Source of the DNA: an uncultured Opitutia bacterium
Lineage (GTDB): Bacteria > Verrucomicrobiota > Verrucomicrobiia > Opitutales > Opitutaceae
Assembly: GCA_903900845.1 (NCBI GenBank)
Contig: CAIUOU010000135.1
Location: 1-60,203, forward strand
Length of the DNA stretch: 60,203 nucleotides
Direction: 5' to 3'
Shown here: piece by piece, positions 1 to 60,203 of the stretch
Layout of the letters: each line of letters begins with the position of its first letter
Position numbering within the stretch: the first letter of the stretch is position 1
Notes under the pieces: generated by a model
What the model saw: only the letters and a program-made list of their open reading frames with translations
The model's database searches: none
What the model was told of the DNA's origin: nothing
Made by a program: the position numbers and the translations under genes

Positions 1-42
1 CTCGCCATCTCACCCCGCTGCTCCGCCTCCAACTGCATGAGT

Positions 43-165
43 CCGGCTTAGGTGTCCCTGAATCGCTCCGGGTATTTGACCGCGGATTTAGAGGATGGTG
101 CGGATAAAAGAGGAGACGGCTCTCCGTGCTTCTCGTTCTTCCTGTTCAAGCCCCGCCGGGCTTCA
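43..165 (+). repeat. Composite intergenic repeat, copy 1
   Basis: Lies at the 3' side of the ChaN-like gene. It contains the linker CTGAATCGCTCCG (58-70), then three 9-bp units, GCGGATTTA, GAGGATGGT and GCGGATAAA (82-108), then the pyrimidine-rich tail ending TGTTCAAG (115-150). The same order recurs at 21.67, 49.20 and 49.63 kb. The hairpin part is not visible here. Confidence 0.75.
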
Positions 166-1173
166 TCACCGCGCCACCGGCGGGTGCCCCGGCGGCAGGC
201 CGATTTTCGGCAGCACGCGCAAGTAGTCGCCCGGCGGCCGGCCCACCGTGCGCACGTCGGCGTGGGAAATCGTCACCGCACGGCTCGCCGCCTGGTCGGC
301 GGCGGAGAGCGTCAGTTCGCCGCTCTCGGTGATAAGCACGATACGTTCGGTCACGCCGGGGAGGCGGCGGCGAACGCGCTCGGCGGTGCCTAGGCCGTGG
401 CGCACGTGTCCCGCGCCGGTCACGACGAAGGCGGCGCGCGGCCCGCCAACGGGCGGCCGCAACGCGGCGACGATGTGGGCCGCCATCGCCTCATCGCGGC
501 TGGCTTGCGCCTCGAACATCGGCCGCAGTTTCGCCGGGTCGACCGCCATGTGCACCGCGAGTTCCAGCTGCATCAGGCGTTCATAGGTCGGGTCGTCGAG
601 ATGGACCTCCGCCGGTAGCTGTACACGCAGGTCGGCGGGCAACTTCGCGAGACCGCCGCCGCGGCTCACCGCGCGGATCACGGCGGCGGGCGCGTTGAGT
701 GCACGGATCGGCAGCCGGTGGGTGCGGGCGAACTCGCAGAGCGCCTCATAGTCCCGGTAATTCCGCCACTTCTTCTCCCACTCGATCTCCGCCGCCAACG
801 CCGCGAAAGCGATCTCGCCGCGGGCGTAGCGGTCGACCGCCCCCTGGTCCCGCGCCTCCAGCGGCTCGAGGCAGAGCGTCAGCGGCCGCCCCAGCGCGAA
901 GAGTTCGCGGAGGAGTCGCAACTGCAGCTCGTGATGGCGGCGGATGGTGTGCGCCTCGCCCACGTAGACCACGTCGACCTTTGCCAGGTCGGCGATGACA
1001 TCGGCGTGCGCCGACTCCTCGCCTCGCACCAGGTCGATCCAGCACTCCGGCGCGCGGGCCTGGCTCGTCGAGAGCCGCACCGTCGTGCAGGCGGGCAGGA
1101 GTAATACGGCCAGCGCAAGCCCCAGGGGCGCGGGGCGTGAAAACCGCCGGCTTCCGACAGGCGAGGACCTCAT
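166..1173 (-). CDS. ChaN-like (DUF399, haem-binding uptake) lipoprotein
   Basis: Predicted outer-membrane or periplasm-facing lipoprotein of 335 residues. A hydrophobic stretch (17-28) ends in the lipobox LPAC with Cys29. The body shows the TIKI/ChaN signature: VYVGEAHTIRRHHELQ near residues 69-84, LCLEPLEARDQ near 100, and a late TGAGHVRHGLG motif, typical of the haem-binding_uptake (DUF399) family. Campylobacter ChaN binds haem as a dimer, so a role in haem or iron handling is possible but not shown here. The start codon overlaps the stop of the upstream PhoPQ-related gene by ATGA (1170-1173), so the two are translationally coupled. The family call is solid; the ligand is inference. Confidence 0.85.
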   Translation of the reverse strand: MRSSPVGSRRFSRPAPLGLALAVLLLPACTTVRLSTSQARAPECWIDLVRGEESAHADVIADLAKVDVVYVGEAHTIRRHHELQLRLLRELFALGRPLTLCLEPLEARDQGAVDRYARGEIAFAALAAEIEWEKKWRNYRDYEALCEFARTHRLPIRALNAPAAVIRAVSRGGGLAKLPADLRVQLPAEVHLDDPTYERLMQLELAVHMAVDPAKLRPMFEAQASRDEAMAAHIVAALRPPVGGPRAAFVVTGAGHVRHGLGTAERVRRRLPGVTERIVLITESGELTLSAADQAASRAVTISHADVRTVGRPPGDYLRVLPKIGLPPGHPPVAR

Positions 1174-2612
1174 TGCGAGAGGAAGCCCTTCGGGCGTTCG
1201 GTGCGGAAAGATCCGAACGGGAGCGTGTCCGGGGTGACGGTCACTTCCGTGGTGAGTTTCAGCGGGGACGGGCCTCCGAGGTCGTATTCCAATTCCACCA
1301 GGTAGGCGGTCCAGCCGGCCGCGGGTTTCGGCACCGCCGCGCGAATCTCAGCCCGGCCGGTCTCCAGCGGCTCCGAGATCCATTTGGCCCCTAAAGTCTC
1401 CATCCTGAAGTCGCGGGCGGCCGGATTGGTGGCGGTCCAGAGCCGCGCACGGCGCGGCTGCCCGCCTGCCTGCACGACGAGCTCGCCGCGCTCGTGCCGC
1501 CAGGATAGCTCCGGTAGTTTGGCTCCGGTGAGGATCGCATGGTGCCAGGCGGCGATCGTGAGCGGTGCGTCGCTGTTCCGCAGCGAGTGGTCGGTGTTGG
1601 GGATGTAGCGCAGGTACTTCGGTCCCGGAAGGTCGGCGAAGTAGAACCGCGACGAATCGGGGAGGAAGAACTGGTCGCCGCAGGCGTTGATCATGAGCTT
1701 GGGCAGCGCGAGGCGGTCGCGATACGAGAACGGATCCTCGATGTGGTAGAGCGCCCGCGCCTCCGGGGTGCCGCTCCAGCCCATGATGCCCTGGCGGAAG
1801 TAGTCGCCGACCGCGGGCGCGAAGAACCCGTAGGCGCGGTGGTGGTGGTCCATCGACTTCTCCACGTTCAGGATGTCGATCACCAGCGGACAGACCGCGA
1901 TGACGCGCGGGTCGACGATCGCCGTCGTCCAAGCCGTCCAGCCGCGCTTCGAGGCGCCGGCCACGACAAACTTTTCGACCTTGCGCCCGCCGCCCTCCGG
2001 CGTGGCGAGGAAAGCCGTGACGGCGTCCATCGCGCGGACCACCGCCTTCGTCATGGGCAGCCGGGCCGGCCAGCGGTCATCGCCGGTCTCGAGGAAACGC
2101 AGCCAGGTGCGCGCGATGAAATCGTCCTCCTTCCGCTCCTGGCCGTCGCGCTCGAGGACGAGGGGCTGGTTCGGGATGTTGCGCACCTCGGCGACGATCG
2201 AGCGGGTGGCCTTGGCGACCTCGACCAATTCGCGCGACGGCCGCGGTGCCGGTCCCGGGCGGTTGGAGCCGCCGGAGATGAACAGCAGCACGGCGGAGTG
2301 TTCGATCGCCGGCGGACGGATGATCGTCACCCAATGCTGCCACGGCAAGGGCTGCGCGCCGCCTGGCGGGGCCCAGTGCTGTGAAATGACGTCGAGCACG
2401 TCGGCGCTGACTCCCTCCGCTTCGAGCCCGCCGGCCCGTTTCCAGGAAAAGTTGGGATCCGGCGCCGCGACGTAGCGGTCGAGCGCGGTGGTGGGGCTGG
2501 CGGCGCGCCGGGTGTCCGCCGCCGGGAGTTGACCGGCTGCGAGCAGCAGGATCGCCAGCGCGCCGGGGAGCATGAAGGAGCGGAGCAGACGGCGTGGGGA
2601 GCAGGGGCGCAT
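1170..2612 (-). CDS. PhoPQ-activated pathogenicity-related protein (PqaA-like alpha/beta hydrolase fold)
   Basis: A 480-residue secreted protein with an N-terminal signal segment (about 11-32, ending LPAA). It belongs to the PhoPQ_related family: DRYVAAPDPNFSW near 45, a nucleophile-elbow-like GASKRGWTAW at 219-228 (candidate nucleophile Ser221), LPKLMINACGDQFFLPDSS near 310 and an IPNTDHSL segment that would supply the His. Salmonella PqaA is the founding member; its chemistry is poorly defined, and an esterase or peptidase-like hydrolase is inferred from the fold. It is the first gene of a two-gene unit with the ChaN-like lipoprotein, overlapping it by 4 bp. The name reflects homology and is not evidence of pathogenicity. 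Confidence 0.85.
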   Translation of the reverse strand: MRPCSPRRLLRSFMLPGALAILLLAAGQLPAADTRRAASPTTALDRYVAAPDPNFSWKRAGGLEAEGVSADVLDVISQHWAPPGGAQPLPWQHWVTIIRPPAIEHSAVLLFISGGSNRPGPAPRPSRELVEVAKATRSIVAEVRNIPNQPLVLERDGQERKEDDFIARTWLRFLETGDDRWPARLPMTKAVVRAMDAVTAFLATPEGGGRKVEKFVVAGASKRGWTAWTTAIVDPRVIAVCPLVIDILNVEKSMDHHHRAYGFFAPAVGDYFRQGIMGWSGTPEARALYHIEDPFSYRDRLALPKLMINACGDQFFLPDSSRFYFADLPGPKYLRYIPNTDHSLRNSDAPLTIAAWHHAILTGAKLPELSWRHERGELVVQAGGQPRRARLWTATNPAARDFRMETLGAKWISEPLETGRAEIRAAVPKPAAGWTAYLVELEYDLGGPSPLKLTTEVTVTPDTLPFGSFRTERPKGFLSQ

Positions 2613-2639
2613 GGCAGCATGCTTGCGAAAATAGCCTCG

Positions 2640-2655
2640 CTCCGGCGAGCCGGAG
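2640..2655 (-). terminator. Possible hairpin between fumarase and the PhoPQ-related gene
   Basis: CTCCGG(CGAG)CCGGAG forms a 6-bp G/C stem with a 4-nt loop just after the fumarase stop. Read on the minus strand it is followed after a few bases by TATTTT rather than a clean U-run. This is a weak intrinsic-terminator candidate. Confidence 0.3.
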
Positions 2656-2700
2656 TTTGCCGGACTCGCCCGTGGCCTCCGCCCGGCGTGGACTGACCAC

Positions 2701-4344
2701 TCAGCCCTTGGCGGGCAGGCAGGCGCCGCAGCCGTTCACGAAGAAGTCGTTGCCCTTGTCGTCGACGAGGATGAACGCGGGGAAGTCCTCCACCTCGATC
2801 TTCCACACCGCCTCCATGCCGAGTTCGGGGTATTCAAGCAGCTCCACCTTGCGGATGTTCTCCTTGGCGAGGATCGCGGCCGGACCGCCGATGCTGCCGA
2901 GGTAAAAGCCGCCGTGTTTGCGGCAAGCCTGGGTGACGGCGGTTCCGCGGTTGCCCTTGGCGAGCATCACCATCGAGCCGCCGTGGGATTGGAACAGATC
3001 GACGTAGCTGTCCATGCGTCCCGCCGTGGTGGGCCCGAATGATCCGGACGCGTAGCCGGTGGGTGTCTTGGCCGGTCCGGCGTAGTAAACCGGGTGGTCC
3101 TTGAGGTACTGCGGCAGTCCCTGGCCGGCATCGAGACGTTCCTTGAGTTTGGCGTGGGCGATGTCGCGGGCGACGATGAGCGGGCCGGTGAGCGAGACGC
3201 GGGTGGTGACCGGGTGCCGCGAGAGTTCGGCGAGGATGTCGCGCATCGGACGGTTCAGGTCGATGCGCACGATGGAATCGTCTTTCCACATCCGGCTGGC
3301 GGCGGGGATGAAACGCCCCGGCTTGGTCTCCAACTGTTCCAGGAAGATGCCGTCGCGGGTGATCTTGCCGCGGATGTTGCGGTCGGCGCTGCACGAGACC
3401 CCCATCGCGACGGGGCAGCTGGCGCCGTGGCGGGGCAGGCGCACGACGCGCACATCGAGCGCGAAGTACTTGCCGCCGAACTGGGCGCCGATGCCGGTGG
3501 CGCGCGCGATCTTGAGCACCTGCTCCTCCATCGCGAGGTCGCGGAAGGCGCGGCCGTGCTCGTTGCCCGTGACCGGGAGCGCGTCGAGGTAGCGCGCGGA
3601 GGCTAGCTTGAGCACCTTCATGCACGACTCGGCGCTGGTGCCGCCGACCACGAACACGAGGTGGTAGGGCGGGCAGGCCGAAGTGCCGAGTAGCGGCAGC
3701 TTGTCGGCGACGAATTTTTCGAAGCTCCGCTGGTTCAGGAGCGCCTTCGTCTCCTGGAAAAGGTACATCTTGTTCGCCGATCCGCCCCCCTTCGCCACGA
3801 AGAGGAAGTCGTACTTCGCGCCCTCCGTCGCGAGGATGTCGATCTGCGCGGGCAGGTTGGTGCCGGTGTTGACCTCGTGCCACATATCGAGCGGCGCCGT
3901 CTGCGAGTAGCGGAGATTCTCGCGGGTGTAGCACTCGTACACGCCGCGGGACAGCCACTCGGCGTCGTTGGCGCCGGTCCAGACCTCCTGGCCTTTCTTC
4001 GCCATGATGGCCGCCGTGCCGGTGTCCTGGCACATCGGGAGGATTCCCTCCGCCGCGATCTCGGCGTTCTTGAGGAGCGTGAGGGCGACGTAGCGGTCGT
4101 TGGCGGAGGCCTCGGGGTCGTCTAGGATCGCGGCCACCTGCCGCAGGTGGTCGGTGCGCAGGAAAAACGAGGTGTCGTGGAAGGCCTGGCGGGTAAGGTA
4201 GGCCAGCGCCTCGGGCGCGACCTTCAGGATCTCGCGGCCCTCGAACGTCGCGGTGCTGATACCCTCGCGCGAGAGCAAGCGGTAGCCGGTCGTGTCGGGA
4301 CCGAGCGGGAGCGGATCCTGATAGACGAAGGAGGGCGTGGCCAT
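2701..4344 (-). CDS. fumA: Fumarate hydratase, class I (iron-sulfur, FumA/FumB type)
   Basis: Interconverts fumarate and (S)-malate in the TCA cycle. The 547-residue length and two-part architecture match the oxygen-sensitive class I enzymes: an alpha domain up to about residue 340, and a C-terminal beta (swivel) domain with [22 protein letters not shown] near 435. The three cluster-ligand cysteines are visible at Cys105 (LPMCQDTGT), Cys224 (SACPPYH) and Cys318 (GVSCSADRN), at the positions known for E. coli FumA. It stands alone, with a repeat-rich spacer upstream and an 88-bp gap before the next minus-strand gene. ATG start at 4344; no clear Shine-Dalgarno. High confidence. Confidence 0.96.
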
Positions 4345-4423
4345 GAGGGAAAACGTTCGCGTGGTTCACGCCCGGTGTAAAGCAGCGGGGCAAAGCTGGG
4401 CTCGGACACCCTGCTGGTGGGCA

Positions 4424-4722
4424 ACCACGAATGCACACTCAGGGACACGAACGAGCAGGGCTTGGTGTAGCCGCGGCTGCCAGCCGCGGACACTGTCGAG
4501 GGGCGTGCGGCCGAAGGCAGTCCTGAATCGCTCCGCTAGGGGTAACCAGGGATGGACACGGATAAACACGGATGAGGAAAGCTTCGGTCGCTGTAGCCGG
4601 GGTCCGGCGACCCCGGCCGATTCCTCTTCGAACTTCCCGGCCTCACTGTTCCAACCTCACCGCTGCGCGTCCTGAGCCTTTTGGGGGCCAATCAGGAGAT
4701 TGGCCGCCAAGAGGCGCGGGAG
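4424..4722 (+). repeat. Composite intergenic repeat, copy 2
   Basis: Occupies most of the 429-bp gap between the oxidoreductase 3' end and the fumarase start. In order: 10-bp units CACGAAT, CACTCAG, CACGAAC (starting 4426, 4436, 4446); hairpin CCGCGGC-TGCCA-GCCGCGG (4471-4489) led by TGTAG; linker GGCCGAAGGCAGTCCTGAATCGCTCCGC (in two parts, about 4509-4536); 10-bp units CAGGGAT, CACGGAT, CACGGAT (4547, 4557, 4567); second hairpin GCCGGGGTC-CGGC-GACCCCGGC (4596-4617); tail with CGAACTTCCCGGCC; then a GGCCGCCAAGAGGCGC segment (about 4702-4718) akin to one at 49.42 kb. No gene is seen in this gap. Confidence 0.85.
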
Positions 4723-4773
4723 TCACAGATGAGAAATCAACCTAGTTGGTGGCGTTGGAAGGAGTCCGCCGCC

Positions 4774-6024
4774 TCAACTTCCCGCCATCGCGCGCACCAC
4801 ATCCCCGAAACGCGACAGGTCGGGCATCGTCGCGACTTCGCCGGGGGCGCGACCCCACCGGGTTCCGCTCGGCCAGATTCCGTGCCCCACGAATTGCTCC
4901 TGCGCCGCCGGCAGGTCTGGTACGTTCAGATAGTCCACCTGTTCCTTTTCGTCGCGCACGGCGACGACCGCGGCCGGAGGAAAGCCGCCCACGGAGCCGC
5001 TGGAGATGTAGGCCAGTCCGTTCAGCGCCACGAAGGGCCGGCAATCGGCCAGCGTCGTGGCGGGTCGCGCGCTTTCCCCGCGCAGGTAGCGGTGGTACTC
5101 GAGGTGGTTCGCCTCCAACGCATCGAAAGGGCCCAGCGCACCGTGTTCGGCGCGGCCGTCGTTCCACCGCACCTCCCAATGGCGGCCCACCACGTAGCGG
5201 ATGATCGCCTGTTCGCAGTGGATGGTCTCGCACTGGCTGCTCGCGCCGGAACACGCGTGCGAGGTGGCCAGCCGCAGGGTCACGCCGCCGGGTGTATCGG
5301 CTTCGACGAAAAAGGTGTCGGCGCCCTCGATCGCGTGGGCGCGGTACAGCTCGGCGCGCACGGCGGCGAGCGGCGTCCAGGAGTGGAGCTCCGGTGAGCC
5401 CGCCCAGAACAGGAGGTTGTGCACGTGGTGCGACATCGCGTTGCCGAAGCAGGAGTCGGCGACGACGCGACCGTCCTCCAGCAGCAGCCGGCCGGCCCAT
5501 GGGGTGCGGCGGAAGTATGCGGTGGGCCGCGGCCAGAGCGCCTGGAGCGTTGCCACGCGCGCGGAGCCGAATTCGCCGGCCAGCAGTCGCCGTTTGAGGG
5601 CGAGCCGCGGCTGCTCGATGATGAAATTGAAGCCGACCAGCGCGCGGCGCGGCGCGCGGTCGTCGACGGCGATCATCCGCTCCAGTTCCTCGTGATCGAG
5701 CGTGGGCGGTTTCTCCAGGTAGACGCCGAGTCCCCGTGCCGCCGCGGCCGCGTGCATCTCGGCGTGCAACGGAATGGGCGTCGGCACGACCACGAGGTCG
5801 AGCGCGGCGTGGCAGGCCTCGAGCATGTCGCGGTAGTCCGCGAAGACCCGTACCCGCCTCTCGTCGAGCCGCCAATCGCGCGCCTCGCGCGGGAAGTCGC
5901 CAGGCCGGGGATCGCAGGTCGAAACCAGCCGGGCGAGGCCGCGCTCCTCGAGCGCGGCGATCGTGCGGTGGTGGGCGCCGGCGAAACCACCCATGCCGAT
6001 GATCGCGACGCGGATCGGATGCAT
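4774..6024 (-). CDS. Gfo/Idh/MocA family NAD(P)-dependent oxidoreductase
   Basis: Probable sugar or cyclitol dehydrogenase of 416 residues. An N-terminal Rossmann fold begins VAIIGMGGFAGAHH (dinucleotide loop), and the family-diagnostic EKP motif is present (VYLEKPPT, near residue 127). The C-terminal half is the mixed beta-sheet substrate domain; MSHHVHNLLFW near 220 carries the usual His residues. Two starts are possible, GTG at 6027 or ATG at 6024; I choose ATG, which gives a TGATG junction with the upstream isomerase gene and so translational coupling. Cytosolic, no signal peptide. The substrate cannot be told from sequence; pairing with an arabinose-5-phosphate isomerase-type gene suggests an activated or phosphorylated sugar. 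Confidence 0.88.
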   Translation of the reverse strand: MHPIRVAIIGMGGFAGAHHRTIAALEERGLARLVSTCDPRPGDFPREARDWRLDERRVRVFADYRDMLEACHAALDLVVVPTPIPLHAEMHAAAAARGLGVYLEKPPTLDHEELERMIAVDDRAPRRALVGFNFIIEQPRLALKRRLLAGEFGSARVATLQALWPRPTAYFRRTPWAGRLLLEDGRVVADSCFGNAMSHHVHNLLFWAGSPELHSWTPLAAVRAELYRAHAIEGADTFFVEADTPGGVTLRLATSHACSGASSQCETIHCEQAIIRYVVGRHWEVRWNDGRAEHGALGPFDALEANHLEYHRYLRGESARPATTLADCRPFVALNGLAYISSGSVGGFPPAAVVAVRDEKEQVDYLNVPDLPAAQEQFVGHGIWPSGTRWGRAPGEVATMPDLSRFGDVVRAMAGS

Positions 6025-7013
6025 CACACGAGCTGGAGCTTGGGAAGATCCTGCGAGTCGACCAGCCCCACCGGCCGGCCGCGGCCGTCGACGGCGATCA
6101 GGTCGTCGATCCGGTGGGCTTCGAAGACCCGCAGCGCATCGACGACGAGGGCGTCGGCCGCGATCGTCTTGGGCCGACGGGTCATGAAACGGGAGACTGG
6201 CCGGGTGAGGAACCCGGGGCCGGAGAGTGCGGCGCGGCGGAAATCGCCGTCGGTGAGGATGCCGGAAAGCCGACCGCCCCGGCGTTCGACGAGGGCGATG
6301 CTGCCGCTGCGCGCGCGGGTCATGGCGAGGATCGCCTCCTGGAGGGGGACGTTTTCGCGGGCGACGGGCAGCCGGTCGCCCGTGCGCATGATGTCGCCGA
6401 CGCGGAGCAGAAGCACCCGGCCGAGGTTACCGGCCGGATGATAGCGGGCGAAGTCGTCGCGGGTGAGTCCGCGGGCCTCGAGCAGCACCATCGCGAGGGC
6501 GTCGCCCAGCGCGAGGGCGGCGGTGGTGCTGGCGGTGGGAGCGAGCCGGAGCGGGCAGGCCTCGCGCGGCACGGCGTAGAGTAGGCGCAGGTCGGCGCGG
6601 CGGACCAGATCGGACTCGGGATGGCTGGAGAAGGCGACGACGGTGACGCCGAAGCGGCGGAGCATCGGCAGGAGCCGGAGGATTTCCTCCGATTGGCCGC
6701 TGTTGCTCAGCAGAAAGGCTAGGTCGCCCTTGGCGACGAGCCCGAGGTCGCCGTGCAGGGCCTGGTTGGCGTCGAGGAAACAGGACGGGGCGCCGGTGCT
6801 GTTGAAGGTGGCGGCGATCTTGGCGGCGACCGGGGCGTTTTTGCCGACGCCAGTGAAGATCAGTTTGCCACCAGCCGCGAGGGCGCGATCGACGGCGCGG
6901 GCGGTGGCGACGAAGGAGGCGTCGAGCCGGCGGGCGGTCGCCGCCAGGGCCTCACGCTCGACGCGCAGGCAGGAACGGGCGCGGGCGAGGGCGGTTTGGG
7001 ACGGGATCGCCAT
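6024..7013 (-). CDS. kdsD: KpsF/GutQ/KdsD-type D-arabinose 5-phosphate isomerase
   Basis: Converts ribulose 5-phosphate to arabinose 5-phosphate, the first committed step to Kdo for lipopolysaccharide. The 329 residues show a SIS domain (about 45-175) with FTGVGKNAPVAAKIAATF, the ALHGDLG motif, LSNSGQSEE and ARYHPAGNLGR, then two CBS domains (about 205-265 and 270-327; FMTRRPKTI marks the second). The layout is the standard KdsD/KpsF/GutQ one. It is transcribed divergently from the LysM lipoprotein across a 74-bp gap and is coupled to the downstream oxidoreductase. A GutQ- or KpsF-like specialised paralogue is an alternative, because no other Kdo gene is adjacent; only rfaE2 (about 25 kb away) hints at LPS synthesis here. 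Confidence 0.9.
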   Translation of the reverse strand: MAIPSQTALARARSCLRVEREALAATARRLDASFVATARAVDRALAAGGKLIFTGVGKNAPVAAKIAATFNSTGAPSCFLDANQALHGDLGLVAKGDLAFLLSNSGQSEEILRLLPMLRRFGVTVVAFSSHPESDLVRRADLRLLYAVPREACPLRLAPTASTTAALALGDALAMVLLEARGLTRDDFARYHPAGNLGRVLLLRVGDIMRTGDRLPVARENVPLQEAILAMTRARSGSIALVERRGGRLSGILTDGDFRRAALSGPGFLTRPVSRFMTRRPKTIAADALVVDALRVFEAHRIDDLIAVDGRGRPVGLVDSQDLPKLQLV

Positions 7014-7087
7014 TTAGGATTTGAGTCGAGGAAACGAGGGGCGGAACGTACGGCTAACCTCCGGACCTTCAAATTCTTTCCCCGTTG

Positions 7088-7942
7088 ATGAGGAAACTCC
7101 GCCGCCTCCCCGTCCTGCTCGCCGCCCTGCTCGGGCTAGCGCTGGCGGGGTGCGGGGATCGGGACCGGGCGCAGCTGCCGGCGGAGACCGACGATCCCTT
7201 CTACGTGCAGGGAAAGCAGCTGCAGAAGCAGTCACGCCATACCGAGGCCTTGAACGCGTTTCTCAAGGTAATCGACCGGCGCGGCGAGAACCCCTCGCCC
7301 GAGTCACACCTCGAGGTCGGCCTGATCTCCCTGCACCACACCAAGGATCCGCTGGCCGCGGTCTACCACCTGCGGCGTTACCTGAAGGTGCACCCGAACA
7401 CGAAGCAGGCGCCGTATGTGCTGGGGCAAATCGAGGCGGCCCGGCGCGAATTCGCGGCTTCGTTGCCCGGTCGGCCGCTCGACGACCAGTCCGTGCGGCT
7501 GGGGCACGACGAGGACCTCCGCCGGCTAAGGCGGGAGAACGAGGAGTTGCGGGCCGAGGTTGCCGTGTTCCGGGGCAGCGCCGGCGTGCCCGCGCCGCGC
7601 GCCCCGCGGATGATCTCGCTGCCGGTGGAGATGCAGCCCCGCGCGGCGACGGTGGCGCCCCCGGTGGCGAGCGTGGTTGATGCTTCCGGAGCCCCCGTCG
7701 TCGTCGAACCCGGACCCGCGCCCGTGATCGAGCCGGCGCCTTCGCCGATCCGTCCGTCGCCGTCGCCGGCGGCGCCCAAGGCCGCCCCGGGGCGAACGCA
7801 CACCGTGGCCGCCAAGGACACGCTTTTCTCGATCTCGCGCCGCTACAACGTCTCCGTCGCCGACCTGGTGGCAGCTAATCGCGCGCAGGTGCCCTCCGCC
7901 TCGACTCCGTTGCGGATCGGCATGGTGCTGCGGATCCCGTGA
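7088..7942 (+). CDS. LysM-domain lipoprotein with TPR-like N-terminal region
   Basis: A 284-residue lipoprotein. The signal peptide ends LALAGCG (lipobox LAGC, Cys22). Residues about 40-125 form a TPR-like helical segment (GKQLQKQSRHTEALNAFLKV, then a YHLRRYLKVHP repeat), followed by a short coiled stretch rich in R/E (LRRLRRENEELRAEV), a Pro/Ala-rich linker (about 155-230) and a C-terminal LysM domain (HTVAAKDTLFSISRRYNVS). LysM binds peptidoglycan, so this is likely a cell-envelope anchoring or assembly protein. The ATG at 7088 was preferred over an in-frame TTG at 7085. It sits 22 bp ahead of the aminotransferase gene. Confidence 0.85.
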   Translation: MRKLRRLPVLLAALLGLALAGCGDRDRAQLPAETDDPFYVQGKQLQKQSRHTEALNAFLKVIDRRGENPSPESHLEVGLISLHHTKDPLAAVYHLRRYLKVHPNTKQAPYVLGQIEAARREFAASLPGRPLDDQSVRLGHDEDLRRLRRENEELRAEVAVFRGSAGVPAPRAPRMISLPVEMQPRAATVAPPVASVVDASGAPVVVEPGPAPVIEPAPSPIRPSPSPAAPKAAPGRTHTVAAKDTLFSISRRYNVSVADLVAANRAQVPSASTPLRIGMVLRIP

Positions 7943-7964
7943 GCGGCGCGCGCCGTTTCCGTCC

Positions 7965-9116
7965 ATGCCCCGCACGTCGCGCCGCACCGCCGTCTTCACC
8001 GAGTCGCTGATCCGCGAGATGTCGCGCGTCGCCGCGCGGCACGGCGCGATCAACCTCGCGCAGGGGTTTCCCGACTGGGATCCGCCGGTGGAGCTGGTGG
8101 CCGCGGGCAAGGAGGCCATGGACGCCCATCGCCACCAGTACGCCGTGACCTGGGGGTCGCCCGAGCTGCGCGGTGCGCTGGGCGCGAAACTCACCCGGTT
8201 TCTCGGGACGCCGGTGGACGCCGAGCGCGAGCTCGTCGTCACATGCGGCGCGACCGAGGCGATGATGGTCGCGATGATGACCGTGTGCGACCCCGGCGAC
8301 CGGGTCGGGTTGTTTTCACCCTTCTACGAAAACTACCGTGCCGACGCCATCCTCACCGGCGCGGAACCGGTGCTCGTGCCGCTGCATCCCCCGCATTACC
8401 GCTTCGATCCCGACGAGCTGCGGCGGGCGTTCGAGTCGGGCCTGAAGGCCTTCGTGCTGTGCAACCCGTCCAACCCCTGCGGGCGGGTCTTCACGCGGGA
8501 GGAGCTCTCGGCGATCGCGGCGCTGGCGGACGAGCACGACGTTTGGGTGCTCACCGACGAGGTGTACGAGCACATTGTTTTCCCGCCGCACCGGCACACG
8601 TACTTCTGCACGCTGCCCGGCATGGCGGGCCGCACGCTGATGTGTTCCTCGCTCTCGAAGACCTTCTCCATCACCGGCTGGCGGCTCGGGTACGTGCACG
8701 CGGCGCCGGACGTGATCGCGCAGGCGCGCAAGGTGCACGATTTCCTCACGGTGGGCGCGGCGGCTCCGCTGCAGCACGCGGTGGTGACCGCCTTGAACTT
8801 CCCCGCCTCCTACTACGACGGCCTCAGCGCCGAGTACGCGGCCTCGCGCGACGTGCTGCTCGGTTACCTCGACCGCACGGGGCTCTCGTACACGCGGCCG
8901 GAGGGCGCCTACTTTGTGATGCTCGACATCTCGCCCTTCGGCTACGCCAGCGACGTTGAGTTCGCGCACTGGATGACGCGCGAGATCGGCGTCGCGCCGG
9001 TGCCGGGCTCCTCGTTTTTCGCCGGTCCCGAAAACCGCTACGTGCGGCTGAATTTCGCGAAGCGTCCCGCCACGCTGCACGCCGCCGGCGAGCGGCTGCT
9101 GCGGCTGCGGCGCTGA
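7965..9116 (+). CDS. Class I/II PLP-dependent aminotransferase (methionine/kynurenine aminotransferase-like)
   Basis: A 383-residue fold-type I transaminase. It shows NLAQGFPDWDPP near 28, TCGATEAM for cofactor phosphate contact, LCNPSNPCGRVFTREEL, the Asp/Tyr motif VLTDEVYEHIVF and the Schiff-base lysine Lys232 in SSLSKTFSITGWRLGY; the usual arginine is in YVRLNFAK near the C-terminus. The NLAQGFPD start and the SKTFSITGWR context resemble the YbdL/kynurenine aminotransferase (glutamine- or methionine-preferring) subgroup, but substrate range cannot be fixed from sequence. Probably cotranscribed with the LysM gene upstream (22 bp). ATG start at 7965. Confidence 0.92.
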   Translation: MPRTSRRTAVFTESLIREMSRVAARHGAINLAQGFPDWDPPVELVAAGKEAMDAHRHQYAVTWGSPELRGALGAKLTRFLGTPVDAERELVVTCGATEAMMVAMMTVCDPGDRVGLFSPFYENYRADAILTGAEPVLVPLHPPHYRFDPDELRRAFESGLKAFVLCNPSNPCGRVFTREELSAIAALADEHDVWVLTDEVYEHIVFPPHRHTYFCTLPGMAGRTLMCSSLSKTFSITGWRLGYVHAAPDVIAQARKVHDFLTVGAAAPLQHAVVTALNFPASYYDGLSAEYAASRDVLLGYLDRTGLSYTRPEGAYFVMLDISPFGYASDVEFAHWMTREIGVAPVPGSSFFAGPENRYVRLNFAKRPATLHAAGERLLRLRR

Positions 9117-9186
9117 AGCGCGTTGGCCTTGAGCGGTGAAGCGTAGAGAGCGGAAGGTTCGTCCGAAGGGCAGGCGGCTGGAGCCA

Positions 9187-9310
9187 TTTCACCACGGAGA
9201 CACCGAGGCACGGAGGAACGGAAGCCAGGGACTGGAAACCCGAAACCTTGGAGTTGGCCCACGGAACACCCTCCGTCGCCCGCTTCGTGCCTCCGTGTCT
9301 CTGTGGTAAA
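9187..9310. repeat. Inverted pair of 8-bp-period ACCACGGAGACAC repeats
   Basis: Between two convergent genes (gap 9117-9375). The left arm has three 8-bp units CACGGAGA, CACCGAGG, CACGGAGG (9193-9216). The right arm (about 9285-9310) is its inverted copy, ending CTCTGTGGTAAAAT; about 23 of 27 bases pair. Repeats of this ACCACAGAGACAC type are widespread in environmental bacterial genomes. The rest of the gap shows no gene. Confidence 0.7.
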
Positions 9311-9375
9311 ATCCGCGCCGCGCGTTCCCACGCACTTCTTTCCCGGTGCGTGGTCGCCGGGACAAGGCCGCTTTG

Positions 9376-10038
9376 CTACGGCGCGAGGCGCCCGATCGAC
9401 CAGTGCCCGTCGGGTTGCCGGGTGTACATCAGCCGGTCATGCAGCCGGTCTCGCCCGCCCTGCCAGAACTCGACGGTCGCGGGAACGACGCGGTAGCCAC
9501 CCCAGAAATCCGGCAGCGGCACTTCGCCGGCGGCGAACTTCCGCTTCAGCACCTGCCACTCCATCTCCAGCACCTGGCGCGAGGACAGCGGCGCGCTTTG
9601 CTTCGAGGCCCACGCCGCGATTTGGCTGTCACGCGGCCGGGTCAGGAAATACCGCAGGGTCTCGGCGGTGGAGAGACGTTCGACGCTTCCGCGAACCACG
9701 ACCTGTCGCTCCAGTCCGAGCCAGGGGAAAAGCAGGGCGGCCCGCGGATTCTCCCGGAGCTGGCGCGCCTTCTCGCTCTCCAGATTGGTGAAGAAAACGA
9801 ATCCGCGCTCGTCGAAGTGTTTCAACAGGACGGTCCTCGCCGCGGGAAAACCGTCGGCCCCCGCGGTCGCAAGCGTCATCGCGTTGGGCTCGGTCAAGCC
9901 CGCCGCGATCGCCTCGCGAAACCAGGTCGTGAACTGCGCCAATGGTTCCGGCGCCATGTCCTCCTCGCGCAGCGCGCCGCGGCCGTACTGGCGGCGCATC
10001 GCGGCCGGATCCGGCGGGGGCTCGCGGTCGGTGGCCAT
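9376..10038 (-). CDS. pdxH: Pyridoxamine 5'-phosphate oxidase
   Basis: FMN-dependent oxidase making pyridoxal 5'-phosphate from PNP or PMP. The 220 residues match the family length. Recognisable segments are [20 protein letters not shown] near the N-terminus, [34 protein letters not shown] (split here only for description: NAMTLAT, then [18 protein letters not shown]), [24 protein letters not shown] and the C-terminal [11 protein letters not shown]...[12 protein letters not shown] block with the active-site arginines. The frame is open far upstream but that part overlaps the preceding gene; the ATG at 10038 sits 5 bp after that gene's stop. PLP made here would serve the neighbouring aminotransferase among many others. 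Confidence 0.95.
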
Positions 10039-10043
10039 GCGGC

Positions 10044-11606
10044 TCAGCGGGGATCGATGCGGATCTCCACCCAGACGATTTCCAGCGGATCCGTTCCATT
10101 GGGCGCCGTGAATTCGAGGGTGTTTTCGCCGGACCGGACGGAACCGGGCGGACAGGCGAAACGGGGGGCGCGCGCGGCGCCGGCGATACTCCGGCGGTCC
10201 TCGACTTCCCCCGCGGGCGCCAGCTCGCGACCGTTGAGTTTCACGTTTAGCCGGCGGTTGGCGCCGGTGTCCGCCGCCAATCCGATCACCGCGTGGGCGG
10301 AACCGCCGCCGTCGCCGGGCCCCAGATGCAACCGCACCGTTTCCTTGCCCGGCAGCCGGACCGGCAGCTGCGTGCCATTGGGAAAACCCGCCGGCACGGT
10401 GTCGCGGAAAGTCACCGGATGCCGGCGTGGTTCCGCCGCCACCGCGGCGGGCGAAAAGCCCGTGCGCAGCAGCCGGGCGTAATCGGCCGCGTCCACCGGG
10501 CGCGTCTGGCTGTCCATCCAGTTGAAAAGGTAGACGCCGTCGGCGCCTCGGTGGAGGGCGGCCGCGGCGAAGGCGTACGCGTTCGCGAGATCGTTGGCGA
10601 CGGTGGCGCCGCGAATCCATGCGCGGGCGTTGTGCTCGAGCGCGGGTAGTAGCGGCACCCGCGCGGCCGCCGGTCCCATCCGTTCCCGCCAGAGCTCCAC
10701 GGGGATGTCGAAGTCCGACGACGACCAGAAGGGCGCGGGCACAATCAGGTCGACGAGGCCTTCGCGCGCCCAGCGGGCGGCGTCGACACCGAGCCCCGCG
10801 GCGGCGTCGGGATGCGCGGCCGCGCGGACCCCGAGCAGGATGGGGCGGCCGCGCCGCGCGGACCACGAGCGGGTGAGCTCGCGCACCTCGCGCATGAAGG
10901 CGGTGAGCACATGCGCCTCCTCCTGCTCGCGTCCCGGAGTGAGGTGATGGCCGAAGCGCATCCAATCGAGCTCGAGTCCGTCGGGGTCGTAGCGCTCCAG
11001 CAGCTCGCGCACGAAGGCCAGCTGATGGTCACGTACCGCGGCATGGGCGTAGTTCAGCGCGTGGTTGGTCCAGGGCTGGCCGGCGCCGCCCGGGACTCGG
11101 CGCAGCTCCGGGTGGCGGCGCCAGAAGTCCGAGTGCAGGTAGCTCGCGGGGTCGTCGGCGTTGTGCACGTCGTTCATCCGCATCGAGAGCCAGGGTGAGA
11201 TTCCCCGTTCGCGGGCCCGGGTGATCCAGATCGTGTAGGGATCGATTCCGGCCTCGTGCAGCCGGCGGGCGTTCCGCGGCCAGGGGCCGTCGGGCTCCCG
11301 GCCGTCAACGGGATCCCAGATGGCGTCGCGCGTACGGCTCCTGAAACTCGCCCGCATCGAGTTGGGGCTGAGGAAGAGATGTGTGACCTTTGTGCCGGCG
11401 TACTGGTCGATGAAAGCGTGGAGGCCGGCGAGGCTCATGGCCTCGGGAGGGCGGGTGCCGAAAAAGTGACTGTTGTCCTCGTTGATGACGAACGCTCCCC
11501 TCAGGTCCGCCGCGCGCTTTTCCGACGCCGGGGAGGAGAGGGCGTGCGTCAGAAGCAGCCAGGCGGGGACCAATCTGAAGAAAAAGCGGCGGATGTGCGG
11601 TGCCAT
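10044..11606 (-). CDS. Secreted glycoside hydrolase-like TIM-barrel protein (GHL/family 10-like)
   Basis: A 520-residue exported protein: signal peptide about 1-28 (ALSSPASE cleavage region), a TIM-barrel-like body, and a beta-rich C-terminal module (about 400-520). The segment [17 protein letters not shown] near 220 is the acidic strand-end motif seen in GHL10-type and related hydrolases, preceded by [10 protein letters not shown] near 145 and followed by [16 protein letters not shown]. This supports a (beta/alpha)8 hydrolase acting on an exogenous or envelope glycan; family and substrate are not certain. pdxH starts 5 bp downstream, so the two form one transcription unit, probably by chance rather than function. 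Confidence 0.7.
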
Positions 11607-11727
11607 GCAGGCATGATGCTCCCGTTCGGGGGTGATGCGAGCCCGGGAAGCTCTCCTTCGGTACGCGTGCCCCGGAGCGCGGTTTGCCGGGGCATGAACC
11701 GCCGTTCGCGCCGCAAACCTGCCCTGT

Positions 11728-13179
11728 TCAGGGGCGGTACGTGGTCTGCTTCAGGTCCGTCCCGAGCAGGCGCCGGAACGTCGGCAGGTCCTTCACCGCG
11801 CGCAGCGAGATGAGCTGGCTGGCGATGTTCCCGACCGCGGTGCCCTCGAGCGCGAAGCTCACCACCGGCACGCCGGCCTCGCGGGCTGTCGCGGCGCAGA
11901 GGAGGCGGTTCTTGGAGCCGCCTCCGACCATGAGGATGCGGCGGAATTTCTTTCCGGTCATGCGCTCGAAAGCGCGCATGGCGTCGGCGTGCCCGCGGCC
12001 CAGCGAGTCGCAGATGAGGCGCACGTAGCCCGCGAGGTCGGCCGGCCGGGTCAGCTTCCGTCGCTTCAGATGGGCGTCGATCGCCGCCTTCATCGAAGGC
12101 GGGTTCGCGAACGCGGGGTCGGTGACGTCCAGCAGGCCCTTGGGCGACGGGAGACGTTCGGCGGCCTTGATGAGGGCCTGCCAGGCGCGGTCGCCGTCCG
12201 GCCGCGTGGCGAAGTCCTTCATGATGCCCTCCAGGAGCCAAAGGCCGATGACATTCGTGAGGGGGCGGTAGCGGCCGTCGCCGATGCGCTCGTTGGAAAT
12301 GCGGGCGGCCATCGCGTCGGCACCCACCACGGGCGTTTCGCTCTCGAAGCCGACCAGCGACCAGGTGCCGGAACTCAGGAAGAGGTCTCCGCCGTCGGGG
12401 GATGCGGGCATCGCGTCGTAGGCGCAGGCGGTGTCGTGGCCGGGCACCGCGACGACCTGCGCGCGGGCGAGGGCGGGTAAGCCCGCGACGATTTCCTGGC
12501 GCAGCCGGCCGAGACGCGCGCCGGAGAGGAGAGGCGGGGTGAACCAGCGCGGCGGGATGCGGAAGTAGTCGAGCGCGGCGCGGGACCAGCCGTTGGAGCG
12601 CACGTCGATCAACTGCGAGGTGCTCGCGATGGTGAACTCGTTCTCCATGCGGCCCGAGAGCAGATAGTTGAAATAGTCGGGGAGGAAGAGGCAGCGCGTC
12701 GCGAGGTCCTCGACCGCCGGGCAGGAAGCCACGACCTCGGCCAGCTGCAGGGAGGAGTTATAGAAGACGTTGGGGATGCCGGTGGCGGCGTAGACGCGGT
12801 CGAGCGCGGCGCGGGTGTTGGCGAGGCGCCGCAAGCCGGCTTGCGTGCGGGCGTCGCGGTAGGCGTGCACCGGAAAGACCAGCCGGCCGGCGTCGTCGAG
12901 CAGCACGTAGTCCACGCCCCAGCAGTCCACGCCCACCGAGGCGATGGTGGCCCCGCGGGGCAGGGCCTCGGCGGCTTTCCTCAGGCCGGCGAGCGCCTCG
13001 TGCCACAGGGTGCCGAGCTCCCAATAATCGTGGCCGTTGAGCGAGCGGAACGCGTTGGGAAAACGGTGGACCTCGCGGAGCGAGAGCCGGCCGCCGGACC
13101 AGGTTCCGAGGATAACGCGGCCGCTGGTGGCGCCGAAGTCGAGGGCGACGGTGTGGACGGAGCGGGACATATCGGACAT
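11728..13179 (-). CDS. rhaB: Rhamnulokinase (FGGY family)
   Basis: Phosphorylates L-rhamnulose to rhamnulose 1-phosphate, whose aldol cleavage gives DHAP and L-lactaldehyde. About 483 residues aligning throughout with E. coli RhaB by eye: ALDFGATSGRVILG at the N-terminus, VGVDCWGVDYVLLDD, YRDARTQ, LPDYFNYLLSGRMENEFTIAST, VPGHDTACAYDAMP, FLSSGTWSLVGFES, NVIGLWLLEGIMKDF and ILMVGGGSKNRLLC (second FGGY ATP motif). In-frame ATGs at 13179 and 13170 are both possible and neither has a clear Shine-Dalgarno. It is divergent from lutA across only about 48 bp, which suggests joint control. No isomerase or aldolase gene is in the window. Confidence 0.94.
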   Translation of the reverse strand: MSDMSRSVHTVALDFGATSGRVILGTWSGGRLSLREVHRFPNAFRSLNGHDYWELGTLWHEALAGLRKAAEALPRGATIASVGVDCWGVDYVLLDDAGRLVFPVHAYRDARTQAGLRRLANTRAALDRVYAATGIPNVFYNSSLQLAEVVASCPAVEDLATRCLFLPDYFNYLLSGRMENEFTIASTSQLIDVRSNGWSRAALDYFRIPPRWFTPPLLSGARLGRLRQEIVAGLPALARAQVVAVPGHDTACAYDAMPASPDGGDLFLSSGTWSLVGFESETPVVGADAMAARISNERIGDGRYRPLTNVIGLWLLEGIMKDFATRPDGDRAWQALIKAAERLPSPKGLLDVTDPAFANPPSMKAAIDAHLKRRKLTRPADLAGYVRLICDSLGRGHADAMRAFERMTGKKFRRILMVGGGSKNRLLCAATAREAGVPVVSFALEGTAVGNIASQLISLRAVKDLPTFRRLLGTDLKQTTYRP

Positions 13180-13227
13180 TTCCAATTGCCAGAAAGTCCG
13201 GCGCACCCACGGTTTTCCAATCTCAAA

Positions 13228-13995
13228 ATGCTGAACGCCGAGCGAGCGCCCGTGACGGGACGGAAGGTGCAACTCATGGCCACGTGCCTGTGCGACGCCT
13301 TCTATGACGACGTCGCCGCGGCGACGGTGGAGGTGCTGGAGCACTTGGGGGTCGAGGTGGTTTTCCCCGAGGGCCAGACGTGCTGCGGCCAGCCTGCTTT
13401 CAACGGCGGCGACTGGGCGGCCTCGCGCAAGGTCGTGCGGCACACGGTCCGCACTTTCGCCGGTGAGGACCCCGTTGTCATTCCGAGCGCCTCGTGCGCG
13501 GCGATGCTGTTCCACGGCGCGGTGCTGGAGTTCGAGCGCGAAGCCGACGCGGCGGAGGTGAGCGCGCTCGGCCGGCGGACCTGGGAACTGGCGGATTTCA
13601 TCGTGAACGGCCTCGGCGTGAAGACCTGGCCGGGACGCTACGAGGCGCGGGTGGCGTTGCACCGTTCCTGCCACTCCCGCGGCACGGAGACGGTTCCGGC
13701 CGCGCAGGCGCTGCTGGGCTCGATCGCGGGCCTTTCGCTCGTCGAGTTCGGCGAGGCGGAGCAATGCTGCGGGTTCGGCGGCACGTTCGCCGTCACCTTT
13801 CCCCATCTCTCCTCGGCGATGGGTGAGCTGAAGCTCGAGCATGTGCGGGCCGTGGCGCCCGACGAGTACGTGTCACCCGACATGAGCTGCATGATGCATC
13901 TCGGCGGGCTAGCCCAGGCCGAGGGCAAACCGATCCGCGCCCGCCACCTTGCGCAGGTGCTGCGCGATGCCCTCAAGGGCGGCCCCCGGAGCTGA
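13228..13995 (+). CDS. lutA: LutA-type lactate utilization protein (CCG-domain subunit)
   Basis: Subunit of the LutABC L-lactate dehydrogenase complex (lactate to pyruvate). The 255 residues carry two cysteine-rich CCG domains: QTCCGQPAFNGG near 50-61 and EQCCGFGGTFAV near 180, with HRSCHSRG between them and MSCMMHLGG near the end, the cysteine pattern expected to bind an iron-sulfur cofactor. The N-terminal beta strand VQLMATCLCDAFYDDV is the family start. I use ATG 13228 because the later ATG at 13276 would cut that strand. lutB follows after 16 bp. Divergent from rhaB, consistent with oxidation of lactate derived from rhamnose. Confidence 0.92.
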   Translation: MLNAERAPVTGRKVQLMATCLCDAFYDDVAAATVEVLEHLGVEVVFPEGQTCCGQPAFNGGDWAASRKVVRHTVRTFAGEDPVVIPSASCAAMLFHGAVLEFEREADAAEVSALGRRTWELADFIVNGLGVKTWPGRYEARVALHRSCHSRGTETVPAAQALLGSIAGLSLVEFGEAEQCCGFGGTFAVTFPHLSSAMGELKLEHVRAVAPDEYVSPDMSCMMHLGGLAQAEGKPIRARHLAQVLRDALKGGPRS

Positions 13996-14011
13996 CCCGC
14001 CTTCGCCCGCG

Positions 14012-15403
14012 ATGCCCCAGCCGATCGACCAGTTCGCCGCGCGCCTCCCGGCCGACAAGCGCGCCTCCGTCTACCAGAGCACGAAGACGACGCACGAGAA
14101 GCGCACGCGGCTCCTCTTCGACCAGTTCGGCGACCCCGACCGCCTCCGCCGTCTGGCCGGCGACATCAAGCAGCACGCGATCGAGAACCTCGACACCTAC
14201 CTGCCGCAGGTGGAGCAGCGCCTGCGTGCGTCCGGCGCGCAGGTGCATTGGGCGTCGACGGGGCAGGCCGCCTGTGAGGCGGTCCTGCGCATCATGCGCG
14301 ACCGCGGCGCGACGCGCATGGTCAAGGCGAAGACCATGGTGAGCGAGGAGATCGAGCTCGCGCATTTCCTCGAGGGGCACGGGTTGGAGGCGGTCGAGAC
14401 CGATCTCGGCGAGTTCATCGTGCAGATCGATGACGACCACCCGAGCCACATCGTGCGGCCGATCATCCACAAGAACCGCCGCGAGATCGCGACGAGCTTC
14501 GAGCGGGAGGGCCTCGGCGCCTACAACGACGACCCCGCCACGATCACGCGGCGCGCGCGCCACCACCTGCGGCACAAGTACCTCGCGGCCGACGTAGGCC
14601 TGACGGGCGCCAACTTCGTCTCGGCCGAGAGCGGACGCGTCGTGCTGGTGACCAACGAGGGCAACTCCCGCTTCTGCCTCGCCGCCACGCGTTGCCACAT
14701 CGTGCTCGTGGGCATCGAGAAGATTGTCCCGCGCGACCGCGACCTCGCCGTGCTGCTCAATCTGCTCGGGCGTTCCGGCACCGCCCAGGACCTCACGGTC
14801 TACACCGAGTTCATCGGCGGTCCGCGTCGCGTCGGCCAGCCCGACGGTCCGGAGGAGATGCACGTCATCTTTGTCGACAACGGCCGCACCGAGGTGCTCG
14901 CGAGCGATTGCCGGGAGATCCTGCGCTGCATTCGCTGCGGCGCCTGCCTGAATGTCTGCCCGATCTACCGGCAGGCGAGCGGACACGCCTACCGCAGCGT
15001 GTACCCCGGCCCCGTCGGCGCCGTGCTGTCGCCGTTGCTGATGGGCGAGCGTTTCCCGCAGAAGGCCGATTTGCCGAAGGCCTCCTCGCTCTGCGGCGCC
15101 TGCCATGAGGTGTGCCCGGTCAACATTCCGATCCCCGACCTGCTGCTGCGCCTGCGCGCGCGGGCCAAGGAGGAGAACGTGCCGTCCCCCGGATCGCCAC
15201 CGATGGGCCCTTGGGCGCTGATCGCGGCCCAGCCCGCCGCCTGGAAGGCGGCGCTCGCGGGCGGTCGCATCATCAATCACCTGCCCGTGAAATTGATCCC
15301 CGTGCCCGCGCTGCAGGCGTGGGCCGCCAAACGCTCCTTGCCCGAGTGGCGCGGCGGGGAATTCCGAAAGTGGATGAAAGCGCGTCAGCGCCCTTCGGCG
15401 TAG
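14012..15403 (+). CDS. lutB: LutB-type iron-sulfur lactate utilization protein
   Basis: The electron-transferring LutB subunit, 463 residues. An N-terminal LUD (DUF162) domain covers about 60-290 (KTMVSEEIELAHFLE, LTGANFVSAESGRVVLVTNEGNSRFC). Then come two [4Fe-4S] motifs, CIRCGACLNVCPIYR near 305 and CGACHEVCPVNIPIPDLL near 365, and a C-terminal DUF3390-like tail. It starts at ATG 14012, 16 bp after lutA. The third partner, LutC (a short stand-alone LUD protein), is not found downstream: the next 387 bp are repeats, then a convergent gene. LutC may be encoded elsewhere or be dispensable. Confidence 0.93.
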   Translation: MPQPIDQFAARLPADKRASVYQSTKTTHEKRTRLLFDQFGDPDRLRRLAGDIKQHAIENLDTYLPQVEQRLRASGAQVHWASTGQAACEAVLRIMRDRGATRMVKAKTMVSEEIELAHFLEGHGLEAVETDLGEFIVQIDDDHPSHIVRPIIHKNRREIATSFEREGLGAYNDDPATITRRARHHLRHKYLAADVGLTGANFVSAESGRVVLVTNEGNSRFCLAATRCHIVLVGIEKIVPRDRDLAVLLNLLGRSGTAQDLTVYTEFIGGPRRVGQPDGPEEMHVIFVDNGRTEVLASDCREILRCIRCGACLNVCPIYRQASGHAYRSVYPGPVGAVLSPLLMGERFPQKADLPKASSLCGACHEVCPVNIPIPDLLLRLRARAKEENVPSPGSPPMGPWALIAAQPAAWKAALAGGRIINHLPVKLIPVPALQAWAAKRSLPEWRGGEFRKWMKARQRPSA

Positions 15404-15424
15404 GCGATGCTTCGTGGTCGTGAA

Positions 15425-15755
15425 CCACGGATGAGAACCGCTCCGCTGCACGGTGGAGCCCCGCTTCCAAACCGGAGCCAACCACGGATGGGCGCGGATA
15501 AACACGGATTCGATCCCTTGGTCGCTCACCAGCGAGTGAACCACGAATAGACACGAAGGCACACGAATGAGGAGGGCTCGGATGTAGCCGCGGCCGCCCG
15601 CCGCGGACCCTGCCGCTGGCTCAACGGCCGAAGGCTCTTCAGCAAGCCGGAGCCTGTTACCTCAGATCTCGCAGATCACTCAGATGAACTTGAGAGGGAA
15701 GGAGGCTCCGAAAGCCTGATCTGCGCTATCCGGGAAATCTGAGGTTAAACCCGGC
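15425..15755 (+). repeat. Composite intergenic repeat, copy 3
   Basis: Fills the 387-bp convergent gap after lutB. Contains 10-bp units CACGGAT, CGCGGAT, CACGGAT (starting 15483, 15493, 15503) followed by CGATCCCTTGGTCGCT; then CACGAAT, CACGAAG, CACGAAT (15542, 15552, 15562); hairpin CCGCGGC-CGCCC-GCCGCGG (15588-15606) led by TGTAG; linker CAACGGCCGAAGGCTCTTC (from about 15627); and 9-bp units TCAGATCTC, GCAGATCAC, TCAGATGAA (15662-15688). No gene in this gap. Confidence 0.85.
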
Positions 15756-15790
15756 TCGGCGCCGAACGTCGTTACCCGTCCGCGGCGCGT

Positions 15791-18700
15791 TCAGAACGTA
15801 CCGCGTAGGCCGAAGGTCCAGGCCGAGCCATAGTCGACGCGTTGGCGGAATTTCGCGTACGCGGGGGTGTTCGGCCCGTGGACCTTCGAGTCCTCTGTCT
15901 GGTTGTGGATGTTGCGCATGCCGCCGAACAACGTGAAGCGGCGGTTGAGGACGTAGTCGGCGTTGACGTCGATGTAGAGGCGCTTGGAGCCCCAATTGTA
16001 GGTGTTGGGCTCGATGCTGCGACCGGTGGCGATGATGCCGCGCCGCTGCGCCCCGCGGTAGTTCCAGTTCATGCGCAGGACGTACTTCGGCCGCGTGAGG
16101 CTCCAGCCCCAACTGCCGCTGCGCGGGATGAACCCGGCGAAGTTGGCCGCGCCTTCGCCCGTCGCGCGGATCGCGCTCGCGTTGGCGAAGACCTGCACGC
16201 CGCGCGCCCAACCGGGCAGGAAGGTGAGGGCCTGCTTGTAGTCGAACTCGAGGCCGGTCATGAGCACCCTGGTCGACAGGTTGTGGTTCGTGGCGACCTC
16301 GTACATCCCGTACTCGTCGGGATCGAGGTCGTAGAACGCGAGGAACTCGGGCGTGGCCGGGAAGCGCACGCTGCCGAAGAAGTTCCGGAACTCGCGCCGG
16401 AACCCGCCGATGTTCAGCGCGCCGACCCGGTCGAAGTAATACTCGAGGCGGAATTTGTAGCTTTCCGCGGTCCACGCTTTGATGCCCGCGTTGTTGACCG
16501 AGATCACCGTGTTCGAAGTGACCGGGACGGACGTGTCGGGCAGGGTGAGCCCGCCGGCGTACTGGTTGAAATCGGGGCGGCCCACGCTCTGGTAGTAAGC
16601 GAGCCGAGCGGTGAGGTTTTCGCGGAGCAGGTAGCTTACGTTGAGATTGGGGAAAAGCCGCAGGTACTCCTTGGTCGTGTTCTGGCCGCGGTCGAGGTAG
16701 GTGAGTTTCGACAGACCAAGGGCGTCCGCCGTCGGCACGATCAGCGCCGGCAGCGGCGCCCCGGCGGCGTTGCGGAGGATGTTTCCCGCGGCGTCGCGGC
16801 GCGGGATGATATTGCCGGCGGCGTCGCGCTGGAAGTTGCGCGAGGGGTCCGTCATGGGGCCCTGCGCGTTGATGTTGGTCTGCTCGGCGCGCAGGCCGCC
16901 CACGAACTGCAGGCGGCGGTTGAAAAACGCCACGTCGCCGCGCAGGTAGGCCGATGAGATCACTTCACGCGCGTACTTGGAGGCACCGATGGCCGCGCGG
17001 TAGTTGTTGTTCTCGTTGCTGGTGAAGTACGAGGGGTTGGTCCGGTTCAGGTCGTAGTAGTCATCGTTCGAGATCCATTGGATCCGCGGGAAGCCGTAGG
17101 CGCCGGCGCGCTGGGAAAACGCCTCGTCGAGCACCAGGCCAGCGTTGTCGTCGCCGCGCAGGGGCGCGTTGGCGGCGAAGCTGTTCACGCCGTCGCGGCC
17201 GACGAACGTGTAGGTGTTGGTTGTCGCGCGCAGGTCGCGTTCCATGCTGCGGATCTCGGCGCCCGTCTTCAGCGACACCGGCACGCCGCGCACGGCGAGG
17301 TCGCGGCGGAGATTGAAGCGGGCGCTACGCTTCAGGTCGGAGGAGTCGCGGACGACGCCGTTCGCGGTGTCGAGGGCGTAGTTGTCGAGCCGGTACGGAT
17401 CAACCGGCAGGCCGTCGGCGCTCGTCATGGTGATGGTGTTGGGCCGCAGGTAAAAGATGTCGGCGAACGACACCCGCACCCCGGTGCGTCGCGCCTGGGA
17501 GGCGCCGAAGAAACCCTTGTCGACGTTGCGGGTGTGGAGACTGGCGCGGGAGAAGCCGAGGCCGGCGTCCATCTTCCAGACCGGCCCGTCGTGGCGCCAG
17601 ACGAGCGACGGGGTGTACGTGGTGCCGTACCAATCCTGCGCGCCGCCATTGAGGCGCGCCTCCCCGAAGCCGCCCGCCGGGCCGAATCCTCCCGGGGTGC
17701 CGGTGGTGCCGGCGGGGAGCGGGGCGCCGGTGGTGAAGGTCGGGCCCCATTGCCCCGGCAACACGCGGTTCACAAAGAACGAGAAGGTGCGGTTGTTGTG
17801 CACCACGCCGATCCAGTTCCAGAGAAACGAGAACGACAGCGTGGCATTCGGATAGGGCCGGTAGTCCATCGTCGTGCCGACCGAGTCGGCGCGGTTGCCG
17901 CGGGTGCTGTCCCGCAAAGCGAAGTCGGTGAGGTAGGGCTTGTCCGGCGTGGTGTCGGGCAGGCCGGTGATGGCGGTGGCAGCCACGTTGGTGGCGAAGC
18001 CGTTGCCGCGCCACGTGCTGGTCGCGACGTTCTCGTAGCTGTACTGGTCGACGTGGTTGCCGGATAGCGTGAACCCGAACCGGCGGCTCACCGGCACGAC
18101 CGAGGAGAAGTTGAAGCCCGGGGTCACCTTCCGCGTCGGCCGGTTGAGCGGCCCCGGTGTCCGGTGGAGGCTCCGGTCGCCGTCCTTGAGCGTGAGGAAG
18201 ACGCTGAGGTTGTGCTGCGGGCGCGAGCGCTCGAAGGCCGAGCGGGGCACCATGTTGACGGATCCGGCGAGGGCGGAGCCGCTCGATTCCGGGGTGGGTG
18301 AGTGGTGCACCTCGATGCGCGAGATGCTGTTCACCGAGAACTGGTCGAGGTTGGTGACACGACCGGTGCCGTTGCCCGCGGCGCTGGCGAGGTCGAAGCC
18401 GCCGATGGTGATCGGAACATTCGAGGCCGGCACGCCGTTCATCGAGACGTTCCGCGCCTCGCCCGCGCTGTAGTCCAGCGTCACGCCGGGTAGGAATTTC
18501 ATCACCTCGCCCGGGGTGCCGTCGACCACCGTGCCAAACTCGTCGGCCGCGACGACGTTCACGATATTGCGGGCGAAGCGCTGCTCGTTGATCGCGATCG
18601 CCGCGCCGTCCATTTCCTTCGAGGTCGCGACCACGAATTGGTCCAGCCGGATCGCGCCGCCCTTCGCCGCCGGTTCCTTGCCCGCGGCGCCGAAGGTGAT

Positions 18701-19015
18701 GTCGAGCTGCGCGGTCTGCCCGGCCGCGACGGTGACGTTGAGCGTGCGTTCGGGGAGACCGGTGAAGAAGACGCGCACCCGGGCCTCGCCCGCCGGCACT
18801 TCGGTCAGCCGGTAGCGTCCGCCGGTCTCGGAGAACGCCTCGAGGCGCGTGCCCTCGACGACCAGGCGGGCGCGCTCGAGGTATTCGCCGCGGCCCTCGT
18901 CGAAGACGCGTCCCTCGATCGCACCAGGAGCGGCGGGTTGCGCGGCGAGGGCAGACGTGGCGGAACCGAGACAAAGGCAGAGGAGTGCAGGAAGCAGACG
19001 CAGCGGGTTCTTCAT
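15791..19015 (-). CDS. TonB-dependent receptor with N-terminal carboxypeptidase-regulatory-like domain
   Basis: Outer-membrane active transporter of 1074 residues. Signal peptide 1-26 (ATSALAA), a CarboxypepD_reg-like beta sandwich about 30-112 (GAIEGRVFDEGRGEYLERA, then YRLTEVPAGEARVRVFFTG), a plug about 125-290 starting LDQFVVATSKE with INEQRFARNI and FLPGVTLDYSAG, then a long beta barrel ending in a C-terminal Phe (FGLRGTF), the BAM signal. The start is ATG 19015; the frame is open further upstream but the signal peptide fixes it. Divergent by 117 bp from a secreted lyase, so probably a polysaccharide-fragment importer. No SusD-like lipoprotein is present. It is a paralogue of the receptor at 56.6-59.7 kb. 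Confidence 0.93.
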   Translation of the reverse strand: MKNPLRLLPALLCLCLGSATSALAAQPAAPGAIEGRVFDEGRGEYLERARLVVEGTRLEAFSETGGRYRLTEVPAGEARVRVFFTGLPERTLNVTVAAGQTAQLDITFGAAGKEPAAKGGAIRLDQFVVATSKEMDGAAIAINEQRFARNIVNVVAADEFGTVVDGTPGEVMKFLPGVTLDYSAGEARNVSMNGVPASNVPITIGGFDLASAAGNGTGRVTNLDQFSVNSISRIEVHHSPTPESSGSALAGSVNMVPRSAFERSRPQHNLSVFLTLKDGDRSLHRTPGPLNRPTRKVTPGFNFSSVVPVSRRFGFTLSGNHVDQYSYENVATSTWRGNGFATNVAATAITGLPDTTPDKPYLTDFALRDSTRGNRADSVGTTMDYRPYPNATLSFSFLWNWIGVVHNNRTFSFFVNRVLPGQWGPTFTTGAPLPAGTTGTPGGFGPAGGFGEARLNGGAQDWYGTTYTPSLVWRHDGPVWKMDAGLGFSRASLHTRNVDKGFFGASQARRTGVRVSFADIFYLRPNTITMTSADGLPVDPYRLDNYALDTANGVVRDSSDLKRSARFNLRRDLAVRGVPVSLKTGAEIRSMERDLRATTNTYTFVGRDGVNSFAANAPLRGDDNAGLVLDEAFSQRAGAYGFPRIQWISNDDYYDLNRTNPSYFTSNENNNYRAAIGASKYAREVISSAYLRGDVAFFNRRLQFVGGLRAEQTNINAQGPMTDPSRNFQRDAAGNIIPRRDAAGNILRNAAGAPLPALIVPTADALGLSKLTYLDRGQNTTKEYLRLFPNLNVSYLLRENLTARLAYYQSVGRPDFNQYAGGLTLPDTSVPVTSNTVISVNNAGIKAWTAESYKFRLEYYFDRVGALNIGGFRREFRNFFGSVRFPATPEFLAFYDLDPDEYGMYEVATNHNLSTRVLMTGLEFDYKQALTFLPGWARGVQVFANASAIRATGEGAANFAGFIPRSGSWGWSLTRPKYVLRMNWNYRGAQRRGIIATGRSIEPNTYNWGSKRLYIDVNADYVLNRRFTLFGGMRNIHNQTEDSKVHGPNTPAYAKFRQRVDYGSAWTFGLRGTF

Positions 19016-19132
19016 GGGGAAGCGCCGCGGTTCGAGCGGCGGGGTGCGTAGAGGAAAGCGATCCGGTTCCACGCCGGACAAGGCGAATTTCGGTCGTAGC
19101 CACGCGCTTCCGCTGGCGTCATTCCAAGCATC

Positions 19133-21493
19133 ATGCGGTCGCTGCTTTCCCCGGATGCCAGGCGGTTATTGTCCCTGCTCGCCCTCGCGTTTTTTACGTC
19201 CCGTTTACCCGCCGCGTTGCCGCTGGATCAGCGGCCGGCGCGGGCCGACGAGTGGGGCTACCGTCCGGCCGATGGCGCGTCGGTGCCGCTCAACCCGCCT
19301 TCGTTCACGTGGATCGCCCCGGCCGATGCCGTGAAGTACGATGTACAGTGGTCGGGGGACGCCGCGTTTCCGTCAGGATCGACGACCACTGCCGAGGGCG
19401 TGACGTGGCCGACTTACACGCACCACGCGGCGTTCCGGCCGGGATTCTGGTTCTGGCGCTACCGCGCGGTCACGGAGAAGGGTGAGGCGACCGTGTGGAG
19501 CATCGCGCGCCGGGTTGAAGTGCCGGCCTCGGCGACGGAGATGCCGATGCCCTCGGCGGCGCAGCAGCGGGAGCGCGTGCCGACGGCTCACCCGCGGCTT
19601 TTCCTTCGTCCCGAGGACCTGCCGCGTCTGCGTGAGTTGGCGCAGGGGCGCGAGGCCGCGGCGTTCGCGGCGCTGCGGAAGGCCGCCGATGGGTACATTC
19701 GGAAAGGCCCCACGCCGGAGCCGGCTAACCGGGGTTCCGCGCGGGACAAGAACAACCCCGAGTTGATCAAGTACTGGTGGCCCAATCGGGAGCAGACCGA
19801 GGCGGCGTGCAACGAGGCGGAGACGCTCGCGTTCGTCTACCTGCTCACCGGGGACAAGACCTACGGTGAGGCGGCGCGCCGCTGGGTGCTGCACCTCGCT
19901 TCTTGGGATCCCGCCGGAAACACCAACTTCACGCTCAACTGCGAGGCGGCGAAGCCGCTGCTGTACCGCCCGGCGCGCGCCTACGACTGGGCTTGGGACA
20001 TGTTCACCCCCGACGAACGCGCGAAGGTGCAGGCCGCGATGCGGGCCCGCGTGATCGACGCGTGGAACAGCAGTGAGGTGAGCCGCGGCACAGGGCACCT
20101 CCAGCGTCCGTACGGCAGCCACGCCAACCGTGTGTGGCACAAGATCGCCGAGGCCGGCATCGCGTTCCTCGATGAGATCCCCGAGGCTCCCCGGTGGCTC
20201 GATTACGCGGTGAACAAGTTCTTCGCCTGCTATCCCGTGTGGTCCGACGACGACGGCGGCTGGCACGAGGGTGTGAGTTACTGGAGTGGCTACCAGAACA
20301 AGGCCGTCTGGTGGCTGCAGGTCGCACAGTCGGCGTTGGGGATCGACGGTATGAAGAAGCCGTTTTTCGCGCATGTGGGGGACTACCCGATTTACCTCGA
20401 CCCGCCGCATTCCCCCAACGCGGGCTTCGGCGACCTCTCCGGACGACCGATCGCGCCGCCCGCCTTCCTGGAGTATCATTTGCGGGCGCGCGCGGCCAGT
20501 GGCGACGGTGGGCGCGCGGGTTACTGGCGCGACTGGGCGGAGCGCGGCGGGATGCCGGCCAACGGCGGCTTCCTCGGCTTTCTCTACCGCGCCAACTTGC
20601 CGCCGTTGCCGCCGAAGCGGTCGCTGGCGGAGCTGCCGCCTTCCAAGGTCTTCCGCGGGATCGGCGTGGCCAGCCTGCACCTCACGCTGGCTGACAGCCG
20701 CGAGGACGTGCATGTCGCCTTCAAATCGAGTCCGTTCGGCACCCAGAGCCACGGCCACAACGCCCAGAACAGTTTTCTGCTGAACGCGTACGGTGAGCCC
20801 TTGCTTGTAGCCAACAACTACCGGGACCTTCACGGGAGCAGATTTCACTACCAGTATGTCCATACGACCCGCGCGCAGAACGCGGTGCTGGTGGACGGGC
20901 AGGGGCAGACGCCCCATTCCTCCGCGGCGACCGGTCGGATCGTGCGCGAGGAGTTCCGGCCAGGGCACGACTACGTCGCCGGGGACGCCACCGCGGCCTA
21001 CGGTGGGCGACTCACGAAGGCATGGCGCCATGTCGTGTTTCTCAAGGGATCCCGGCCGTGCGTCGTGATCTACGACGAGCTCGTGGCTCCGCGCCCGGCC
21101 ACCTACCAGTTCATGCTGCATGCGCCGCGGGCGTTCGCCGTCGACGAGGCTGCGAACCGCCTGCGCGTGGAGCAACCCAAGGCCGCCGTGGAGATCGCCT
21201 ACCTCGCGTCGGAGCCCCTGGGCTTCCAGCAGACCGACGGCTTCAATCCGCCGCCCACGCGCGAATTCCCGAATCTCTGGCACGTCGAGGCGGGGACCCG
21301 CACCAAAAGCGCCGCGATCGGCGTCGCGACCGTGATGATGCCCTATCGGGCGGGGCAGGGCGCGCCATGGACGGCACGCCGGACCGAGAGCTCCGCGGGA
21401 GTTTCCGTGCAAATCGATCTTGGACAGGAGAAGACGACGGTGCATTTCCCCGCTCCCGGCACCGACGCCCCCGTGAGAGTTGAGCGCCGCTGA
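19133..21493 (+). CDS. DUF4962 / heparinase II/III-like secreted polysaccharide lyase
   Basis: Secreted enzyme of 786 residues with a signal peptide about 1-27. An N-terminal Ig-like and DUF4962 portion (about 30-150, WSGDAAFPSG...FRPGFWFWRYR) precedes an alpha/alpha toroid (about 150-480; PRLFLRPEDLPRLRELA, NCEAAKPLLYRPARAYDWAWD, HLQRPYGSHANRVWHKIAEAG) and a C-terminal heparinase II/III beta-sandwich with GTQSHGHNAQNSFLLNAYGEP near 537. The Asn-His, Tyr and His residues in those blocks are the expected catalytic positions of PL-type lyases. It would cleave a uronic-acid-containing polysaccharide (alginate-, heparin- or ulvan-like; not resolvable). Paired with the divergent TonB receptor. Confidence 0.85.
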   Translation: MRSLLSPDARRLLSLLALAFFTSRLPAALPLDQRPARADEWGYRPADGASVPLNPPSFTWIAPADAVKYDVQWSGDAAFPSGSTTTAEGVTWPTYTHHAAFRPGFWFWRYRAVTEKGEATVWSIARRVEVPASATEMPMPSAAQQRERVPTAHPRLFLRPEDLPRLRELAQGREAAAFAALRKAADGYIRKGPTPEPANRGSARDKNNPELIKYWWPNREQTEAACNEAETLAFVYLLTGDKTYGEAARRWVLHLASWDPAGNTNFTLNCEAAKPLLYRPARAYDWAWDMFTPDERAKVQAAMRARVIDAWNSSEVSRGTGHLQRPYGSHANRVWHKIAEAGIAFLDEIPEAPRWLDYAVNKFFACYPVWSDDDGGWHEGVSYWSGYQNKAVWWLQVAQSALGIDGMKKPFFAHVGDYPIYLDPPHSPNAGFGDLSGRPIAPPAFLEYHLRARAASGDGGRAGYWRDWAERGGMPANGGFLGFLYRANLPPLPPKRSLAELPPSKVFRGIGVASLHLTLADSREDVHVAFKSSPFGTQSHGHNAQNSFLLNAYGEPLLVANNYRDLHGSRFHYQYVHTTRAQNAVLVDGQGQTPHSSAATGRIVREEFRPGHDYVAGDATAAYGGRLTKAWRHVVFLKGSRPCVVIYDELVAPRPATYQFMLHAPRAFAVDEAANRLRVEQPKAAVEIAYLASEPLGFQQTDGFNPPPTREFPNLWHVEAGTRTKSAAIGVATVMMPYRAGQGAPWTARRTESSAGVSVQIDLGQEKTTVHFPAPGTDAPVRVERR

Positions 21494-21540
21494 AGATAGG
21501 GATTCTTGATGCGCTGAGGAAAAACTCCGTGCTGGGGCAA

Positions 21541-21850
21541 CCACGGATCGAGCAACCACGAGTGGACACCAAGGCACACGAATCAGGACAGGCCTTGGTG
21601 TAGCCGCGGCCGCCAGCCGTGGATCATGCTGAAGTTGCTACCGCAGCAAGCCCCTCGGAAGACCTCGGGTTTTTAACCGCGGATTTCCTGGATGGCGCGG
21701 ATGTGCAGGAAAACCGGAAAGCCTCTCCGGTCTCCCCGGCCTTGCTGCTCAAAAATCCAGCCGGGGGTGACGCGTGCGGGAATGGTTTCACTTGGGGCAA
21801 CCACGGATCGACACGGATGCACACGGATACGATCCCTTGGTCGCTTGGGC
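21541..21850 (+). repeat. Composite intergenic repeat, copy 4
   Basis: In the 396-bp convergent gap between the lyase and cdd. Order: one CACGGAT unit (21542) joined to CACGAGT, CACCAAG, CACGAAT (21557, 21567, 21577); hairpin CCGCGGC-CGCCA-GCCGTGG (21604-21622, one G-U pair) led by TGTAG; 9-bp units GCGGATTTC, CTGGATGGC, GCGGATGTG (21679-21705); tail AAAGCCTCTCCGG...TTGCTGCTCAA; then 10-bp units CACGGAT x3 (21802, 21812, 21822) and GATCCCTTGGTCGCTTGGG. No gene seen. Confidence 0.85.
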
Positions 21851-21889
21851 CGGTGAACCGGCTTCGTGCGGAGCCTCGTCCCCCGTCGC

Positions 21890-22294
21890 CTACGCCAGAT
21901 CTTTCGGACCGAAGGCGTGCGGGAGCAGCTCCGGCAGGGTGGTTTCCAGGCGCCGGTCGGAATCGCACACGCTGATCACCACCGCGTCGGGGCCGAATTC
22001 GTTGATCACCTGCCGGCAGGCGCCGCAGGGCAGGGTGGGCTGCTTGGTCGGAGTGTAGACCACCACGGCGCGGATCTGCCGCTCGCCCTCCGCGGCCGCC
22101 GTGAAGATCGCCGTGCGCTCGGCGCAATTGCAGAGCCCGTAGGACGCGTTCTCCACGTTGCAGCCGGCGTACACGCGGCCCGATGCCGTCAGGATCGCGG
22201 CACCCACGCGGAATTCGGAATAGGGAGAATACGACTCCTCGGCGGCGGCGCGGGCGGCGCGTTCGAGGCGGCGGCGTTGGGCGGGGGTTGGCAT
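21890..22294 (-). CDS. cdd: Cytidine deaminase (homotetrameric type)
   Basis: Deaminates cytidine and deoxycytidine in pyrimidine salvage. The 134-residue length fits the short, tetrameric form. Substrate-binding FRVGAAILTASGRVYAGCNVENASYG precedes the catalytic motif NCAERTA (zinc ligand Cys57, proton shuttle Glu59) and PCGACRQVINEF (zinc ligands Cys90 and Cys93); described in parts, all hallmarks are intact. ATG start at 22294. It is divergent from dgt across 160 bp, pairing two nucleotide-metabolism genes. Confidence 0.95.
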   Translation of the reverse strand: MPTPAQRRRLERAARAAAEESYSPYSEFRVGAAILTASGRVYAGCNVENASYGLCNCAERTAIFTAAAEGERQIRAVVVYTPTKQPTLPCGACRQVINEFGPDAVVISVCDSDRRLETTLPELLPHAFGPKDLA

Positions 22295-22454
22295 GGGCCC
22301 GGGGATTCGCCGCGAGGCTCGCGGTCGGGTCCGCTCGGTTCAAACGCCAAATCGGCGGGGGTTTTCCAACGATCCGGGCCAACGCTCCGCTGCCGGAGCC
22401 GTGCCTTTTTGCCCTTCACATCCTCGGGTCGCGGGCGTCCCCTGATGGCGGACC

Positions 22455-23726
22455 GTGATCAACAACCGTTTTTACCAGGACTTCGATTTTGAGCGCAGCG
22501 GCGGGGAGCGCCGGCGGGATTACCGGACGCCCTTCCAGATCGACCGCGACCGTATCATCCACGCGCATGCCTTCCGGAAGCTGCAGTCGAAGACGCAGGT
22601 CTTCCTTTCCGGCGAGTACGACTTCTACCGCACGCGACTCACGCACTCGATGGAGGTGGCGCAGATCGGCCGTTCGATCTGCACCTACCTGCAGTCGCGG
22701 GGTGCGCCGCTGGAGCCGGACTTCACGATCGACAGCGATTTGGTCGAGGCGGTTTCCCTCGCCCACGACCTCGGGCATCCGCCGTTCGGCCACTCGGGTG
22801 AGCGCACGCTGCAGGAGCTGATGACGCGGTGGGGAGGCTTTGAGGGCAACGCGCAGACGCTCCACCTGCTCACCGAGACGATGTACCAGAACGAGGCGGG
22901 GGTGCGCGGCATGGAGCCTACGCGCGGGCTGCTCGACGGCGTGCTCAAGTACAAGCGACTCTTTCACGAGTTCCCCGCGCCGCCCACGCGCCACTTCCTC
23001 TACGACGCGCAGGAGCGCCACCGGGCCTTTGTCTTCGGCGGCGCGGCGATTCCGGCCGATCTCCTCGCGAAAGGCGGGCTGAACGCCTTCAAGAGCATCG
23101 AGTGCCAGATCATGGACTGGGCCGACGACGCGGCGTACTCCGTCAACGACATCGTCGACGGGGTGAAGGCCGGCTTCCTCACTATCGAACGCATCGAGCA
23201 GTGGGCGGCGGGCGAGGGGATCGACGCCGAGCGTCAGCGCTGGCTCGAGCAGGTCATTCACGCGATCCGGGCCGACCGGTTGGAGAACGTGTTTTCCCAG
23301 CGCATCGGGGCGTTCATCACCGCCTGCCGTCTGCGGGAACGGAAAAACTTCATGTCCGGGGCCACGCACCGCTACCGCTTCGAGTTGGTGGTGGCTCCGG
23401 CCGTCGAGCGCGAGGCCGCCTTCTACAAGAAGATGGCGAACGATATCATCTTCGAGAGCCCCCAGCTCCAGCAGATGGAACACAAGGCCCGCCGCGTGCT
23501 GTTCCAGCTCTGGGAATCGTGCTGGCGTAACTACGTCGACCGCGGTCCGCGCGTCATCAATATCCTGCCTCCCCGCGTGGGGCGTCTCATTGACGCGGCT
23601 GAGGGCGAGGCCGCGAAGGCCCGGCGCATCTGCGATTGGCTGGCCGGGCTCACCGACGGCATGATCGTGCGCACGTACCGGAGGCTCTTCGATCCGGAGT
23701 TCGGCAGCCTGCGCGACCTCAGCTGA
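22455..23726 (+). CDS. dgt: dGTP triphosphohydrolase-like HD-domain protein
   Basis: Hydrolyses dNTPs, classically dGTP to deoxyguanosine and triphosphate, influencing dNTP pools. In 423 residues the HD superfamily signature is complete: RLTHSMEVAQIGRSI (His64), AVSLAHDLGHPPFGHSGE (His104-Asp105) and the later metal Asp in ECQIMDWADDAAYSVNDI. RTPFQIDRDRIIHAHAFRKLQSKTQVF is the conserved N-terminal block. The start is GTG at 22455; the nearby ATG at 22444 is out of frame. Likely dNTP triphosphatase; exact nucleotide preference unknown. Divergent from cdd. Confidence 0.93.
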   Translation: MINNRFYQDFDFERSGGERRRDYRTPFQIDRDRIIHAHAFRKLQSKTQVFLSGEYDFYRTRLTHSMEVAQIGRSICTYLQSRGAPLEPDFTIDSDLVEAVSLAHDLGHPPFGHSGERTLQELMTRWGGFEGNAQTLHLLTETMYQNEAGVRGMEPTRGLLDGVLKYKRLFHEFPAPPTRHFLYDAQERHRAFVFGGAAIPADLLAKGGLNAFKSIECQIMDWADDAAYSVNDIVDGVKAGFLTIERIEQWAAGEGIDAERQRWLEQVIHAIRADRLENVFSQRIGAFITACRLRERKNFMSGATHRYRFELVVAPAVEREAAFYKKMANDIIFESPQLQQMEHKARRVLFQLWESCWRNYVDRGPRVINILPPRVGRLIDAAEGEAAKARRICDWLAGLTDGMIVRTYRRLFDPEFGSLRDLS

Positions 23727-23813
23727 GCCCGCCCGCGGCGAGGCGGTTGCGTTCGGGCGGGAAACATTCAGCGTCACCTCGAGTCGCCCGCTCCGTCTTC
23801 CCGTATTCCTTTC

Positions 23814-26237
23814 ATGCTGCGCCCTGCATCCCGCTTCCGCTCCGCCGGCCTGCTGGTCGTGCTGCTGGCCTCGGGTTCGACGGCCGTGGCCGATCCGGCC
23901 CGCAACTTCCGCGCCTCCGTCGAGCCGGTGCTGGCCAAGTACTGTCTCGACTGCCACGGCGGCGGTATCCGCAAAGGCGGGGTCTCCCTCGACGAGCTCG
24001 GTTCCGACGCCGAGCTCGTGCGCCGGCATGATGTCTGGCTTGCCGTGCTCAGGAACGTCCGCGCCGGCCTCATGCCGCCGCGGGAGGAGGGCGCCGCCCG
24101 ACCCTCGGCCGCCGAGATCGACACGCTTTCCCGCTGGATCAAGTACGAGGCCTTCGGCATCGACCCCGCCGATCCCGACCCTGGCCGCGTGGCGCCGCGC
24201 CGCCTCAATCGCGTCGAGTACCGCAACACGATCCGCGACCTCACCGGATTTGATTTCAACAGCGAGGTGGAGTTTCCGCCCGATGACACCGGCAACGGCT
24301 TCGACAACAACGGCGAGGTGCTGACGGTCTCGCCCCTGCTGCTCGAAAAGTACCTCGCGGCGGCCGAGACCATCGTCGAGAAGGCTGTCCCGAAGGTCGC
24401 GCGGGTCGTCCGCGAGCGGGTTTTCTCCGGCCGTGATTTCCGGGCCCAGGGCGGCCCGGGGGCCGGGGACCAGCTGAACGCCCGCCGTGCCATCACCGTT
24501 TCCCGCACCTTTGAGGTCGACCAGGCGGACCGCTACCAGGTCGTCATGGACCTGGAGACGCGCGGCACCTTCGATTTCGACGCCAGCCGCTGCCGGCTCA
24601 TCGCGCGCGTCGACGGCGAGGAGAAACTCAACGAGTTGGTGGTCTGGTCGGAGCGGCGTCCGCTCCGGCGCGAGCTCGAGGTCGAGTGGCGCCCGGGACG
24701 CCACGTCATCTCCTTCGAGGTGGTGCCGCTCCCCTCCGCCGACGAAGCCGCTGCCGCCGCTGGGCGCCCGCAGAGCGTGCAGGGCCAGACCAGTGTCACC
24801 ATGCGGGTGGGCTCGGTGACCGTGCGGGGCCCGCTCAGCCCGCGGCACTGGATCCCGCCGGAAAACCACACCCGATTTTTCCCCGGGCCGCTCGTGGGGG
24901 CGGATCCCGCGGAGCGCGACCGCCGCGCGGGAGAGCTGCTGCGCGCGTTCGCCACCCGGGCGTTCCGTCGTCCCGTCGAAACCGCCGCGGTGGAGCGGCT
25001 GGTGGCGCTGGCGCGCCAGGTCTATGCCGAGCCCGGCCGGACCTTCGAGGAGGGCGTGGGCCGCGCCATGATGGCGGTGCTCGCCTCGCCGCGATTCCTG
25101 TTCCGGGTTGAGACCTCCGCGCCCGACGCCAGCACCGGTCCGCATGCTCCACTGGACGAGTGGTCGCTCGCGTCGCGGCTTTCGTATTTCCTCTGGTCGA
25201 CGATGCCCGACGACGAGCTGCTCGCCTTGGCGGGGCGCGGGGAGCTCCGGCGCAACCTCCGCGCGCAGGTCGACCGCATGATCCGCGATCCGAAGGCCCA
25301 GGCCTTCGTGCGCAACTTCACCGGCCAGTGGCTGCAGGCCCGCGACGTGGAGTCGGTGCCGATCAACGCGCGCGTGGTCCTCGGGCCCGGCGCGCGCCCC
25401 AATCGCGACGGCCGCGTCGAGTTCGACGGCGCCTTCCGGCGCCTGATGCGTTCCGAGACCGAGGCCTACTTCGAGCACGTCCTGCGCGAGGACCGCAGCC
25501 TGCTGGAGCTGGTCGACTCCGACTACGCCTTCCTCAACGCCCGGCTCGCCGAACATTACGGTGTGACCGGGGTCGAGGGCGACGAGCTCCGCAAGGTCAC
25601 GCTGCCTCCGGACAGCCCGCGCGGCGGCGTCATCACGCAGGGCACCGTCCTCGCCGTCACCTCCAACCCCACGCGCACGTCGCCGGTGAAGCGGGGGGTG
25701 TTCATCCTCGACAACATCCTCGGCACCCCGCCCCCGCCCGCCCCGCCCGACATCCCCGATCTCGAGGAGGCGAGGAAGGAGTTCAAGGATCGCGAGCCGA
25801 AGCTGAGCGAGATGCTCGCCGCCCACCGGGGTAACAAGCTCTGCCATTCCTGCCACTCGCGCATGGATCCGCTCGGGCTCGCGCTCGAGAACTTCAACGC
25901 CCTCGGGGGCTGGCGCGACACCGATGCCCGGCAGCCCATCGAGCCCGCGGGCGAGCTCATCACCGGCGAGCGCTTCGCCGACGTCCGCGAACTCAAGCGG
26001 GTCATCGCCCGTGAACGCGCCGCTGATGTCTACCGGTGTTTCACCGAAAAGCTCTTCACGTACGCGCTGGGGCGCGGGGTGGAGCATTTCGACAGCCACA
26101 CCATCGAGGAGATCACCCGCCGTCTGCTCGAGGATGGCGGCCGCCTGTCGATCGCGCTGCTCGGGGTGATCGAGTCGCCGGCGTTCCAGCGCCGACGGGT
26201 CGCACCGGAGGGCGCGGCGCTTTCCCGGGCGCCCTGA
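23814..26237 (+). CDS. DUF1592/DUF1588-type cytochrome c protein (planctomycete-verrucomicrobial)
   Basis: Exported c-type cytochrome-like protein of 807 residues. Signal peptide about 1-26 (STAVADP), then a PSCyt1-like haem site CLDCH (44-48) with a possible distal Met in LMPPREEG. The following blocks have the order DUF1587 (LNRVEYRNTIRDLTGFDF), DUF1595, DUF1592 (DEWSLASRLSYFLWSTMPDDELL), DUF1588 (RGGVITQGTVLAVTSNPTRTSPVKRG) and DUF1585 (C-terminal), with a second CHSCH site in KLCHSCHSRMDPLGLALENF. Such proteins are abundant in Planctomycetota and Verrucomicrobiota and nearly always precede a DUF1552 gene, as here after 68 bp. The redox role and substrate are unknown; a link to glycan oxidation is speculative. 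Confidence 0.9.
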   Translation: MLRPASRFRSAGLLVVLLASGSTAVADPARNFRASVEPVLAKYCLDCHGGGIRKGGVSLDELGSDAELVRRHDVWLAVLRNVRAGLMPPREEGAARPSAAEIDTLSRWIKYEAFGIDPADPDPGRVAPRRLNRVEYRNTIRDLTGFDFNSEVEFPPDDTGNGFDNNGEVLTVSPLLLEKYLAAAETIVEKAVPKVARVVRERVFSGRDFRAQGGPGAGDQLNARRAITVSRTFEVDQADRYQVVMDLETRGTFDFDASRCRLIARVDGEEKLNELVVWSERRPLRRELEVEWRPGRHVISFEVVPLPSADEAAAAAGRPQSVQGQTSVTMRVGSVTVRGPLSPRHWIPPENHTRFFPGPLVGADPAERDRRAGELLRAFATRAFRRPVETAAVERLVALARQVYAEPGRTFEEGVGRAMMAVLASPRFLFRVETSAPDASTGPHAPLDEWSLASRLSYFLWSTMPDDELLALAGRGELRRNLRAQVDRMIRDPKAQAFVRNFTGQWLQARDVESVPINARVVLGPGARPNRDGRVEFDGAFRRLMRSETEAYFEHVLREDRSLLELVDSDYAFLNARLAEHYGVTGVEGDELRKVTLPPDSPRGGVITQGTVLAVTSNPTRTSPVKRGVFILDNILGTPPPPAPPDIPDLEEARKEFKDREPKLSEMLAAHRGNKLCHSCHSRMDPLGLALENFNALGGWRDTDARQPIEPAGELITGERFADVRELKRVIARERAADVYRCFTEKLFTYALGRGVEHFDSHTIEEITRRLLEDGGRLSIALLGVIESPAFQRRRVAPEGAALSRAP

Positions 26238-26305
26238 TCGATGGTCCACTCGGCATTGGACGAATCGAATAATTCCCGCATGATCCCTGTGCCCCCCGAC
26301 TACCG

Positions 26306-27703
26306 ATGAAAAGCCCCGCCTTCCCCGTGGTTGCCCGCGCCTCCGATGCCTCCGTGACCCGCCGACGTTTCCTCCGCGGGGTCGGGGCGTGCCTCACCCT
26401 GCCGCTTTTCGAGACGGCGCTGCGGGGGTCCACGGTTGCGGCGGCCGGAGGTCAGTCGCTGGGTGTGACCCCGGGGGGCGCGCCGCTGCGCATGGCTTTC
26501 GTTTATTTCCCGAACGGCGCGCATCAGGACAATTGGTGGCCGGCGGGCGAGGGGGCGGACTTCCAGCTCGGGCGCACGATGGAGCCCCTAAGCTCCCTCA
26601 AGGGCTCGATCCAGGTGCTTGGCGGGCTCGATCACAAAAACGCCACCGCGGGTAACGACGGGGCGGGTGACCACGCGCGCGCCAACGCGACTTTCCTCAC
26701 CGGGGAGCGCGCGCGTAAGACCGACAGCACCGACATCCGGGTTGGCGTCTCGGTCGACCAGATTGTGGCGCAAAGCATCGGCCAAGCGACCCGTTTCCCC
26801 TCGCTCGAGCTCTCCTGCGACGCCGTGCGCAAATCGGGCCGCTGCGACTCCGGGTACTCCTGCGCCTACCAGTACAACCTAGCCTGGTCTTCCCCGAGCA
26901 CGCCGGTGGCGCCCGAGCCCAACCCGCGTCTCGTCTTCGAGCGCCTTTTCGGGAGCGGTGCGCCCGGCGAGCGCCAGGGCAACTTCGAGGCGCGGCAGCG
27001 CACCCAGCGTTCGCTGCTCGACTTCGTCATGGACGACGCCCGCGCGCTTCAACGCCAGCTGGGCGGGCGCGACCGCGACAAGCTCGACGAGTACCTGACA
27101 GGGGTCCGGGAGATAGAGCGCCGCATCGAGCGCACCGAGCGTTTCGGCGCGCTGCCACAGCCGGGCATGGCTACGCCCGCGGGCATTCCCTCCGACTACG
27201 GCGAGCACATGGATCTGATGTACGACCTGCTCGCGCTGGCTTTCGAGACCGACTCGACCCGCGTGGCGACGCTGCTGCTCGCGGGAGACGGCAGCAACAA
27301 GGCCTACCCCCAGATCGGAATCCCCGAGGGGCACCACTACTGCTCGCACCACCGCAATGACGCTGACCTGATGGAGAAGATCGCGCGCATCGACCGTTAC
27401 TACATGGAGCGGTTCGCGCGGTTTCTCGGCCGCCTCGAGGCGAAGAAGGACGTCGACGGTCGCTCCGTGCTGCACAACTCGATGATCGTGTACGGTTGCG
27501 GTAATTCAGACGGCAACCGGCACACGCACCACAACCTGCCCATTATCCTCGCGGGCGGAGGCGGCGGCACGCTGAACCCGGGCCGCCACGTGCGCCTCGG
27601 CGGCCAGCCGATGAGCAATCTTTTCCTCGGCATGGTCGATCGCATGGGCGTCACGGGCGTGGACCGCATCGGCGATTCATCCGGCCGAATCGTCGGCGTC
27701 TGA
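26306..27703 (+). CDS. DUF1552 (HXXSHH) Tat-exported protein
   Basis: 465 residues with an N-terminal twin-arginine signal (TRRRFLRGVGACLTLPLF, residues 18-35). The family motif HXXSHH is visible as HYCSHH in the segment EGHHYCSHHRNDADLM near 347. Other conserved parts are MAFVYFPNGAHQDNW near 60 and the C-terminal GCGNSDGNRHTHHNLPIILAG (given in two overlapping pieces: YGCGNSDGNRHTHH and HHNLPIILAG). This alkaline-phosphatase-like fold family lacks a known reaction. Genetic partnership with the upstream DUF1592 cytochrome suggests that the two act together in the periplasm, with Tat export implying a folded or cofactor-bearing enzyme. Confidence 0.92.
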   Translation: MKSPAFPVVARASDASVTRRRFLRGVGACLTLPLFETALRGSTVAAAGGQSLGVTPGGAPLRMAFVYFPNGAHQDNWWPAGEGADFQLGRTMEPLSSLKGSIQVLGGLDHKNATAGNDGAGDHARANATFLTGERARKTDSTDIRVGVSVDQIVAQSIGQATRFPSLELSCDAVRKSGRCDSGYSCAYQYNLAWSSPSTPVAPEPNPRLVFERLFGSGAPGERQGNFEARQRTQRSLLDFVMDDARALQRQLGGRDRDKLDEYLTGVREIERRIERTERFGALPQPGMATPAGIPSDYGEHMDLMYDLLALAFETDSTRVATLLLAGDGSNKAYPQIGIPEGHHYCSHHRNDADLMEKIARIDRYYMERFARFLGRLEAKKDVDGRSVLHNSMIVYGCGNSDGNRHTHHNLPIILAGGGGGTLNPGRHVRLGGQPMSNLFLGMVDRMGVTGVDRIGDSSGRIVGV

Positions 27704-27705
27704 GC

Positions 27706-27792
27706 GAGGATAGCGCAGATTTCACAGGAGAGGAGATGGCATGGTGCCATCGGCCGACTCGCTCCTCGGATTTCGCTGATGGGGCGGATGGC
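27706..27792 (+). repeat. 9-bp-period repeat units, copy 5
   Basis: Just after the DUF1552 stop: partial units GAGGATAGC and GCAGATTTC (27706-27723), then a complete triple TCGGATTTC, GCTGATGGG, GCGGATGGC (27766-27792), the same 9-bp class as at 82, 21679, 49204 and 49629. The hairpin and 10-bp units are absent here; the inverted-repeat element follows after 9 bp. Confidence 0.7.
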
Positions 27793-27801
27793 ATTGCCCA
27801 C

Positions 27802-27872
27802 GGGGTCAGGGCGTTGACTGTTTTCAGACGCGGCCGCTCGGCCTGTTCGTGAACGTTCAACGCCCTGACCCT
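27802..27872. repeat. Inverted-repeat element, copy A
   Basis: A 15-bp perfect inverted repeat, GGGTCAGGGCGTTGA (27803-27817) and TCAACGCCCTGACCC (27857-27871), encloses a 39-nt core. The core matches 30 of 39 positions of the second copy at 36555-36593. It lies between the convergent DUF1552 and xylH genes. TTTT follows the right arm, so it could end plus-strand transcription; no target duplication or transposase is visible. Confidence 0.85.
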
Positions 27873-27886
27873 TTTGGGCGTTAATC

Positions 27887-29026
27887 TCAGGCGCGGGCGT
27901 GGCCGCCGCCGAGGCGGACGTCCATCCAGACCGCGAGGGCGAGCACCACGCCGCGGGCGATGAACTTGGCCTCGGGCGCGACCGCGAGGAGGGTCATCCC
28001 GTTGAGCAGCGCGGCCATGATCAGCGTGCCGGCGAGAACCCCGAAGACCGTGCCGCGGCCGCCGCGGAGCGCGGTCCCTCCGATGACGCACGCCGCGATC
28101 GCGTCGAGTTCCATCAGGTCGCCGACGGTGGTGGTCGAGGCGCCCGAGTAGGCGGTGGTCATGAAACCGGTCAGCGCCACCGCGACGCCCATCAGCACGT
28201 AGGCGGTGATGAGCACCCGTGGCACCGGGATGCCGGAGAGGACGGCCGCCTCCTCGTTTCCCCCGATGGCGTAGAGGTGGCGGCCGAACGGCGTGTGGCG
28301 CGTCAGGAAGAAAACGCCTCCGGCCGTCGCGGCCAAAATCACCAGCGGCAGGGGCAGCCCGCGGAACTGATTGCAAACCAACACAAGGCCGAGCGTGCCG
28401 CCGGCCGCCGCGATCCAGCGCAGCGCGAGCGTTCCGGGCGCCGCGACTGGCAGGCCGTGCGTGATCCGGGCGCTTCGGGAACGCCAGCCGGCGAGGCCGA
28501 GCACCCCGAGGACCCCCGCGGCGAGCACGAGGCCGGCCGGGGCCGGAAGGTAATAGGTGGTTAGCAGCGAGTAGAGGTTGTCCTGATCGCCGCGCGTGAC
28601 GGGCACCGTCGAGTTCTGGATCACGAGCCAGAACAAGCCCTTGAAGACCAGCAGCCCGCCGAGCGTGATGATGAAAGCTGGGATGCGGTGCCGTACGATG
28701 AGCGCGCCCATCAGCGCCCACAGGATGACGGCGACCAGCGTCCCCGCGACCAACGCCAGTGGCGCGGGCCAGGCCTGTTGGGTGGCGAGCACCGCGGCGA
28801 GGCCGCCGATCAGCCCCACGCCGCTGCCGACCGAGAGGTCGATCTGCCCGGTGAGCAAGATCATGAACATGCCGAGGGCGAGCGTCCCCGTGATCGAGAA
28901 CTCGACCAGCAGTTGGGTGAGGTTTCGCGGTCCGATAAAGGCGCTCTCGCGCAGCGCGAAGAAGATGCAGATGCCGATCAGGGCCAGCGGCATCGCGAGG
29001 GTCTGGAGGCGGGCGGGGTTTTTCAT
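27887..29026 (-). CDS. xylH: D-xylose ABC transporter permease (XylH-like)
   Basis: Inner-membrane permease of 379 residues in the RbsC/XylH (BPD_transp_2) family, with about ten hydrophobic segments. Family marks are LLTGQIDLSVGSGVGLIGG near 63, IPAFIITLGGLLVFKGLFW near 118 and GNEEAAVLSGIPVPRV with GGTALRGGRGTVFGVLAGT toward the end. The frame is open to 29221 but the upstream part reads through a repeat; ATG 29026 (MKNPARLQ) is the natural start. Forms a transporter with xylF and xylG, but is separated from xylG by 264 bp that hold a repeat and a hairpin. Confidence 0.92.
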   Translation of the reverse strand: MKNPARLQTLAMPLALIGICIFFALRESAFIGPRNLTQLLVEFSITGTLALGMFMILLTGQIDLSVGSGVGLIGGLAAVLATQQAWPAPLALVAGTLVAVILWALMGALIVRHRIPAFIITLGGLLVFKGLFWLVIQNSTVPVTRGDQDNLYSLLTTYYLPAPAGLVLAAGVLGVLGLAGWRSRSARITHGLPVAAPGTLALRWIAAAGGTLGLVLVCNQFRGLPLPLVILAATAGGVFFLTRHTPFGRHLYAIGGNEEAAVLSGIPVPRVLITAYVLMGVAVALTGFMTTAYSGASTTTVGDLMELDAIAACVIGGTALRGGRGTVFGVLAGTLIMAALLNGMTLLAVAPEAKFIARGVVLALAVWMDVRLGGGHARA

Positions 29027-29082
29027 CCGGGGTGACAGCGGGCGCGAAGGAAATAGAGGGCGGGCAAGGAGGGTTGGGAAAC

Positions 29083-29222
29083 CACGAAACGCACGAAAAA
29101 CGCGAAAGATGAAATCCGGCGGCCGAGCACCGATGATCACGAATGGACATGAAGGCACCCGAATGGAGCGCATTCGGGAACGGTCCGGTGTAGCCGTGGC
29201 CGCCCGCCGCGGATCATGCACG
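29083..29222 (+). repeat. Composite intergenic repeat inside the xyl operon, copy 6
   Basis: Between the xylG stop and the xylH start. Shows a 9-bp class CACGAAACG, CACGAAAAA, CGCGAAAGA (29083-29109), the 10-bp class CACGAAT, CATGAAG, CCCGAAT (29138, 29148, 29158) and hairpin CCGTGGC-CGCCC-GCCGCGG (29194-29212, one G-U pair) led by TGTAG. It reads plus-ward, opposite to the operon. Confidence 0.8.
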
Positions 29223-29290
29223 TGAAGCCTTCTCCGCGGTCTCCGTTCCCTCCGGTCGAGCCCACGCCGAGTTCGCGCTCGACGGTCTTG

Positions 29291-30817
29291 TCACATGCCG
29301 GCGTTCGCCCTGCTCATGGCGGCGGCGAGCAGGGCTTCCTGACTGAATTCGCGGCGCTCAAACACGCCGCCGACGCGTCCGCCTGCTAGCATCACGATGC
29401 GGTCGCTCAATCCCATGAGTTCGGGCAGCTCGCTCGATACCAGCAGCACCGCGAGACCGTCGCAAGTCAGGCGGTTGATCAGCTCGTAGATCTCCAGTTT
29501 GGCGCCGACGTCGATGCCGCGCGTCGGCTCATCGAGCATGACCACCTTCGGCGCGGTCATCAGCGCCTTGCCCAGCACCACCTTCTGCTGGTTGCCGCCG
29601 GAGAGCCCGGCGGTGCGCGCCTCCAGACCAGGCGCCTTCACGCGCAGGGCGTGGAACATCCGCTGGTTCTCCGCGTGCTCGGCGGCCTGATCGATCCGGC
29701 CCGCCGCCCGCGTGAACCGGCGCAGGCTGGGGAGCGAGAGGTTGAAACCGACCGACTCCCCGAGCACGAGCCCGTGGCGGCGGCGGTCTTCCGTCGCGAG
29801 CACGAGCCCGCGCGCGATCGACTCCCGCGGATCAGGATTCGGATAGGCGTTATCCCGCAGTTGCACGCTTCCGGCCGTGCGTGTCCCCCAAACCCCGTAT
29901 AGATGAAGCAGCAGCTCCGTCCGTCCGGCGCCCATCAGGCCGCCGATGCCGAGCACCTCACCGGCGCGCACTTCGAGCGAGATGTCCTGCAGCGCCGTCT
30001 TCCCGTCGGGACCAGCCACGTGGAGGCCGTTGACGGCGAGCAGCACCGGACCGGTCGAGGCCGGGGCGCGGCGCGGATACTGGTCCGTGATCTCGCGGCC
30101 AACCATGTGGCGGATGACACTCGCGGCGGTCGCCTCCGCGCGGGGCAGAGTGGCGACGCTCGCGCCGTCGCGCAGCACGGTCACGCGGTCGGCGATCGCG
30201 AACACCTCATCGAGCCGGTGGGAGATGTAGATGCAAGCGGTGCCCTGCGCGCGCAGGCGCCGGAGGTGCTCCAGCAGCACGTCCACCTCGCGTTCCGTCA
30301 GCGCCGCGGTGGGCTCGTCGAGCACGAGTACGCGCGAGTGCTTGTCGAGCGCCCGGATGATCTCGACGAGCTGCTTCCGGCCGATGCCGAGCGTCCCGGC
30401 CTCGGCTTCCGGGGAAACGTCCAAGCCGAAGTCCGCCAGCAGCGCCGTGGCGCGCCGGTGGGTCTCGAGCCAGTCGACGCGCGCCCCGCGCCGCGGGAGG
30501 CGGCCTAGGAAAATATTCTCCGCAACGCTCAAACCGTCGACCAGCGCCAGCTCCTGGGTGATGACGGCGATCCCGGCGGTTTCGGCGTCGCGCACCCCGT
30601 GAAAGCGTGCCTCCGCTCCCGCGACCCGCAGCTCGCCCTCGTAGCTGCCGTGCGGATGGATGCCCGCGAGCAGCTTGATCAGCGTCGACTTGCCCGCGCC
30701 GTTCTCGCCGCAGAGCGCGTGGATCTCGCCGGGCCGCAGGTCGAAGCTGACGTCGCGCAGGGCGGTGACGCCGGGAAAGCGTTTGGTGAGGCCGCGGGCC
30801 TCGACGAGAGGTGGCAT
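29291..30817 (-). CDS. xylG: D-xylose ABC transporter ATP-binding protein (XylG-like, two NBDs)
   Basis: A 508-residue fused duplicate ATPase of the carbohydrate-uptake (CUT2) class. First domain: Walker A GENGAGKST (37-45), signature LGIGRKQLVEI, Walker B VLVLDEPTAAL, H-loop ISHRLDE. Second domain: degenerate Walker A GLMGAGRTE, canonical signature LSGGNQQKV near 405 and Walker B VVMLDEPTRGIDVGAK. A degenerate second Walker A is normal for this class. ATG 30817 (MPPLVEARGL) is used; the frame runs open into xylF. It follows xylF by 34 bp. Drives uptake of the sugar bound by XylF. Confidence 0.95.
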   Translation of the reverse strand: MPPLVEARGLTKRFPGVTALRDVSFDLRPGEIHALCGENGAGKSTLIKLLAGIHPHGSYEGELRVAGAEARFHGVRDAETAGIAVITQELALVDGLSVAENIFLGRLPRRGARVDWLETHRRATALLADFGLDVSPEAEAGTLGIGRKQLVEIIRALDKHSRVLVLDEPTAALTEREVDVLLEHLRRLRAQGTACIYISHRLDEVFAIADRVTVLRDGASVATLPRAEATAASVIRHMVGREITDQYPRRAPASTGPVLLAVNGLHVAGPDGKTALQDISLEVRAGEVLGIGGLMGAGRTELLLHLYGVWGTRTAGSVQLRDNAYPNPDPRESIARGLVLATEDRRRHGLVLGESVGFNLSLPSLRRFTRAAGRIDQAAEHAENQRMFHALRVKAPGLEARTAGLSGGNQQKVVLGKALMTAPKVVMLDEPTRGIDVGAKLEIYELINRLTCDGLAVLLVSSELPELMGLSDRIVMLAGGRVGGVFERREFSQEALLAAAMSRANAGM

Positions 30818-30851
30818 CGGGCGCGGTGCCGGCCGCGGGACCGGCGCGGGT

Positions 30852-31850
30852 TTACTTGAGATCGGCGGCGCGATGGAAGCCGTCGGCCACCACGGTCGCC
30901 TGCAGGTTGGAGCGGTCCACGCTGATGATGCGCTCCATGACCGTAGGCACCGCGCGGAAACCGTTGTCGGTGGTGGAGGTGGTGGCCGGCGGCTCACCGC
31001 GGGCCACGCCGACCGCCACACGTGCGGCGAGCTCCGCGAGATTCTTGAGGGGTTTGTAGATGGTCATGGCCTGTGTGCCGCGCAGGATGCGCTGGCAGGC
31101 GGCGAGATCGGCGTCCTGCCCGGTGACGAGCACCTTGCCGGCGAGCCCGTCCTCCTGGAGGGCCTGGATGGCGCCGCCGGCGGTGCCGTCGTTGGACGCG
31201 ATGACCACGTCGATCGCCTTGCCGGCCTTGGTCACGGCGGCGTTCATGATCTTCTTCGCGTTCTCCGGCTTCCAATCGAGGGCGTAGTCCTCGTGGACGA
31301 CTTGCACGCGGCCAGCCTGGATGAGCGGGGCGAGGATCTTGTCCTGGCCCTGCTTGAAGAGCTTGGCGTTGTGGTCGGTCGGCGCGCCGTAGATGCGTAC
31401 GACGCGGGCGGGCCGGTCCTTCGGCAGGCGTTCGGCGACGTAGGCGGCCTGGGCCTCTCCGACCTTCACGTTGTCGAAGCTCAGGTAGTAATCGAGATGG
31501 CAGTTGAGGATGAGGCGGTCGTAGGCGATGACGGGAACCTTCGCCTCGCGGGCGGATTTCACGGCGCGGGCCATCGCGGCTCCGTCGTGCGGCACGATCA
31601 CGAGCACGTCGACCTTGCGGCTGAGGAGCGATTCGACGTCGCGGATCTGGCGGGTGTCGTCGCTGTTGGCCGACTGCACGATGACGGTGGCGCCGAGCTT
31701 CTGCGCGGCGGCGATGAACGTGTCGCGGTCGCGCTGCCAGCGCTCCTCCTTGAGGGTGTCGAGCGAAAGGCCGATGACGGGCTTTTCTCGGGAGGCGAAG
31801 GTGGCGGAGGCGCCGAGCAGCAGGAAGGCCAGGAGGCGGAGGGGTTTCAT
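30852..31850 (-). CDS. xylF: D-xylose-binding periplasmic protein (XylF-like)
   Basis: Solute-binding protein of the type I periplasmic fold, 332 residues with a cleavable signal peptide (1-19, ending ATFA; no lipobox). It aligns by eye along its length with E. coli XylF: IGLSLDTLKEERWQRDRDTF, VIVQSANSDDTRQI, VDVLVIVPHDG, VPVIAYDRLI, YYLSFDNVKVGE, APTDHNAKLFKQGQ, VIASNDGTAGGAIQAL and VLVTGQDADLA, including the Arg, Asp, Asn and Lys positions that bind the sugar. This makes xylose (or a very similar pentose) the likely ligand. First gene of the transporter operon and divergent from rfaE2 across 59 bp. Confidence 0.94.
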   Translation of the reverse strand: MKPLRLLAFLLLGASATFASREKPVIGLSLDTLKEERWQRDRDTFIAAAQKLGATVIVQSANSDDTRQIRDVESLLSRKVDVLVIVPHDGAAMARAVKSAREAKVPVIAYDRLILNCHLDYYLSFDNVKVGEAQAAYVAERLPKDRPARVVRIYGAPTDHNAKLFKQGQDKILAPLIQAGRVQVVHEDYALDWKPENAKKIMNAAVTKAGKAIDVVIASNDGTAGGAIQALQEDGLAGKVLVTGQDADLAACQRILRGTQAMTIYKPLKNLAELAARVAVGVARGEPPATTSTTDNGFRAVPTVMERIISVDRSNLQATVVADGFHRAADLK

Positions 31851-31909
31851 GAGGAGCGGCCGCGATGGGGGGTTTACAACCGGCGGCGGATCGCGAGGCT
31901 TGCGACCGA

Positions 31910-32407
31910 GTGACCCTCGACAACCCAAAATTGCACGACTTGGCCGGCGCGACCGCGTGGCGCGCCGCGCAGCTCGCCGCGGGCCGGCGCGTGGTGCTCA
32001 CCAACGGCGTCTTCGATCTGCTGCACACCGGCCATCTTTTCTACCTGCAGCGCGCGCGGGCGCTGGGTGACGCGCTACTCATCGCGCTCAACGCCGACTC
32101 CAGCGTGCGCGCGCTCAAGGGCCCGGCCCGCCCCGTGCAGACCGAGGAGCAGCGGGCCTACGCGCTGGCCGCGCTAGCCTGCGTGGACGCCGTCGTGATT
32201 TTCCGGACGCCGCGCCTCACCGCGGAGATCCGCGCGCTGCGGCCCGATGTCTATTGCAAGGCGGGCGATTACACCCTGGAAAAGCTTGACCAGGGCGAGC
32301 GGGCGGCGCTGGAGGGCGCTGGCGCGCGCATTGAGTTCATGCCGTTCCTGCCGGGCTTCAGCACGACCCGACTGATCGAGCGCATTCGCGCCGCGGGGGA
32401 GATCTGA
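31910..32407 (+). CDS. rfaE2: RfaE2-like ADP-heptose synthase, nucleotidyltransferase domain
   Basis: Transfers AMP to D-glycero-beta-D-manno-heptose 1-phosphate for the LPS inner core. The stand-alone cytidylyltransferase-fold domain has 165 residues: RRVVLTNGVFDLLHTGHLFYL with the HTGH nucleotide site (39-42), ALNADSSVRALKGPARPV, YALAALACVDAVVIF and PDVYCKAGDYTLE; the second signature near the C-terminus is LPGFSTTRLIERI. I use GTG 31910; an in-frame ATG at 31865 would place the start 14 bp from the divergent xylF start, leaving little promoter space. purN follows after 2 bp. Suggests heptose-containing LPS. Confidence 0.88.
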   Translation: MTLDNPKLHDLAGATAWRAAQLAAGRRVVLTNGVFDLLHTGHLFYLQRARALGDALLIALNADSSVRALKGPARPVQTEEQRAYALAALACVDAVVIFRTPRLTAEIRALRPDVYCKAGDYTLEKLDQGERAALEGAGARIEFMPFLPGFSTTRLIERIRAAGEI

Positions 32408-32409
32408 CC

Positions 32410-32985
32410 ATGCGCGTCGTCATCCTTGGCTCCGGCCGCGGCTCCAACGCGGAGGCGATCCTCCAGGCACGCGACGCGGGCCGGCTCGGTCGTGCGGAGG
32501 TGGTGCGGATCTTCTCCGACCAGCCCGGCGCGGGCATCCTTGCCCTCGGGCCGCGCTTCGGGGTCCCGGCGGAGTTCCTGGATGCGGCGCCTTTCCGCAC
32601 GAAACTCGATGGCGAGGGCGAGCGACGTTACATCGAGACGATCGACGCCTGCCGGCCCGACCTGATCGTGCTGGCGGGTTTCATGCGGGTGTTGAAGCCG
32701 CCGTTCCTCGCGCATTTCGCGGGGCGCGTCATCAACCTGCATCCGAGCCTGCTGCCGAGTTTTCCCGGCCTTGACGGCATCGGCCAGGCGTTCCGCCGCG
32801 GCGTGAGAATCACCGGCTGCACCGTGCATCATGTCACGGCCGAGGTCGACGGCGGCCCGATCATCGACCAGGCCGCCGTGCGAATCGAGCCCGGCGACAC
32901 CCTCGAGGCGGTCGCCGCGAAGGTGCATTCCGCCGAGCACGCCCTGCTGCCCGCGGTGATCGCGCGGCTCAGCGAGGCGCGATAG
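32410..32985 (+). CDS. purN: Phosphoribosylglycinamide formyltransferase (GAR transformylase 1)
   Basis: Transfers the formyl group of 10-formyltetrahydrofolate to GAR in de novo purine synthesis. At 191 residues it has the usual length. N-terminal phosphate loop LGSGRGSNAEAI; catalytic triad candidates Asn109 and His111 in INLHPSLLPSFPG and Asp147 in GCTVHHVTAEVDGGPII, at the spacing known from E. coli PurN. The stop of rfaE2 lies 2 bp before its ATG, so they are cotranscribed. The conserved block is complete; high confidence. Confidence 0.95.
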   Translation: MRVVILGSGRGSNAEAILQARDAGRLGRAEVVRIFSDQPGAGILALGPRFGVPAEFLDAAPFRTKLDGEGERRYIETIDACRPDLIVLAGFMRVLKPPFLAHFAGRVINLHPSLLPSFPGLDGIGQAFRRGVRITGCTVHHVTAEVDGGPIIDQAAVRIEPGDTLEAVAAKVHSAEHALLPAVIARLSEAR

Positions 32986-32988
32986 GCT

Positions 32989-35124
32989 TCAGAAGCTGAA
33001 CCGCACGCCGGCCGTCAGGCTGCGCCCGGGCAGGGGCGCGAGGTCCTTGAGGTAGGACGTGTGCGGCCGTGCCTCGCGGTCGCTGAGGTTGGTTGCGCGC
33101 AGGAAGGCCTCCGTCTCAAGCGCACCCAGCTTCAGCACCCGACTGGCGCTGGCGCCAAGCAGCCGGTAGCCGTCGCTGTTGCTCTCGTAAGCGGCGACCT
33201 GGCGCTGAGGAAACGCATGGAGGTAGTCCAGGCCGAAGCTCCACGCCGCCGAGGCCCACAGCAGACCGATGCCCGCGCGCGCCTCCGGTAGTCGGGGCAA
33301 CGGGCGCCCGCCCTCCTTTGCGCGGACGAAATCAGCGGTGAAGCGCACGTCGAACTGACTGCCGGGCGCCTCGTGGAGATGCCAGAGTGCCTCGATCTCG
33401 AAGCCCCAGAACCGTGCATCGCGCTGCACCGTGCGGAAAACCGGCAGTCCGCCGTGCTCCGAGGCCTCCGGATCCTCCGCGTCCACGAACTCCCACTCGC
33501 CGTCGTGCTCCACGGCCACCTTGCCCGTCGGCTGTTCAAAGATGTAGCCCGCGAAGCGGTTGGTGAAGACCGACACCGCGCCCGTGACCTCGCCCACCCG
33601 GCGGCGCAGGCTGAGCTCGAGGCCGGTGGACCGTTCCGTGCCAAGGTCGTCGTCGCCGATCTCATACGACTGGGTGCCGGCGTGCGGCCCCTCGGCGAAG
33701 AGCTCCTGCGCGTTGGGCGCGCGCCGCGTCTGCGTCGCCGAAAGGGCGAGCGTCCATTCGGGCGCAACGCGCCACACTGCCCCGAGGGCGGCGCTCAGAT
33801 CTGTGTCGCTTCTGGCCCGGTGCCCGTCGGCTGCCACCCGGGCGCGTTCCACCCGGGCGCCGGCCTGCCAGGTGACCGCGCCGCGGGTGGCCTCCTCGAA
33901 GGCAAAAACGGCGTCCGTGCGGCTCGTTGAATTCGGCAGGAAGGCCTCTTCACCGTCGGCCGTGAAGCGGTTCCGGCCCGACTGGACGCCGATCGCCCCG
34001 TTCCAGCCTTTCGCCCCGCCGTGCAATACTTCCGCGCGGCCGTCGTGACCGCGGTTGGTGAAAACGGTCCCGACCTGGCCGTCCGGCTCGATCTCGGAGT
34101 GGCGGTAGTCGCCGCGTCCGAACTTCAGCCGCACGCCTTGCACCAGGTCCGTCGCACGCGGGGCGCGCCACTCGCCTTGCAGCTCATTCCGGCGCTGGCG
34201 GAGGCGGATCCTTACGCCGCCTTCGTTCTCTCCCTCATGGGCGTGACCCGGCACACCGTAGTCGGTGTTGAAACCGCTCCGACTGATCCCGAGGAAGCCG
34301 TTCCGGGTTACCCACGAGACGCCTGAGGCCATGCCTTCCGCGTCGAGTCCGCTGTTGGGCAGGGTACCACCTTCAAAAACGGGCGCCGGCTTGCCCGCGG
34401 CGCGCGCCTCCGCGATCTCGGCCCGGCGCAGCCGGAGGCTCTCCGCGGGTCCGGGGATGTTGATGTCACCCGCCTCTCGGCGGAACGCATCGACGTGCAA
34501 TACGAGGGCGTGGTCGCGACCTCCGAGCAGTCGCACGTCCAGCACGCCGCCGCGCGCCGTCTCGCCGGAACCGGTGGCGTGGCGCACTTCGGCGCCGCCG
34601 CGGACGCGCTCTTCGTGCAGTTCGGTCTCGATGCGGTGGGAGATGACGTTCACCACGCCACCCACGGCCGCATTGCCGTAGAGGAGCGCGGCGGGTCCAC
34701 GCACGGCCTCGATGCGGTCCACCAGGAAGGGTTCCACCGCGACGGCGTGGTCCGGGCTGTTGGCCGAGGCGTCGAGCAGCGCGAGGCCGTTCTCGAGGAT
34801 GCGGACGCGCTCGCCATCGAGACCGCGCACGATCGGCCGGCTGGAGCCCGGCCCGTAGTACGAGTCGCTGATGCCCGTTTCGCCGCCGAGCGTGGCCCCC
34901 AGCGTCGGCTGCTGCTTGAGGAGCAACGCGCGTCCCGCGAGTACGGTGGTCGATTGCGCGAGGTCGACCTGGTTGCGTTTGAACGGGGTCGCCGAGGTGA
35001 CGAACTGGTCGAGGGCCACGGGCGCGTGATCGTGCGCCGGGGCGGCCGGTTTGGGCGCGGTCTGCGCCGTGAGACCGCCCGCGAGGGCGGCGGAGAACAG
35101 GGAACTGCGGAAAAAGGATGTCAT
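32989..35124 (-). CDS. ZnuD-like TonB-dependent receptor (probable zinc/metal uptake)
   Basis: Outer-membrane receptor of 711 residues without a carboxypeptidase-like domain. Signal peptide about 1-20, then a short His-containing segment (APAHDHAPVALDQF), a plug with LGGETGISDSYYGPGSSRPIVRGLDGERVRIL near 80-110 (two pieces: LGGETGISDSYYGPGSS, RPIVRGLDGERVRIL), which closely resembles the ZnuD subgroup, and a His/Glu-bearing loop GVPGHAHEGEN near 293. The barrel ends FSF. ZnuD receptors import zinc under Zur control. I could not identify a Zur box by eye. A small His-rich gene lies upstream on the same strand (131-bp gap), which supports a metal role. The call to zinc rather than another cation is inference. 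Confidence 0.82.
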   Translation of the reverse strand: MTSFFRSSLFSAALAGGLTAQTAPKPAAPAHDHAPVALDQFVTSATPFKRNQVDLAQSTTVLAGRALLLKQQPTLGATLGGETGISDSYYGPGSSRPIVRGLDGERVRILENGLALLDASANSPDHAVAVEPFLVDRIEAVRGPAALLYGNAAVGGVVNVISHRIETELHEERVRGGAEVRHATGSGETARGGVLDVRLLGGRDHALVLHVDAFRREAGDINIPGPAESLRLRRAEIAEARAAGKPAPVFEGGTLPNSGLDAEGMASGVSWVTRNGFLGISRSGFNTDYGVPGHAHEGENEGGVRIRLRQRRNELQGEWRAPRATDLVQGVRLKFGRGDYRHSEIEPDGQVGTVFTNRGHDGRAEVLHGGAKGWNGAIGVQSGRNRFTADGEEAFLPNSTSRTDAVFAFEEATRGAVTWQAGARVERARVAADGHRARSDTDLSAALGAVWRVAPEWTLALSATQTRRAPNAQELFAEGPHAGTQSYEIGDDDLGTERSTGLELSLRRRVGEVTGAVSVFTNRFAGYIFEQPTGKVAVEHDGEWEFVDAEDPEASEHGGLPVFRTVQRDARFWGFEIEALWHLHEAPGSQFDVRFTADFVRAKEGGRPLPRLPEARAGIGLLWASAAWSFGLDYLHAFPQRQVAAYESNSDGYRLLGASASRVLKLGALETEAFLRATNLSDREARPHTSYLKDLAPLPGRSLTAGVRFSF

Positions 35125-35255
35125 GGTTCTGACTGAACAAGAATTGAAGCATGGTCACGGCGCGCGATGGCGTGGCGTGAGGGGAGCCGCGATCCCCTAG
35201 GACCGTCGCGGCAAGCGGCCGGGGCCCTTCCAGGGTACCCGCCGCGCGAGGGGCT

Positions 35256-35612
35256 TCAGACCGGTCCGGGAGGACCGCGTTCAGGCAGACGTAGATACCG
35301 GGGCCGCGACAGCAGCGGCTCGGCCGCGGTGACGGGCAAAACTCCGCCGGCGATAGTGGCGGGCGGCAGAAAGGCCACGGGGCCAGCCGGAACTTCCAGG
35401 CCCGCGGCGAACAGCACTACGGCGCAGCCGGAGTCATCCTCGTCCTCGTGTGGAGCGGGCGGATGCTCGTGTTTCGGGCAGGTTTCGGCATGGCCGTGGG
35501 CCCAGGCGTGGGCGGTCGGACTGGCGGCCAGCACGGTGAGCGCGAGCACGAGCAGCGCCCCCGCTCCGGCGATCAGCCGGAGATGGAGCGGAGGGAGTCC
35601 GACACGCCTCAT
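35256..35612 (-). CDS. Small His-rich exported or membrane-anchored protein
   Basis: A 118-residue protein. Residues about 13-33 are hydrophobic (LIAGAGALLVLALTVLAA), ending near THAWA-like residues PTAHAWA, so it is a signal peptide or membrane anchor. Immediately after comes a His/Cys/acidic patch, HGHAETCPKHEHPP followed by HEDEDDSGC, then a hydrophobic segment VVLFAAGLEV. The layout resembles the small metal-patch proteins seen near cation transporters (DUF2946-like), but I do not recognise a family with certainty. It probably shares regulation with the ZnuD-like receptor 131 bp downstream. ATG at 35612. Confidence 0.55.
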   Translation of the reverse strand: MRRVGLPPLHLRLIAGAGALLVLALTVLAASPTAHAWAHGHAETCPKHEHPPAPHEDEDDSGCAVVLFAAGLEVPAGPVAFLPPATIAGGVLPVTAAEPLLSRPRYLRLPERGPPGPV

Positions 35613-35662
35613 ACGAAAACCGACGATCGCTACGGCAGCGCGTTCGTCAAGCGGGAGGTCCC

Positions 35663-36367
35663 TTGACGGGGTCGCGGGCCGCGCGTTGGCTCGAATGGAT
35701 GAGCAAGCTGCGCGGCGACTACAAGTCGGTCTGGAACTCCCTCTCAGGTTCGAAGCAGGACGCCTACCTTTACGTCGCCGGCTACACCGACGAGGACAAG
35801 TTTCATGCCGACGCCGAGGACACCGTCGATATCCTGCGCGAGACCGTCGGGGTAAAGGCGGAGGACGTTTTCCTCGAGATCGGCTGCGGGGTAGGCCGGG
35901 TGGGCCGCGTATTATCCCCCTTCGTCAAGCAGTGGGTTGGCTGCGACGTGTCCGCGAACATGCTGAGGCTGGCGGGTCGGCGGTTGCTAGGATTGGAGAA
36001 CGTCAAACTGCAGGAGATCTCCGGATATGATCTGCAGCCGATCCCAGATGAGTCGGTCGACGTGGTCTACACCACGGTGGTGTTCATGCATCTGGAAGAG
36101 TGGGACCGCTACAACTACGTGCGGGAGGCGAGGCGGGTGTTACGGCCGGGCGGGCGCTTTTACTGCGACAACGTTGATCTAGCCTCGAAGGCCGGATGGG
36201 CGGTTTTCGAGGAGAGCCTGCGTTTCCCTCCTGGGGATAGACCGGCCCAGATCTCCAAGTGCTCCACGCAGCCGGAACTGGAGGCCTTTCTCCGCCATGC
36301 CGGCTTCAATGACGTGAAAGTGGCCGGTCGCCTCGATTTCTGGGCCTACGCGTGGGGCCGGAAGTAG
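35663..36367 (+). CDS. Class I SAM-dependent methyltransferase
   Basis: A 234-residue cytosolic methyltransferase of the UbiE/Methyltransf_11 type. Motif I is VFLEIGCGVGRVGRVL near 68-83, motif II WVGCDVSANML, post-motif IPDESVDVVYTTVVFMHL and motif VREARRVLRPGGRFYCDN. The acceptor is unknown. The start is uncertain: TTG 35663 has a good Shine-Dalgarno (GGGAGGT at 35653-35659), whereas ATG 35699 (222 residues) has none; I prefer TTG. It stands alone, convergent with the tRNA-Pro gene, with a repeat-filled gap downstream. Confidence 0.85.
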   Translation: MTGSRAARWLEWMSKLRGDYKSVWNSLSGSKQDAYLYVAGYTDEDKFHADAEDTVDILRETVGVKAEDVFLEIGCGVGRVGRVLSPFVKQWVGCDVSANMLRLAGRRLLGLENVKLQEISGYDLQPIPDESVDVVYTTVVFMHLEEWDRYNYVREARRVLRPGGRFYCDNVDLASKAGWAVFEESLRFPPGDRPAQISKCSTQPELEAFLRHAGFNDVKVAGRLDFWAYAWGRK

Positions 36368-36442
36368 CAGCGGAAGCGCGGCCCGCCCGCGGAGTGAGTG
36401 AGACGCGGGAGATCGTCCAGAGAGCGAGACCTCCAGAGACCC

Positions 36443-36700
36443 GGATCAACCAACCGGGCAACCCCGGATCGACCCAGTTCAAGCCTGTCCCTTGTTCCGT
36501 TGGTCCTTCGGCCCATCGCCAGCGGCGGACTCTCTCGCGGGGTCAGGGCGTTGAGTGTTTTTAGACGCGGCTGTCCGATCCGTTCGTAAACGTTCAACGC
36601 CCTGACCCCAATGGCGTTAACCCGCTGATGGCGCGGACTGGCAGGTAAGGCGACAGGCCTTTCCGAGCTCCGCGGCCTTCCAGTTCAAAACCCTGCTGTT
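36443..36700 (+). repeat. Degenerate composite repeat, copy 7, around the second inverted-repeat element
   Basis: In the 413-bp gap between the methyltransferase and tRNA-Pro 3' ends. Visible pieces: GGCAACCCCGGATCGACCC (about 36458-36476), a decayed 10-bp unit pair; GCTGATGGC, GCGGACTGG (36624-36641), the last two units of the 9-bp class; and the tail AGGCCTTTCCGAGCTCCGCGG with GGCCTTCCAGTTCAA (about 36655-36690). The inverted-repeat element at 36539-36609 sits in the middle. No gene is seen. Confidence 0.65.
36539..36609. repeat. Inverted-repeat element, copy B
   Basis: A 16-bp perfect inverted repeat, GGGGTCAGGGCGTTGA (36539-36554) and TCAACGCCCTGACCCC (36594-36609), with a 39-nt core like that of copy A at 27.8 kb. 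Both copies lie between convergent transcription units, in the same orientation, and both are followed by a GGCGTTAA sequence. Confidence 0.85.
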
Positions 36701-36780
36701 CCGGCGTTGGTTGTTGGTGCGAGCAGCCGTTCCCCCGACACGAGGAAACGCACCAAACCGCATCACCGCGGCGGGGAAAA

Positions 36781-36857
<77 letters not shown>

Positions 36858-37035
36858 AAACAAAAAGGGAGGGAGAGGAAGCGTCACGCTCCGTTCCGAA
36901 GCAAGGCCTTTTTCGGCGCCCGGCCACGCGCCGCTTCCACCGGAGCGGTACGCACATTTTCTGCTTCGCGCCGGGCCCCCGGGGCGCTGTCTTTTCGCCT
37001 GTCGCCGCGCCCCGCGGCGGCGTCTGATTTCCCCG

Positions 37036-38781
37036 ATGCGCATCCTGATGATTCCCTTCCTTGCGGCCTTGCTCGCGCTGACCGCCGCCGCGGCCGCGCC
37101 GCGTCCCAACATCGTTCTCATCATGTCGGATGACATGGGTTACTCCGATCTCGGTTGCTACGGGGGCGAGATCCCCACGCCCAACCTCGACTCGCTCGCC
37201 GCCGGCGGGGTGCGTTTCACCCAGTTTTACAACGGGGCGCGCTGCTGTCCCACGCGCGCCTCGCTGCTCACGGGGCTGTACGCCCAGCAGGCTGGCATCG
37301 GCCATATGGTGGAGGATCTCGGCACACCTGCCTACCGCGGCGAACTGAGCCGACGCGCGGTCACGATCGCCGAGGCGCTCAAGCCCGCCGGCTACCGGTC
37401 CTACCTGGCCGGCAAGTGGCACGTCACGCCCGGCCGACCCGTCGAGCGGATGAAAGCCCACGACCAGAACTGGCCTCTGAAACGCGGCTTCGACCGCTTC
37501 TACGGGACCATCCATGGATCCGGCAGCTTCTGGGATCCCAGCGCGCTCATGCGCGACGATCGCTTCATCTCCCCCGCCAACGATCCGGAGTACCAGCCAA
37601 AGGAGTATTACTATACCGACGCGATCAGCGACCACGCCGTCCGCTACGTGCGGGAGCACGCGCGAGACCATCCCGGCAAACCGTTCTTCCTCTACGTCGC
37701 GCACACCGCGGCCCACTGGCCGATGCACGCGCGCGAGTCCGATATCGCGCGGCACAAGGGTCGCTACGACGCGGGATACGACGCCTTGCGAGTCTCCCGT
37801 TGGGAGAAGCAAAAGCGGCTGGGCGTGGTCCAGCCCGAGTGGGGCATCTCGCCGACCGCCGAGGATTTTTCCAAGGTCAAGGACCGCGCGTTCGAGACGC
37901 GTTGCATGGAGGTGTACGCCGCGATGGTGGAGGTGATGGATGAGGGCATCGGCCGACTCGTGGCCGAGTTGAAGGCCCAGGGGCAGCTTGAGAACACCCT
38001 GATCCTTTACCTGCAGGACAACGGTGGATGCGCCGAGACCAACGGGCGCACGGGTGTGGGCCAGCCCCGCGCGGCCGCGCCGTCGCTGCCGCCCCTGCCC
38101 AAGGAAACGATCCAGTTTGCCAACCGCCCGCCGCAGACCCGTGACGGCTGGCCGATGAGGGTCGGTTACGGCGTCATGCCCGGCGCGGCCGACACCTACA
38201 TCGCCTACGGCAAGGGCTGGGCGAACGTGAGCAACACGCCCTTCCGCGAGTACAAGCACTGGGTGCACGAGGGCGGCATCTCCACGCCCCTGATCGCCCA
38301 TTGGCCCGCCGGGATGAAGAGCGTCAAGGGCGGCGCACTCTGCCACGAGCCTTCGCACCTGATCGATCTCATGGCGACGGCGGTCGATCTTGCCGGCGCG
38401 CGTCTCCCGACCGAGTACAACGGCGAGCGCATCACGCCGCTCGAGGGCCGCAGCCTGCGGCCGCTCCTGGCCGCCCCGTCCGCCCCGCCGGCCGGCGCGC
38501 CACGCCCGCTTTTCTGGGAGCACGAGGGTAACAAGGCGATGCGCGAGGGCCGCTGGAAGCTCGTCTCCAAACACCGGGGCTCGTGGGAGCTTTATGATAT
38601 CGCCGCCGACCGCACGGAGTCGCGCGACCTCGCCGCCAAGGAACCGGCGCGGGTGAGGGCGATGGCCGCCGCATGGGATGTCTGGGCGGCACGGGTGGGT
38701 GTCGAACCTTGGACCCACGACATCCCCGAAGGTTCGGGCTCGAGCCCCACCGGCAAGAAGAAGTCTGCCAAGGGCGAATAA
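37036..38781 (+). CDS. Secreted sulfatase (formylglycine-dependent arylsulfatase family)
   Basis: Exported 581-residue sulfatase (S1 type). Signal peptide about 1-21. RPNIVLIMSDDMGYSDLGCYG supplies the metal Asp pair (Asp32-Asp33; two overlapping parts RPNIVLIMSDDMG, GYSDLGCYGG). The modification site is CCPTRASLLTG at 70-80, matching CxPxR with Cys70 as the formylglycine residue; it needs a formylglycine-generating enzyme, not present here. GKWHVTPG carries the expected Lys and His, and HWVHEGGIST and LQDNGGCAETN complete the site. It would remove sulfate from glycans or aryl/alkyl esters. C-terminal tail is Lys-rich. Next gene begins 312 bp later. Confidence 0.93.
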   Translation: MRILMIPFLAALLALTAAAAAPRPNIVLIMSDDMGYSDLGCYGGEIPTPNLDSLAAGGVRFTQFYNGARCCPTRASLLTGLYAQQAGIGHMVEDLGTPAYRGELSRRAVTIAEALKPAGYRSYLAGKWHVTPGRPVERMKAHDQNWPLKRGFDRFYGTIHGSGSFWDPSALMRDDRFISPANDPEYQPKEYYYTDAISDHAVRYVREHARDHPGKPFFLYVAHTAAHWPMHARESDIARHKGRYDAGYDALRVSRWEKQKRLGVVQPEWGISPTAEDFSKVKDRAFETRCMEVYAAMVEVMDEGIGRLVAELKAQGQLENTLILYLQDNGGCAETNGRTGVGQPRAAAPSLPPLPKETIQFANRPPQTRDGWPMRVGYGVMPGAADTYIAYGKGWANVSNTPFREYKHWVHEGGISTPLIAHWPAGMKSVKGGALCHEPSHLIDLMATAVDLAGARLPTEYNGERITPLEGRSLRPLLAAPSAPPAGAPRPLFWEHEGNKAMREGRWKLVSKHRGSWELYDIAADRTESRDLAAKEPARVRAMAAAWDVWAARVGVEPWTHDIPEGSGSSPTGKKKSAKGE

Positions 38782-39093
38782 GCGTCGCGGGCATCCACAC
38801 ATCCCGGGCTGTCCAGAGGCGCTCGGGCCGATCGGATCCGGTTGGGGCGCAGGTGCCCGTTCGTCTCGGCTGCCTGTGCGGGCCTTCGGGGTTCACCGGA
38901 AGCGAGTGGAGTAAACGGCGGGTCCCTCTTACGCAGGTGCCGCGCGGGCCAGAGCTGAATCCAGCTGGGCACGGTCCCGCGGAGCGAAATGGACGTGGGT
39001 TTTGTGTTAAATTCCGGTGTCGGCGCCCGGGTGTAGGGGCGCGCATAAGTATTTTTCCTCGCGCGGTTCCGTGCCGGGGGGCGCAATGAAGCA
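38782..39093. other. Gene-free spacer upstream of the TonB receptor
   Basis: 312 bp between the sulfatase stop and the receptor start. No composite repeat, hairpin of the TGTAGCC class, or plausible gene is seen. A short palindrome AGCTGAATCCAGCT (about 38954-38967) and an AT-richer patch (TTTTGTGTTAAATTCC near 39000, GCATAAGTATTTTTCC near 39042-39057) make this the likely promoter region for the receptor-GDPD-glpT-glpQ cluster. I cannot assign boxes with confidence. Confidence 0.4.
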
Positions 39094-42000
39094 ATGATGC
39101 CGACGCGATTCATCCTGGCCATTCTGCTCCCCGCGCTCGCCCTTCCGGCCCAGCAGGCGCCTAACCGGCCCGCCCCGGCGGCGGAGGAGGCGGTGAAGCT
39201 GGAGAGCTTCGTCGTGACGGGCTCGAACATCCGCCGTACCGAGGCCGAGACCGCCCTGCCGGTCACGGTCCTCGATCCGGTGGAGATCGACGCTCGGGGC
39301 GCCGCCACGATGGCCGAATTGTTCGAGACCCTCGGCATCGCCGAGCCGTCCGCGATCACCGAAATCAACAACGGCCCCCAACTGGCGCGCGGCGACGTCG
39401 CCTCCGTCGACCTGCGGGGCATCGGCTCCGGGAGCACGCTCACGCTCCTCAACGGCCGGCGCATGGCGCCGCACCCGATCTCGATGGCCGAGAACGGCGT
39501 GCCTTCGCTGGCGGTGAACATCAACACGGTTCCCCGTGCCCTGATCGAGCGCGTGGAGGTGCTGCGCGACGGCGCCTCCGCCATCTACGGCGCCGACGCC
39601 GCCGCGGGAGTCATCAACAACCGGATCTCCCGCTCCTACACCGGCCGCCAGCTCACGTTGCGCGGCTCGATGACCCAGCACGGCGGGGCGAACGAGGTCG
39701 GTGGCACCTATACTCACGGTTTCAAATCGGGCCGCACCCGGATCGCCTACACCGTCGATTACTTCCACCGCGACGCGCTCGCGGCTTCGCAGCGGCGATT
39801 CGCGCGGAATTCCGACATGCGCATCAGCCGCAATCTGCCCGCGCCTTGGAACGGCCTGCCGCTCGTCGACGCCAACGGCACGACCGTCCGCGACAACGAC
39901 TTTTCCAACACCAACAACGTCAATCAATGGGGCCAGTGGCAGCGCGGTTTCATCCAGTCCGACTTCCTGCGCTTCACCGGCTCCCGGCCCCCGGGCAACA
40001 CCGGCATCAGCACGAGCACCACGCCGCCCGCCGGGGTCGCCTCCCTGGCGGCCGACGGCATGTTCTACCTCTGGCCGGGCCCGGCCGGCGTGAGTTTCCG
40101 CCAGACTGCGGCGTCCAAGAACATCGACAGCCCGGAGAACGCGACGTACTCGAACTGGAACAAGTGGAAGGTGCTGGTCCCGGCCACCGACCGGATGCAG
40201 TTCGCCACCTTCATCGACCGTCCGCTCAACGACCGGCTCGATTTCTTCGCCGATTTCCTCTTCTACCGGGCTTACAGCCGCAACGGCCGCGAGCCGGTGA
40301 ATTTCAAGAACACCGATGACCAGGGGATCTATCTGCCGGCGGCCAACCCCTGGAACCCGTTCGGCGTGCGGTTTTACCATCCGACGGGCGCGCCCAATGC
40401 CGACGGCACGCCGCGGCTCACCGGCACCCCGGCCGATGTCTCGCTCTGGACCGGCATTTCGCCCGGGCAGAACGCCGACACCGCGGGCCAGGGGCTCATG
40501 CCCCGCGTGACCGAGGTCTGGAGCTACGCGTGGCGCCTGCTCGGCGGCGTGCGCGGACGCTTCGGCGAGGACTGGGAATGGGAGAGCGCCCTCGTGGCCT
40601 CCGGTGCGCAGTCGCACGAGTACGAGCGCTTCCAGGTGCGCGAGTCGAAGCTGCGCCGTGCGCTGGCCCGCACCGACTCGACGGCTTTCAACCCGTTCCC
40701 GGTCACCTTCCGTATCGTGAATAATCTCATCACGGTTGACCGGCCATTCGCCAACCCTGCGCCGGTGCTCGACGAGGTCTACGGGGACGAGGACCGTTCC
40801 GGGCGCACCAATCTCTTCCTGTGGGACCTGAAGACCAACGGCCGGCTTTGGCGTTTGGGCCGGGGCGGGCGGGTGGGTGTGGCGACCGGGGTCGAGGTGC
40901 GGCACGAGACCTATTCCGACAAGCGGGCCGCGTATTCCGGGCTGAACCCGCCGGGTTCCGGCGCCGATTTCCCGTTCCTGCGCGAGGGCGACAACGACTT
41001 CCTCGCCCTCAGCTCCAACGTGCCGATCAGCGCCCGTCAGACGATTTTCGCGGCGTACGCGGAGACCGCGCTGCCGTTCGTCACGCGGGAAAACAAGGTG
41101 CCGCTGGTGGACGCGCTGGAGCTCACCCTCGCGGGCCGCTTCGAGCACTTCTCGATCCACGGGCAGACCACCAAGCCGAAGGCCAGCCTTGTCTGGATGC
41201 CGGTGTCGTGGCTGAAGCTGCGCGGCTCCGCGGCGGAGTCGTTCCGCGCGCCGAATCTCGTCCAAACCAACATCACGCCCTTGCGCCGGCAGATCGGCGC
41301 GGGTGATCCTTACCGCGCCGAGGTCACGGGGCTGCCGACTGATTCCTCGGCGCAGCGCACTGTGTTCCGCCAGGGCAACGAGAAGCTGCAGCCCGAGCAG
41401 GCCAAGACCGCCCTTGCCGGACTTGTGCTGGAAGTGCCCGGGGTGCGCGGCCTTTCCCTCAACTTCGACTACTATCGCCTGAACCAGAACGACGTGATCG
41501 AGAACATCGGCGCGCCCGGCACCCTGCTGCGCGACGAGCTCTACCTCGATCTCGCGACGCAGGCCGCGCTCGCCGCCGGTACGCCGATCGACCAGATCGA
41601 CCTCGGATCGGGCACCGCCGCTTACAAGGGCTACGGATCGGTCAGGCGCCGCTCGGTCACGCCCGAGGACCGCGCCGCCTTCGCGGCCTACAACGCCCGC
41701 CAGACCAACGTGGCGGCGCGCCGGGCCCCGGTGGGCGAGGTCGAGAGCATCATCGACAACTACATCAACCTCAGCGGCCGCGACATCGAGGGCTACGAAG
41801 TCGGCGCGCAATGGCGTAGCCCCCGCACGCGCCTGGGATCGTTCACCCTCAGCACCGACGTCACCCGCTACCTCCGGCGCCGCTCCCAAGGCGACGAACA
41901 GGCGCCGATCCTGAACGAGCTCGACCGCAACGGCCGCGTGCGCTGGCGCGGGAATGCTTCGCTCACGTGGCGGCAGGACGGCTGGTCGGCCGGTTGGTTC

Positions 42001-42336
42001 ACCAGTTACTTCCACTCGTTCGTGGACACCTCCGCCGCCACCACCGAGGCGGTGTACCGCGCGCTCGGCCAGCCCGGCTACATCCGGGTTTTCAACGACA
42101 ACGGCATCACGCGCTACCTCCTGCTGGTGGATCCCTTCATGAATCATAACGCGTGGATCTCTTACCGCTTCGACCGCGGATCCGGCGGCTGGCTGCGCGG
42201 GGTCTCCGCGCGCCTCGGGCTGAACAACGTGCTCGATTCCGAGCCGCCGCTGGCGGACGAGACCTACGGCTACGCCGGCGGCTCCGCCAACGTGCGCGGC
42301 CGCCAGGTCACGCTCGAGATCACCCGGAAGTTCTGA
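39094..42336 (+). CDS. TonB-dependent receptor (plug-barrel, no carboxypeptidase-like domain)
   Basis: Outer-membrane receptor of 1080 residues: signal peptide 1-20 (ALALPAQQ), plug from about 35 (VKLESFVVTGSNIRRTEAE, TMAELFETLGIAEPS, GSTLTLLNGRRMAPHPIS, RVEVLRDGASAIYGADAAAG) and a long barrel ending in Phe (EITRKF). The TGSNIRR start places it in the large TonB subgroup common in Xanthomonads and Verrucomicrobia. Only 11 bp separate it from a secreted GDPD gene, followed by glpT and glpQ, so its ligand is probably a glycerophosphodiester or related phospholipid head-group compound. That is inference from context. Two ATGs in tandem (39094, 39097); either could start it. Confidence 0.93.
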   Translation: MMPTRFILAILLPALALPAQQAPNRPAPAAEEAVKLESFVVTGSNIRRTEAETALPVTVLDPVEIDARGAATMAELFETLGIAEPSAITEINNGPQLARGDVASVDLRGIGSGSTLTLLNGRRMAPHPISMAENGVPSLAVNINTVPRALIERVEVLRDGASAIYGADAAAGVINNRISRSYTGRQLTLRGSMTQHGGANEVGGTYTHGFKSGRTRIAYTVDYFHRDALAASQRRFARNSDMRISRNLPAPWNGLPLVDANGTTVRDNDFSNTNNVNQWGQWQRGFIQSDFLRFTGSRPPGNTGISTSTTPPAGVASLAADGMFYLWPGPAGVSFRQTAASKNIDSPENATYSNWNKWKVLVPATDRMQFATFIDRPLNDRLDFFADFLFYRAYSRNGREPVNFKNTDDQGIYLPAANPWNPFGVRFYHPTGAPNADGTPRLTGTPADVSLWTGISPGQNADTAGQGLMPRVTEVWSYAWRLLGGVRGRFGEDWEWESALVASGAQSHEYERFQVRESKLRRALARTDSTAFNPFPVTFRIVNNLITVDRPFANPAPVLDEVYGDEDRSGRTNLFLWDLKTNGRLWRLGRGGRVGVATGVEVRHETYSDKRAAYSGLNPPGSGADFPFLREGDNDFLALSSNVPISARQTIFAAYAETALPFVTRENKVPLVDALELTLAGRFEHFSIHGQTTKPKASLVWMPVSWLKLRGSAAESFRAPNLVQTNITPLRRQIGAGDPYRAEVTGLPTDSSAQRTVFRQGNEKLQPEQAKTALAGLVLEVPGVRGLSLNFDYYRLNQNDVIENIGAPGTLLRDELYLDLATQAALAAGTPIDQIDLGSGTAAYKGYGSVRRRSVTPEDRAAFAAYNARQTNVAARRAPVGEVESIIDNYINLSGRDIEGYEVGAQWRSPRTRLGSFTLSTDVTRYLRRRSQGDEQAPILNELDRNGRVRWRGNASLTWRQDGWSAGWFTSYFHSFVDTSAATTEAVYRALGQPGYIRVFNDNGITRYLLLVDPFMNHNAWISYRFDRGSGGWLRGVSARLGLNNVLDSEPPLADETYGYAGGSANVRGRQVTLEITRKF

Positions 42337-42347
42337 CTCTCGATCCC

Positions 42348-43160
42348 ATGCATTGCCTCGGCCGCATCCCGCTGTTGATTGCGGTCATGACCGCCCGGCT
42401 CGCCGCGGTCGACATCGTCGCCCACCGCGGTGCCTCCCACGACGCGCCCGAGAACACCGTCGCCGCCACGCACCTGGCCTGGCGGCAGGGGGCTGACGCA
42501 GTCGAGACCGACATCCACCTCGCCCAGGACGGTCGCATTATCGTCTGCCACGACCAGACGACCCGGCGGACCACCGGCCGCGACGGCGTGATCGCGGAGA
42601 TGACGCAGGCGGAGTTGCGCACGCTCGATGCCGGGCGTTGGAAGGCGCCGGAGTTCGCCGGCGAGAAGCTGCCGCTCCTCGAGGAACAACTGGCCTCGAT
42701 CCCCGCGGGCAAGACGATGTTGGTGGAGATCAAGACGGGACCCGAGATCGTGCCGGAGTTGCGCCGGGTTTTCGCCGCCTCCGGGATCACGGAACGCCGG
42801 GTGACCGTGATCAGTTTCAACCTCGACACGCTCAAGGCGGTGCGGCGCGAGCTGCCGGCATTCCGCACGCTTTACCTGATGGGTTACAAGGCGGCGGACG
42901 CGAAGGATCCCAACGCCAAGCTTCCACCCTCGATCGAAGAGGTGATCCGCGACGCCCGTTCGACCGGCCTCACCGGCCTCGACCTGCAGCACACTTGGCC
43001 GCTCACGCCCGCCGAGGTGAAGCGTGTCCGCGACGCCGGTCTCGAGCTGCACGTTTGGACGGTCGATGACCCCGCCGTTGCGCGCCGCTGGATCGGGTTG
43101 GGGGTGCAGAGCATCACCACCAATCGCCCGGGCTGGCTCCGGGAGCAGATCCGGCTTTAG
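42348..43160 (+). CDS. Glycerophosphodiester phosphodiesterase (UgpQ-like size, exported)
   Basis: Hydrolyses glycerophosphodiesters to sn-glycerol 3-phosphate and an alcohol. 270 residues, with a hydrophobic N-terminus (about 6-22) ending ARLAAVD, probably a signal peptide. The GDPD signature is complete: IVAHRGASHDAPENT (catalytic His), ADAVETDIHLAQDGRIIVCHD (given as ADAVETDIHL and DGRIIVCHD; metal Glu/Asp and second His) and LVEIKTGPEIVPE, with HVWTVDDP near the end. The short length is like UgpQ, but the export signal would put it in the periplasm. It lies 11 bp after the TonB receptor and 9 bp before glpT. Confidence 0.93.
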   Translation: MHCLGRIPLLIAVMTARLAAVDIVAHRGASHDAPENTVAATHLAWRQGADAVETDIHLAQDGRIIVCHDQTTRRTTGRDGVIAEMTQAELRTLDAGRWKAPEFAGEKLPLLEEQLASIPAGKTMLVEIKTGPEIVPELRRVFAASGITERRVTVISFNLDTLKAVRRELPAFRTLYLMGYKAADAKDPNAKLPPSIEEVIRDARSTGLTGLDLQHTWPLTPAEVKRVRDAGLELHVWTVDDPAVARRWIGLGVQSITTNRPGWLREQIRL

Positions 43161-43169
43161 TTCGCGGCC

Positions 43170-44516
43170 ATGTTATCCCTGCTGCGCCCCGCCCCCGCCG
43201 CGCCGCCCCTGCCGGCCGAGCGGATCGACCCCGAGTACCGCCGCCTGCGCTGGCAGGTCTTCACGGGTATCTTTGTCGGCTACGCCGCTTTTTACCTGGT
43301 GCGGAAGAATTTCGCGCTGGCGATCCCGGACATCCTGAAGGAGCACCCGGAATACTCGAAGACGGCGCTAGGCTCGGCGATGACGGGGCTTTCGGTGGCC
43401 TACGGCATTTCGAAATTCATCATGGGCTCGGTCTCGGACCGCAGCAACCCGCGCTGGTTCATGACGATTGGCCTGCTGCTGACGGCGGGCGTGACCTTCG
43501 CGTTCGGCACCATCCCGGCGATCTACGGGTCGCTGACGGCGATCATCGTGCTGCAGACGTTGAACGGCTGGTTCAACGGCATGGGCTGGCCTCCCTGCGG
43601 CAAGACCATGGTGCACTGGTGGAGCACCAACGAGCGGGGGGTGACGGTCTCGTTCTGGAACGTCGCCCACAATATCGGCGGCGGACTGGTGGCCAAACTC
43701 GCCTTGTTGGGCGTGGTGATCTTCGGAGGCTGGGGCGCGAAATTTTACTTTCCGGCGATGGTGGCGGCCGCGGTCGCGGTCCTCATCGCCTTCCTGCTGC
43801 GCGACACCCCTCAGAGCTGCGGGCTGCCGCCGATCGAGCGGCATCGCAACGACTACCCGCCGGCGTACTCGGCGGAGCACGAGCGCACCTTCACGTTCCG
43901 CGAGATCTTTTTCGAGCACGTGCTCAACAACCGGTACCTTTGGGCAATCGCGGTCGCCAACGCGTTCGTCTACTTCGTGCGCTACGGCGTGGTCGATTGG
44001 ATCCCGACCTACCTGCAGACCGCGAAGAAGTTCTCCTTCCAACAGTCGAGCTGGGCGTGGGCCGCCTTCGAGTTTGCGGGCATCCCGGGCACGATCCTCT
44101 GCGGATGGGTGTCCGACCGGATCTTCCAGGGGCGCCGCGCCCCGGCCACCATCCTCTTCATGGTGCTCACCCTCGCCGGCCTCGTGGTGTACGGACTCAA
44201 CCGGGAGGGCCCGCTCTGGATCGACATCGCGTCGCTGATCGCGATCGGGTTCTTCGTCTACGGCCCGATCATGATCATCGGCCTGCATGCGCTCGACCTC
44301 GTGCCCAAGAAGGCGGCGGGCACCGCCGCGGGCTTCACCGGCTTCTTCGGCTATGTCTTCGGTTCCGCCATCGCCGGCGCCGGGGTCGGCTGGATCGCCG
44401 ACCATTGGGGTTGGGGCGGCGTCTTCGCCACGATGATCGTCTGCTGCCTCCTAACCATCGTCTTCAGCGCCATGACTCTCGGCCACCGCGCGACCAGTTC
44501 GTCGTCCGCCGGCTGA
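43170..44516 (+). CDS. glpT: Glycerol-3-phosphate:phosphate antiporter (GlpT family MFS)
   Basis: Inner-membrane MFS organophosphate:phosphate antiporter, 448 residues with about 12 hydrophobic helices. The OPA signature is clear: GIFVGYAAFYLVRKNFALA (substrate-phosphate Arg/Lys), GISKFIMGSVSDRSNPRWFM, LQTLNGWFNGMGWPPCGKTM and SFWNVAHNIGGGL; in the second half VRYGVVDWIPTYL. These are the features of E. coli GlpT rather than UhpT. It would import sn-glycerol 3-phosphate released by the two phosphodiesterases flanking it (9 bp upstream, 37 bp downstream). Confidence 0.94.
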   Translation: MLSLLRPAPAAPPLPAERIDPEYRRLRWQVFTGIFVGYAAFYLVRKNFALAIPDILKEHPEYSKTALGSAMTGLSVAYGISKFIMGSVSDRSNPRWFMTIGLLLTAGVTFAFGTIPAIYGSLTAIIVLQTLNGWFNGMGWPPCGKTMVHWWSTNERGVTVSFWNVAHNIGGGLVAKLALLGVVIFGGWGAKFYFPAMVAAAVAVLIAFLLRDTPQSCGLPPIERHRNDYPPAYSAEHERTFTFREIFFEHVLNNRYLWAIAVANAFVYFVRYGVVDWIPTYLQTAKKFSFQQSSWAWAAFEFAGIPGTILCGWVSDRIFQGRRAPATILFMVLTLAGLVVYGLNREGPLWIDIASLIAIGFFVYGPIMIIGLHALDLVPKKAAGTAAGFTGFFGYVFGSAIAGAGVGWIADHWGWGGVFATMIVCCLLTIVFSAMTLGHRATSSSSAG

Positions 44517-44553
44517 TCCGCCGTGCGGCCCGCCGCCCTTGTTTCCTTTCCCC

Positions 44554-45573
44554 ATGAAGTTCGTCTTCCTGCTTTGTCTCGCCGCGGGGGTCGCCGCCGC
44601 GGCCTCTGCCCCCGTGCCGCTCGTCGTCGCCCACCGCGGCGCGAGCGGCTACCTGCCCGAGCACACCCAGGCTGCCAAGGCCTACGCCCATGCGCTGGGC
44701 GCGGATTTCATCGAGCAGGATCTCGTGCTCTCCAAGGACGACGTCCCGGTCGTCCTCCACGATGTCCACCTCGACGCCGTCTCCGACGTCGCGACCCGGT
44801 TCCCCGGACGCCAGCGGGCGGACGGGCGTTTCTACGTCCTCGACTTCACGCTGGCCGAGCTCCGGCAACTGGCCGTGCATGAACGCATCAACCTGCGCAC
44901 TGGCGCCCCGGCCTACCCGGGACGGTATGACTCGCAGCGCTCACCGGCTGCGTTCCGCATCTCCACTTTGGAGGAGGAGCTGCAGCTCATCCAGGGACTC
45001 AATCGCAGCATCGGGCGCGTCGCCGGCATCTATCCTGAGATCAAGGCTCCGAAATGGCACCGGGACCAGGGGCGTGATCCCAGCCTGGTCGTCCTTCCGA
45101 TCCTCGCGCGGTACGGTTACGCCACGAAGGCCGATCCTTGTTTCCTGCAGTGTTTCGAGCTCGCCGAGGTTCGTCGGCTGCGCGGCGAGCTTGGCTGGAA
45201 GGGGCGTCTCGTGATGCTCATCGGGGGCGGGGCCAAAGAGGTCGACGGCACCGACTACGCGGCCCTTTGTACCCCGGCGGGCATCAAGGAACTCTCCGGA
45301 CTGGTCGACGGCATCGGGCCAGCGATCGGCCGCATTGTCACGTGGCCGTCGGCGGGCGGGGCGCCGGTCTTCACCGATCTGGTGCGGCTCGCCCGCGAGG
45401 CCGGGCTCGGGGTTCACCCGTACACCGTGCGCGCCGACGATCTGCCGCGGCATTGTCCTTCCCTCGACGCGTTGCACGAGGCGCTGTTCATCACCGCGCG
45501 CGTCGACGGGGTGTTCACCGACTTCCCGGATCGCACCAGCGCATGGTTGCGCCGCGCGGGCAGCCGCCCTTGA
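44554..45573 (+). CDS. glpQ: Periplasmic glycerophosphodiester phosphodiesterase (GlpQ)
   Basis: 339 residues with a signal peptide 1-23 (AGVAAAASAP). The sequence follows E. coli GlpQ closely: VVAHRGASGYLPEHTQAAK, GADFIEQDLVLSKDDVPVVL, HDVHLDAVSDVATRFPGR, VLDFTLAELRQL and IYPEIKAPKWHRDQG, including the metal Glu/Asp, the catalytic His pair and the family-typical insertion. It releases glycerol 3-phosphate from a range of glycerophosphodiesters. Last gene of the receptor-GDPD-glpT-glpQ cluster; the window thus has two exported GDPDs of different size classes around one transporter. ATG 44554 is preferred over the earlier in-frame 44539. Confidence 0.95.
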   Translation: MKFVFLLCLAAGVAAAASAPVPLVVAHRGASGYLPEHTQAAKAYAHALGADFIEQDLVLSKDDVPVVLHDVHLDAVSDVATRFPGRQRADGRFYVLDFTLAELRQLAVHERINLRTGAPAYPGRYDSQRSPAAFRISTLEEELQLIQGLNRSIGRVAGIYPEIKAPKWHRDQGRDPSLVVLPILARYGYATKADPCFLQCFELAEVRRLRGELGWKGRLVMLIGGGAKEVDGTDYAALCTPAGIKELSGLVDGIGPAIGRIVTWPSAGGAPVFTDLVRLAREAGLGVHPYTVRADDLPRHCPSLDALHEALFITARVDGVFTDFPDRTSAWLRRAGSRP

Positions 45574-45715
45574 GGCGGATCGGCGAAGTCTCTCCGGTGT
45601 GAATGGGGAAAGCCGGAAGACGGGAACCGAGGCCGGGGGGAATCTGGAAATCAGTAACGCGGGATGTGCCCATTCGGAATTATGGATGTGGTCCACGCCT
45701 GAAGAAGCACCAGCG

Positions 45716-45742
45716 ATGTAGCCGCGGGGGTCTCCCGCGGAC
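45716..45742 (+). repeat. TGTAGCC hairpin alone, copy 8
   Basis: After glpQ, in the 273-bp gap before the next receptor. TGTAG leads a stem CCGCGGG-GGTCT-CCCGCGG (45722-45740). Compared with the usual CCGCGGC/GCCGCGG, the innermost pair is changed on both sides, which keeps pairing. No triple repeat accompanies it, and nothing else is recognised in the gap. Confidence 0.7.
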
Positions 45743-45846
45743 CTTTCGAGCCTCATGCGCGGGCGGTTTTTCCCGAGCAGAGACGTCGTCGCGCATCACA
45801 GGGCGCCGGCATTGATCTGCGCGGAACCGCCGGTTCAGCTCCTTTC

Positions 45847-48800
45847 ATGTCTTCTTGCTCCCTTTCATCCTCCGCCTTGCGCCGCGGCCTGATTTCAGCG
45901 GTTCTTTTCCTCGCCGCCGTGGGGTCGGCCCAGACGCCGGCGACCGGCACGCTGGCCGGCCGTGTGCAGAACAGCATCGGCGGCGCGGCGCTTGAAAACG
46001 CGCGCGTGACCGTCGGGGGCACCAGCCGCGAGGCCTTCACGGACGCTTTCGGGGAGTATCGCCTCGATGCCCTGCCGGCCGGGGAAGTCACGCTGCGGGT
46101 TTTCTTCACGGGACTCACGCCCCGGACCGCCACGGCGAGGGTCTCGCCAGGTGTGGTCAGCCGGCGAGACTTTGTCCTGGAGCCGTTCGGCTCCGCGCCG
46201 ACGGTGCAGGGGGAGGGCGCGGTTCAGCTCGATTCCTTCGTGGTCGGGACAGCTCGCGACACGAACGCCGCCTCGATCGCGATCAACGAGCAGCGCTTCG
46301 CGGGCAACATCAAGACGGTGCTGCACACCGAGGCGATGGGCGATATCATCCAGAACAACCTCGGTGAGTTTGTGAAATACCTGCCGGGTGTCGACGTCGG
46401 CACCGACCAGATGAACTCCGTGCAGATCGGCCTGCGCGGACTCCCCTCGGCGTACACCAACATCGCGTTGGACGGCGACGACGTGAATGCCGCCGGTTCC
46501 GCCGGCCCCACGCGCAACACGCTTCTGCAGGCGTTCTCCCTCAACAACGCCTCGCGGGTGGAGATCTACAAGGTGCCCACGCCGGATATGTCGGCGGCCA
46601 GCCTCGGCGGCTCCATCAATATGGTCAGCCGCACCGCCTTCGAGGCGAGCCGCCCCGAGCTGCGCTTCAAGGCCTACATCAACCGAAACTCCCGGGATCT
46701 CGCCTTCAGCAAACAGCCCGGCGGCGGCGACGGCGATGACCAGAAGCGCGTCTTCCATTACCAGCCCGACTTCGACTTCGCGTACACCGTCCCGCTCACG
46801 AAGGACTTCGGCTTCTCCGTGAACGCGGTGAAGAACGACCAGTACGGCGTCGCACGGCGCATCAACCGCGCGTTCAACACGAGCACGACCGCGGCTAATC
46901 CGCTGAAGGCCACCGTCGATAACCCCTACCTCACCACCTACCAGTACAACGTCTTCCCCGTCTACGAGCACCGCTACTCGCTCGGCACGCGGCTCGACTG
47001 GCGCCTCGCCCCCGCCGACACGCTTTCCTTCACCTACTCCGGGAACTGGCTCGTCCAGGATTATGAGCAGCACAATTTCGTCCTCAATACCGGCACCAAC
47101 CCCGTGGCCTGGGGGGCTGATTTCACCCATGGCCGGCCCGGCTCGGGGGCCGTCAACGTCAACAACACCGCCCGCTACGTCCGGGTGCGGAACAATATTT
47201 TCCGGCTCAACTACCGCCATGTGGGCCGGAACTGGGACGTCACAGCGGCCGCCGGTTACAACTTTTCGGACCAGACGTACCGGGCGAACTCCCACCGGCA
47301 GTTCGAGACCGCCGCCGCCCGCATCCAGGGCGCGGAGATCCGCTTCGACGGCTTCACCGACCACCGCCCCGGGACGGTCACCGTCCGCAACTCCTCCGGC
47401 CAGGTCATCGACCCGCTGCGGGTTTCCAACTACGCTTTTTTTCTCAACGGCTCCAATGCCACGCGCGACAACGACAGCACCGCGCGGAGCGCGAAGATCG
47501 ACTTGCGGCGGAAGTTTTTCGGCGACGCCCTGAATTGGTCGCTGAAGGGTGGCCTTGGGACGGCCGAGCAGTACCGCGCCCGCCGCTCCTCGACGTTTAC
47601 TCCGGTCTATGTCGGCCGGGACGGCGTCGCGGGCAATGCCGACGATTCCGTGGCACTGGCGCCCGTCGACCTCACGAACTACGCGATGCTCGACTATTTC
47701 ATGCCGCGGAACACCCCGCAGCCGCAGTTCGTGAGCAGCCGGCGCGCGTGGGAACTCTACGAGCAGTACCCCTCCTACTTCCAGGTCACCCCGGCCAACC
47801 TGCGCACGGACCTCCGGGCCGACGCGCTCAACACCGAGCAGATCACGGAGCGGATCGACGCCGCCTACCTGCTCGCCGACGCGTCGATGTTCTCTAATCG
47901 CTTCCGCGTGCTCACCGGCGTCCGGCTGGAGCGCACGACCGACGTGGGCCGCACGGTGCTTCAGGACAACAACGCGCAGTACCAGCGGGACTCGCGCACC
48001 GGGGCTCTGCTCCTCACCGCGCAGAACCGGCCGATCCCGATCACCACCGACGGCATCGAGATCGACAAACTCGTCTACCGGAAGCTCGGCGCGCGCATCC
48101 GCAAACAGTACGACGGCCTGTACCCGAGCCTGAACGCCACATTCAACTTCACGCCGAACCTCCTCGGGCGGCTCGGAGTCGCGCGCACGCTCGGCCGGCC
48201 GGATTTCGGGAACATCATGGGCGCGACGAACGTGAACCAGGTCGACTTCAATCCCGATTCTTCCGCGACGGGTTCCGCGCTGGGCACCATCACGACCAAG
48301 AATCCCGGCCTCACTCCCTGGACCGGCCAAAGCCTCGACCTGCGTCTGGAGCATTACTCCGCGAACGGCGGCGAGATTTCCGTTGGTTTCTACCGGAAGC
48401 AGATCCGGAATTTCTTCGCGACGCGGAACTTCCTCGCGACCGCGGAGTTTCTCGAGGGGATCGGTCTCGGCGACGAGTTTGTCGACTATCAGGTCAACGC
48501 GCCGGGCAACGTCAACGGGGTCGCCCATATCAACGGCTATGAGCTCAACGTGAGCCAGCCGCTGTCTTTCTTCACGCGGGCTCCGCTCGCTCGGCACGTC
48601 CGGGTCTTTGCCAACGCGACCCTTGTGCGCACCCGCGGACCGCAGGAGTCCGACTTCCGCGGCTTCACGCCGAAGATGATCAACTGGGGTTTCTTCTACA
48701 ACCGTAACCCGATCTCTTTCAACGCGCGATGGACTTTGGTCGGAAAAAAGAGGGTCGGCACGGTCGCTGCCGCCAACCTCGGGGCGGCTGGCTGGAACTA

Positions 48801-49002
48801 CCAGCAGGAGCGGCTGCGGCTCGACGCCTCGCTCGATTACCGGTTGACTCGCCGCTACGCGCTCTACGCCACGGGCCGTAATGTGTTCAACAACCGCGAC
48901 TCCAACGAGTCCTATGCGATCGGCAGCCCCCGCTACGTGAAGTTCGCCGCCGAGGGGGAGTACGGCGTCACCTTCCAGGTCGGCGTGAAGGGGAGTTTCT
49001 GA
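45847..49002 (+). CDS. TonB-dependent receptor with N-terminal carboxypeptidase-regulatory-like domain
   Basis: Outer-membrane receptor of 1051 residues. Signal peptide about 1-28 (AVGSAQ), a beta-sandwich domain about 32-112 (GTLAGRVQNSIGGAALENA, YRLDALPAGEVTLRVFFTG), a plug beginning near 128 (LDSFVVGTARDTNAASIAINEQRF) with FVKYLPGVDVGTDQMNSVQI and GLRGLPSAYTNIALDGDDV, and a barrel ending VGVKGSF. The plug has a proper GLRG and a DGD loop, unlike the paralogues at 15.8 and 56.6 kb. The ligand is unknown; a hairpin repeat separates it from glpQ, so it is probably its own unit. ATG at 45847. Confidence 0.93.
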   Translation: MSSCSLSSSALRRGLISAVLFLAAVGSAQTPATGTLAGRVQNSIGGAALENARVTVGGTSREAFTDAFGEYRLDALPAGEVTLRVFFTGLTPRTATARVSPGVVSRRDFVLEPFGSAPTVQGEGAVQLDSFVVGTARDTNAASIAINEQRFAGNIKTVLHTEAMGDIIQNNLGEFVKYLPGVDVGTDQMNSVQIGLRGLPSAYTNIALDGDDVNAAGSAGPTRNTLLQAFSLNNASRVEIYKVPTPDMSAASLGGSINMVSRTAFEASRPELRFKAYINRNSRDLAFSKQPGGGDGDDQKRVFHYQPDFDFAYTVPLTKDFGFSVNAVKNDQYGVARRINRAFNTSTTAANPLKATVDNPYLTTYQYNVFPVYEHRYSLGTRLDWRLAPADTLSFTYSGNWLVQDYEQHNFVLNTGTNPVAWGADFTHGRPGSGAVNVNNTARYVRVRNNIFRLNYRHVGRNWDVTAAAGYNFSDQTYRANSHRQFETAAARIQGAEIRFDGFTDHRPGTVTVRNSSGQVIDPLRVSNYAFFLNGSNATRDNDSTARSAKIDLRRKFFGDALNWSLKGGLGTAEQYRARRSSTFTPVYVGRDGVAGNADDSVALAPVDLTNYAMLDYFMPRNTPQPQFVSSRRAWELYEQYPSYFQVTPANLRTDLRADALNTEQITERIDAAYLLADASMFSNRFRVLTGVRLERTTDVGRTVLQDNNAQYQRDSRTGALLLTAQNRPIPITTDGIEIDKLVYRKLGARIRKQYDGLYPSLNATFNFTPNLLGRLGVARTLGRPDFGNIMGATNVNQVDFNPDSSATGSALGTITTKNPGLTPWTGQSLDLRLEHYSANGGEISVGFYRKQIRNFFATRNFLATAEFLEGIGLGDEFVDYQVNAPGNVNGVAHINGYELNVSQPLSFFTRAPLARHVRVFANATLVRTRGPQESDFRGFTPKMINWGFFYNRNPISFNARWTLVGKKRVGTVAAANLGAAGWNYQQERLRLDASLDYRLTRRYALYATGRNVFNNRDSNESYAIGSPRYVKFAAEGEYGVTFQVGVKGSF

Positions 49003-49045
49003 AGGCCGGGTAGATGCCGCTAGGGAGATCTTTCGTGAAGTTGGG

Positions 49046-49272
49046 GTTAACCACGAATGGACACGAAGAGACACGAATGGGAGCAGCTCGGTGTAGCCGG
49101 GGCCGTTTGCCCCGGACCTTGATGTAGCCGCGGCCGCCTGCCGCGGACCAGACCGCCTATGCAACGGCCGAAGGCGTTTCCGAATCGCTCCGCGTTTTTA
49201 ACCGCGGATTTCGCAGATGATGCGGATGAGGAAATGGCAGTAAGCCTTTCCGAACTCCCCGTTCTTCCGTTC
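49046..49272 (+). repeat. Composite intergenic repeat, copy 9a
   Basis: Most complete example. 10-bp units CACGAAT, CACGAAG, CACGAAT (49052, 49062, 49072); two hairpins in tandem, CCGGGGC-CGTTT-GCCCCGG (49097-49115) and CCGCGGC-CGCCT-GCCGCGG (49128-49146), each led by TGTAG; linker CAACGGCCGAAGGCGTTTCC then GAATCGCTCCGCG; 9-bp units GCGGATTTC, GCAGATGAT, GCGGATGAG (49204-49230); tail AAGCCTTTCCGAACTCCCCG up to TTCCAAG. Confidence 0.9.
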
Positions 49273-49294
49273 CAAGCGATGCGGTTCCTGACGC

Positions 49295-49470
49295 GCTCCT
49301 GAATCGCTCCGCGTGGGTCAACCACGGATAGACGCGGATCGACACGGATGAAGTGGGATGGGCGGGTTGGAGCCCAGTTCCTGCGTCGTTTGAGCCTCCG
49401 CGCGGCTATCCAAGAAGTTGGCCGCAAAAAGGCGCAGACGGCGCAAAACGGTGAGGCGATGGGCGGTGGT
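49295..49470 (+). repeat. Composite intergenic repeat, copy 9b
   Basis: Linker CCTGAATCGCTCCGCG, then 10-bp units CACGGAT, CGCGGAT, CACGGAT (49323, 49333, 49343), and a 9-bp class CGCAAAAAG, GCGCAGACG, GCGCAAAAC (49423-49449) introduced by TTGGC; the last class has a decayed relative at about 4702-4722. Confidence 0.75.
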
Positions 49471-49500
49471 GATTAGGGGAAGTGCAATCGCTCGCCGGGA

Positions 49501-49710
49501 GCGAACCACGAATGGACACCAAGGGACACGAATGGGCCCCGCTTGGGTGTAGCCGCGGCCGTTCGCCGCCGAACGTGCTAAAACTGTGACAGCCGAAGGC
49601 TCTCCCGAACGGCTCCGCGGCTTTAACCGCGGATGTCGCCGATGGTGCGGATGAGATTGGAGCGATAAGCCTCCCCGAGCTTTCCGGCCTTCTTGTTCAG
49701 GGCCCTTTAT
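49501..49710 (+). repeat. Composite intergenic repeat, copy 9c
   Basis: Repeats the order of copy 9a: 10-bp units CACGAAT, CACCAAG, CACGAAT (49507, 49517, 49527); an imperfect hairpin CCGCGGC-CGTTC-GCCGCCG (49553-49571) led by TGTAG; linker CAGCCGAAGGCTCTCCCGAA; 9-bp units GCGGATGTC, GCCGATGGT, GCGGATGAG (49629-49655); tail AAGCCTCCCCGAGC to CTTGTTCAGG. Copies 9a-9c fill the 730-bp convergent gap; no gene is seen in it. Confidence 0.85.
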
Positions 49711-49732
49711 CAGCCCCTCTCGGCGCTGAGTT

Positions 49733-50413
49733 TCAGATCTCCATCTTCTCGCCTGGCTTCAGCGGGAACACAGTGTGGCCGGACTCGCTGGCCTTGCGGG
49801 CGAAGGCGGCGCCGTCCTGCGCGATCAGGGGCCACGTGTTGTAGTGCATCGGCACCGCCAGGCGCGGCTTCAGAAAATCCAGCGCGACGAGCGCGTCCTC
49901 CGGTCCCATCGTGTAATTATCGCCTATGGGCAAAAGTGCGGCGTCGAGGTTGGCACGGCCGATTAGCTGCATGTCGAGGAAGAGTGCGGTGTCGCCGGCG
50001 TGGTAAAGCGTTTTACCGCCAGCTTGGAGTAAGATGCCGCAGGGCGTGCCGAGGTACACGGCGTTGAGGCCCGCCTCGACGCTCGAGGAATGATGGGCGA
50101 GGGTGAGCTTCACCTTGCCGAACGGGAAAACATGGGCGCCGCCCGGATTCATGCCGTGGGTCCGCGCGCCTTTGGCGGTGAAATACTCCGCGAGCTCGTA
50201 ATTGGCCACGATGACCGCGTCGTTGCGCTTCGCGATGGAAAGCGCGTCGCCGATGTGATCCTCGTGGCCGTGCGAGACGAGGATCGCGTCGCAGCTCACA
50301 CCCTCCGCCTTTATGGCGGCGGCCGGGTTTCCGGTGAGGAACGGATCGATCAGGATCCGGGCGTTGCCGGTCTCGACGAGAAAGCAGGAGTGACCGAGGT
50401 ACGTGAGGTGCAT
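49733..50413 (-). CDS. UlaG-like metallo-beta-lactamase-fold hydrolase (UPF0173 family)
   Basis: A 226-residue cytosolic metal-dependent hydrolase. MHLTYLGHSCFLVETGNARILIDPF is the family N-terminus (read as MHLTYLGHSCFLVE, then ILIDPFLTGNP); the metal site is SHGHEDHIGDAL, later LAHHSSS and YHAGDTALFLDM, then MHYNTW. These fit the UPF0173/UlaG-like group, whose members act on lactones or phosphoesters; the substrate here is unknown. ATG 50413 is chosen because it matches the family start; an in-frame TTG at 50434 would add seven residues. Confidence 0.88.
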   Translation of the reverse strand: MHLTYLGHSCFLVETGNARILIDPFLTGNPAAAIKAEGVSCDAILVSHGHEDHIGDALSIAKRNDAVIVANYELAEYFTAKGARTHGMNPGGAHVFPFGKVKLTLAHHSSSVEAGLNAVYLGTPCGILLQAGGKTLYHAGDTALFLDMQLIGRANLDAALLPIGDNYTMGPEDALVALDFLKPRLAVPMHYNTWPLIAQDGAAFARKASESGHTVFPLKPGEKMEI

Positions 50414-50434
50414 GGCGGGAGAGCGGAGCAGCAA

Positions 50435-50738
50435 GAAACCCGGCGAAGCCTACGCTTGGATCGCGAACTTGCCAGTGACCCAGAGATACTGCGTCCCGAT
50501 GAAGGCCATCCACTCCATGGCGGCGCGCACATGGAGCAGGACGAAGGTGTACATGTGGGCGTCGAGGTAGTGTGCGGCGATCGCGGTGGTCGTGCGATTG
50601 ACGGGACTCGGTGGCGAGTCGGCCGTGCGGGCCAGGGAGGGTAGGGTGGCCGAGGCGATGTGGAAGGTGGTCGGAGCCAGTGAGTGGCACTTTCCGTGGT
50701 GGCCGCCCAGCGAACAGCCCTCTCCGGGGCGCGGCTTG
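50435..50738 (-). other. Spacer with a possible small coding frame
   Basis: About 300 bp between the UlaG-like and esterase genes. One minus-strand frame ending at 50450 has G or C in nearly all third positions and reads sensibly in its last part (TTTAIAAHYLDAHMYTFVLL, then HVRAAMEWMAFIGTQYLWVT). The only ATG that fits is at 50554 (34 residues); no ATG, GTG or TTG start is seen further up before the esterase gene. It could be a real small protein with an unusual start or a remnant. No repeat of the composite class is seen here. Confidence 0.3.
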
Positions 50739-51374
50739 CTAGGCCTTTTGCAACCACGCCTTCGCCGCCGCGAGGTCCTGCGGGGTAAGACCGTGGCTGG
50801 CGGCGAGGAGGGTGACGGTGACATCGGCGTCGCCGGCCCTGAGGAGTGAGGCCAGGCGGGCCGGATGGTCAGGTGGCACGAGCGGATCGGTGGACCCGTT
50901 GAGAATCAGCACGCGACGGTTCGCGAGGGTTGCCGCGGGCGCGGGCTGCTCCAGCACGACCATCGGGCGCAGAAGGATCGCTCCGCCAAGTGAGTCCGGC
51001 CGGAGGAGCAGCAGGGAGGCGGCGATGTTCGCACCATTGGAAAAACCCGCCGCGATGAGTCGGCGCGGCTCGAAGTCGTGCCGCGCGGCCGCAGCGGCGA
51101 TGAAATCCGCCAACTGGTGGGTGCGCCGGGCGACCTCCGCCGGATCGAAGACGCCCGCGGCCAGCCGCGCGAAGAACCGGAGCGCTCCGCCTTCGTTCAC
51201 TTGGCCGCGCGGGCTGAGCAGTGCGGATCCCGGGGAGATCGCCCGGCCCAGCCGCAGCAGGTCATGCTCCGTGCCACCCGTCCCGTGGAGCAGAAGCAGC
51301 GGGGGTGCGGTCGGGTCGGAGCCCGGCTCGAAGACATGGAAAAAACCTGGGTCGTTCCGGGAGGTGTGCGGCAT
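50739..51374 (-). CDS. Alpha/beta-hydrolase fold carboxylesterase (MhqD/phospholipase-carboxylesterase type)
   Basis: Cytosolic esterase of 211 residues. The oxyanion segment LLLLHGTGGTEHDLLRLG (27-44), nucleophile elbow AAGFSNGANIA (Ser112), acid LNGSTDPLVPP (Asp163) and base AASHGLTP (His194) form a complete Ser-Asp-His triad in the order of the YpfH/MhqD carboxylesterase group. The substrate is unknown. The ATG at 51374 gives the expected length; the frame is open upstream across the rpiB 3' end. rpiB lies 67 bp upstream on the same strand, so they may be cotranscribed. Confidence 0.88.
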   Translation of the reverse strand: MPHTSRNDPGFFHVFEPGSDPTAPPLLLLHGTGGTEHDLLRLGRAISPGSALLSPRGQVNEGGALRFFARLAAGVFDPAEVARRTHQLADFIAAAAARHDFEPRRLIAAGFSNGANIAASLLLLRPDSLGGAILLRPMVVLEQPAPAATLANRRVLILNGSTDPLVPPDHPARLASLLRAGDADVTVTLLAASHGLTPQDLAAAKAWLQKA

Positions 51375-51441
51375 CGTGGCGTCGAAGCTCGACGCGACGG
51401 GGAACGAAAGGGTGCGGCTCGCTTCCGCAAGCCGCAGCGGC

Positions 51442-51882
51442 TCAGGTCGCGTCGATTTTCGCGATGCGCGCCACGTGGCGGCCGCCCTCGAACTCGGTGC
51501 CAAGCCAAGTGCGCACGATCGCGAGGGCCTCTGCCTCGGTTACAGTGCGCTGGCCGATCGACAGCACGTTACCGTCGTTATGCGACCGGTTCCAGACTGC
51601 GGTCTGCTGGTTCCAGCAGAGCCCGCAGCGCACGCCGCGCACGCGGTTGGCCACGATCGCCTCCCCGTTACCCGAGCCGCCGAGCACGATGCCACGCTCG
51701 AATTCACCCCGCGCCACCGCCTCCGCCGCGGGTCGGATCCAGTCGGGATAATCGCACGACGCATCGGAATGCGTGCCGAAGTCGCGCACCGTGTGCCCCT
51801 CCGCGAGCAGCTGGGCCTTGATGGCCTCCTTGTAGGCGAAACCGGCATGGTCCGAGGCGAGGGCGATGGTGAAGCGCTTCAT
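51442..51882 (-). CDS. rpiB: Ribose-5-phosphate isomerase B (glutamate-type active site)
   Basis: Interconverts ribose 5-phosphate and ribulose 5-phosphate. 146 residues with the RpiB/LacAB fold: IALASDHAGFAYKEAI (Asp11-His12), RDFGTHSDASCDYPDW and VLGGSGNGEAIVANRV. The catalytic base position carries Glu74 in GSGNGEAI, as in the mycobacterial-type enzyme, instead of the Cys seen in E. coli RpiB. CGLCWNQQTAVWNRSHNDGN is the phosphate/substrate segment. Function could feed ribulose 5-phosphate to the KdsD-type isomerase elsewhere. ATG at 51882. Confidence 0.93.
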   Translation of the reverse strand: MKRFTIALASDHAGFAYKEAIKAQLLAEGHTVRDFGTHSDASCDYPDWIRPAAEAVARGEFERGIVLGGSGNGEAIVANRVRGVRCGLCWNQQTAVWNRSHNDGNVLSIGQRTVTEAEALAIVRTWLGTEFEGGRHVARIAKIDAT

Positions 51883-51970
51883 GGCTGCGTCTGGATAACG
51901 CCGCCCGCCGCACTGGTGACCAGCCGGAAATCAGGCGCCGGGCAGTGGACCCGAATCGCTCTGCGGATGA

Positions 51971-52090
51971 GTTACCACGAATGGACCCCGATGGACACGG
52001 ACGAGTTGGGCTTGGTCTCACCGTAGTTGCCGGAGGTGCGTGGGGTGAGGTCGTTGAGGCCCACCCTCCTGTGGCGGGCTCCCGCAGGTC
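51971..52090 (+). repeat. Intergenic repeat, copy 10
   Basis: In the 229-bp gap between the HAD 3' end and the rpiB start. 10-bp units CACGAAT, CCCCGAT, CACGGAC (51976, 51986, 51996), mixing the two 10-bp classes; then a short hairpin GCGGG-CT-CCCGC (52075-52086) within CTGTGGCGGGCTCCCGCAGG, not led by TGTAG. Otherwise no gene. Confidence 0.65.
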
Positions 52091-52111
52091 GGAGGGATAG
52101 CTGAGGGGAAA

Positions 52112-52801
52112 TCAGACGCCGAGGGCGCGGAGCACGGCGGCGGTATCGGCCAGGTCGGGGAAGACGGCGTCGGGCGAATGGGCCGCGAGTTCGGCGGGGG
52201 AGTGACGGCCGGTCGCCACCGCGATCGCACGGGCCCCGCAGGCGCGGGCGCACTCGATGTCGTGCGGGGTGTCTCCGATGATGACCGCTTCGGCGGCGTT
52301 GAACTCGTGGCCGTGGTGGGCCGCGGCTCGGTGGAGGGCGACCGGACCGAGGTCGTTGCGCCGCGGACTATCGTCGGCGTAGGCGCCGAACGGGAAATGG
52401 TGCCAAAGGTGATAGTGGTTGAGCTTGTGCTCGGCGCCGCGGCGGAGATTGCCGGTGAGGAGTCCTTGCGCGAAGCGCGCGTCGGCGGCCAAACGTTCGA
52501 GGAGTTCATGCACCCCGGGCAGCACCCGGCCCTGCGGACCCGCGGCGAGTTCGCCGGGCAGCCTCTCTAGGTAGGCGTCCAGGTAAGCGGCGCAGGTCTC
52601 CGGGTCGGGTTCGATCCCGTTGCGGCGCAGGATCTCCGGCGTGAGCCAGGTGTCGGTGCGACCGGCCCAGTCGATCGTCGTCAGGTCGCCAGGCCGGCCA
52701 AAGTGGCGGGCGAACGCGGCTTCCATCGCGCGCGAGCCGGCGTTACGGGTCACAATCAGCGTCCCGTCGATGTCCCAAAGCACAAGGATGCGTTTCGTCA
52801 T
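52112..52801 (-). CDS. HAD-superfamily hydrolase (phosphoglycolate phosphatase-like)
   Basis: A 229-residue haloacid dehalogenase-type phosphatase with an alpha-helical C1 cap. Motif I is LWDIDGTLIVT (nucleophile Asp10, acid Asp12), motif II LLTGNLRRG, a Lys in RGAEHKLNHY and motif IV VIIGDTPHDIECARACG. The overall pattern is that of Gph-like phosphatases; the substrate is unknown. It is the last gene of the ATP-grasp/alpha-E/transglutaminase operon, its start overlapping the transglutaminase stop by 4 bp (ATGA), which makes functional membership likely, although HAD genes are promiscuous neighbours. Confidence 0.9.
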   Translation of the reverse strand: MTKRILVLWDIDGTLIVTRNAGSRAMEAAFARHFGRPGDLTTIDWAGRTDTWLTPEILRRNGIEPDPETCAAYLDAYLERLPGELAAGPQGRVLPGVHELLERLAADARFAQGLLTGNLRRGAEHKLNHYHLWHHFPFGAYADDSPRRNDLGPVALHRAAAHHGHEFNAAEAVIIGDTPHDIECARACGARAIAVATGRHSPAELAAHSPDAVFPDLADTAAVLRALGV

Positions 52802-53667
52802 ACCTTGGGTGCGGCCGCCGCCGGTCGGACCTCGCGCACGCAGACGTCGACACGCAGGGCCCGCGTCGGGGCGCCTCGGTAGGTCCCGCTGACCGGGCGG
52901 ATGTCGGCGTAGTCACGGCCAACCGCGAGGGAGATGTAGCGGTCGTCGGCGATCCGAGCGTGGGTGGGATCGTAGGCGAGCCAGCCGGCGCCGGGTAGCC
53001 AGGCCTCGATCCAGGCGTGCGAGGCCTCGTTTTCCCCGGGCCGGCGGGCGGGGTTCAGAAAGTAGCCGCTCACGTAACGCGCCGGGATGCCGAGGGTGCG
53101 GCAAAGGCCAAGATGCACGTGGGCGAAGTCCTGGCAGACTCCCGCTCGCAACCGCAATGCGTCGGGGGCACGGGTGCTCACCCCGGTCGAACCGGGTTGG
53201 TAGGTGAACGTGCGGTGGATGTGTTCCCCGAGGCGCCGGACATCGCCCCAGACCTCGCCGCGGCTTCCGGCGAGGATATCCTGCGCTTCCCGCCAGAGCT
53301 CGACGTCGAGCGGCACGTAGGGTGAGTCGGTGGCGAACTCGGCCATCATCTCACGCTCGGGTGCCGCCGCCAGTTCGTCGGCGGAGACCGCGGGAGCCGC
53401 CGGACGTTGGTGGGCGGGCACGGTCTCGACGCGCGAGACCGCCGTGATGCAGAGCCGCTCGTGCGGCTCGGGCACCTCGAAGTAATGCACGGTGTTGCCG
53501 TGGAAATCGCTGTAGTCGCGCGTCTCCGCCGCCGGCGAGATGCGCAGGTCGAAGGACAGGCAGCGCTGGTTCCCGTTTTCCGCCGGCCGCAGCCGGAGCT
53601 CGTTGAAACTCTCCTTCGCCTCGCCTTCGTAAACAAAGCAGGTCCGGTGAACGACGCGCAGGTGCAT
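52798..53667 (-). CDS. Transglutaminase-like cysteine protease-fold protein
   Basis: A 289-residue protein with an N-terminal bacterial transglutaminase-like beta domain (MHLRVVHRTCFVYEGEAKES, FNELRLRPAENGNQRCLSFD) and a C-terminal papain-fold core. The triad is visible as Cys178 (RAGVCQDFAHVHLGLCR), His217 (SHAWIEAWLPGAGWLAYDP, His at its start) and Asp233. This subgroup (YebA/SCO-type) is a conserved partner of circularly permuted ATP-grasp and alpha-E proteins and is predicted to hydrolyse or form peptide-like amide bonds. ATG 53667 is the family start. The alpha-E stop is 25 bp upstream. Confidence 0.92.
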   Translation of the reverse strand: MHLRVVHRTCFVYEGEAKESFNELRLRPAENGNQRCLSFDLRISPAAETRDYSDFHGNTVHYFEVPEPHERLCITAVSRVETVPAHQRPAAPAVSADELAAAPEREMMAEFATDSPYVPLDVELWREAQDILAGSRGEVWGDVRRLGEHIHRTFTYQPGSTGVSTRAPDALRLRAGVCQDFAHVHLGLCRTLGIPARYVSGYFLNPARRPGENEASHAWIEAWLPGAGWLAYDPTHARIADDRYISLAVGRDYADIRPVSGTYRGAPTRALRVDVCVREVRPAAAAPKV

Positions 53668-53692
53668 GGCGCCGGTGGTTCCGCGCGGCCGG

Positions 53693-54748
53693 CTATTGCT
53701 GCTGTTGCTGCTGCTGGTCCTCGAGTGAGGACTCGGCGGGGTAGAACATCGTTGTTTCTGCGACCTCGTCTGAGATCGCGGCGAGAGTGGCCTGGCAGTC
53801 CATGAGGAATTCGTGAAGTCCCTGCCCAAGGACGTCGGTAATCGTGCGGGACTCAAGCTCGCCGAGCAGGCGGCGAGAGGCGCGGGCGGCGGCGGATCGC
53901 GGGCGGGCGCCGGTTTCGCCGAGGATGCGGCGGAGCAGGTCGTCGACCTGCGCGACGCAGAAATGGAGCGAACGGGGGAAGGAGTCGGAAAAAATGAGGA
54001 ACTCCGCTGCCTTCCACGGCAGGATCTCACGCACGTGGTACCGGCGGTAGGCGTCGAGCGCCGAGGCGGAGCGCAGCACGGCCTGCCATTGCGCGGTGTC
54101 GAGGGCGCCGCCGACGTCGGTCGCGCTGGGCAGCAGGATGTGGTACTTCACGTCGAGGATGCGCGTCGCCTTGTCGGCCCGCTCGAGCATCTTGCCGAAG
54201 CGGATGAACTCCCAGCCCTCGCTGCGCGGGAAGGTGGCGTCGGTCAGTCCTTGGAACTGGTGGGAGGCGCGGATGATGCGGGTAAAAAACTCCTGGGGGC
54301 CGCGCGCCCAGACGTCGGCCGTGTTGGTCGACTTAAGGATGAGGTGCAGCTCGTTGATGACCTCCCACATCTCGAGCGAGATCTGGTCGCGGATCATCCG
54401 GGCGTTCTCGCGGGCGGCGTAGACGCAGTTCAGGATCGAGCCGGCATGGCGCAGATCGAAGGCGAGGAACTCTGTCACGGAGTGGCTGTCGGCCGTCGCG
54501 TTGAGTTTGCGGAACTCCTCGTAGGCGCCGGAGCTGAGGATGAGCGACTCCCAGGTGTTCTGGGACGCGACCGAGAGGTCCTGCAGGTCCGCGAGGAAGT
54601 GCAGGTTCACGTCGAGCAGGCGCGCGGTGCTCTCGGCGCGCTCGATGTAGCGGCTCATCCAGTAGAGCGAGTGCGCCACGCGCGAGAGCATGACGGTCAT
54701 CTGGGGGCGCTCCGGCGGGGCGGATGCGGCCTGGCGGGTCGGCGGCAT
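53693..54748 (-). CDS. Alpha-E domain protein (DUF403)
   Basis: An all-helical protein of 351 residues. LSRVAHSLYWMSRYIERAESTARLLDV (read as LSRVAHSLYWMSRY, then IERAESTARLLDV) is the family N-terminus; further blocks are NTWESLILSSGAYEEF, FDLRHAGSILNCVYAAREN and ARMIRDQISLEMWEVINELH. Conserved acidic residues give the family its name; the function is unknown. The annotated ATG (54748) adds about 19 residues before the typical MLSRVA start at 54691, so the true start may be downstream. The C-terminus ends in seven glutamines encoded by a CAG/CAA run (53696-53716). It lies between the ATP-grasp gene (10 bp) and the transglutaminase gene (25 bp). Confidence 0.92.
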   Translation of the reverse strand: MPPTRQAASAPPERPQMTVMLSRVAHSLYWMSRYIERAESTARLLDVNLHFLADLQDLSVASQNTWESLILSSGAYEEFRKLNATADSHSVTEFLAFDLRHAGSILNCVYAARENARMIRDQISLEMWEVINELHLILKSTNTADVWARGPQEFFTRIIRASHQFQGLTDATFPRSEGWEFIRFGKMLERADKATRILDVKYHILLPSATDVGGALDTAQWQAVLRSASALDAYRRYHVREILPWKAAEFLIFSDSFPRSLHFCVAQVDDLLRRILGETGARPRSAAARASRRLLGELESRTITDVLGQGLHEFLMDCQATLAAISDEVAETTMFYPAESSLEDQQQQQQQ

Positions 54749-54758
54749 GGTGCGCGAA

Positions 54759-56210
54759 TCAGGTGTCCCCCTTGAGGACCCAGGTGTCCTTGGAGCCGCC
54801 GCCTTGGGAGGAGTTGACGACGAGCGATCCCTTGCGGAGCGCGACGCGCGTGAGACCGCCCGGAGTGACGGTGATTTTTTCCCCGTGGAGGATGTAGGGC
54901 CGGAGATCGATGTGGCGGCCCTCGAGTTGCCCGTCGCACCAGGTGGGCGAACGGGAGAGCATGATCGGATCCTGCGCGATGTAGTTGCGGGGCTGGGCGG
55001 CGACCTGGGCGCGGAAACGAGCGCACTCGTCCTTGGAGGCGGCCGGGCCGATCAGCATGCCGTAGCCTCCGGCCTCGTTCGCGGCCTTCACAACAAGCTT
55101 ATCAATGTTGTCGAGGATGAAGCGGCGGTCGGCCTGTTCAGAGGCGAGGTAGGTGTTAACGTTCGGCAGGATCGGATCCTCGCCGAGGTAGTATTTGATG
55201 ATGCGCGGGACGTAGGCGTAGATGACCTTGTCGTCGGCGACACCGGTGCCGATCGCGTTGGCAAGGGCGACGTTGCCGGCGCGGTAGGCGTTCACCAGAC
55301 CCGGCACGCCGAGCATGGAGTCGGCGCGGAAGACGGTGGGGTCGAGAAAGTCGTCGTCGATCCGCCGGTAGATGACGTCGACCTGGCGCAGGCCCGCGGT
55401 GGTGCGCATGTGCACGCGGCGCTCGCGCACGACGAGGTCGCGCCCCTCGACGATCGGGATGCCCATCTGGCGCGCGAGGAAGCAGTGCTCGAAGTAGGCG
55501 CTGTTGTGCACGCCGGGGGTGAGGAGCACGACGGTCGGCTTCTCCTTCTGGTCGGGCGCGAGGTGCAGCAGGGTCTTGAGCAGCTGCTCGGCGTAGCCTT
55601 CCACCGGGCGGACGCCGTAGCTCTGGAACAGCTGCGGGAACGCACGGCGCATCGCGGCGCGATTCTCGATCATGTAGCTCGCGCCGGACGGACAGCGGAG
55701 ATTGTCCTCCAACACGAGATAGTTGCCGCGGTCGTCGCGTATAAGGTCGGTGCCGCAGACGTGGACATGGATCCCACGCGGCACGTTGAAATTCATGAAC
55801 TCCCGCCGGAAGTGCTTCGCGCCGAGGATCAGAGCCGGCGGCACGACGCCGTCCTTGAGGATTTTCTGGCCGTGATAGATGTCGTCGAGGAAGAGGTTGA
55901 GCGCGTGCAGGCGCTGAACGAGCCCGGCCTCGATGCGCCGCCACTCGGCGTCGGGAATGATCCGCGGGATGAGGTCGAACGGGAAGATCCGCTCCGTGCC
56001 CTGCGAGTCGTTGTAGACGGTGAAGGTGACCCCGCGGCGCAGGAAGGCGGCGTCCACCGCGGCCCGGCGCTGGTCGAACTCCGCTTCGGGCAGGTTGTCG
56101 AGGCGTTCAGCGAGCCGCCGGTAATGCGGCCTTACCTCAGACCGGGCTCCCGCCGCGAACATCTCGTCGAAAAAGTGTTCGGTCTGGTACGGTGAGCGGA
56201 GCAGGGACAC
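54759..56210 (-). CDS. Circularly permuted ATP-grasp protein (CP_ATPgrasp, DUF404/DUF407)
   Basis: A 483-residue ATP-grasp enzyme with permuted domain order. Signatures are [20 protein letters not shown] near 62, [25 protein letters not shown] (two parts: [25 protein letters not shown]), [15 protein letters not shown] near 170, [31 protein letters not shown]-like [20 protein letters not shown] and [11 protein letters not shown] near 390. Members are predicted to be amide or peptide ligases making an unknown small peptide or tag. The start is GTG at 56210, preceded by a repeat-containing gap. It is the first gene of the operon ATP-grasp, alpha-E, transglutaminase, HAD. Confidence 0.93.
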
Positions 56211-56339
56211 GGCGAAGGGAGGGTTTCAACTCCTCCCTAGCAGGACCCTTGCCAGCGTGGCGGAGATCGTCGCCACCCGCTTATTCGCGGGCGTCCAACG
56301 CTCTTACATCAGACCGCCGATCCGATTTACTGATCCGGG

Positions 56340-56550
56340 CCGACGTAGCTGGAGCCGACTAAAACCGTTACGGCCGAAGGTTTCCCCGAAGGCCTCCGCG
56401 GGTTTGACCACGGATTTCACAGATGTCGCGGCTGATGAACCGGCGTTAAGCCTCTCCGAAATTCCCGGCCTTCTGTTCAAGGCTCGGTCGGTCGTGAGGC
56501 GTAGCCCGCCGGCTCCGGGTTGGGGCAACCACGGATGGCGGCGGACTCGA
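56340..56550 (+). repeat. Composite intergenic repeat, copy 11 (decayed)
   Basis: In the 357-bp gap between the ATP-grasp start and the receptor stop. Pieces in the usual order: a decayed hairpin GCCGACGTAGCTGGAGCC (about 56339-56356); linker ACGGCCGAAGGTTTCCCCGA then AGGCCTCCGCGGG; 9-bp units ACGGATTTC, ACAGATGTC (56410-56427); tail AAGCCTCTCCGAAATTCCC up to TGTTCAAGG; then CACGGAT and GGCGGAC (56530, 56540). No gene is seen. Confidence 0.7.
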
Positions 56551-56567
56551 AGCGGGTTGTCGGCGAA

Positions 56568-59500
56568 TCAGAAAGTGCCCTTGACGCCGAACATCCAGAG
56601 GGAGCCGAACTCGGTGCGCTGCCGGAAGCGGGCGACGGCGGGTGTGCTCGGGCCATAGATTTTGATGTCGTCGGGCGCGTCGCCGACGTTCCGCAGATTC
56701 GCGAAAACCGCGAGAGTGCGGCGGAGCGTGTACTCGGCGTTCAGGTCGACGTAGAGCCGCTTGGACCACCATGTGAAGGTGCCTGGCTCGATACTGGAGC
56801 CGGCGGCGATCGCGGCGCGCCGCTGGGCACCGCGGTAATTCCAGTTGGCGCGCAGCGAGTATTTTTCGCGCGTGATACTGAAGCCCCAGTTGGCGGTGCG
56901 CGGCACGAAACCGGGGAAGTTGGCCGACGCGGGTCCGAGCAGGCGTTGCGCGCTCCCGTTGGCGTAGAGTTGCAGGCCCCGCGCCCAGGAGGGCAGGAAG
57001 GTGAGGGGCTGGCGGTAGTTCAGCGTGACGCCCTGCATGCGCACGGAACGGTCGAGGTTTGTCTGGGTCACCACGGGGTATTGCCCGTAGACGTTGGGGT
57101 TGAGATCGTACAACTCGAGGAACTCCGCGGCCGCCGGGATGGTGGTGCTGCCGAAGAAGTTCTCGAAGTCGCGGCGGAAGGCGCCCACGGAGATCTGCCC
57201 GACGCTCTGGAGGTAGTACTCCACGCGTACGTTCACGGCGCGGGCTGTCCACGGCTTGATGCCGATGTTGCTGATCGTGATCTGGTCGCCGGGCGACGGA
57301 TTCTCGGGGTCGGGCAGCGTGACACCGCCGGAGTACTGGTTGAAGTCGGGCCGGCCGATCGAGGTCGACCAGGAAGCGCGGGCGATCAGGTCGTCGCGCA
57401 CGTTGTAGCTGGCGTTGATGCTCGGGAACCAGCGGAGGTACTCCTTCTCGGCGGTGAAGCCACGATCGAGGAAGGTGAGGCGCGAGAACTCGAGGGTGTT
57501 GGCGGGGGCGATCGCGATCGGTCGGCCGTTGGCTCCGAGTACCGGCCGCCCCTGCGCGTCGCGCTGGACGTTACGGTTGGGATCGGTGAACGGGCCCTGC
57601 GCCGCGATGTTCGTCTGCTCGGCGCGCAATCCGCCAGTGAGACGCAGCCGGTTCTGCAGGAGACCGAGGTCAGCGCGCAGATAGGCGGCCGAAACCAGTT
57701 CCTCCGCCCATTTCGAGTTGGTGATCAGGTTTCGGTAGTTGGTGTTGGCGTTCGTCGTGAAGTACGTGGGGTTGTCGACGTAGTGCCGGTAAAGCAGCTC
57801 GCTGCTCACGCCCTCGATGCGCGGGAAACCGTAGGGCGCGGTTCGGCTGGAAAAACTGGGGTCGATGAACGGCCGGGGCCGGTCGTCGCCGGCCGGGGTC
57901 GGCGTCGCGCTGGCCACGCCGTCACGGCCGACGTACGTGAAGTTGGGCAGGAAAAGCCGCTGGTCACGTGCAGCCTGGCGGAAATCGAGTCCGCCTTTGA
58001 GCGTGAGCGGGACCGGACCACGGAATGCGCGCCGGGCGTTCGCGTAGAGGGTGTGTTTGGTATCGTCGGTGGAGCGCTCGTTGCCCGTGGTCGCGGTGAG
58101 GGCGTAGGTGTTGAGCGAGTAGGGGTCGACGGGCAGGCCGGCGGCGTCGGTCACGGTCACAGCGCCGGGGCGGAGGTAGAAGGTGTCGGCGAAAGAGACC
58201 GTGACGCCCGTCCGACGGGAGGTGGTGGTGTCGAAGAGGCCCGCGCGGAGCGTGTTGCTACGGTTACGGGCGCGGGAGAGGGCGAGGCCGGACTCGAGCC
58301 GCCAGACCGGGCCGTCGTGACGCCAGGTGAGGGAGGGCATGTAGGTCCAGTTCATACGGGAGGCGCCGGTGCTCACCACTTGGATATTGCCCTGGCCGGC
58401 GGCGCCGCGGGTGTGGGTCAGACTGAAGTCGCCGGGGTTGACGCGTCCCACCTCGAAGGTGAGCGCGTTGTGGTTGATCATCACGTCGAACGTCGAGGCT
58501 TGGAGCGAAAGTGAGAGGCGGTCACGTGGCGCGGGCTTCCAGTCGACGGTGAAGCCGAGGGATGAGCGCTTGGTGTCCTTGCCGCTGTTGCGCACCTGGA
58601 AGGCGCTCAGATACGGCCGGTCGAACGTCGTGTGGGGGTAGGCGGCGCCATTGGTGGCGGCCTGCGTGCCGCGCCACGTGTTCTGGGCGAGCGGCTCCCC
58701 GGAGTACTGGCGGTTGAAGCCGCCGGAGAGGGTGAAGCCGAAGGTGCGGGTCACCGGGGCGACATAGGAGAAATCGGCGCCGGGATGTAGCTTGCGGGTG
58801 GGGTGGCGCGGGGCGGGGGTGCGGTCCCAGTCGCGGGCGTTGTCCCGGAAAAGCACGTAGGTGCTGAAGTTGAACTGGGGCTTCGAGCGCTCGAACGAAC
58901 TACGCGGCACCATGTTCACGGAGCCGCCGAGGGCGTTGCCCTCCGAGTCGGGCGTCGGGGAGAACTCCACCTCGACCCGCGAGAGGTTGTTGATGGAAAC
59001 CTGGTCGAGGCCGACCGAGCGGTTGGTGCCGCCGCCACCGCCGCCGACCGCGCTGGCTAGGCTGAAGCCCGCGATCGTCACGGGCACGTAGTCTCCCGGC
59101 ACGCCGTTGAGTGAAACCTCGCGCGCGTTGCCGCCGGCGTAGTCGATGTTCACGCCGGGCAGGAACTTCAGGAACTCGGCCACGTTGCCTTCGGCGACGT
59201 CCCCGAACTCGTCGACGGCGACCACGCTCTTGATGTTCGGCGCAAAACGCTGCTCGTTGATCGCCAGCGCCGCGCCGTTCATCTCGCGGGCCGTGGCGAC
59301 GACAAACTGGTCAAGCCGCACCGGGGCGCCGGGATCGCCGGCGGCGGCGGTCGCGCCAAGACGGAAATCCGCGGTCGCCAAGCCGCCCGCGGTGACCTGC
59401 ACGGCGGTGGTCTGCACCACCATTCCGGTGTAAAAGGCCCGCACACGAACCGCGCCGGCGGGCACGCCTACCAGGCGGTAATTGCCATCGGAGTCGGTGG

Positions 59501-59684
59501 CGGCCTCGAGTGTCATGCCCTCAACTGAAAGGCGCACGCCCTCGAGAAAGGAGCCGGTGGCGGCGTTGGCGACGCGGCCCTCGATGACGCCGGCGCCGCC
59601 TTGCGCGACGACGGGAACGAGGGAGGCGAGGAAAAGCGTGAGGCCGGCGAGCGCGGCACGGACGGACGAAGCGAGCAGACGCAT
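56568..59684 (-). CDS. TonB-dependent receptor with N-terminal carboxypeptidase-regulatory-like domain
   Basis: Outer-membrane receptor of 1038 residues. Signal peptide 1-28 (ASLVPVVAQ), beta-sandwich domain about 31-112 (GVIEGRVANAATGSFLEGV, YRLVGVPAGAVRVRAFYTG), plug from about 126 (LDQFVVATAREMNGAALAIN, EQRFAPNIKSVVAVDEFG) and a barrel ending FGVKGTF. It is a clear paralogue of the receptor at 15.8-19.0 kb: both share the NEQRFA-NI block, FLKFLPGVNIDY-like plug text, SxNGVP loop and the C-terminal SKRLY-D-N segment. ATG 59684 is the signal-peptide start; the frame is open further upstream. No substrate gene is adjacent. Confidence 0.93.
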   Translation of the reverse strand: MRLLASSVRAALAGLTLFLASLVPVVAQGGAGVIEGRVANAATGSFLEGVRLSVEGMTLEAATDSDGNYRLVGVPAGAVRVRAFYTGMVVQTTAVQVTAGGLATADFRLGATAAAGDPGAPVRLDQFVVATAREMNGAALAINEQRFAPNIKSVVAVDEFGDVAEGNVAEFLKFLPGVNIDYAGGNAREVSLNGVPGDYVPVTIAGFSLASAVGGGGGGTNRSVGLDQVSINNLSRVEVEFSPTPDSEGNALGGSVNMVPRSSFERSKPQFNFSTYVLFRDNARDWDRTPAPRHPTRKLHPGADFSYVAPVTRTFGFTLSGGFNRQYSGEPLAQNTWRGTQAATNGAAYPHTTFDRPYLSAFQVRNSGKDTKRSSLGFTVDWKPAPRDRLSLSLQASTFDVMINHNALTFEVGRVNPGDFSLTHTRGAAGQGNIQVVSTGASRMNWTYMPSLTWRHDGPVWRLESGLALSRARNRSNTLRAGLFDTTTSRRTGVTVSFADTFYLRPGAVTVTDAAGLPVDPYSLNTYALTATTGNERSTDDTKHTLYANARRAFRGPVPLTLKGGLDFRQAARDQRLFLPNFTYVGRDGVASATPTPAGDDRPRPFIDPSFSSRTAPYGFPRIEGVSSELLYRHYVDNPTYFTTNANTNYRNLITNSKWAEELVSAAYLRADLGLLQNRLRLTGGLRAEQTNIAAQGPFTDPNRNVQRDAQGRPVLGANGRPIAIAPANTLEFSRLTFLDRGFTAEKEYLRWFPSINASYNVRDDLIARASWSTSIGRPDFNQYSGGVTLPDPENPSPGDQITISNIGIKPWTARAVNVRVEYYLQSVGQISVGAFRRDFENFFGSTTIPAAAEFLELYDLNPNVYGQYPVVTQTNLDRSVRMQGVTLNYRQPLTFLPSWARGLQLYANGSAQRLLGPASANFPGFVPRTANWGFSITREKYSLRANWNYRGAQRRAAIAAGSSIEPGTFTWWSKRLYVDLNAEYTLRRTLAVFANLRNVGDAPDDIKIYGPSTPAVARFRQRTEFGSLWMFGVKGTF

Positions 59685-59769
59685 GGGTGGGGTGTTCGCG
59701 GTCGAGCGTGGAAATCCCCGCGCGCTTGGCCAGCTTGGAGGTGGGTGCAACCCCGCGCGGCTCCGCGGC

Positions 59770-60055
59770 GCGGGGTTATAGCCGGCGGTAGGCTTCTCGG
59801 AACCTCCCGCTCTTCTCTTTAATGGGACGTTGTTCGTGAGGCGCTTCCGAGTCGCACCGTTTGGTGGCAACCACCGATTGACCCGGATTCACACAGATCG
59901 AGTCCCTCGGTCGCTTGGTCCGCCAGTCCCTTGGACCTCTTCCGGCTCTTGGATCCCACCGCCAGAGAGTGAACCACGAATGGACACGAAGGGGCACGAA
60001 TCATTCCGGCCGCCCGGTGATGCCGGCTAGTGTAGCCGAGGCTGCCAGCCGAATG
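59770..60055 (+). repeat. Composite intergenic repeat, copy 12
   Basis: Between the receptor start and the transposase fragment. Tail TAGGCTTCTCGGAACCTCCC (59787-59806); 10-bp units CACCGAT, CCCGGAT, CACAGAT (59872, 59882, 59892) followed by GAGTCCCTCGGTCGCTTGG; CACGAAT, CACGAAG, CACGAAT (59975, 59985, 59995); and a TGTAGCC-led imperfect hairpin GAGGCTGCCAGCC (60031-60051). The 5' part of the gap (59685-59770) shows no gene. Confidence 0.8.
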
Positions 60056-60203
60056 GCGCTTTAGTTTGTGAAGTGCGGCGGTAGAAGGTGCCGTGGCGGG
60101 CTTGGCGATACTTGTGACGAGGGCGGTTGAGGCGTGGATAGGGCTTGGGTCGGCGTTTGACCGCGCGCGGTTCCCAGCGGTCGGGGCGCAGGGGGACCGG
60201 ATC
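60027..60203 (-). CDS. IS4-like transposase, C-terminal fragment (cut by the window edge)
   Basis: The minus-strand frame entering from the right edge reads LRPDRWEPRAVKRRPKPYPR then LNRPRHKYRQARHG, the characteristic C-terminus of IS4-family DDE transposases (RPDR-EPR-KRRPK-Y-L-PR). The remaining catalytic part lies outside the window, so I cannot say whether it is intact. The frame runs on through the repeat hairpin (KAPFGWQPRLH) to a TAG at 60027-60029; the original terminus may have been earlier, with this tail acquired from the flanking repeat. Confidence 0.7.
   Translation of the reverse strand, partial: DPVPLRPDRWEPRAVKRRPKPYPRLNRPRHKYRQARHGTFYRRTSQTKAPFGWQPRLH

Follow-up and report, generated by a model that had tools for sequence, protein, structure and literature searches.

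The four consecutive plus-strand genes for a TonB-dependent receptor (TBDT), a GDPD-family enzyme, GlpT, and GlpQ in the window (the whole stretch of DNA analyzed, 60203 bases) probably constitute an outer-to-inner-membrane utilization operon for a glycerol-3-phosphate (G3P) diester, with a predicted ligand. The co-occurrence of the receptor with glp genes suggests, at the level of sequence, that the receptor imports a glycerophosphodiester as food. The ORF list and the sequence agree with the gene order and coordinates of an earlier note on this DNA and with the intergenic gaps of 11, 9, and 37 bp given there, and profile searches bear out its four families (TonB receptor, exported GDPD, GlpT-type antiporter, and GlpQ). 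The features are as follows.

37036..38781, plus strand: sulfatase-family enzyme (PF00884), possible locus member
39042..39061, plus strand: promoter-like motif CGCATAA-N4-TTTTNCTCG, 52 bp before the receptor start, of putative function
39094..42336, plus strand: TBDT, 1080 aa (Pfam PF07715, PF00593)
42348..43160, plus strand: GDPD-family glycerophosphodiester phosphodiesterase with an N-terminal hydrophobic leader (PF03009, 151.6 bits)
43170..44516, plus strand: GlpT-type glycerol-3-phosphate:phosphate antiporter (1pw4, E 1.3e-159; TIGR00712 a near miss)
44554..45573, plus strand: GlpQ-type periplasmic glycerophosphodiester phosphodiesterase (NF008354 above cut-off; 1ydy, E 3.4e-84)
45847..49002, plus strand: second TBDT (TBDT2) with a carboxypeptidase-regulatory-like N-terminal domain (PF13620, PF07715, PF00593), possible locus member

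The GDPD start is taken as ATG 42348, within a listed ORF that is longer and opens at GTG 42153, and the GlpQ start as ATG 44554, the listed ORF beginning at TTG 44539. The upstream sulfatase and the downstream TBDT2, absent from the earlier note, are partly conserved neighbors.

Among 252 Opitutaceae genomes, 54 receptor sequences at at least 60% identity are found, and in 44 of these, from eight genera, a GlpT ortholog lies downstream on the same strand (at 75–3521 bp in 43 of them, and within 166 bp in 15). Six of the others stop at a contig end, and four, one of them beside glpD, are apart from GlpT. With the contig-end cases set aside, 44 of the 48 informative receptors are linked, and on this sequence count the receptor–GlpT coupling in eight genera is beyond chance or local accident; 23 of the 44 come from genomes outside the first search. 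The proposal that the receptor belongs with glp genes is thereby upheld, orthologs apart from these genes (G024:C1 and G134:C884) being few. The count covers sequences at E 1e-250 or better, with fragments such as G010:C285 (84%) left out, G140 entered as two fragments, and three inspected sequences at 52–57% kept outside the 54; the contig-end rule covers minus-strand cases only, and there may be little contig past G133:C733. The converse association is weaker: 16 of the 63 genomes with a close GlpT have no receptor nearby, four of them with little upstream contig, and in ten (G001, G028, G036, G116, G124, G250, G262, G270, G273, and G274) the receptor is absent from the inspected GlpT locus; hence, GlpT also occurs without it.

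A midpoint-rooted tree of 55 receptors has a 26-member group (SH-aLRT 100) that contains all 23 receptors labeled glp-linked; its other members are L008, at the edge of a contig that begins with a GDPD fragment, L081, whose receptor adjoins a MIP-family channel and the beginning of a glycerol kinase gene, and L092, which is apart. The tree excludes sequences with fewer than 900 aligned residues or below 33% identity, as well as the duplicates L112–L114 and L123. Paralogous receptors (36–48%) adjoin other hydrolase families (G_glu_transpept, Asparaginase_2, Amidohydro_3), so that hydrolase partners seem to track receptor groups. Among 79 named receptor loci, GlpT adjoins the receptor in L123, L124, and L128; BLAST of the other 76 (E 1e-12; queries: the GlpT, GlpQ, and GDPD of the window, plus GlpD from a relative), whose flanks vary in length and where distant homologs could escape, yields one match, a GlpT-like gene (34%) in L134 that is 4.5 kb away from the receptor.

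The closest solved relative of GlpT is by far the glycerol-3-phosphate transporter 1pw4, whose substrate-site stretches LVRKN, WNxAHNxGGG, and xRYG are kept (R45, H165, and R269 being the substrate-site residues of E. coli GlpT); the score against the curated equivalog TIGR00712 is just under the cut-off (613.5 vs. 632.55 bits). GlpQ passes the curated model NF008354 (360.9 against a cut-off of 254), and its catalytic His/Glu/Asp stretches AHRGASGYLPEHT, EQDLV, VLHD, and YPEIKAP align with 1ydy. The AHRG, ETD, HD, and EIK stretches of GDPD align with 2pz0, and a hydrophobic leader is seen by eye both in the window protein and in its orthologs; against NF006989, the model of the cytoplasmic GDPD UgpQ, the protein stays under the cut-off (135.7 vs. 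264). PF03009 is matched twice in the window, by GDPD and GlpQ, which are the two GDPD-family genes seen in this genome.

The receptor has a plug (residues 51–173, PF07715, 58.2 bits) and a barrel match (444–1046, PF00593, 92.7 bits), both over the cut-off, and the domain search gives no STN match; residues 37–43 (ESFVVTG) resemble, by eye, a TonB box. An AlphaFold model built from a 74-row alignment has pLDDT 87.9 and replaces a poor one from 21 orthologs (pLDDT 53.4). Its comparison with solved structures (BtuB 1nqe: Z 36.1, 543 residues aligned, rmsd 3.1; also Cir, PfeA, ChuA, and others, with SusC-type 8aa4 and 6zlt ranking lower) confirms the fold and does not inform on the ligand. Certain residues, e.g., R148, K405, R929, W282, and W358, are typical of the glp-linked receptor group; we draw no evidence of the ligand from them. 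A first look at the window genome gives 44 TBDT candidates.

In the proposed route, the receptor would move the glycerophosphodiester through the outer membrane on TonB energy; periplasmic GDPD and GlpQ, going by their families and the catalytic residues present, would release sn-glycerol 3-phosphate and an alcohol; and GlpT, again by family and with its substrate-site residues present, would import G3P against phosphate. In relatives, G3P would then be oxidized to DHAP by a GlpD-type enzyme; in the window genome, where neither glpD nor glpK over the cut-off nor an ortholog of the SorC-type regulator was found, it may go to a GpsA-type enzyme or straight into lipid synthesis. In relatives, the slot ahead of GlpT holds GDPD or a GlpD-type dehydrogenase alone, the two together, or none of them, and glpF and glpK lie in the cluster in two genomes. 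A SorC-type regulator is at the cluster in all ten genomes with its ortholog (at least 63%); in a number of relatives it adjoins the receptor and probably places the operon under induction by a phosphorylated ligand. Since GlpT is an antiporter trading G3P for phosphate, and relatives have glpD, glpK/glpF (two genomes), and the SorC-type regulator within or adjoining the cluster, the operon reads as substrate-induced and serving carbon use, which is better supported than phosphate scavenging.

The upstream motif, derived from relatives, is found ahead of the receptor, with up to one mismatch, in 12 of 28 loci; three of the 12 (the window, G012, and G026) were not used in defining it. The window copy has no mismatches and a spacer of 4 in place of 3, and the motif is missing in the five nearest sister genomes (G007, G009, G014, G019, G021; 6–7 mismatches).

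Small diesters could cross porins, which leaves the need for TonB energy unexplained. Bacteria usually reserve TonB transport for large or scarce ligands, and the receptor is large (1080 residues); it might import a molecule too big for porins that has a glycerophosphate part (a glycerophosphodiester bearing sugar or sulfate, or oligomers from glycerol-phosphate polymers such as teichoic-acid fragments), with GlpQ and GDPD trimming G3P off in the periplasm. Consistent with this, the cluster has sulfatase-family genes next to it in the window, L073–L076, L094, L095, and L098 (in the close relatives L073–L076, next to the receptor); a 3-keto-disaccharide hydrolase gene (PF06439, called on the L076 copy) lies between the receptor and GDPD in L073–L076, the four nearest sister genomes with contigs reaching that far; and a xylose-isomerase-like TIM barrel is found between GlpQ and TBDT2 in L080. 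However, these accessory genes are patchy, the receptor and GlpT being within 166 bp of each other in the 15 linked cases above, and GlpQ is far nearer the E. coli-type chain 1ydy (286.4 bits) than 5t91 (54.8 bits), the Bacillus enzyme; we regard the larger ligand as unlikely. The nearest solved relatives of the window sulfatase are the arylsulfatases 7all and 1hdh, and TBDT2 orthologs (at least 63%) occur in 16 of 76 genomes, beside glpT/glpQ in nine of the 16.

The gene order kept across eight genera points to one ligand class, and to our knowledge the ligands of most TonB-dependent receptors of environmental bacteria are unknown. Should the gene order be a true guide to the ligand, these bacteria would take up lipid head groups or polymers of glycerol phosphate by an active, TonB-driven process and not by plain diffusion, with an outer-membrane entrance reserved for the GlpT/GlpQ pathway. 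A rather speculative proposal is that the Opitutaceae receptor group is an outer-membrane gate dedicated to polymers of glycerol phosphate or to glycerophosphodiesters that are decorated (e.g., teichoic-acid fragments, or sulfated or glycosylated head groups of dead cells); the cluster would then be a complete operon for salvaging glycerolipids and wall polymers.

A Pho-type operon induced by phosphate starvation, close to the phosphate half of the phosphate/carbon scavenging path that the earlier note had put forward, is improbable. The Pho boxes it suggested seeking in 38782–39093 were not found at up to three mismatches there or elsewhere in the window (1.6 matches expected by chance; E. 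coli consensus, which may differ in this phylum); GlpT exports phosphate in exchange for G3P, and the glpD, glpK, glpF, and SorC-type genes of relatives further weaken this role. In the PusCD loci of Flavobacterium, phosphate depletion induces the phosphodiesterases that lie beside TBDTs (PMC8115612), and in L125 a TBDT2-like gene, the phosphonate-breakdown gene for PbfA, and a PF01663 phosphodiesterase lie divergently from a sister receptor (53%). The window receptor, however, scores far under the SusC-type cut-off (TIGR04056, 29.2 vs. 368.25), and no SusD gene is among its neighbors (sulfatase, GDPD, GlpT, GlpQ, and the other TBDT). Scans of 36300–50000 for sigma-70 promoters (2 sites vs. 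1.4 in shuffles; none before the receptor) and terminators (10 vs. 9.5) give counts near those of shuffled sequence, hence, no signal; one of the ten terminator sites is a weak stem at the GDPD–GlpT junction (43139–43154).

An unrelated ligand (an iron chelate, vitamin, or peptide), with glp proximity due to chance or shared regulation only, is very unlikely: the best-matching models and solved chains outside the receptor's own group are indeed siderophore, haem, and B12 receptors, and a few orthologs do lie apart from glp genes, but the scores are far below those models' cut-offs, and the linkage holds in 44 of 48 cases from eight genera, in differing neighborhoods (e.g., L073, L091, L097, L098) and with differing glp content.

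The glycerophosphodiester operon thus preferred resembles the E. coli glpTQ operon and glp regulon, used for carbon, in its GlpT/GlpQ tandem and, in relatives, in glpD, glpK, and glpF; the E. coli operon has neither a TBDT nor a second GDPD, and its repressor GlpR is of the DeoR family, whereas relatives have a SorC-type regulator. The earlier view that TonB-driven glycerophosphodiester uptake is not well described stands insofar as we found, at title and abstract level and with subscription journals thinly covered (a weak absence), no description of a TBDT in a GlpT/GlpQ locus or of a salvage operon of the above kind; it is qualified by XanT/XanP and PusCD as related precedents. Parts such as TBDT and GlpT/GlpQ are mentioned separately in the accessible portions of PMC10699075 and PMC5673642. 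In the Caulobacter Cc0171/ElpS system, a TBDT is likewise proposed to work with a secreted phosphate-starvation protein; expression there is constitutive, the role of the TBDT is only proposed, and the glycerophosphodiester term occurs 0 times in the main text as available (PMC2996285). The Flavobacterium PusCD loci, as far as the accessible text goes, likewise group outer-membrane TBDTs, the phosphodiesterases paired with them, and inner-membrane transporters at a single locus; they differ in the SusC-type receptor with a SusD lipoprotein and in induction by phosphate depletion, while the window has no SusD seen and no Pho box, and relatives have G3P catabolic genes (PMC8115612). Closest in principle is XanT/XanP of Xanthomonas, published in 2025, where, in the part of the paper available, the TBDT gene (XanT, WP_179208374.1) is co-transcribed with a phosphodiesterase gene, and mutants and uptake assays support uptake of the intact sugar phosphodiester xanthosan as a nutrient; the ligand there is cyclic and is produced by an effector, XanP belongs to the 2H phosphoesterases as opposed to the PF03009 (GDPD) enzymes of the window cluster, and GlpT/GlpQ are not named as partners in that part (PMC12807533). 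TBDT uptake of a phosphodiester is, therefore, already known from XanT, and the glp-linked cluster is a further variant, likened to it by gene content.

The four genes of the cluster lie on the forward strand; their order, coordinates, and intergenic gaps of 11, 9, and 37 bp, as claimed in the earlier note, are borne out by the open reading frames in the sequence:

39094–42336, +, TonB-dependent receptor (TBDT), plug and barrel domains
42348–43160, +, glycerophosphodiester phosphodiesterase (GDPD), aligned with 2pz0, catalytic stretches intact
43170–44516, +, GlpT, glycerol-3-phosphate:phosphate antiporter
44554–45573, +, GlpQ, periplasmic glycerophosphodiester phosphodiesterase

The names of all four are consistent with Pfam and NCBIfam. 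GlpT falls 19 bits short of the TIGR00712 cut-off; its top solved relative is the glycerol-3-phosphate transporter 1pw4 (E 1.3e-159), with the substrate-site stretches kept. GlpQ scores above the curated cut-off and aligns with 1ydy (E 3.4e-84), with intact catalytic stretches. The genome itself (a 4.4 Mb draft assembly, 205 contigs, 96% complete) has only two GDPD-family genes, GDPD and GlpQ of the cluster, and one GlpT match.

The receptor scores far below the SusC-type cut-off, and no SusD gene is seen next to it. Its AlphaFold model from a 74-row alignment (pLDDT 87.9) has BtuB as the best aligned solved structure (Z 36.1, 543 residues, rmsd 3.1). The predicted fold is that of a TonB-dependent transporter, and carries no information on the ligand.

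Among the 76 relatives searched, orthologs of the receptor and GlpT are often found on the same contigs. A second search with both proteins covered 252 genomes of the family, overlapping the first 76, and yielded 54 receptor rows with at least 60% identity. GlpT lies downstream on the same strand in 44 of them, from eight genera (23 from genomes outside the first search), at a distance of 75–3521 bp in 43 rows and 8029 bp in the second copy of genome G032. The earlier note named orthologous receptors sitting away from glp genes as evidence against its reading; here, six rows stop at a contig edge and four are apart from GlpT: G278:C166 (genome:contig) adjoins a GlpD-type gene, no glp gene is close to G024:C1 or G134:C884, and the fourth is G133:C733. 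The converse is weaker: a linked receptor is missing from 20 of the 63 genomes that carry a close GlpT. Four of these (G003, G021, G026, G138) have a receptor truncated by a contig end. For the remaining 16, no receptor of the same group is seen near GlpT at ten inspected loci (G001, G028, G036, G116, G124, G250, G262, G270, G273, G274); the contig begins at most 2.1 kb upstream of GlpT in G024, G251, G252, and G263; and the other two are G125 and G126.

In the midpoint-rooted tree of 55 receptors, all 23 rows labelled glp-linked belong to one 26-row group (SH-aLRT 100). The same group holds locus L008 (G021), which reaches a contig end occupied by a GDPD fragment; L092 (G024), which is apart; and L081 (G003), adjoining a MIP-family channel (glpF-like) and glycerol kinase positions 1–268. 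Another G003 contig ends with kinase positions 279–496 next to GDPD, GlpT, and GlpQ; this is likely a single operon split by the assembly.

The slot between receptor and GlpT varies. It holds GDPD in the window and in a number of genomes of the same genus; a GlpD-type gene in L079, L080, L085, L087, L128, L223–L226, L228, and L230, with weaker matches in L222 and L124/L229 (the latter two apparently one genome); both genes in L088; and nothing in L086 and L227. The two GlpD-type proteins scanned are below the NF008899 cut-off of 360 bits (L080, 296.5; L124, 340.5), and over the cut-offs for Pfam DAO and DAO_C. In L073–L076, from the nearest sister genomes with sufficiently long contigs, a 3-keto-disaccharide hydrolase (PF06439) separates receptor and GDPD. 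In G002, GlpQ is followed after 844 bp by a glycerol kinase that exceeds its cut-off, with a GlpF match in between. One in-frame TAG each is present in the GlpT matches of three same-genus genomes (G132:C102:7916–9247, G135:C75:2472–3806, G140:C53:23881–25212).

A SorC-type regulator, divergent to the cluster (PF04198, 205.7 bits in L080), is found at it in all ten genomes, of 76 searched, with an ortholog of at least 63%, adjoining the receptor in nine and GDPD in G028. In several of these genomes, paralogs at 48–54% adjoin a second cluster with GDPD, a GlpT-like gene, or both. In L116:4961–12203 (G023), such a paralog accompanies a GDPD-family enzyme, a GlpT-like transporter, a GlpD-like gene, and a glycerol-1-phosphate-dehydrogenase-like gene (PF13685, a family assignment checked for this locus alone). 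This second cluster possibly handles the opposite enantiomer of glycerol phosphate; its regulator paralog, GDPD, and GlpT-like gene are likewise grouped in G008, G013, and G026.

The sequence CGCATAAA is common to nine of the ten regulator–receptor intergenic regions. The derived motif CGCATAA-N3-TTTTNCTCG, searched with spacers of 2–4, occurs with at most one mismatch in 12 of 28 receptor upstream regions, 52–66 bp before the start codon used, including three outside the defining set: the window and G026 (no mismatches) and G012 (one). G025 has two mismatches; the other fifteen regions, among them all five nearest sisters and the defining locus G032, match poorly (3–7 mismatches). In the window's own genome, the N3 form is matched twice when up to two mismatches are allowed, neither time at the cluster. 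L097 and L128 carry a perfect left half, giving the palindrome TTTATGCGCATAAA; in other loci with the regulator it is imperfect. The corresponding sequence is GC-rich in the window, G012, and G026, all without a close regulator ortholog. These features suggest a promoter for the receptor and the genes that follow it and, among relatives, an operator. No sigma-70-like site was found before the receptor, and no E. coli-type Pho box in the window.

Upstream, 312 bp separate the receptor from the end of a sulfatase that is closest, among solved structures, to arylsulfatases; in L073, L075, and L076 this distance is about 78 bp, and there the receptor may be transcribed from the sulfatase promoter. 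Downstream, a second receptor, TBDT2 (45847–49002), starts 273 bp past GlpQ. Its orthologs (at least 63%) are present in 16 of 76 genomes, beside glpT/glpQ in nine (G000, G001, G003, G012, G015, G018, G020, G024, G026); G001 and G024 have TBDT2 instead of the receptor beside GlpT–GlpQ. Two further receptors are on the minus strand of the window: 32989–35124 (best model ZnuD, NF038289, 349.4 bits, far below the cut-off of 950) and 56571–59678 (34% identity to TBDT2). A possible locus of phosphonate uptake with TBDTs is seen in L125:757–6228 and 6593–9793 (Opitutus sp. GAS368 MAG): a 53% sister receptor and a TBDT2-like gene are divergently oriented, and behind the latter come PbfA ((R)-1-hydroxy-2-aminoethylphosphonate ammonia-lyase, above the NF049939 cut-off) and a PF01663 phosphodiesterase. 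Paralogous receptors (36–48%) adjoin Amidohydro_3, G_glu_transpept, or Asparaginase_2 family genes (near L106:4473–6080, L107:8239–9942, and L131:7053–8036), which suggests that receptor groups are paired with matching hydrolases.

The route probably leads from the receptor through GDPD/GlpQ and GlpT to GlpD or GpsA. The receptor, judging by gene linkage, would import a glycerophosphodiester; periplasmic GDPD and GlpQ would release sn-glycerol 3-phosphate and GlpT would exchange it for phosphate, as expected from their families and conserved residues; GlpD or GpsA would then pass it into metabolism. The window's own genome has one GpsA-type domain; in it, GlpD was not found apart from a single short FAD-region match, and no glycerol kinase exceeds the cut-off. 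Use for carbon is favoured, because relatives carry glpD, glpK, glpF, and the SorC-type regulator, and GlpT is a phosphate antiporter.

At the level of titles and abstract openings, no description of a TBDT together with GlpT and GlpQ was found in the literature searched. TonB-dependent uptake of a phosphodiester is already known from XanT–XanP, whose substrate is xanthosan (PMC12807533). In Flavobacterium, PusCD loci bring together TBDT genes and phosphodiesterase genes, under phosphate depletion (PMC8115612).
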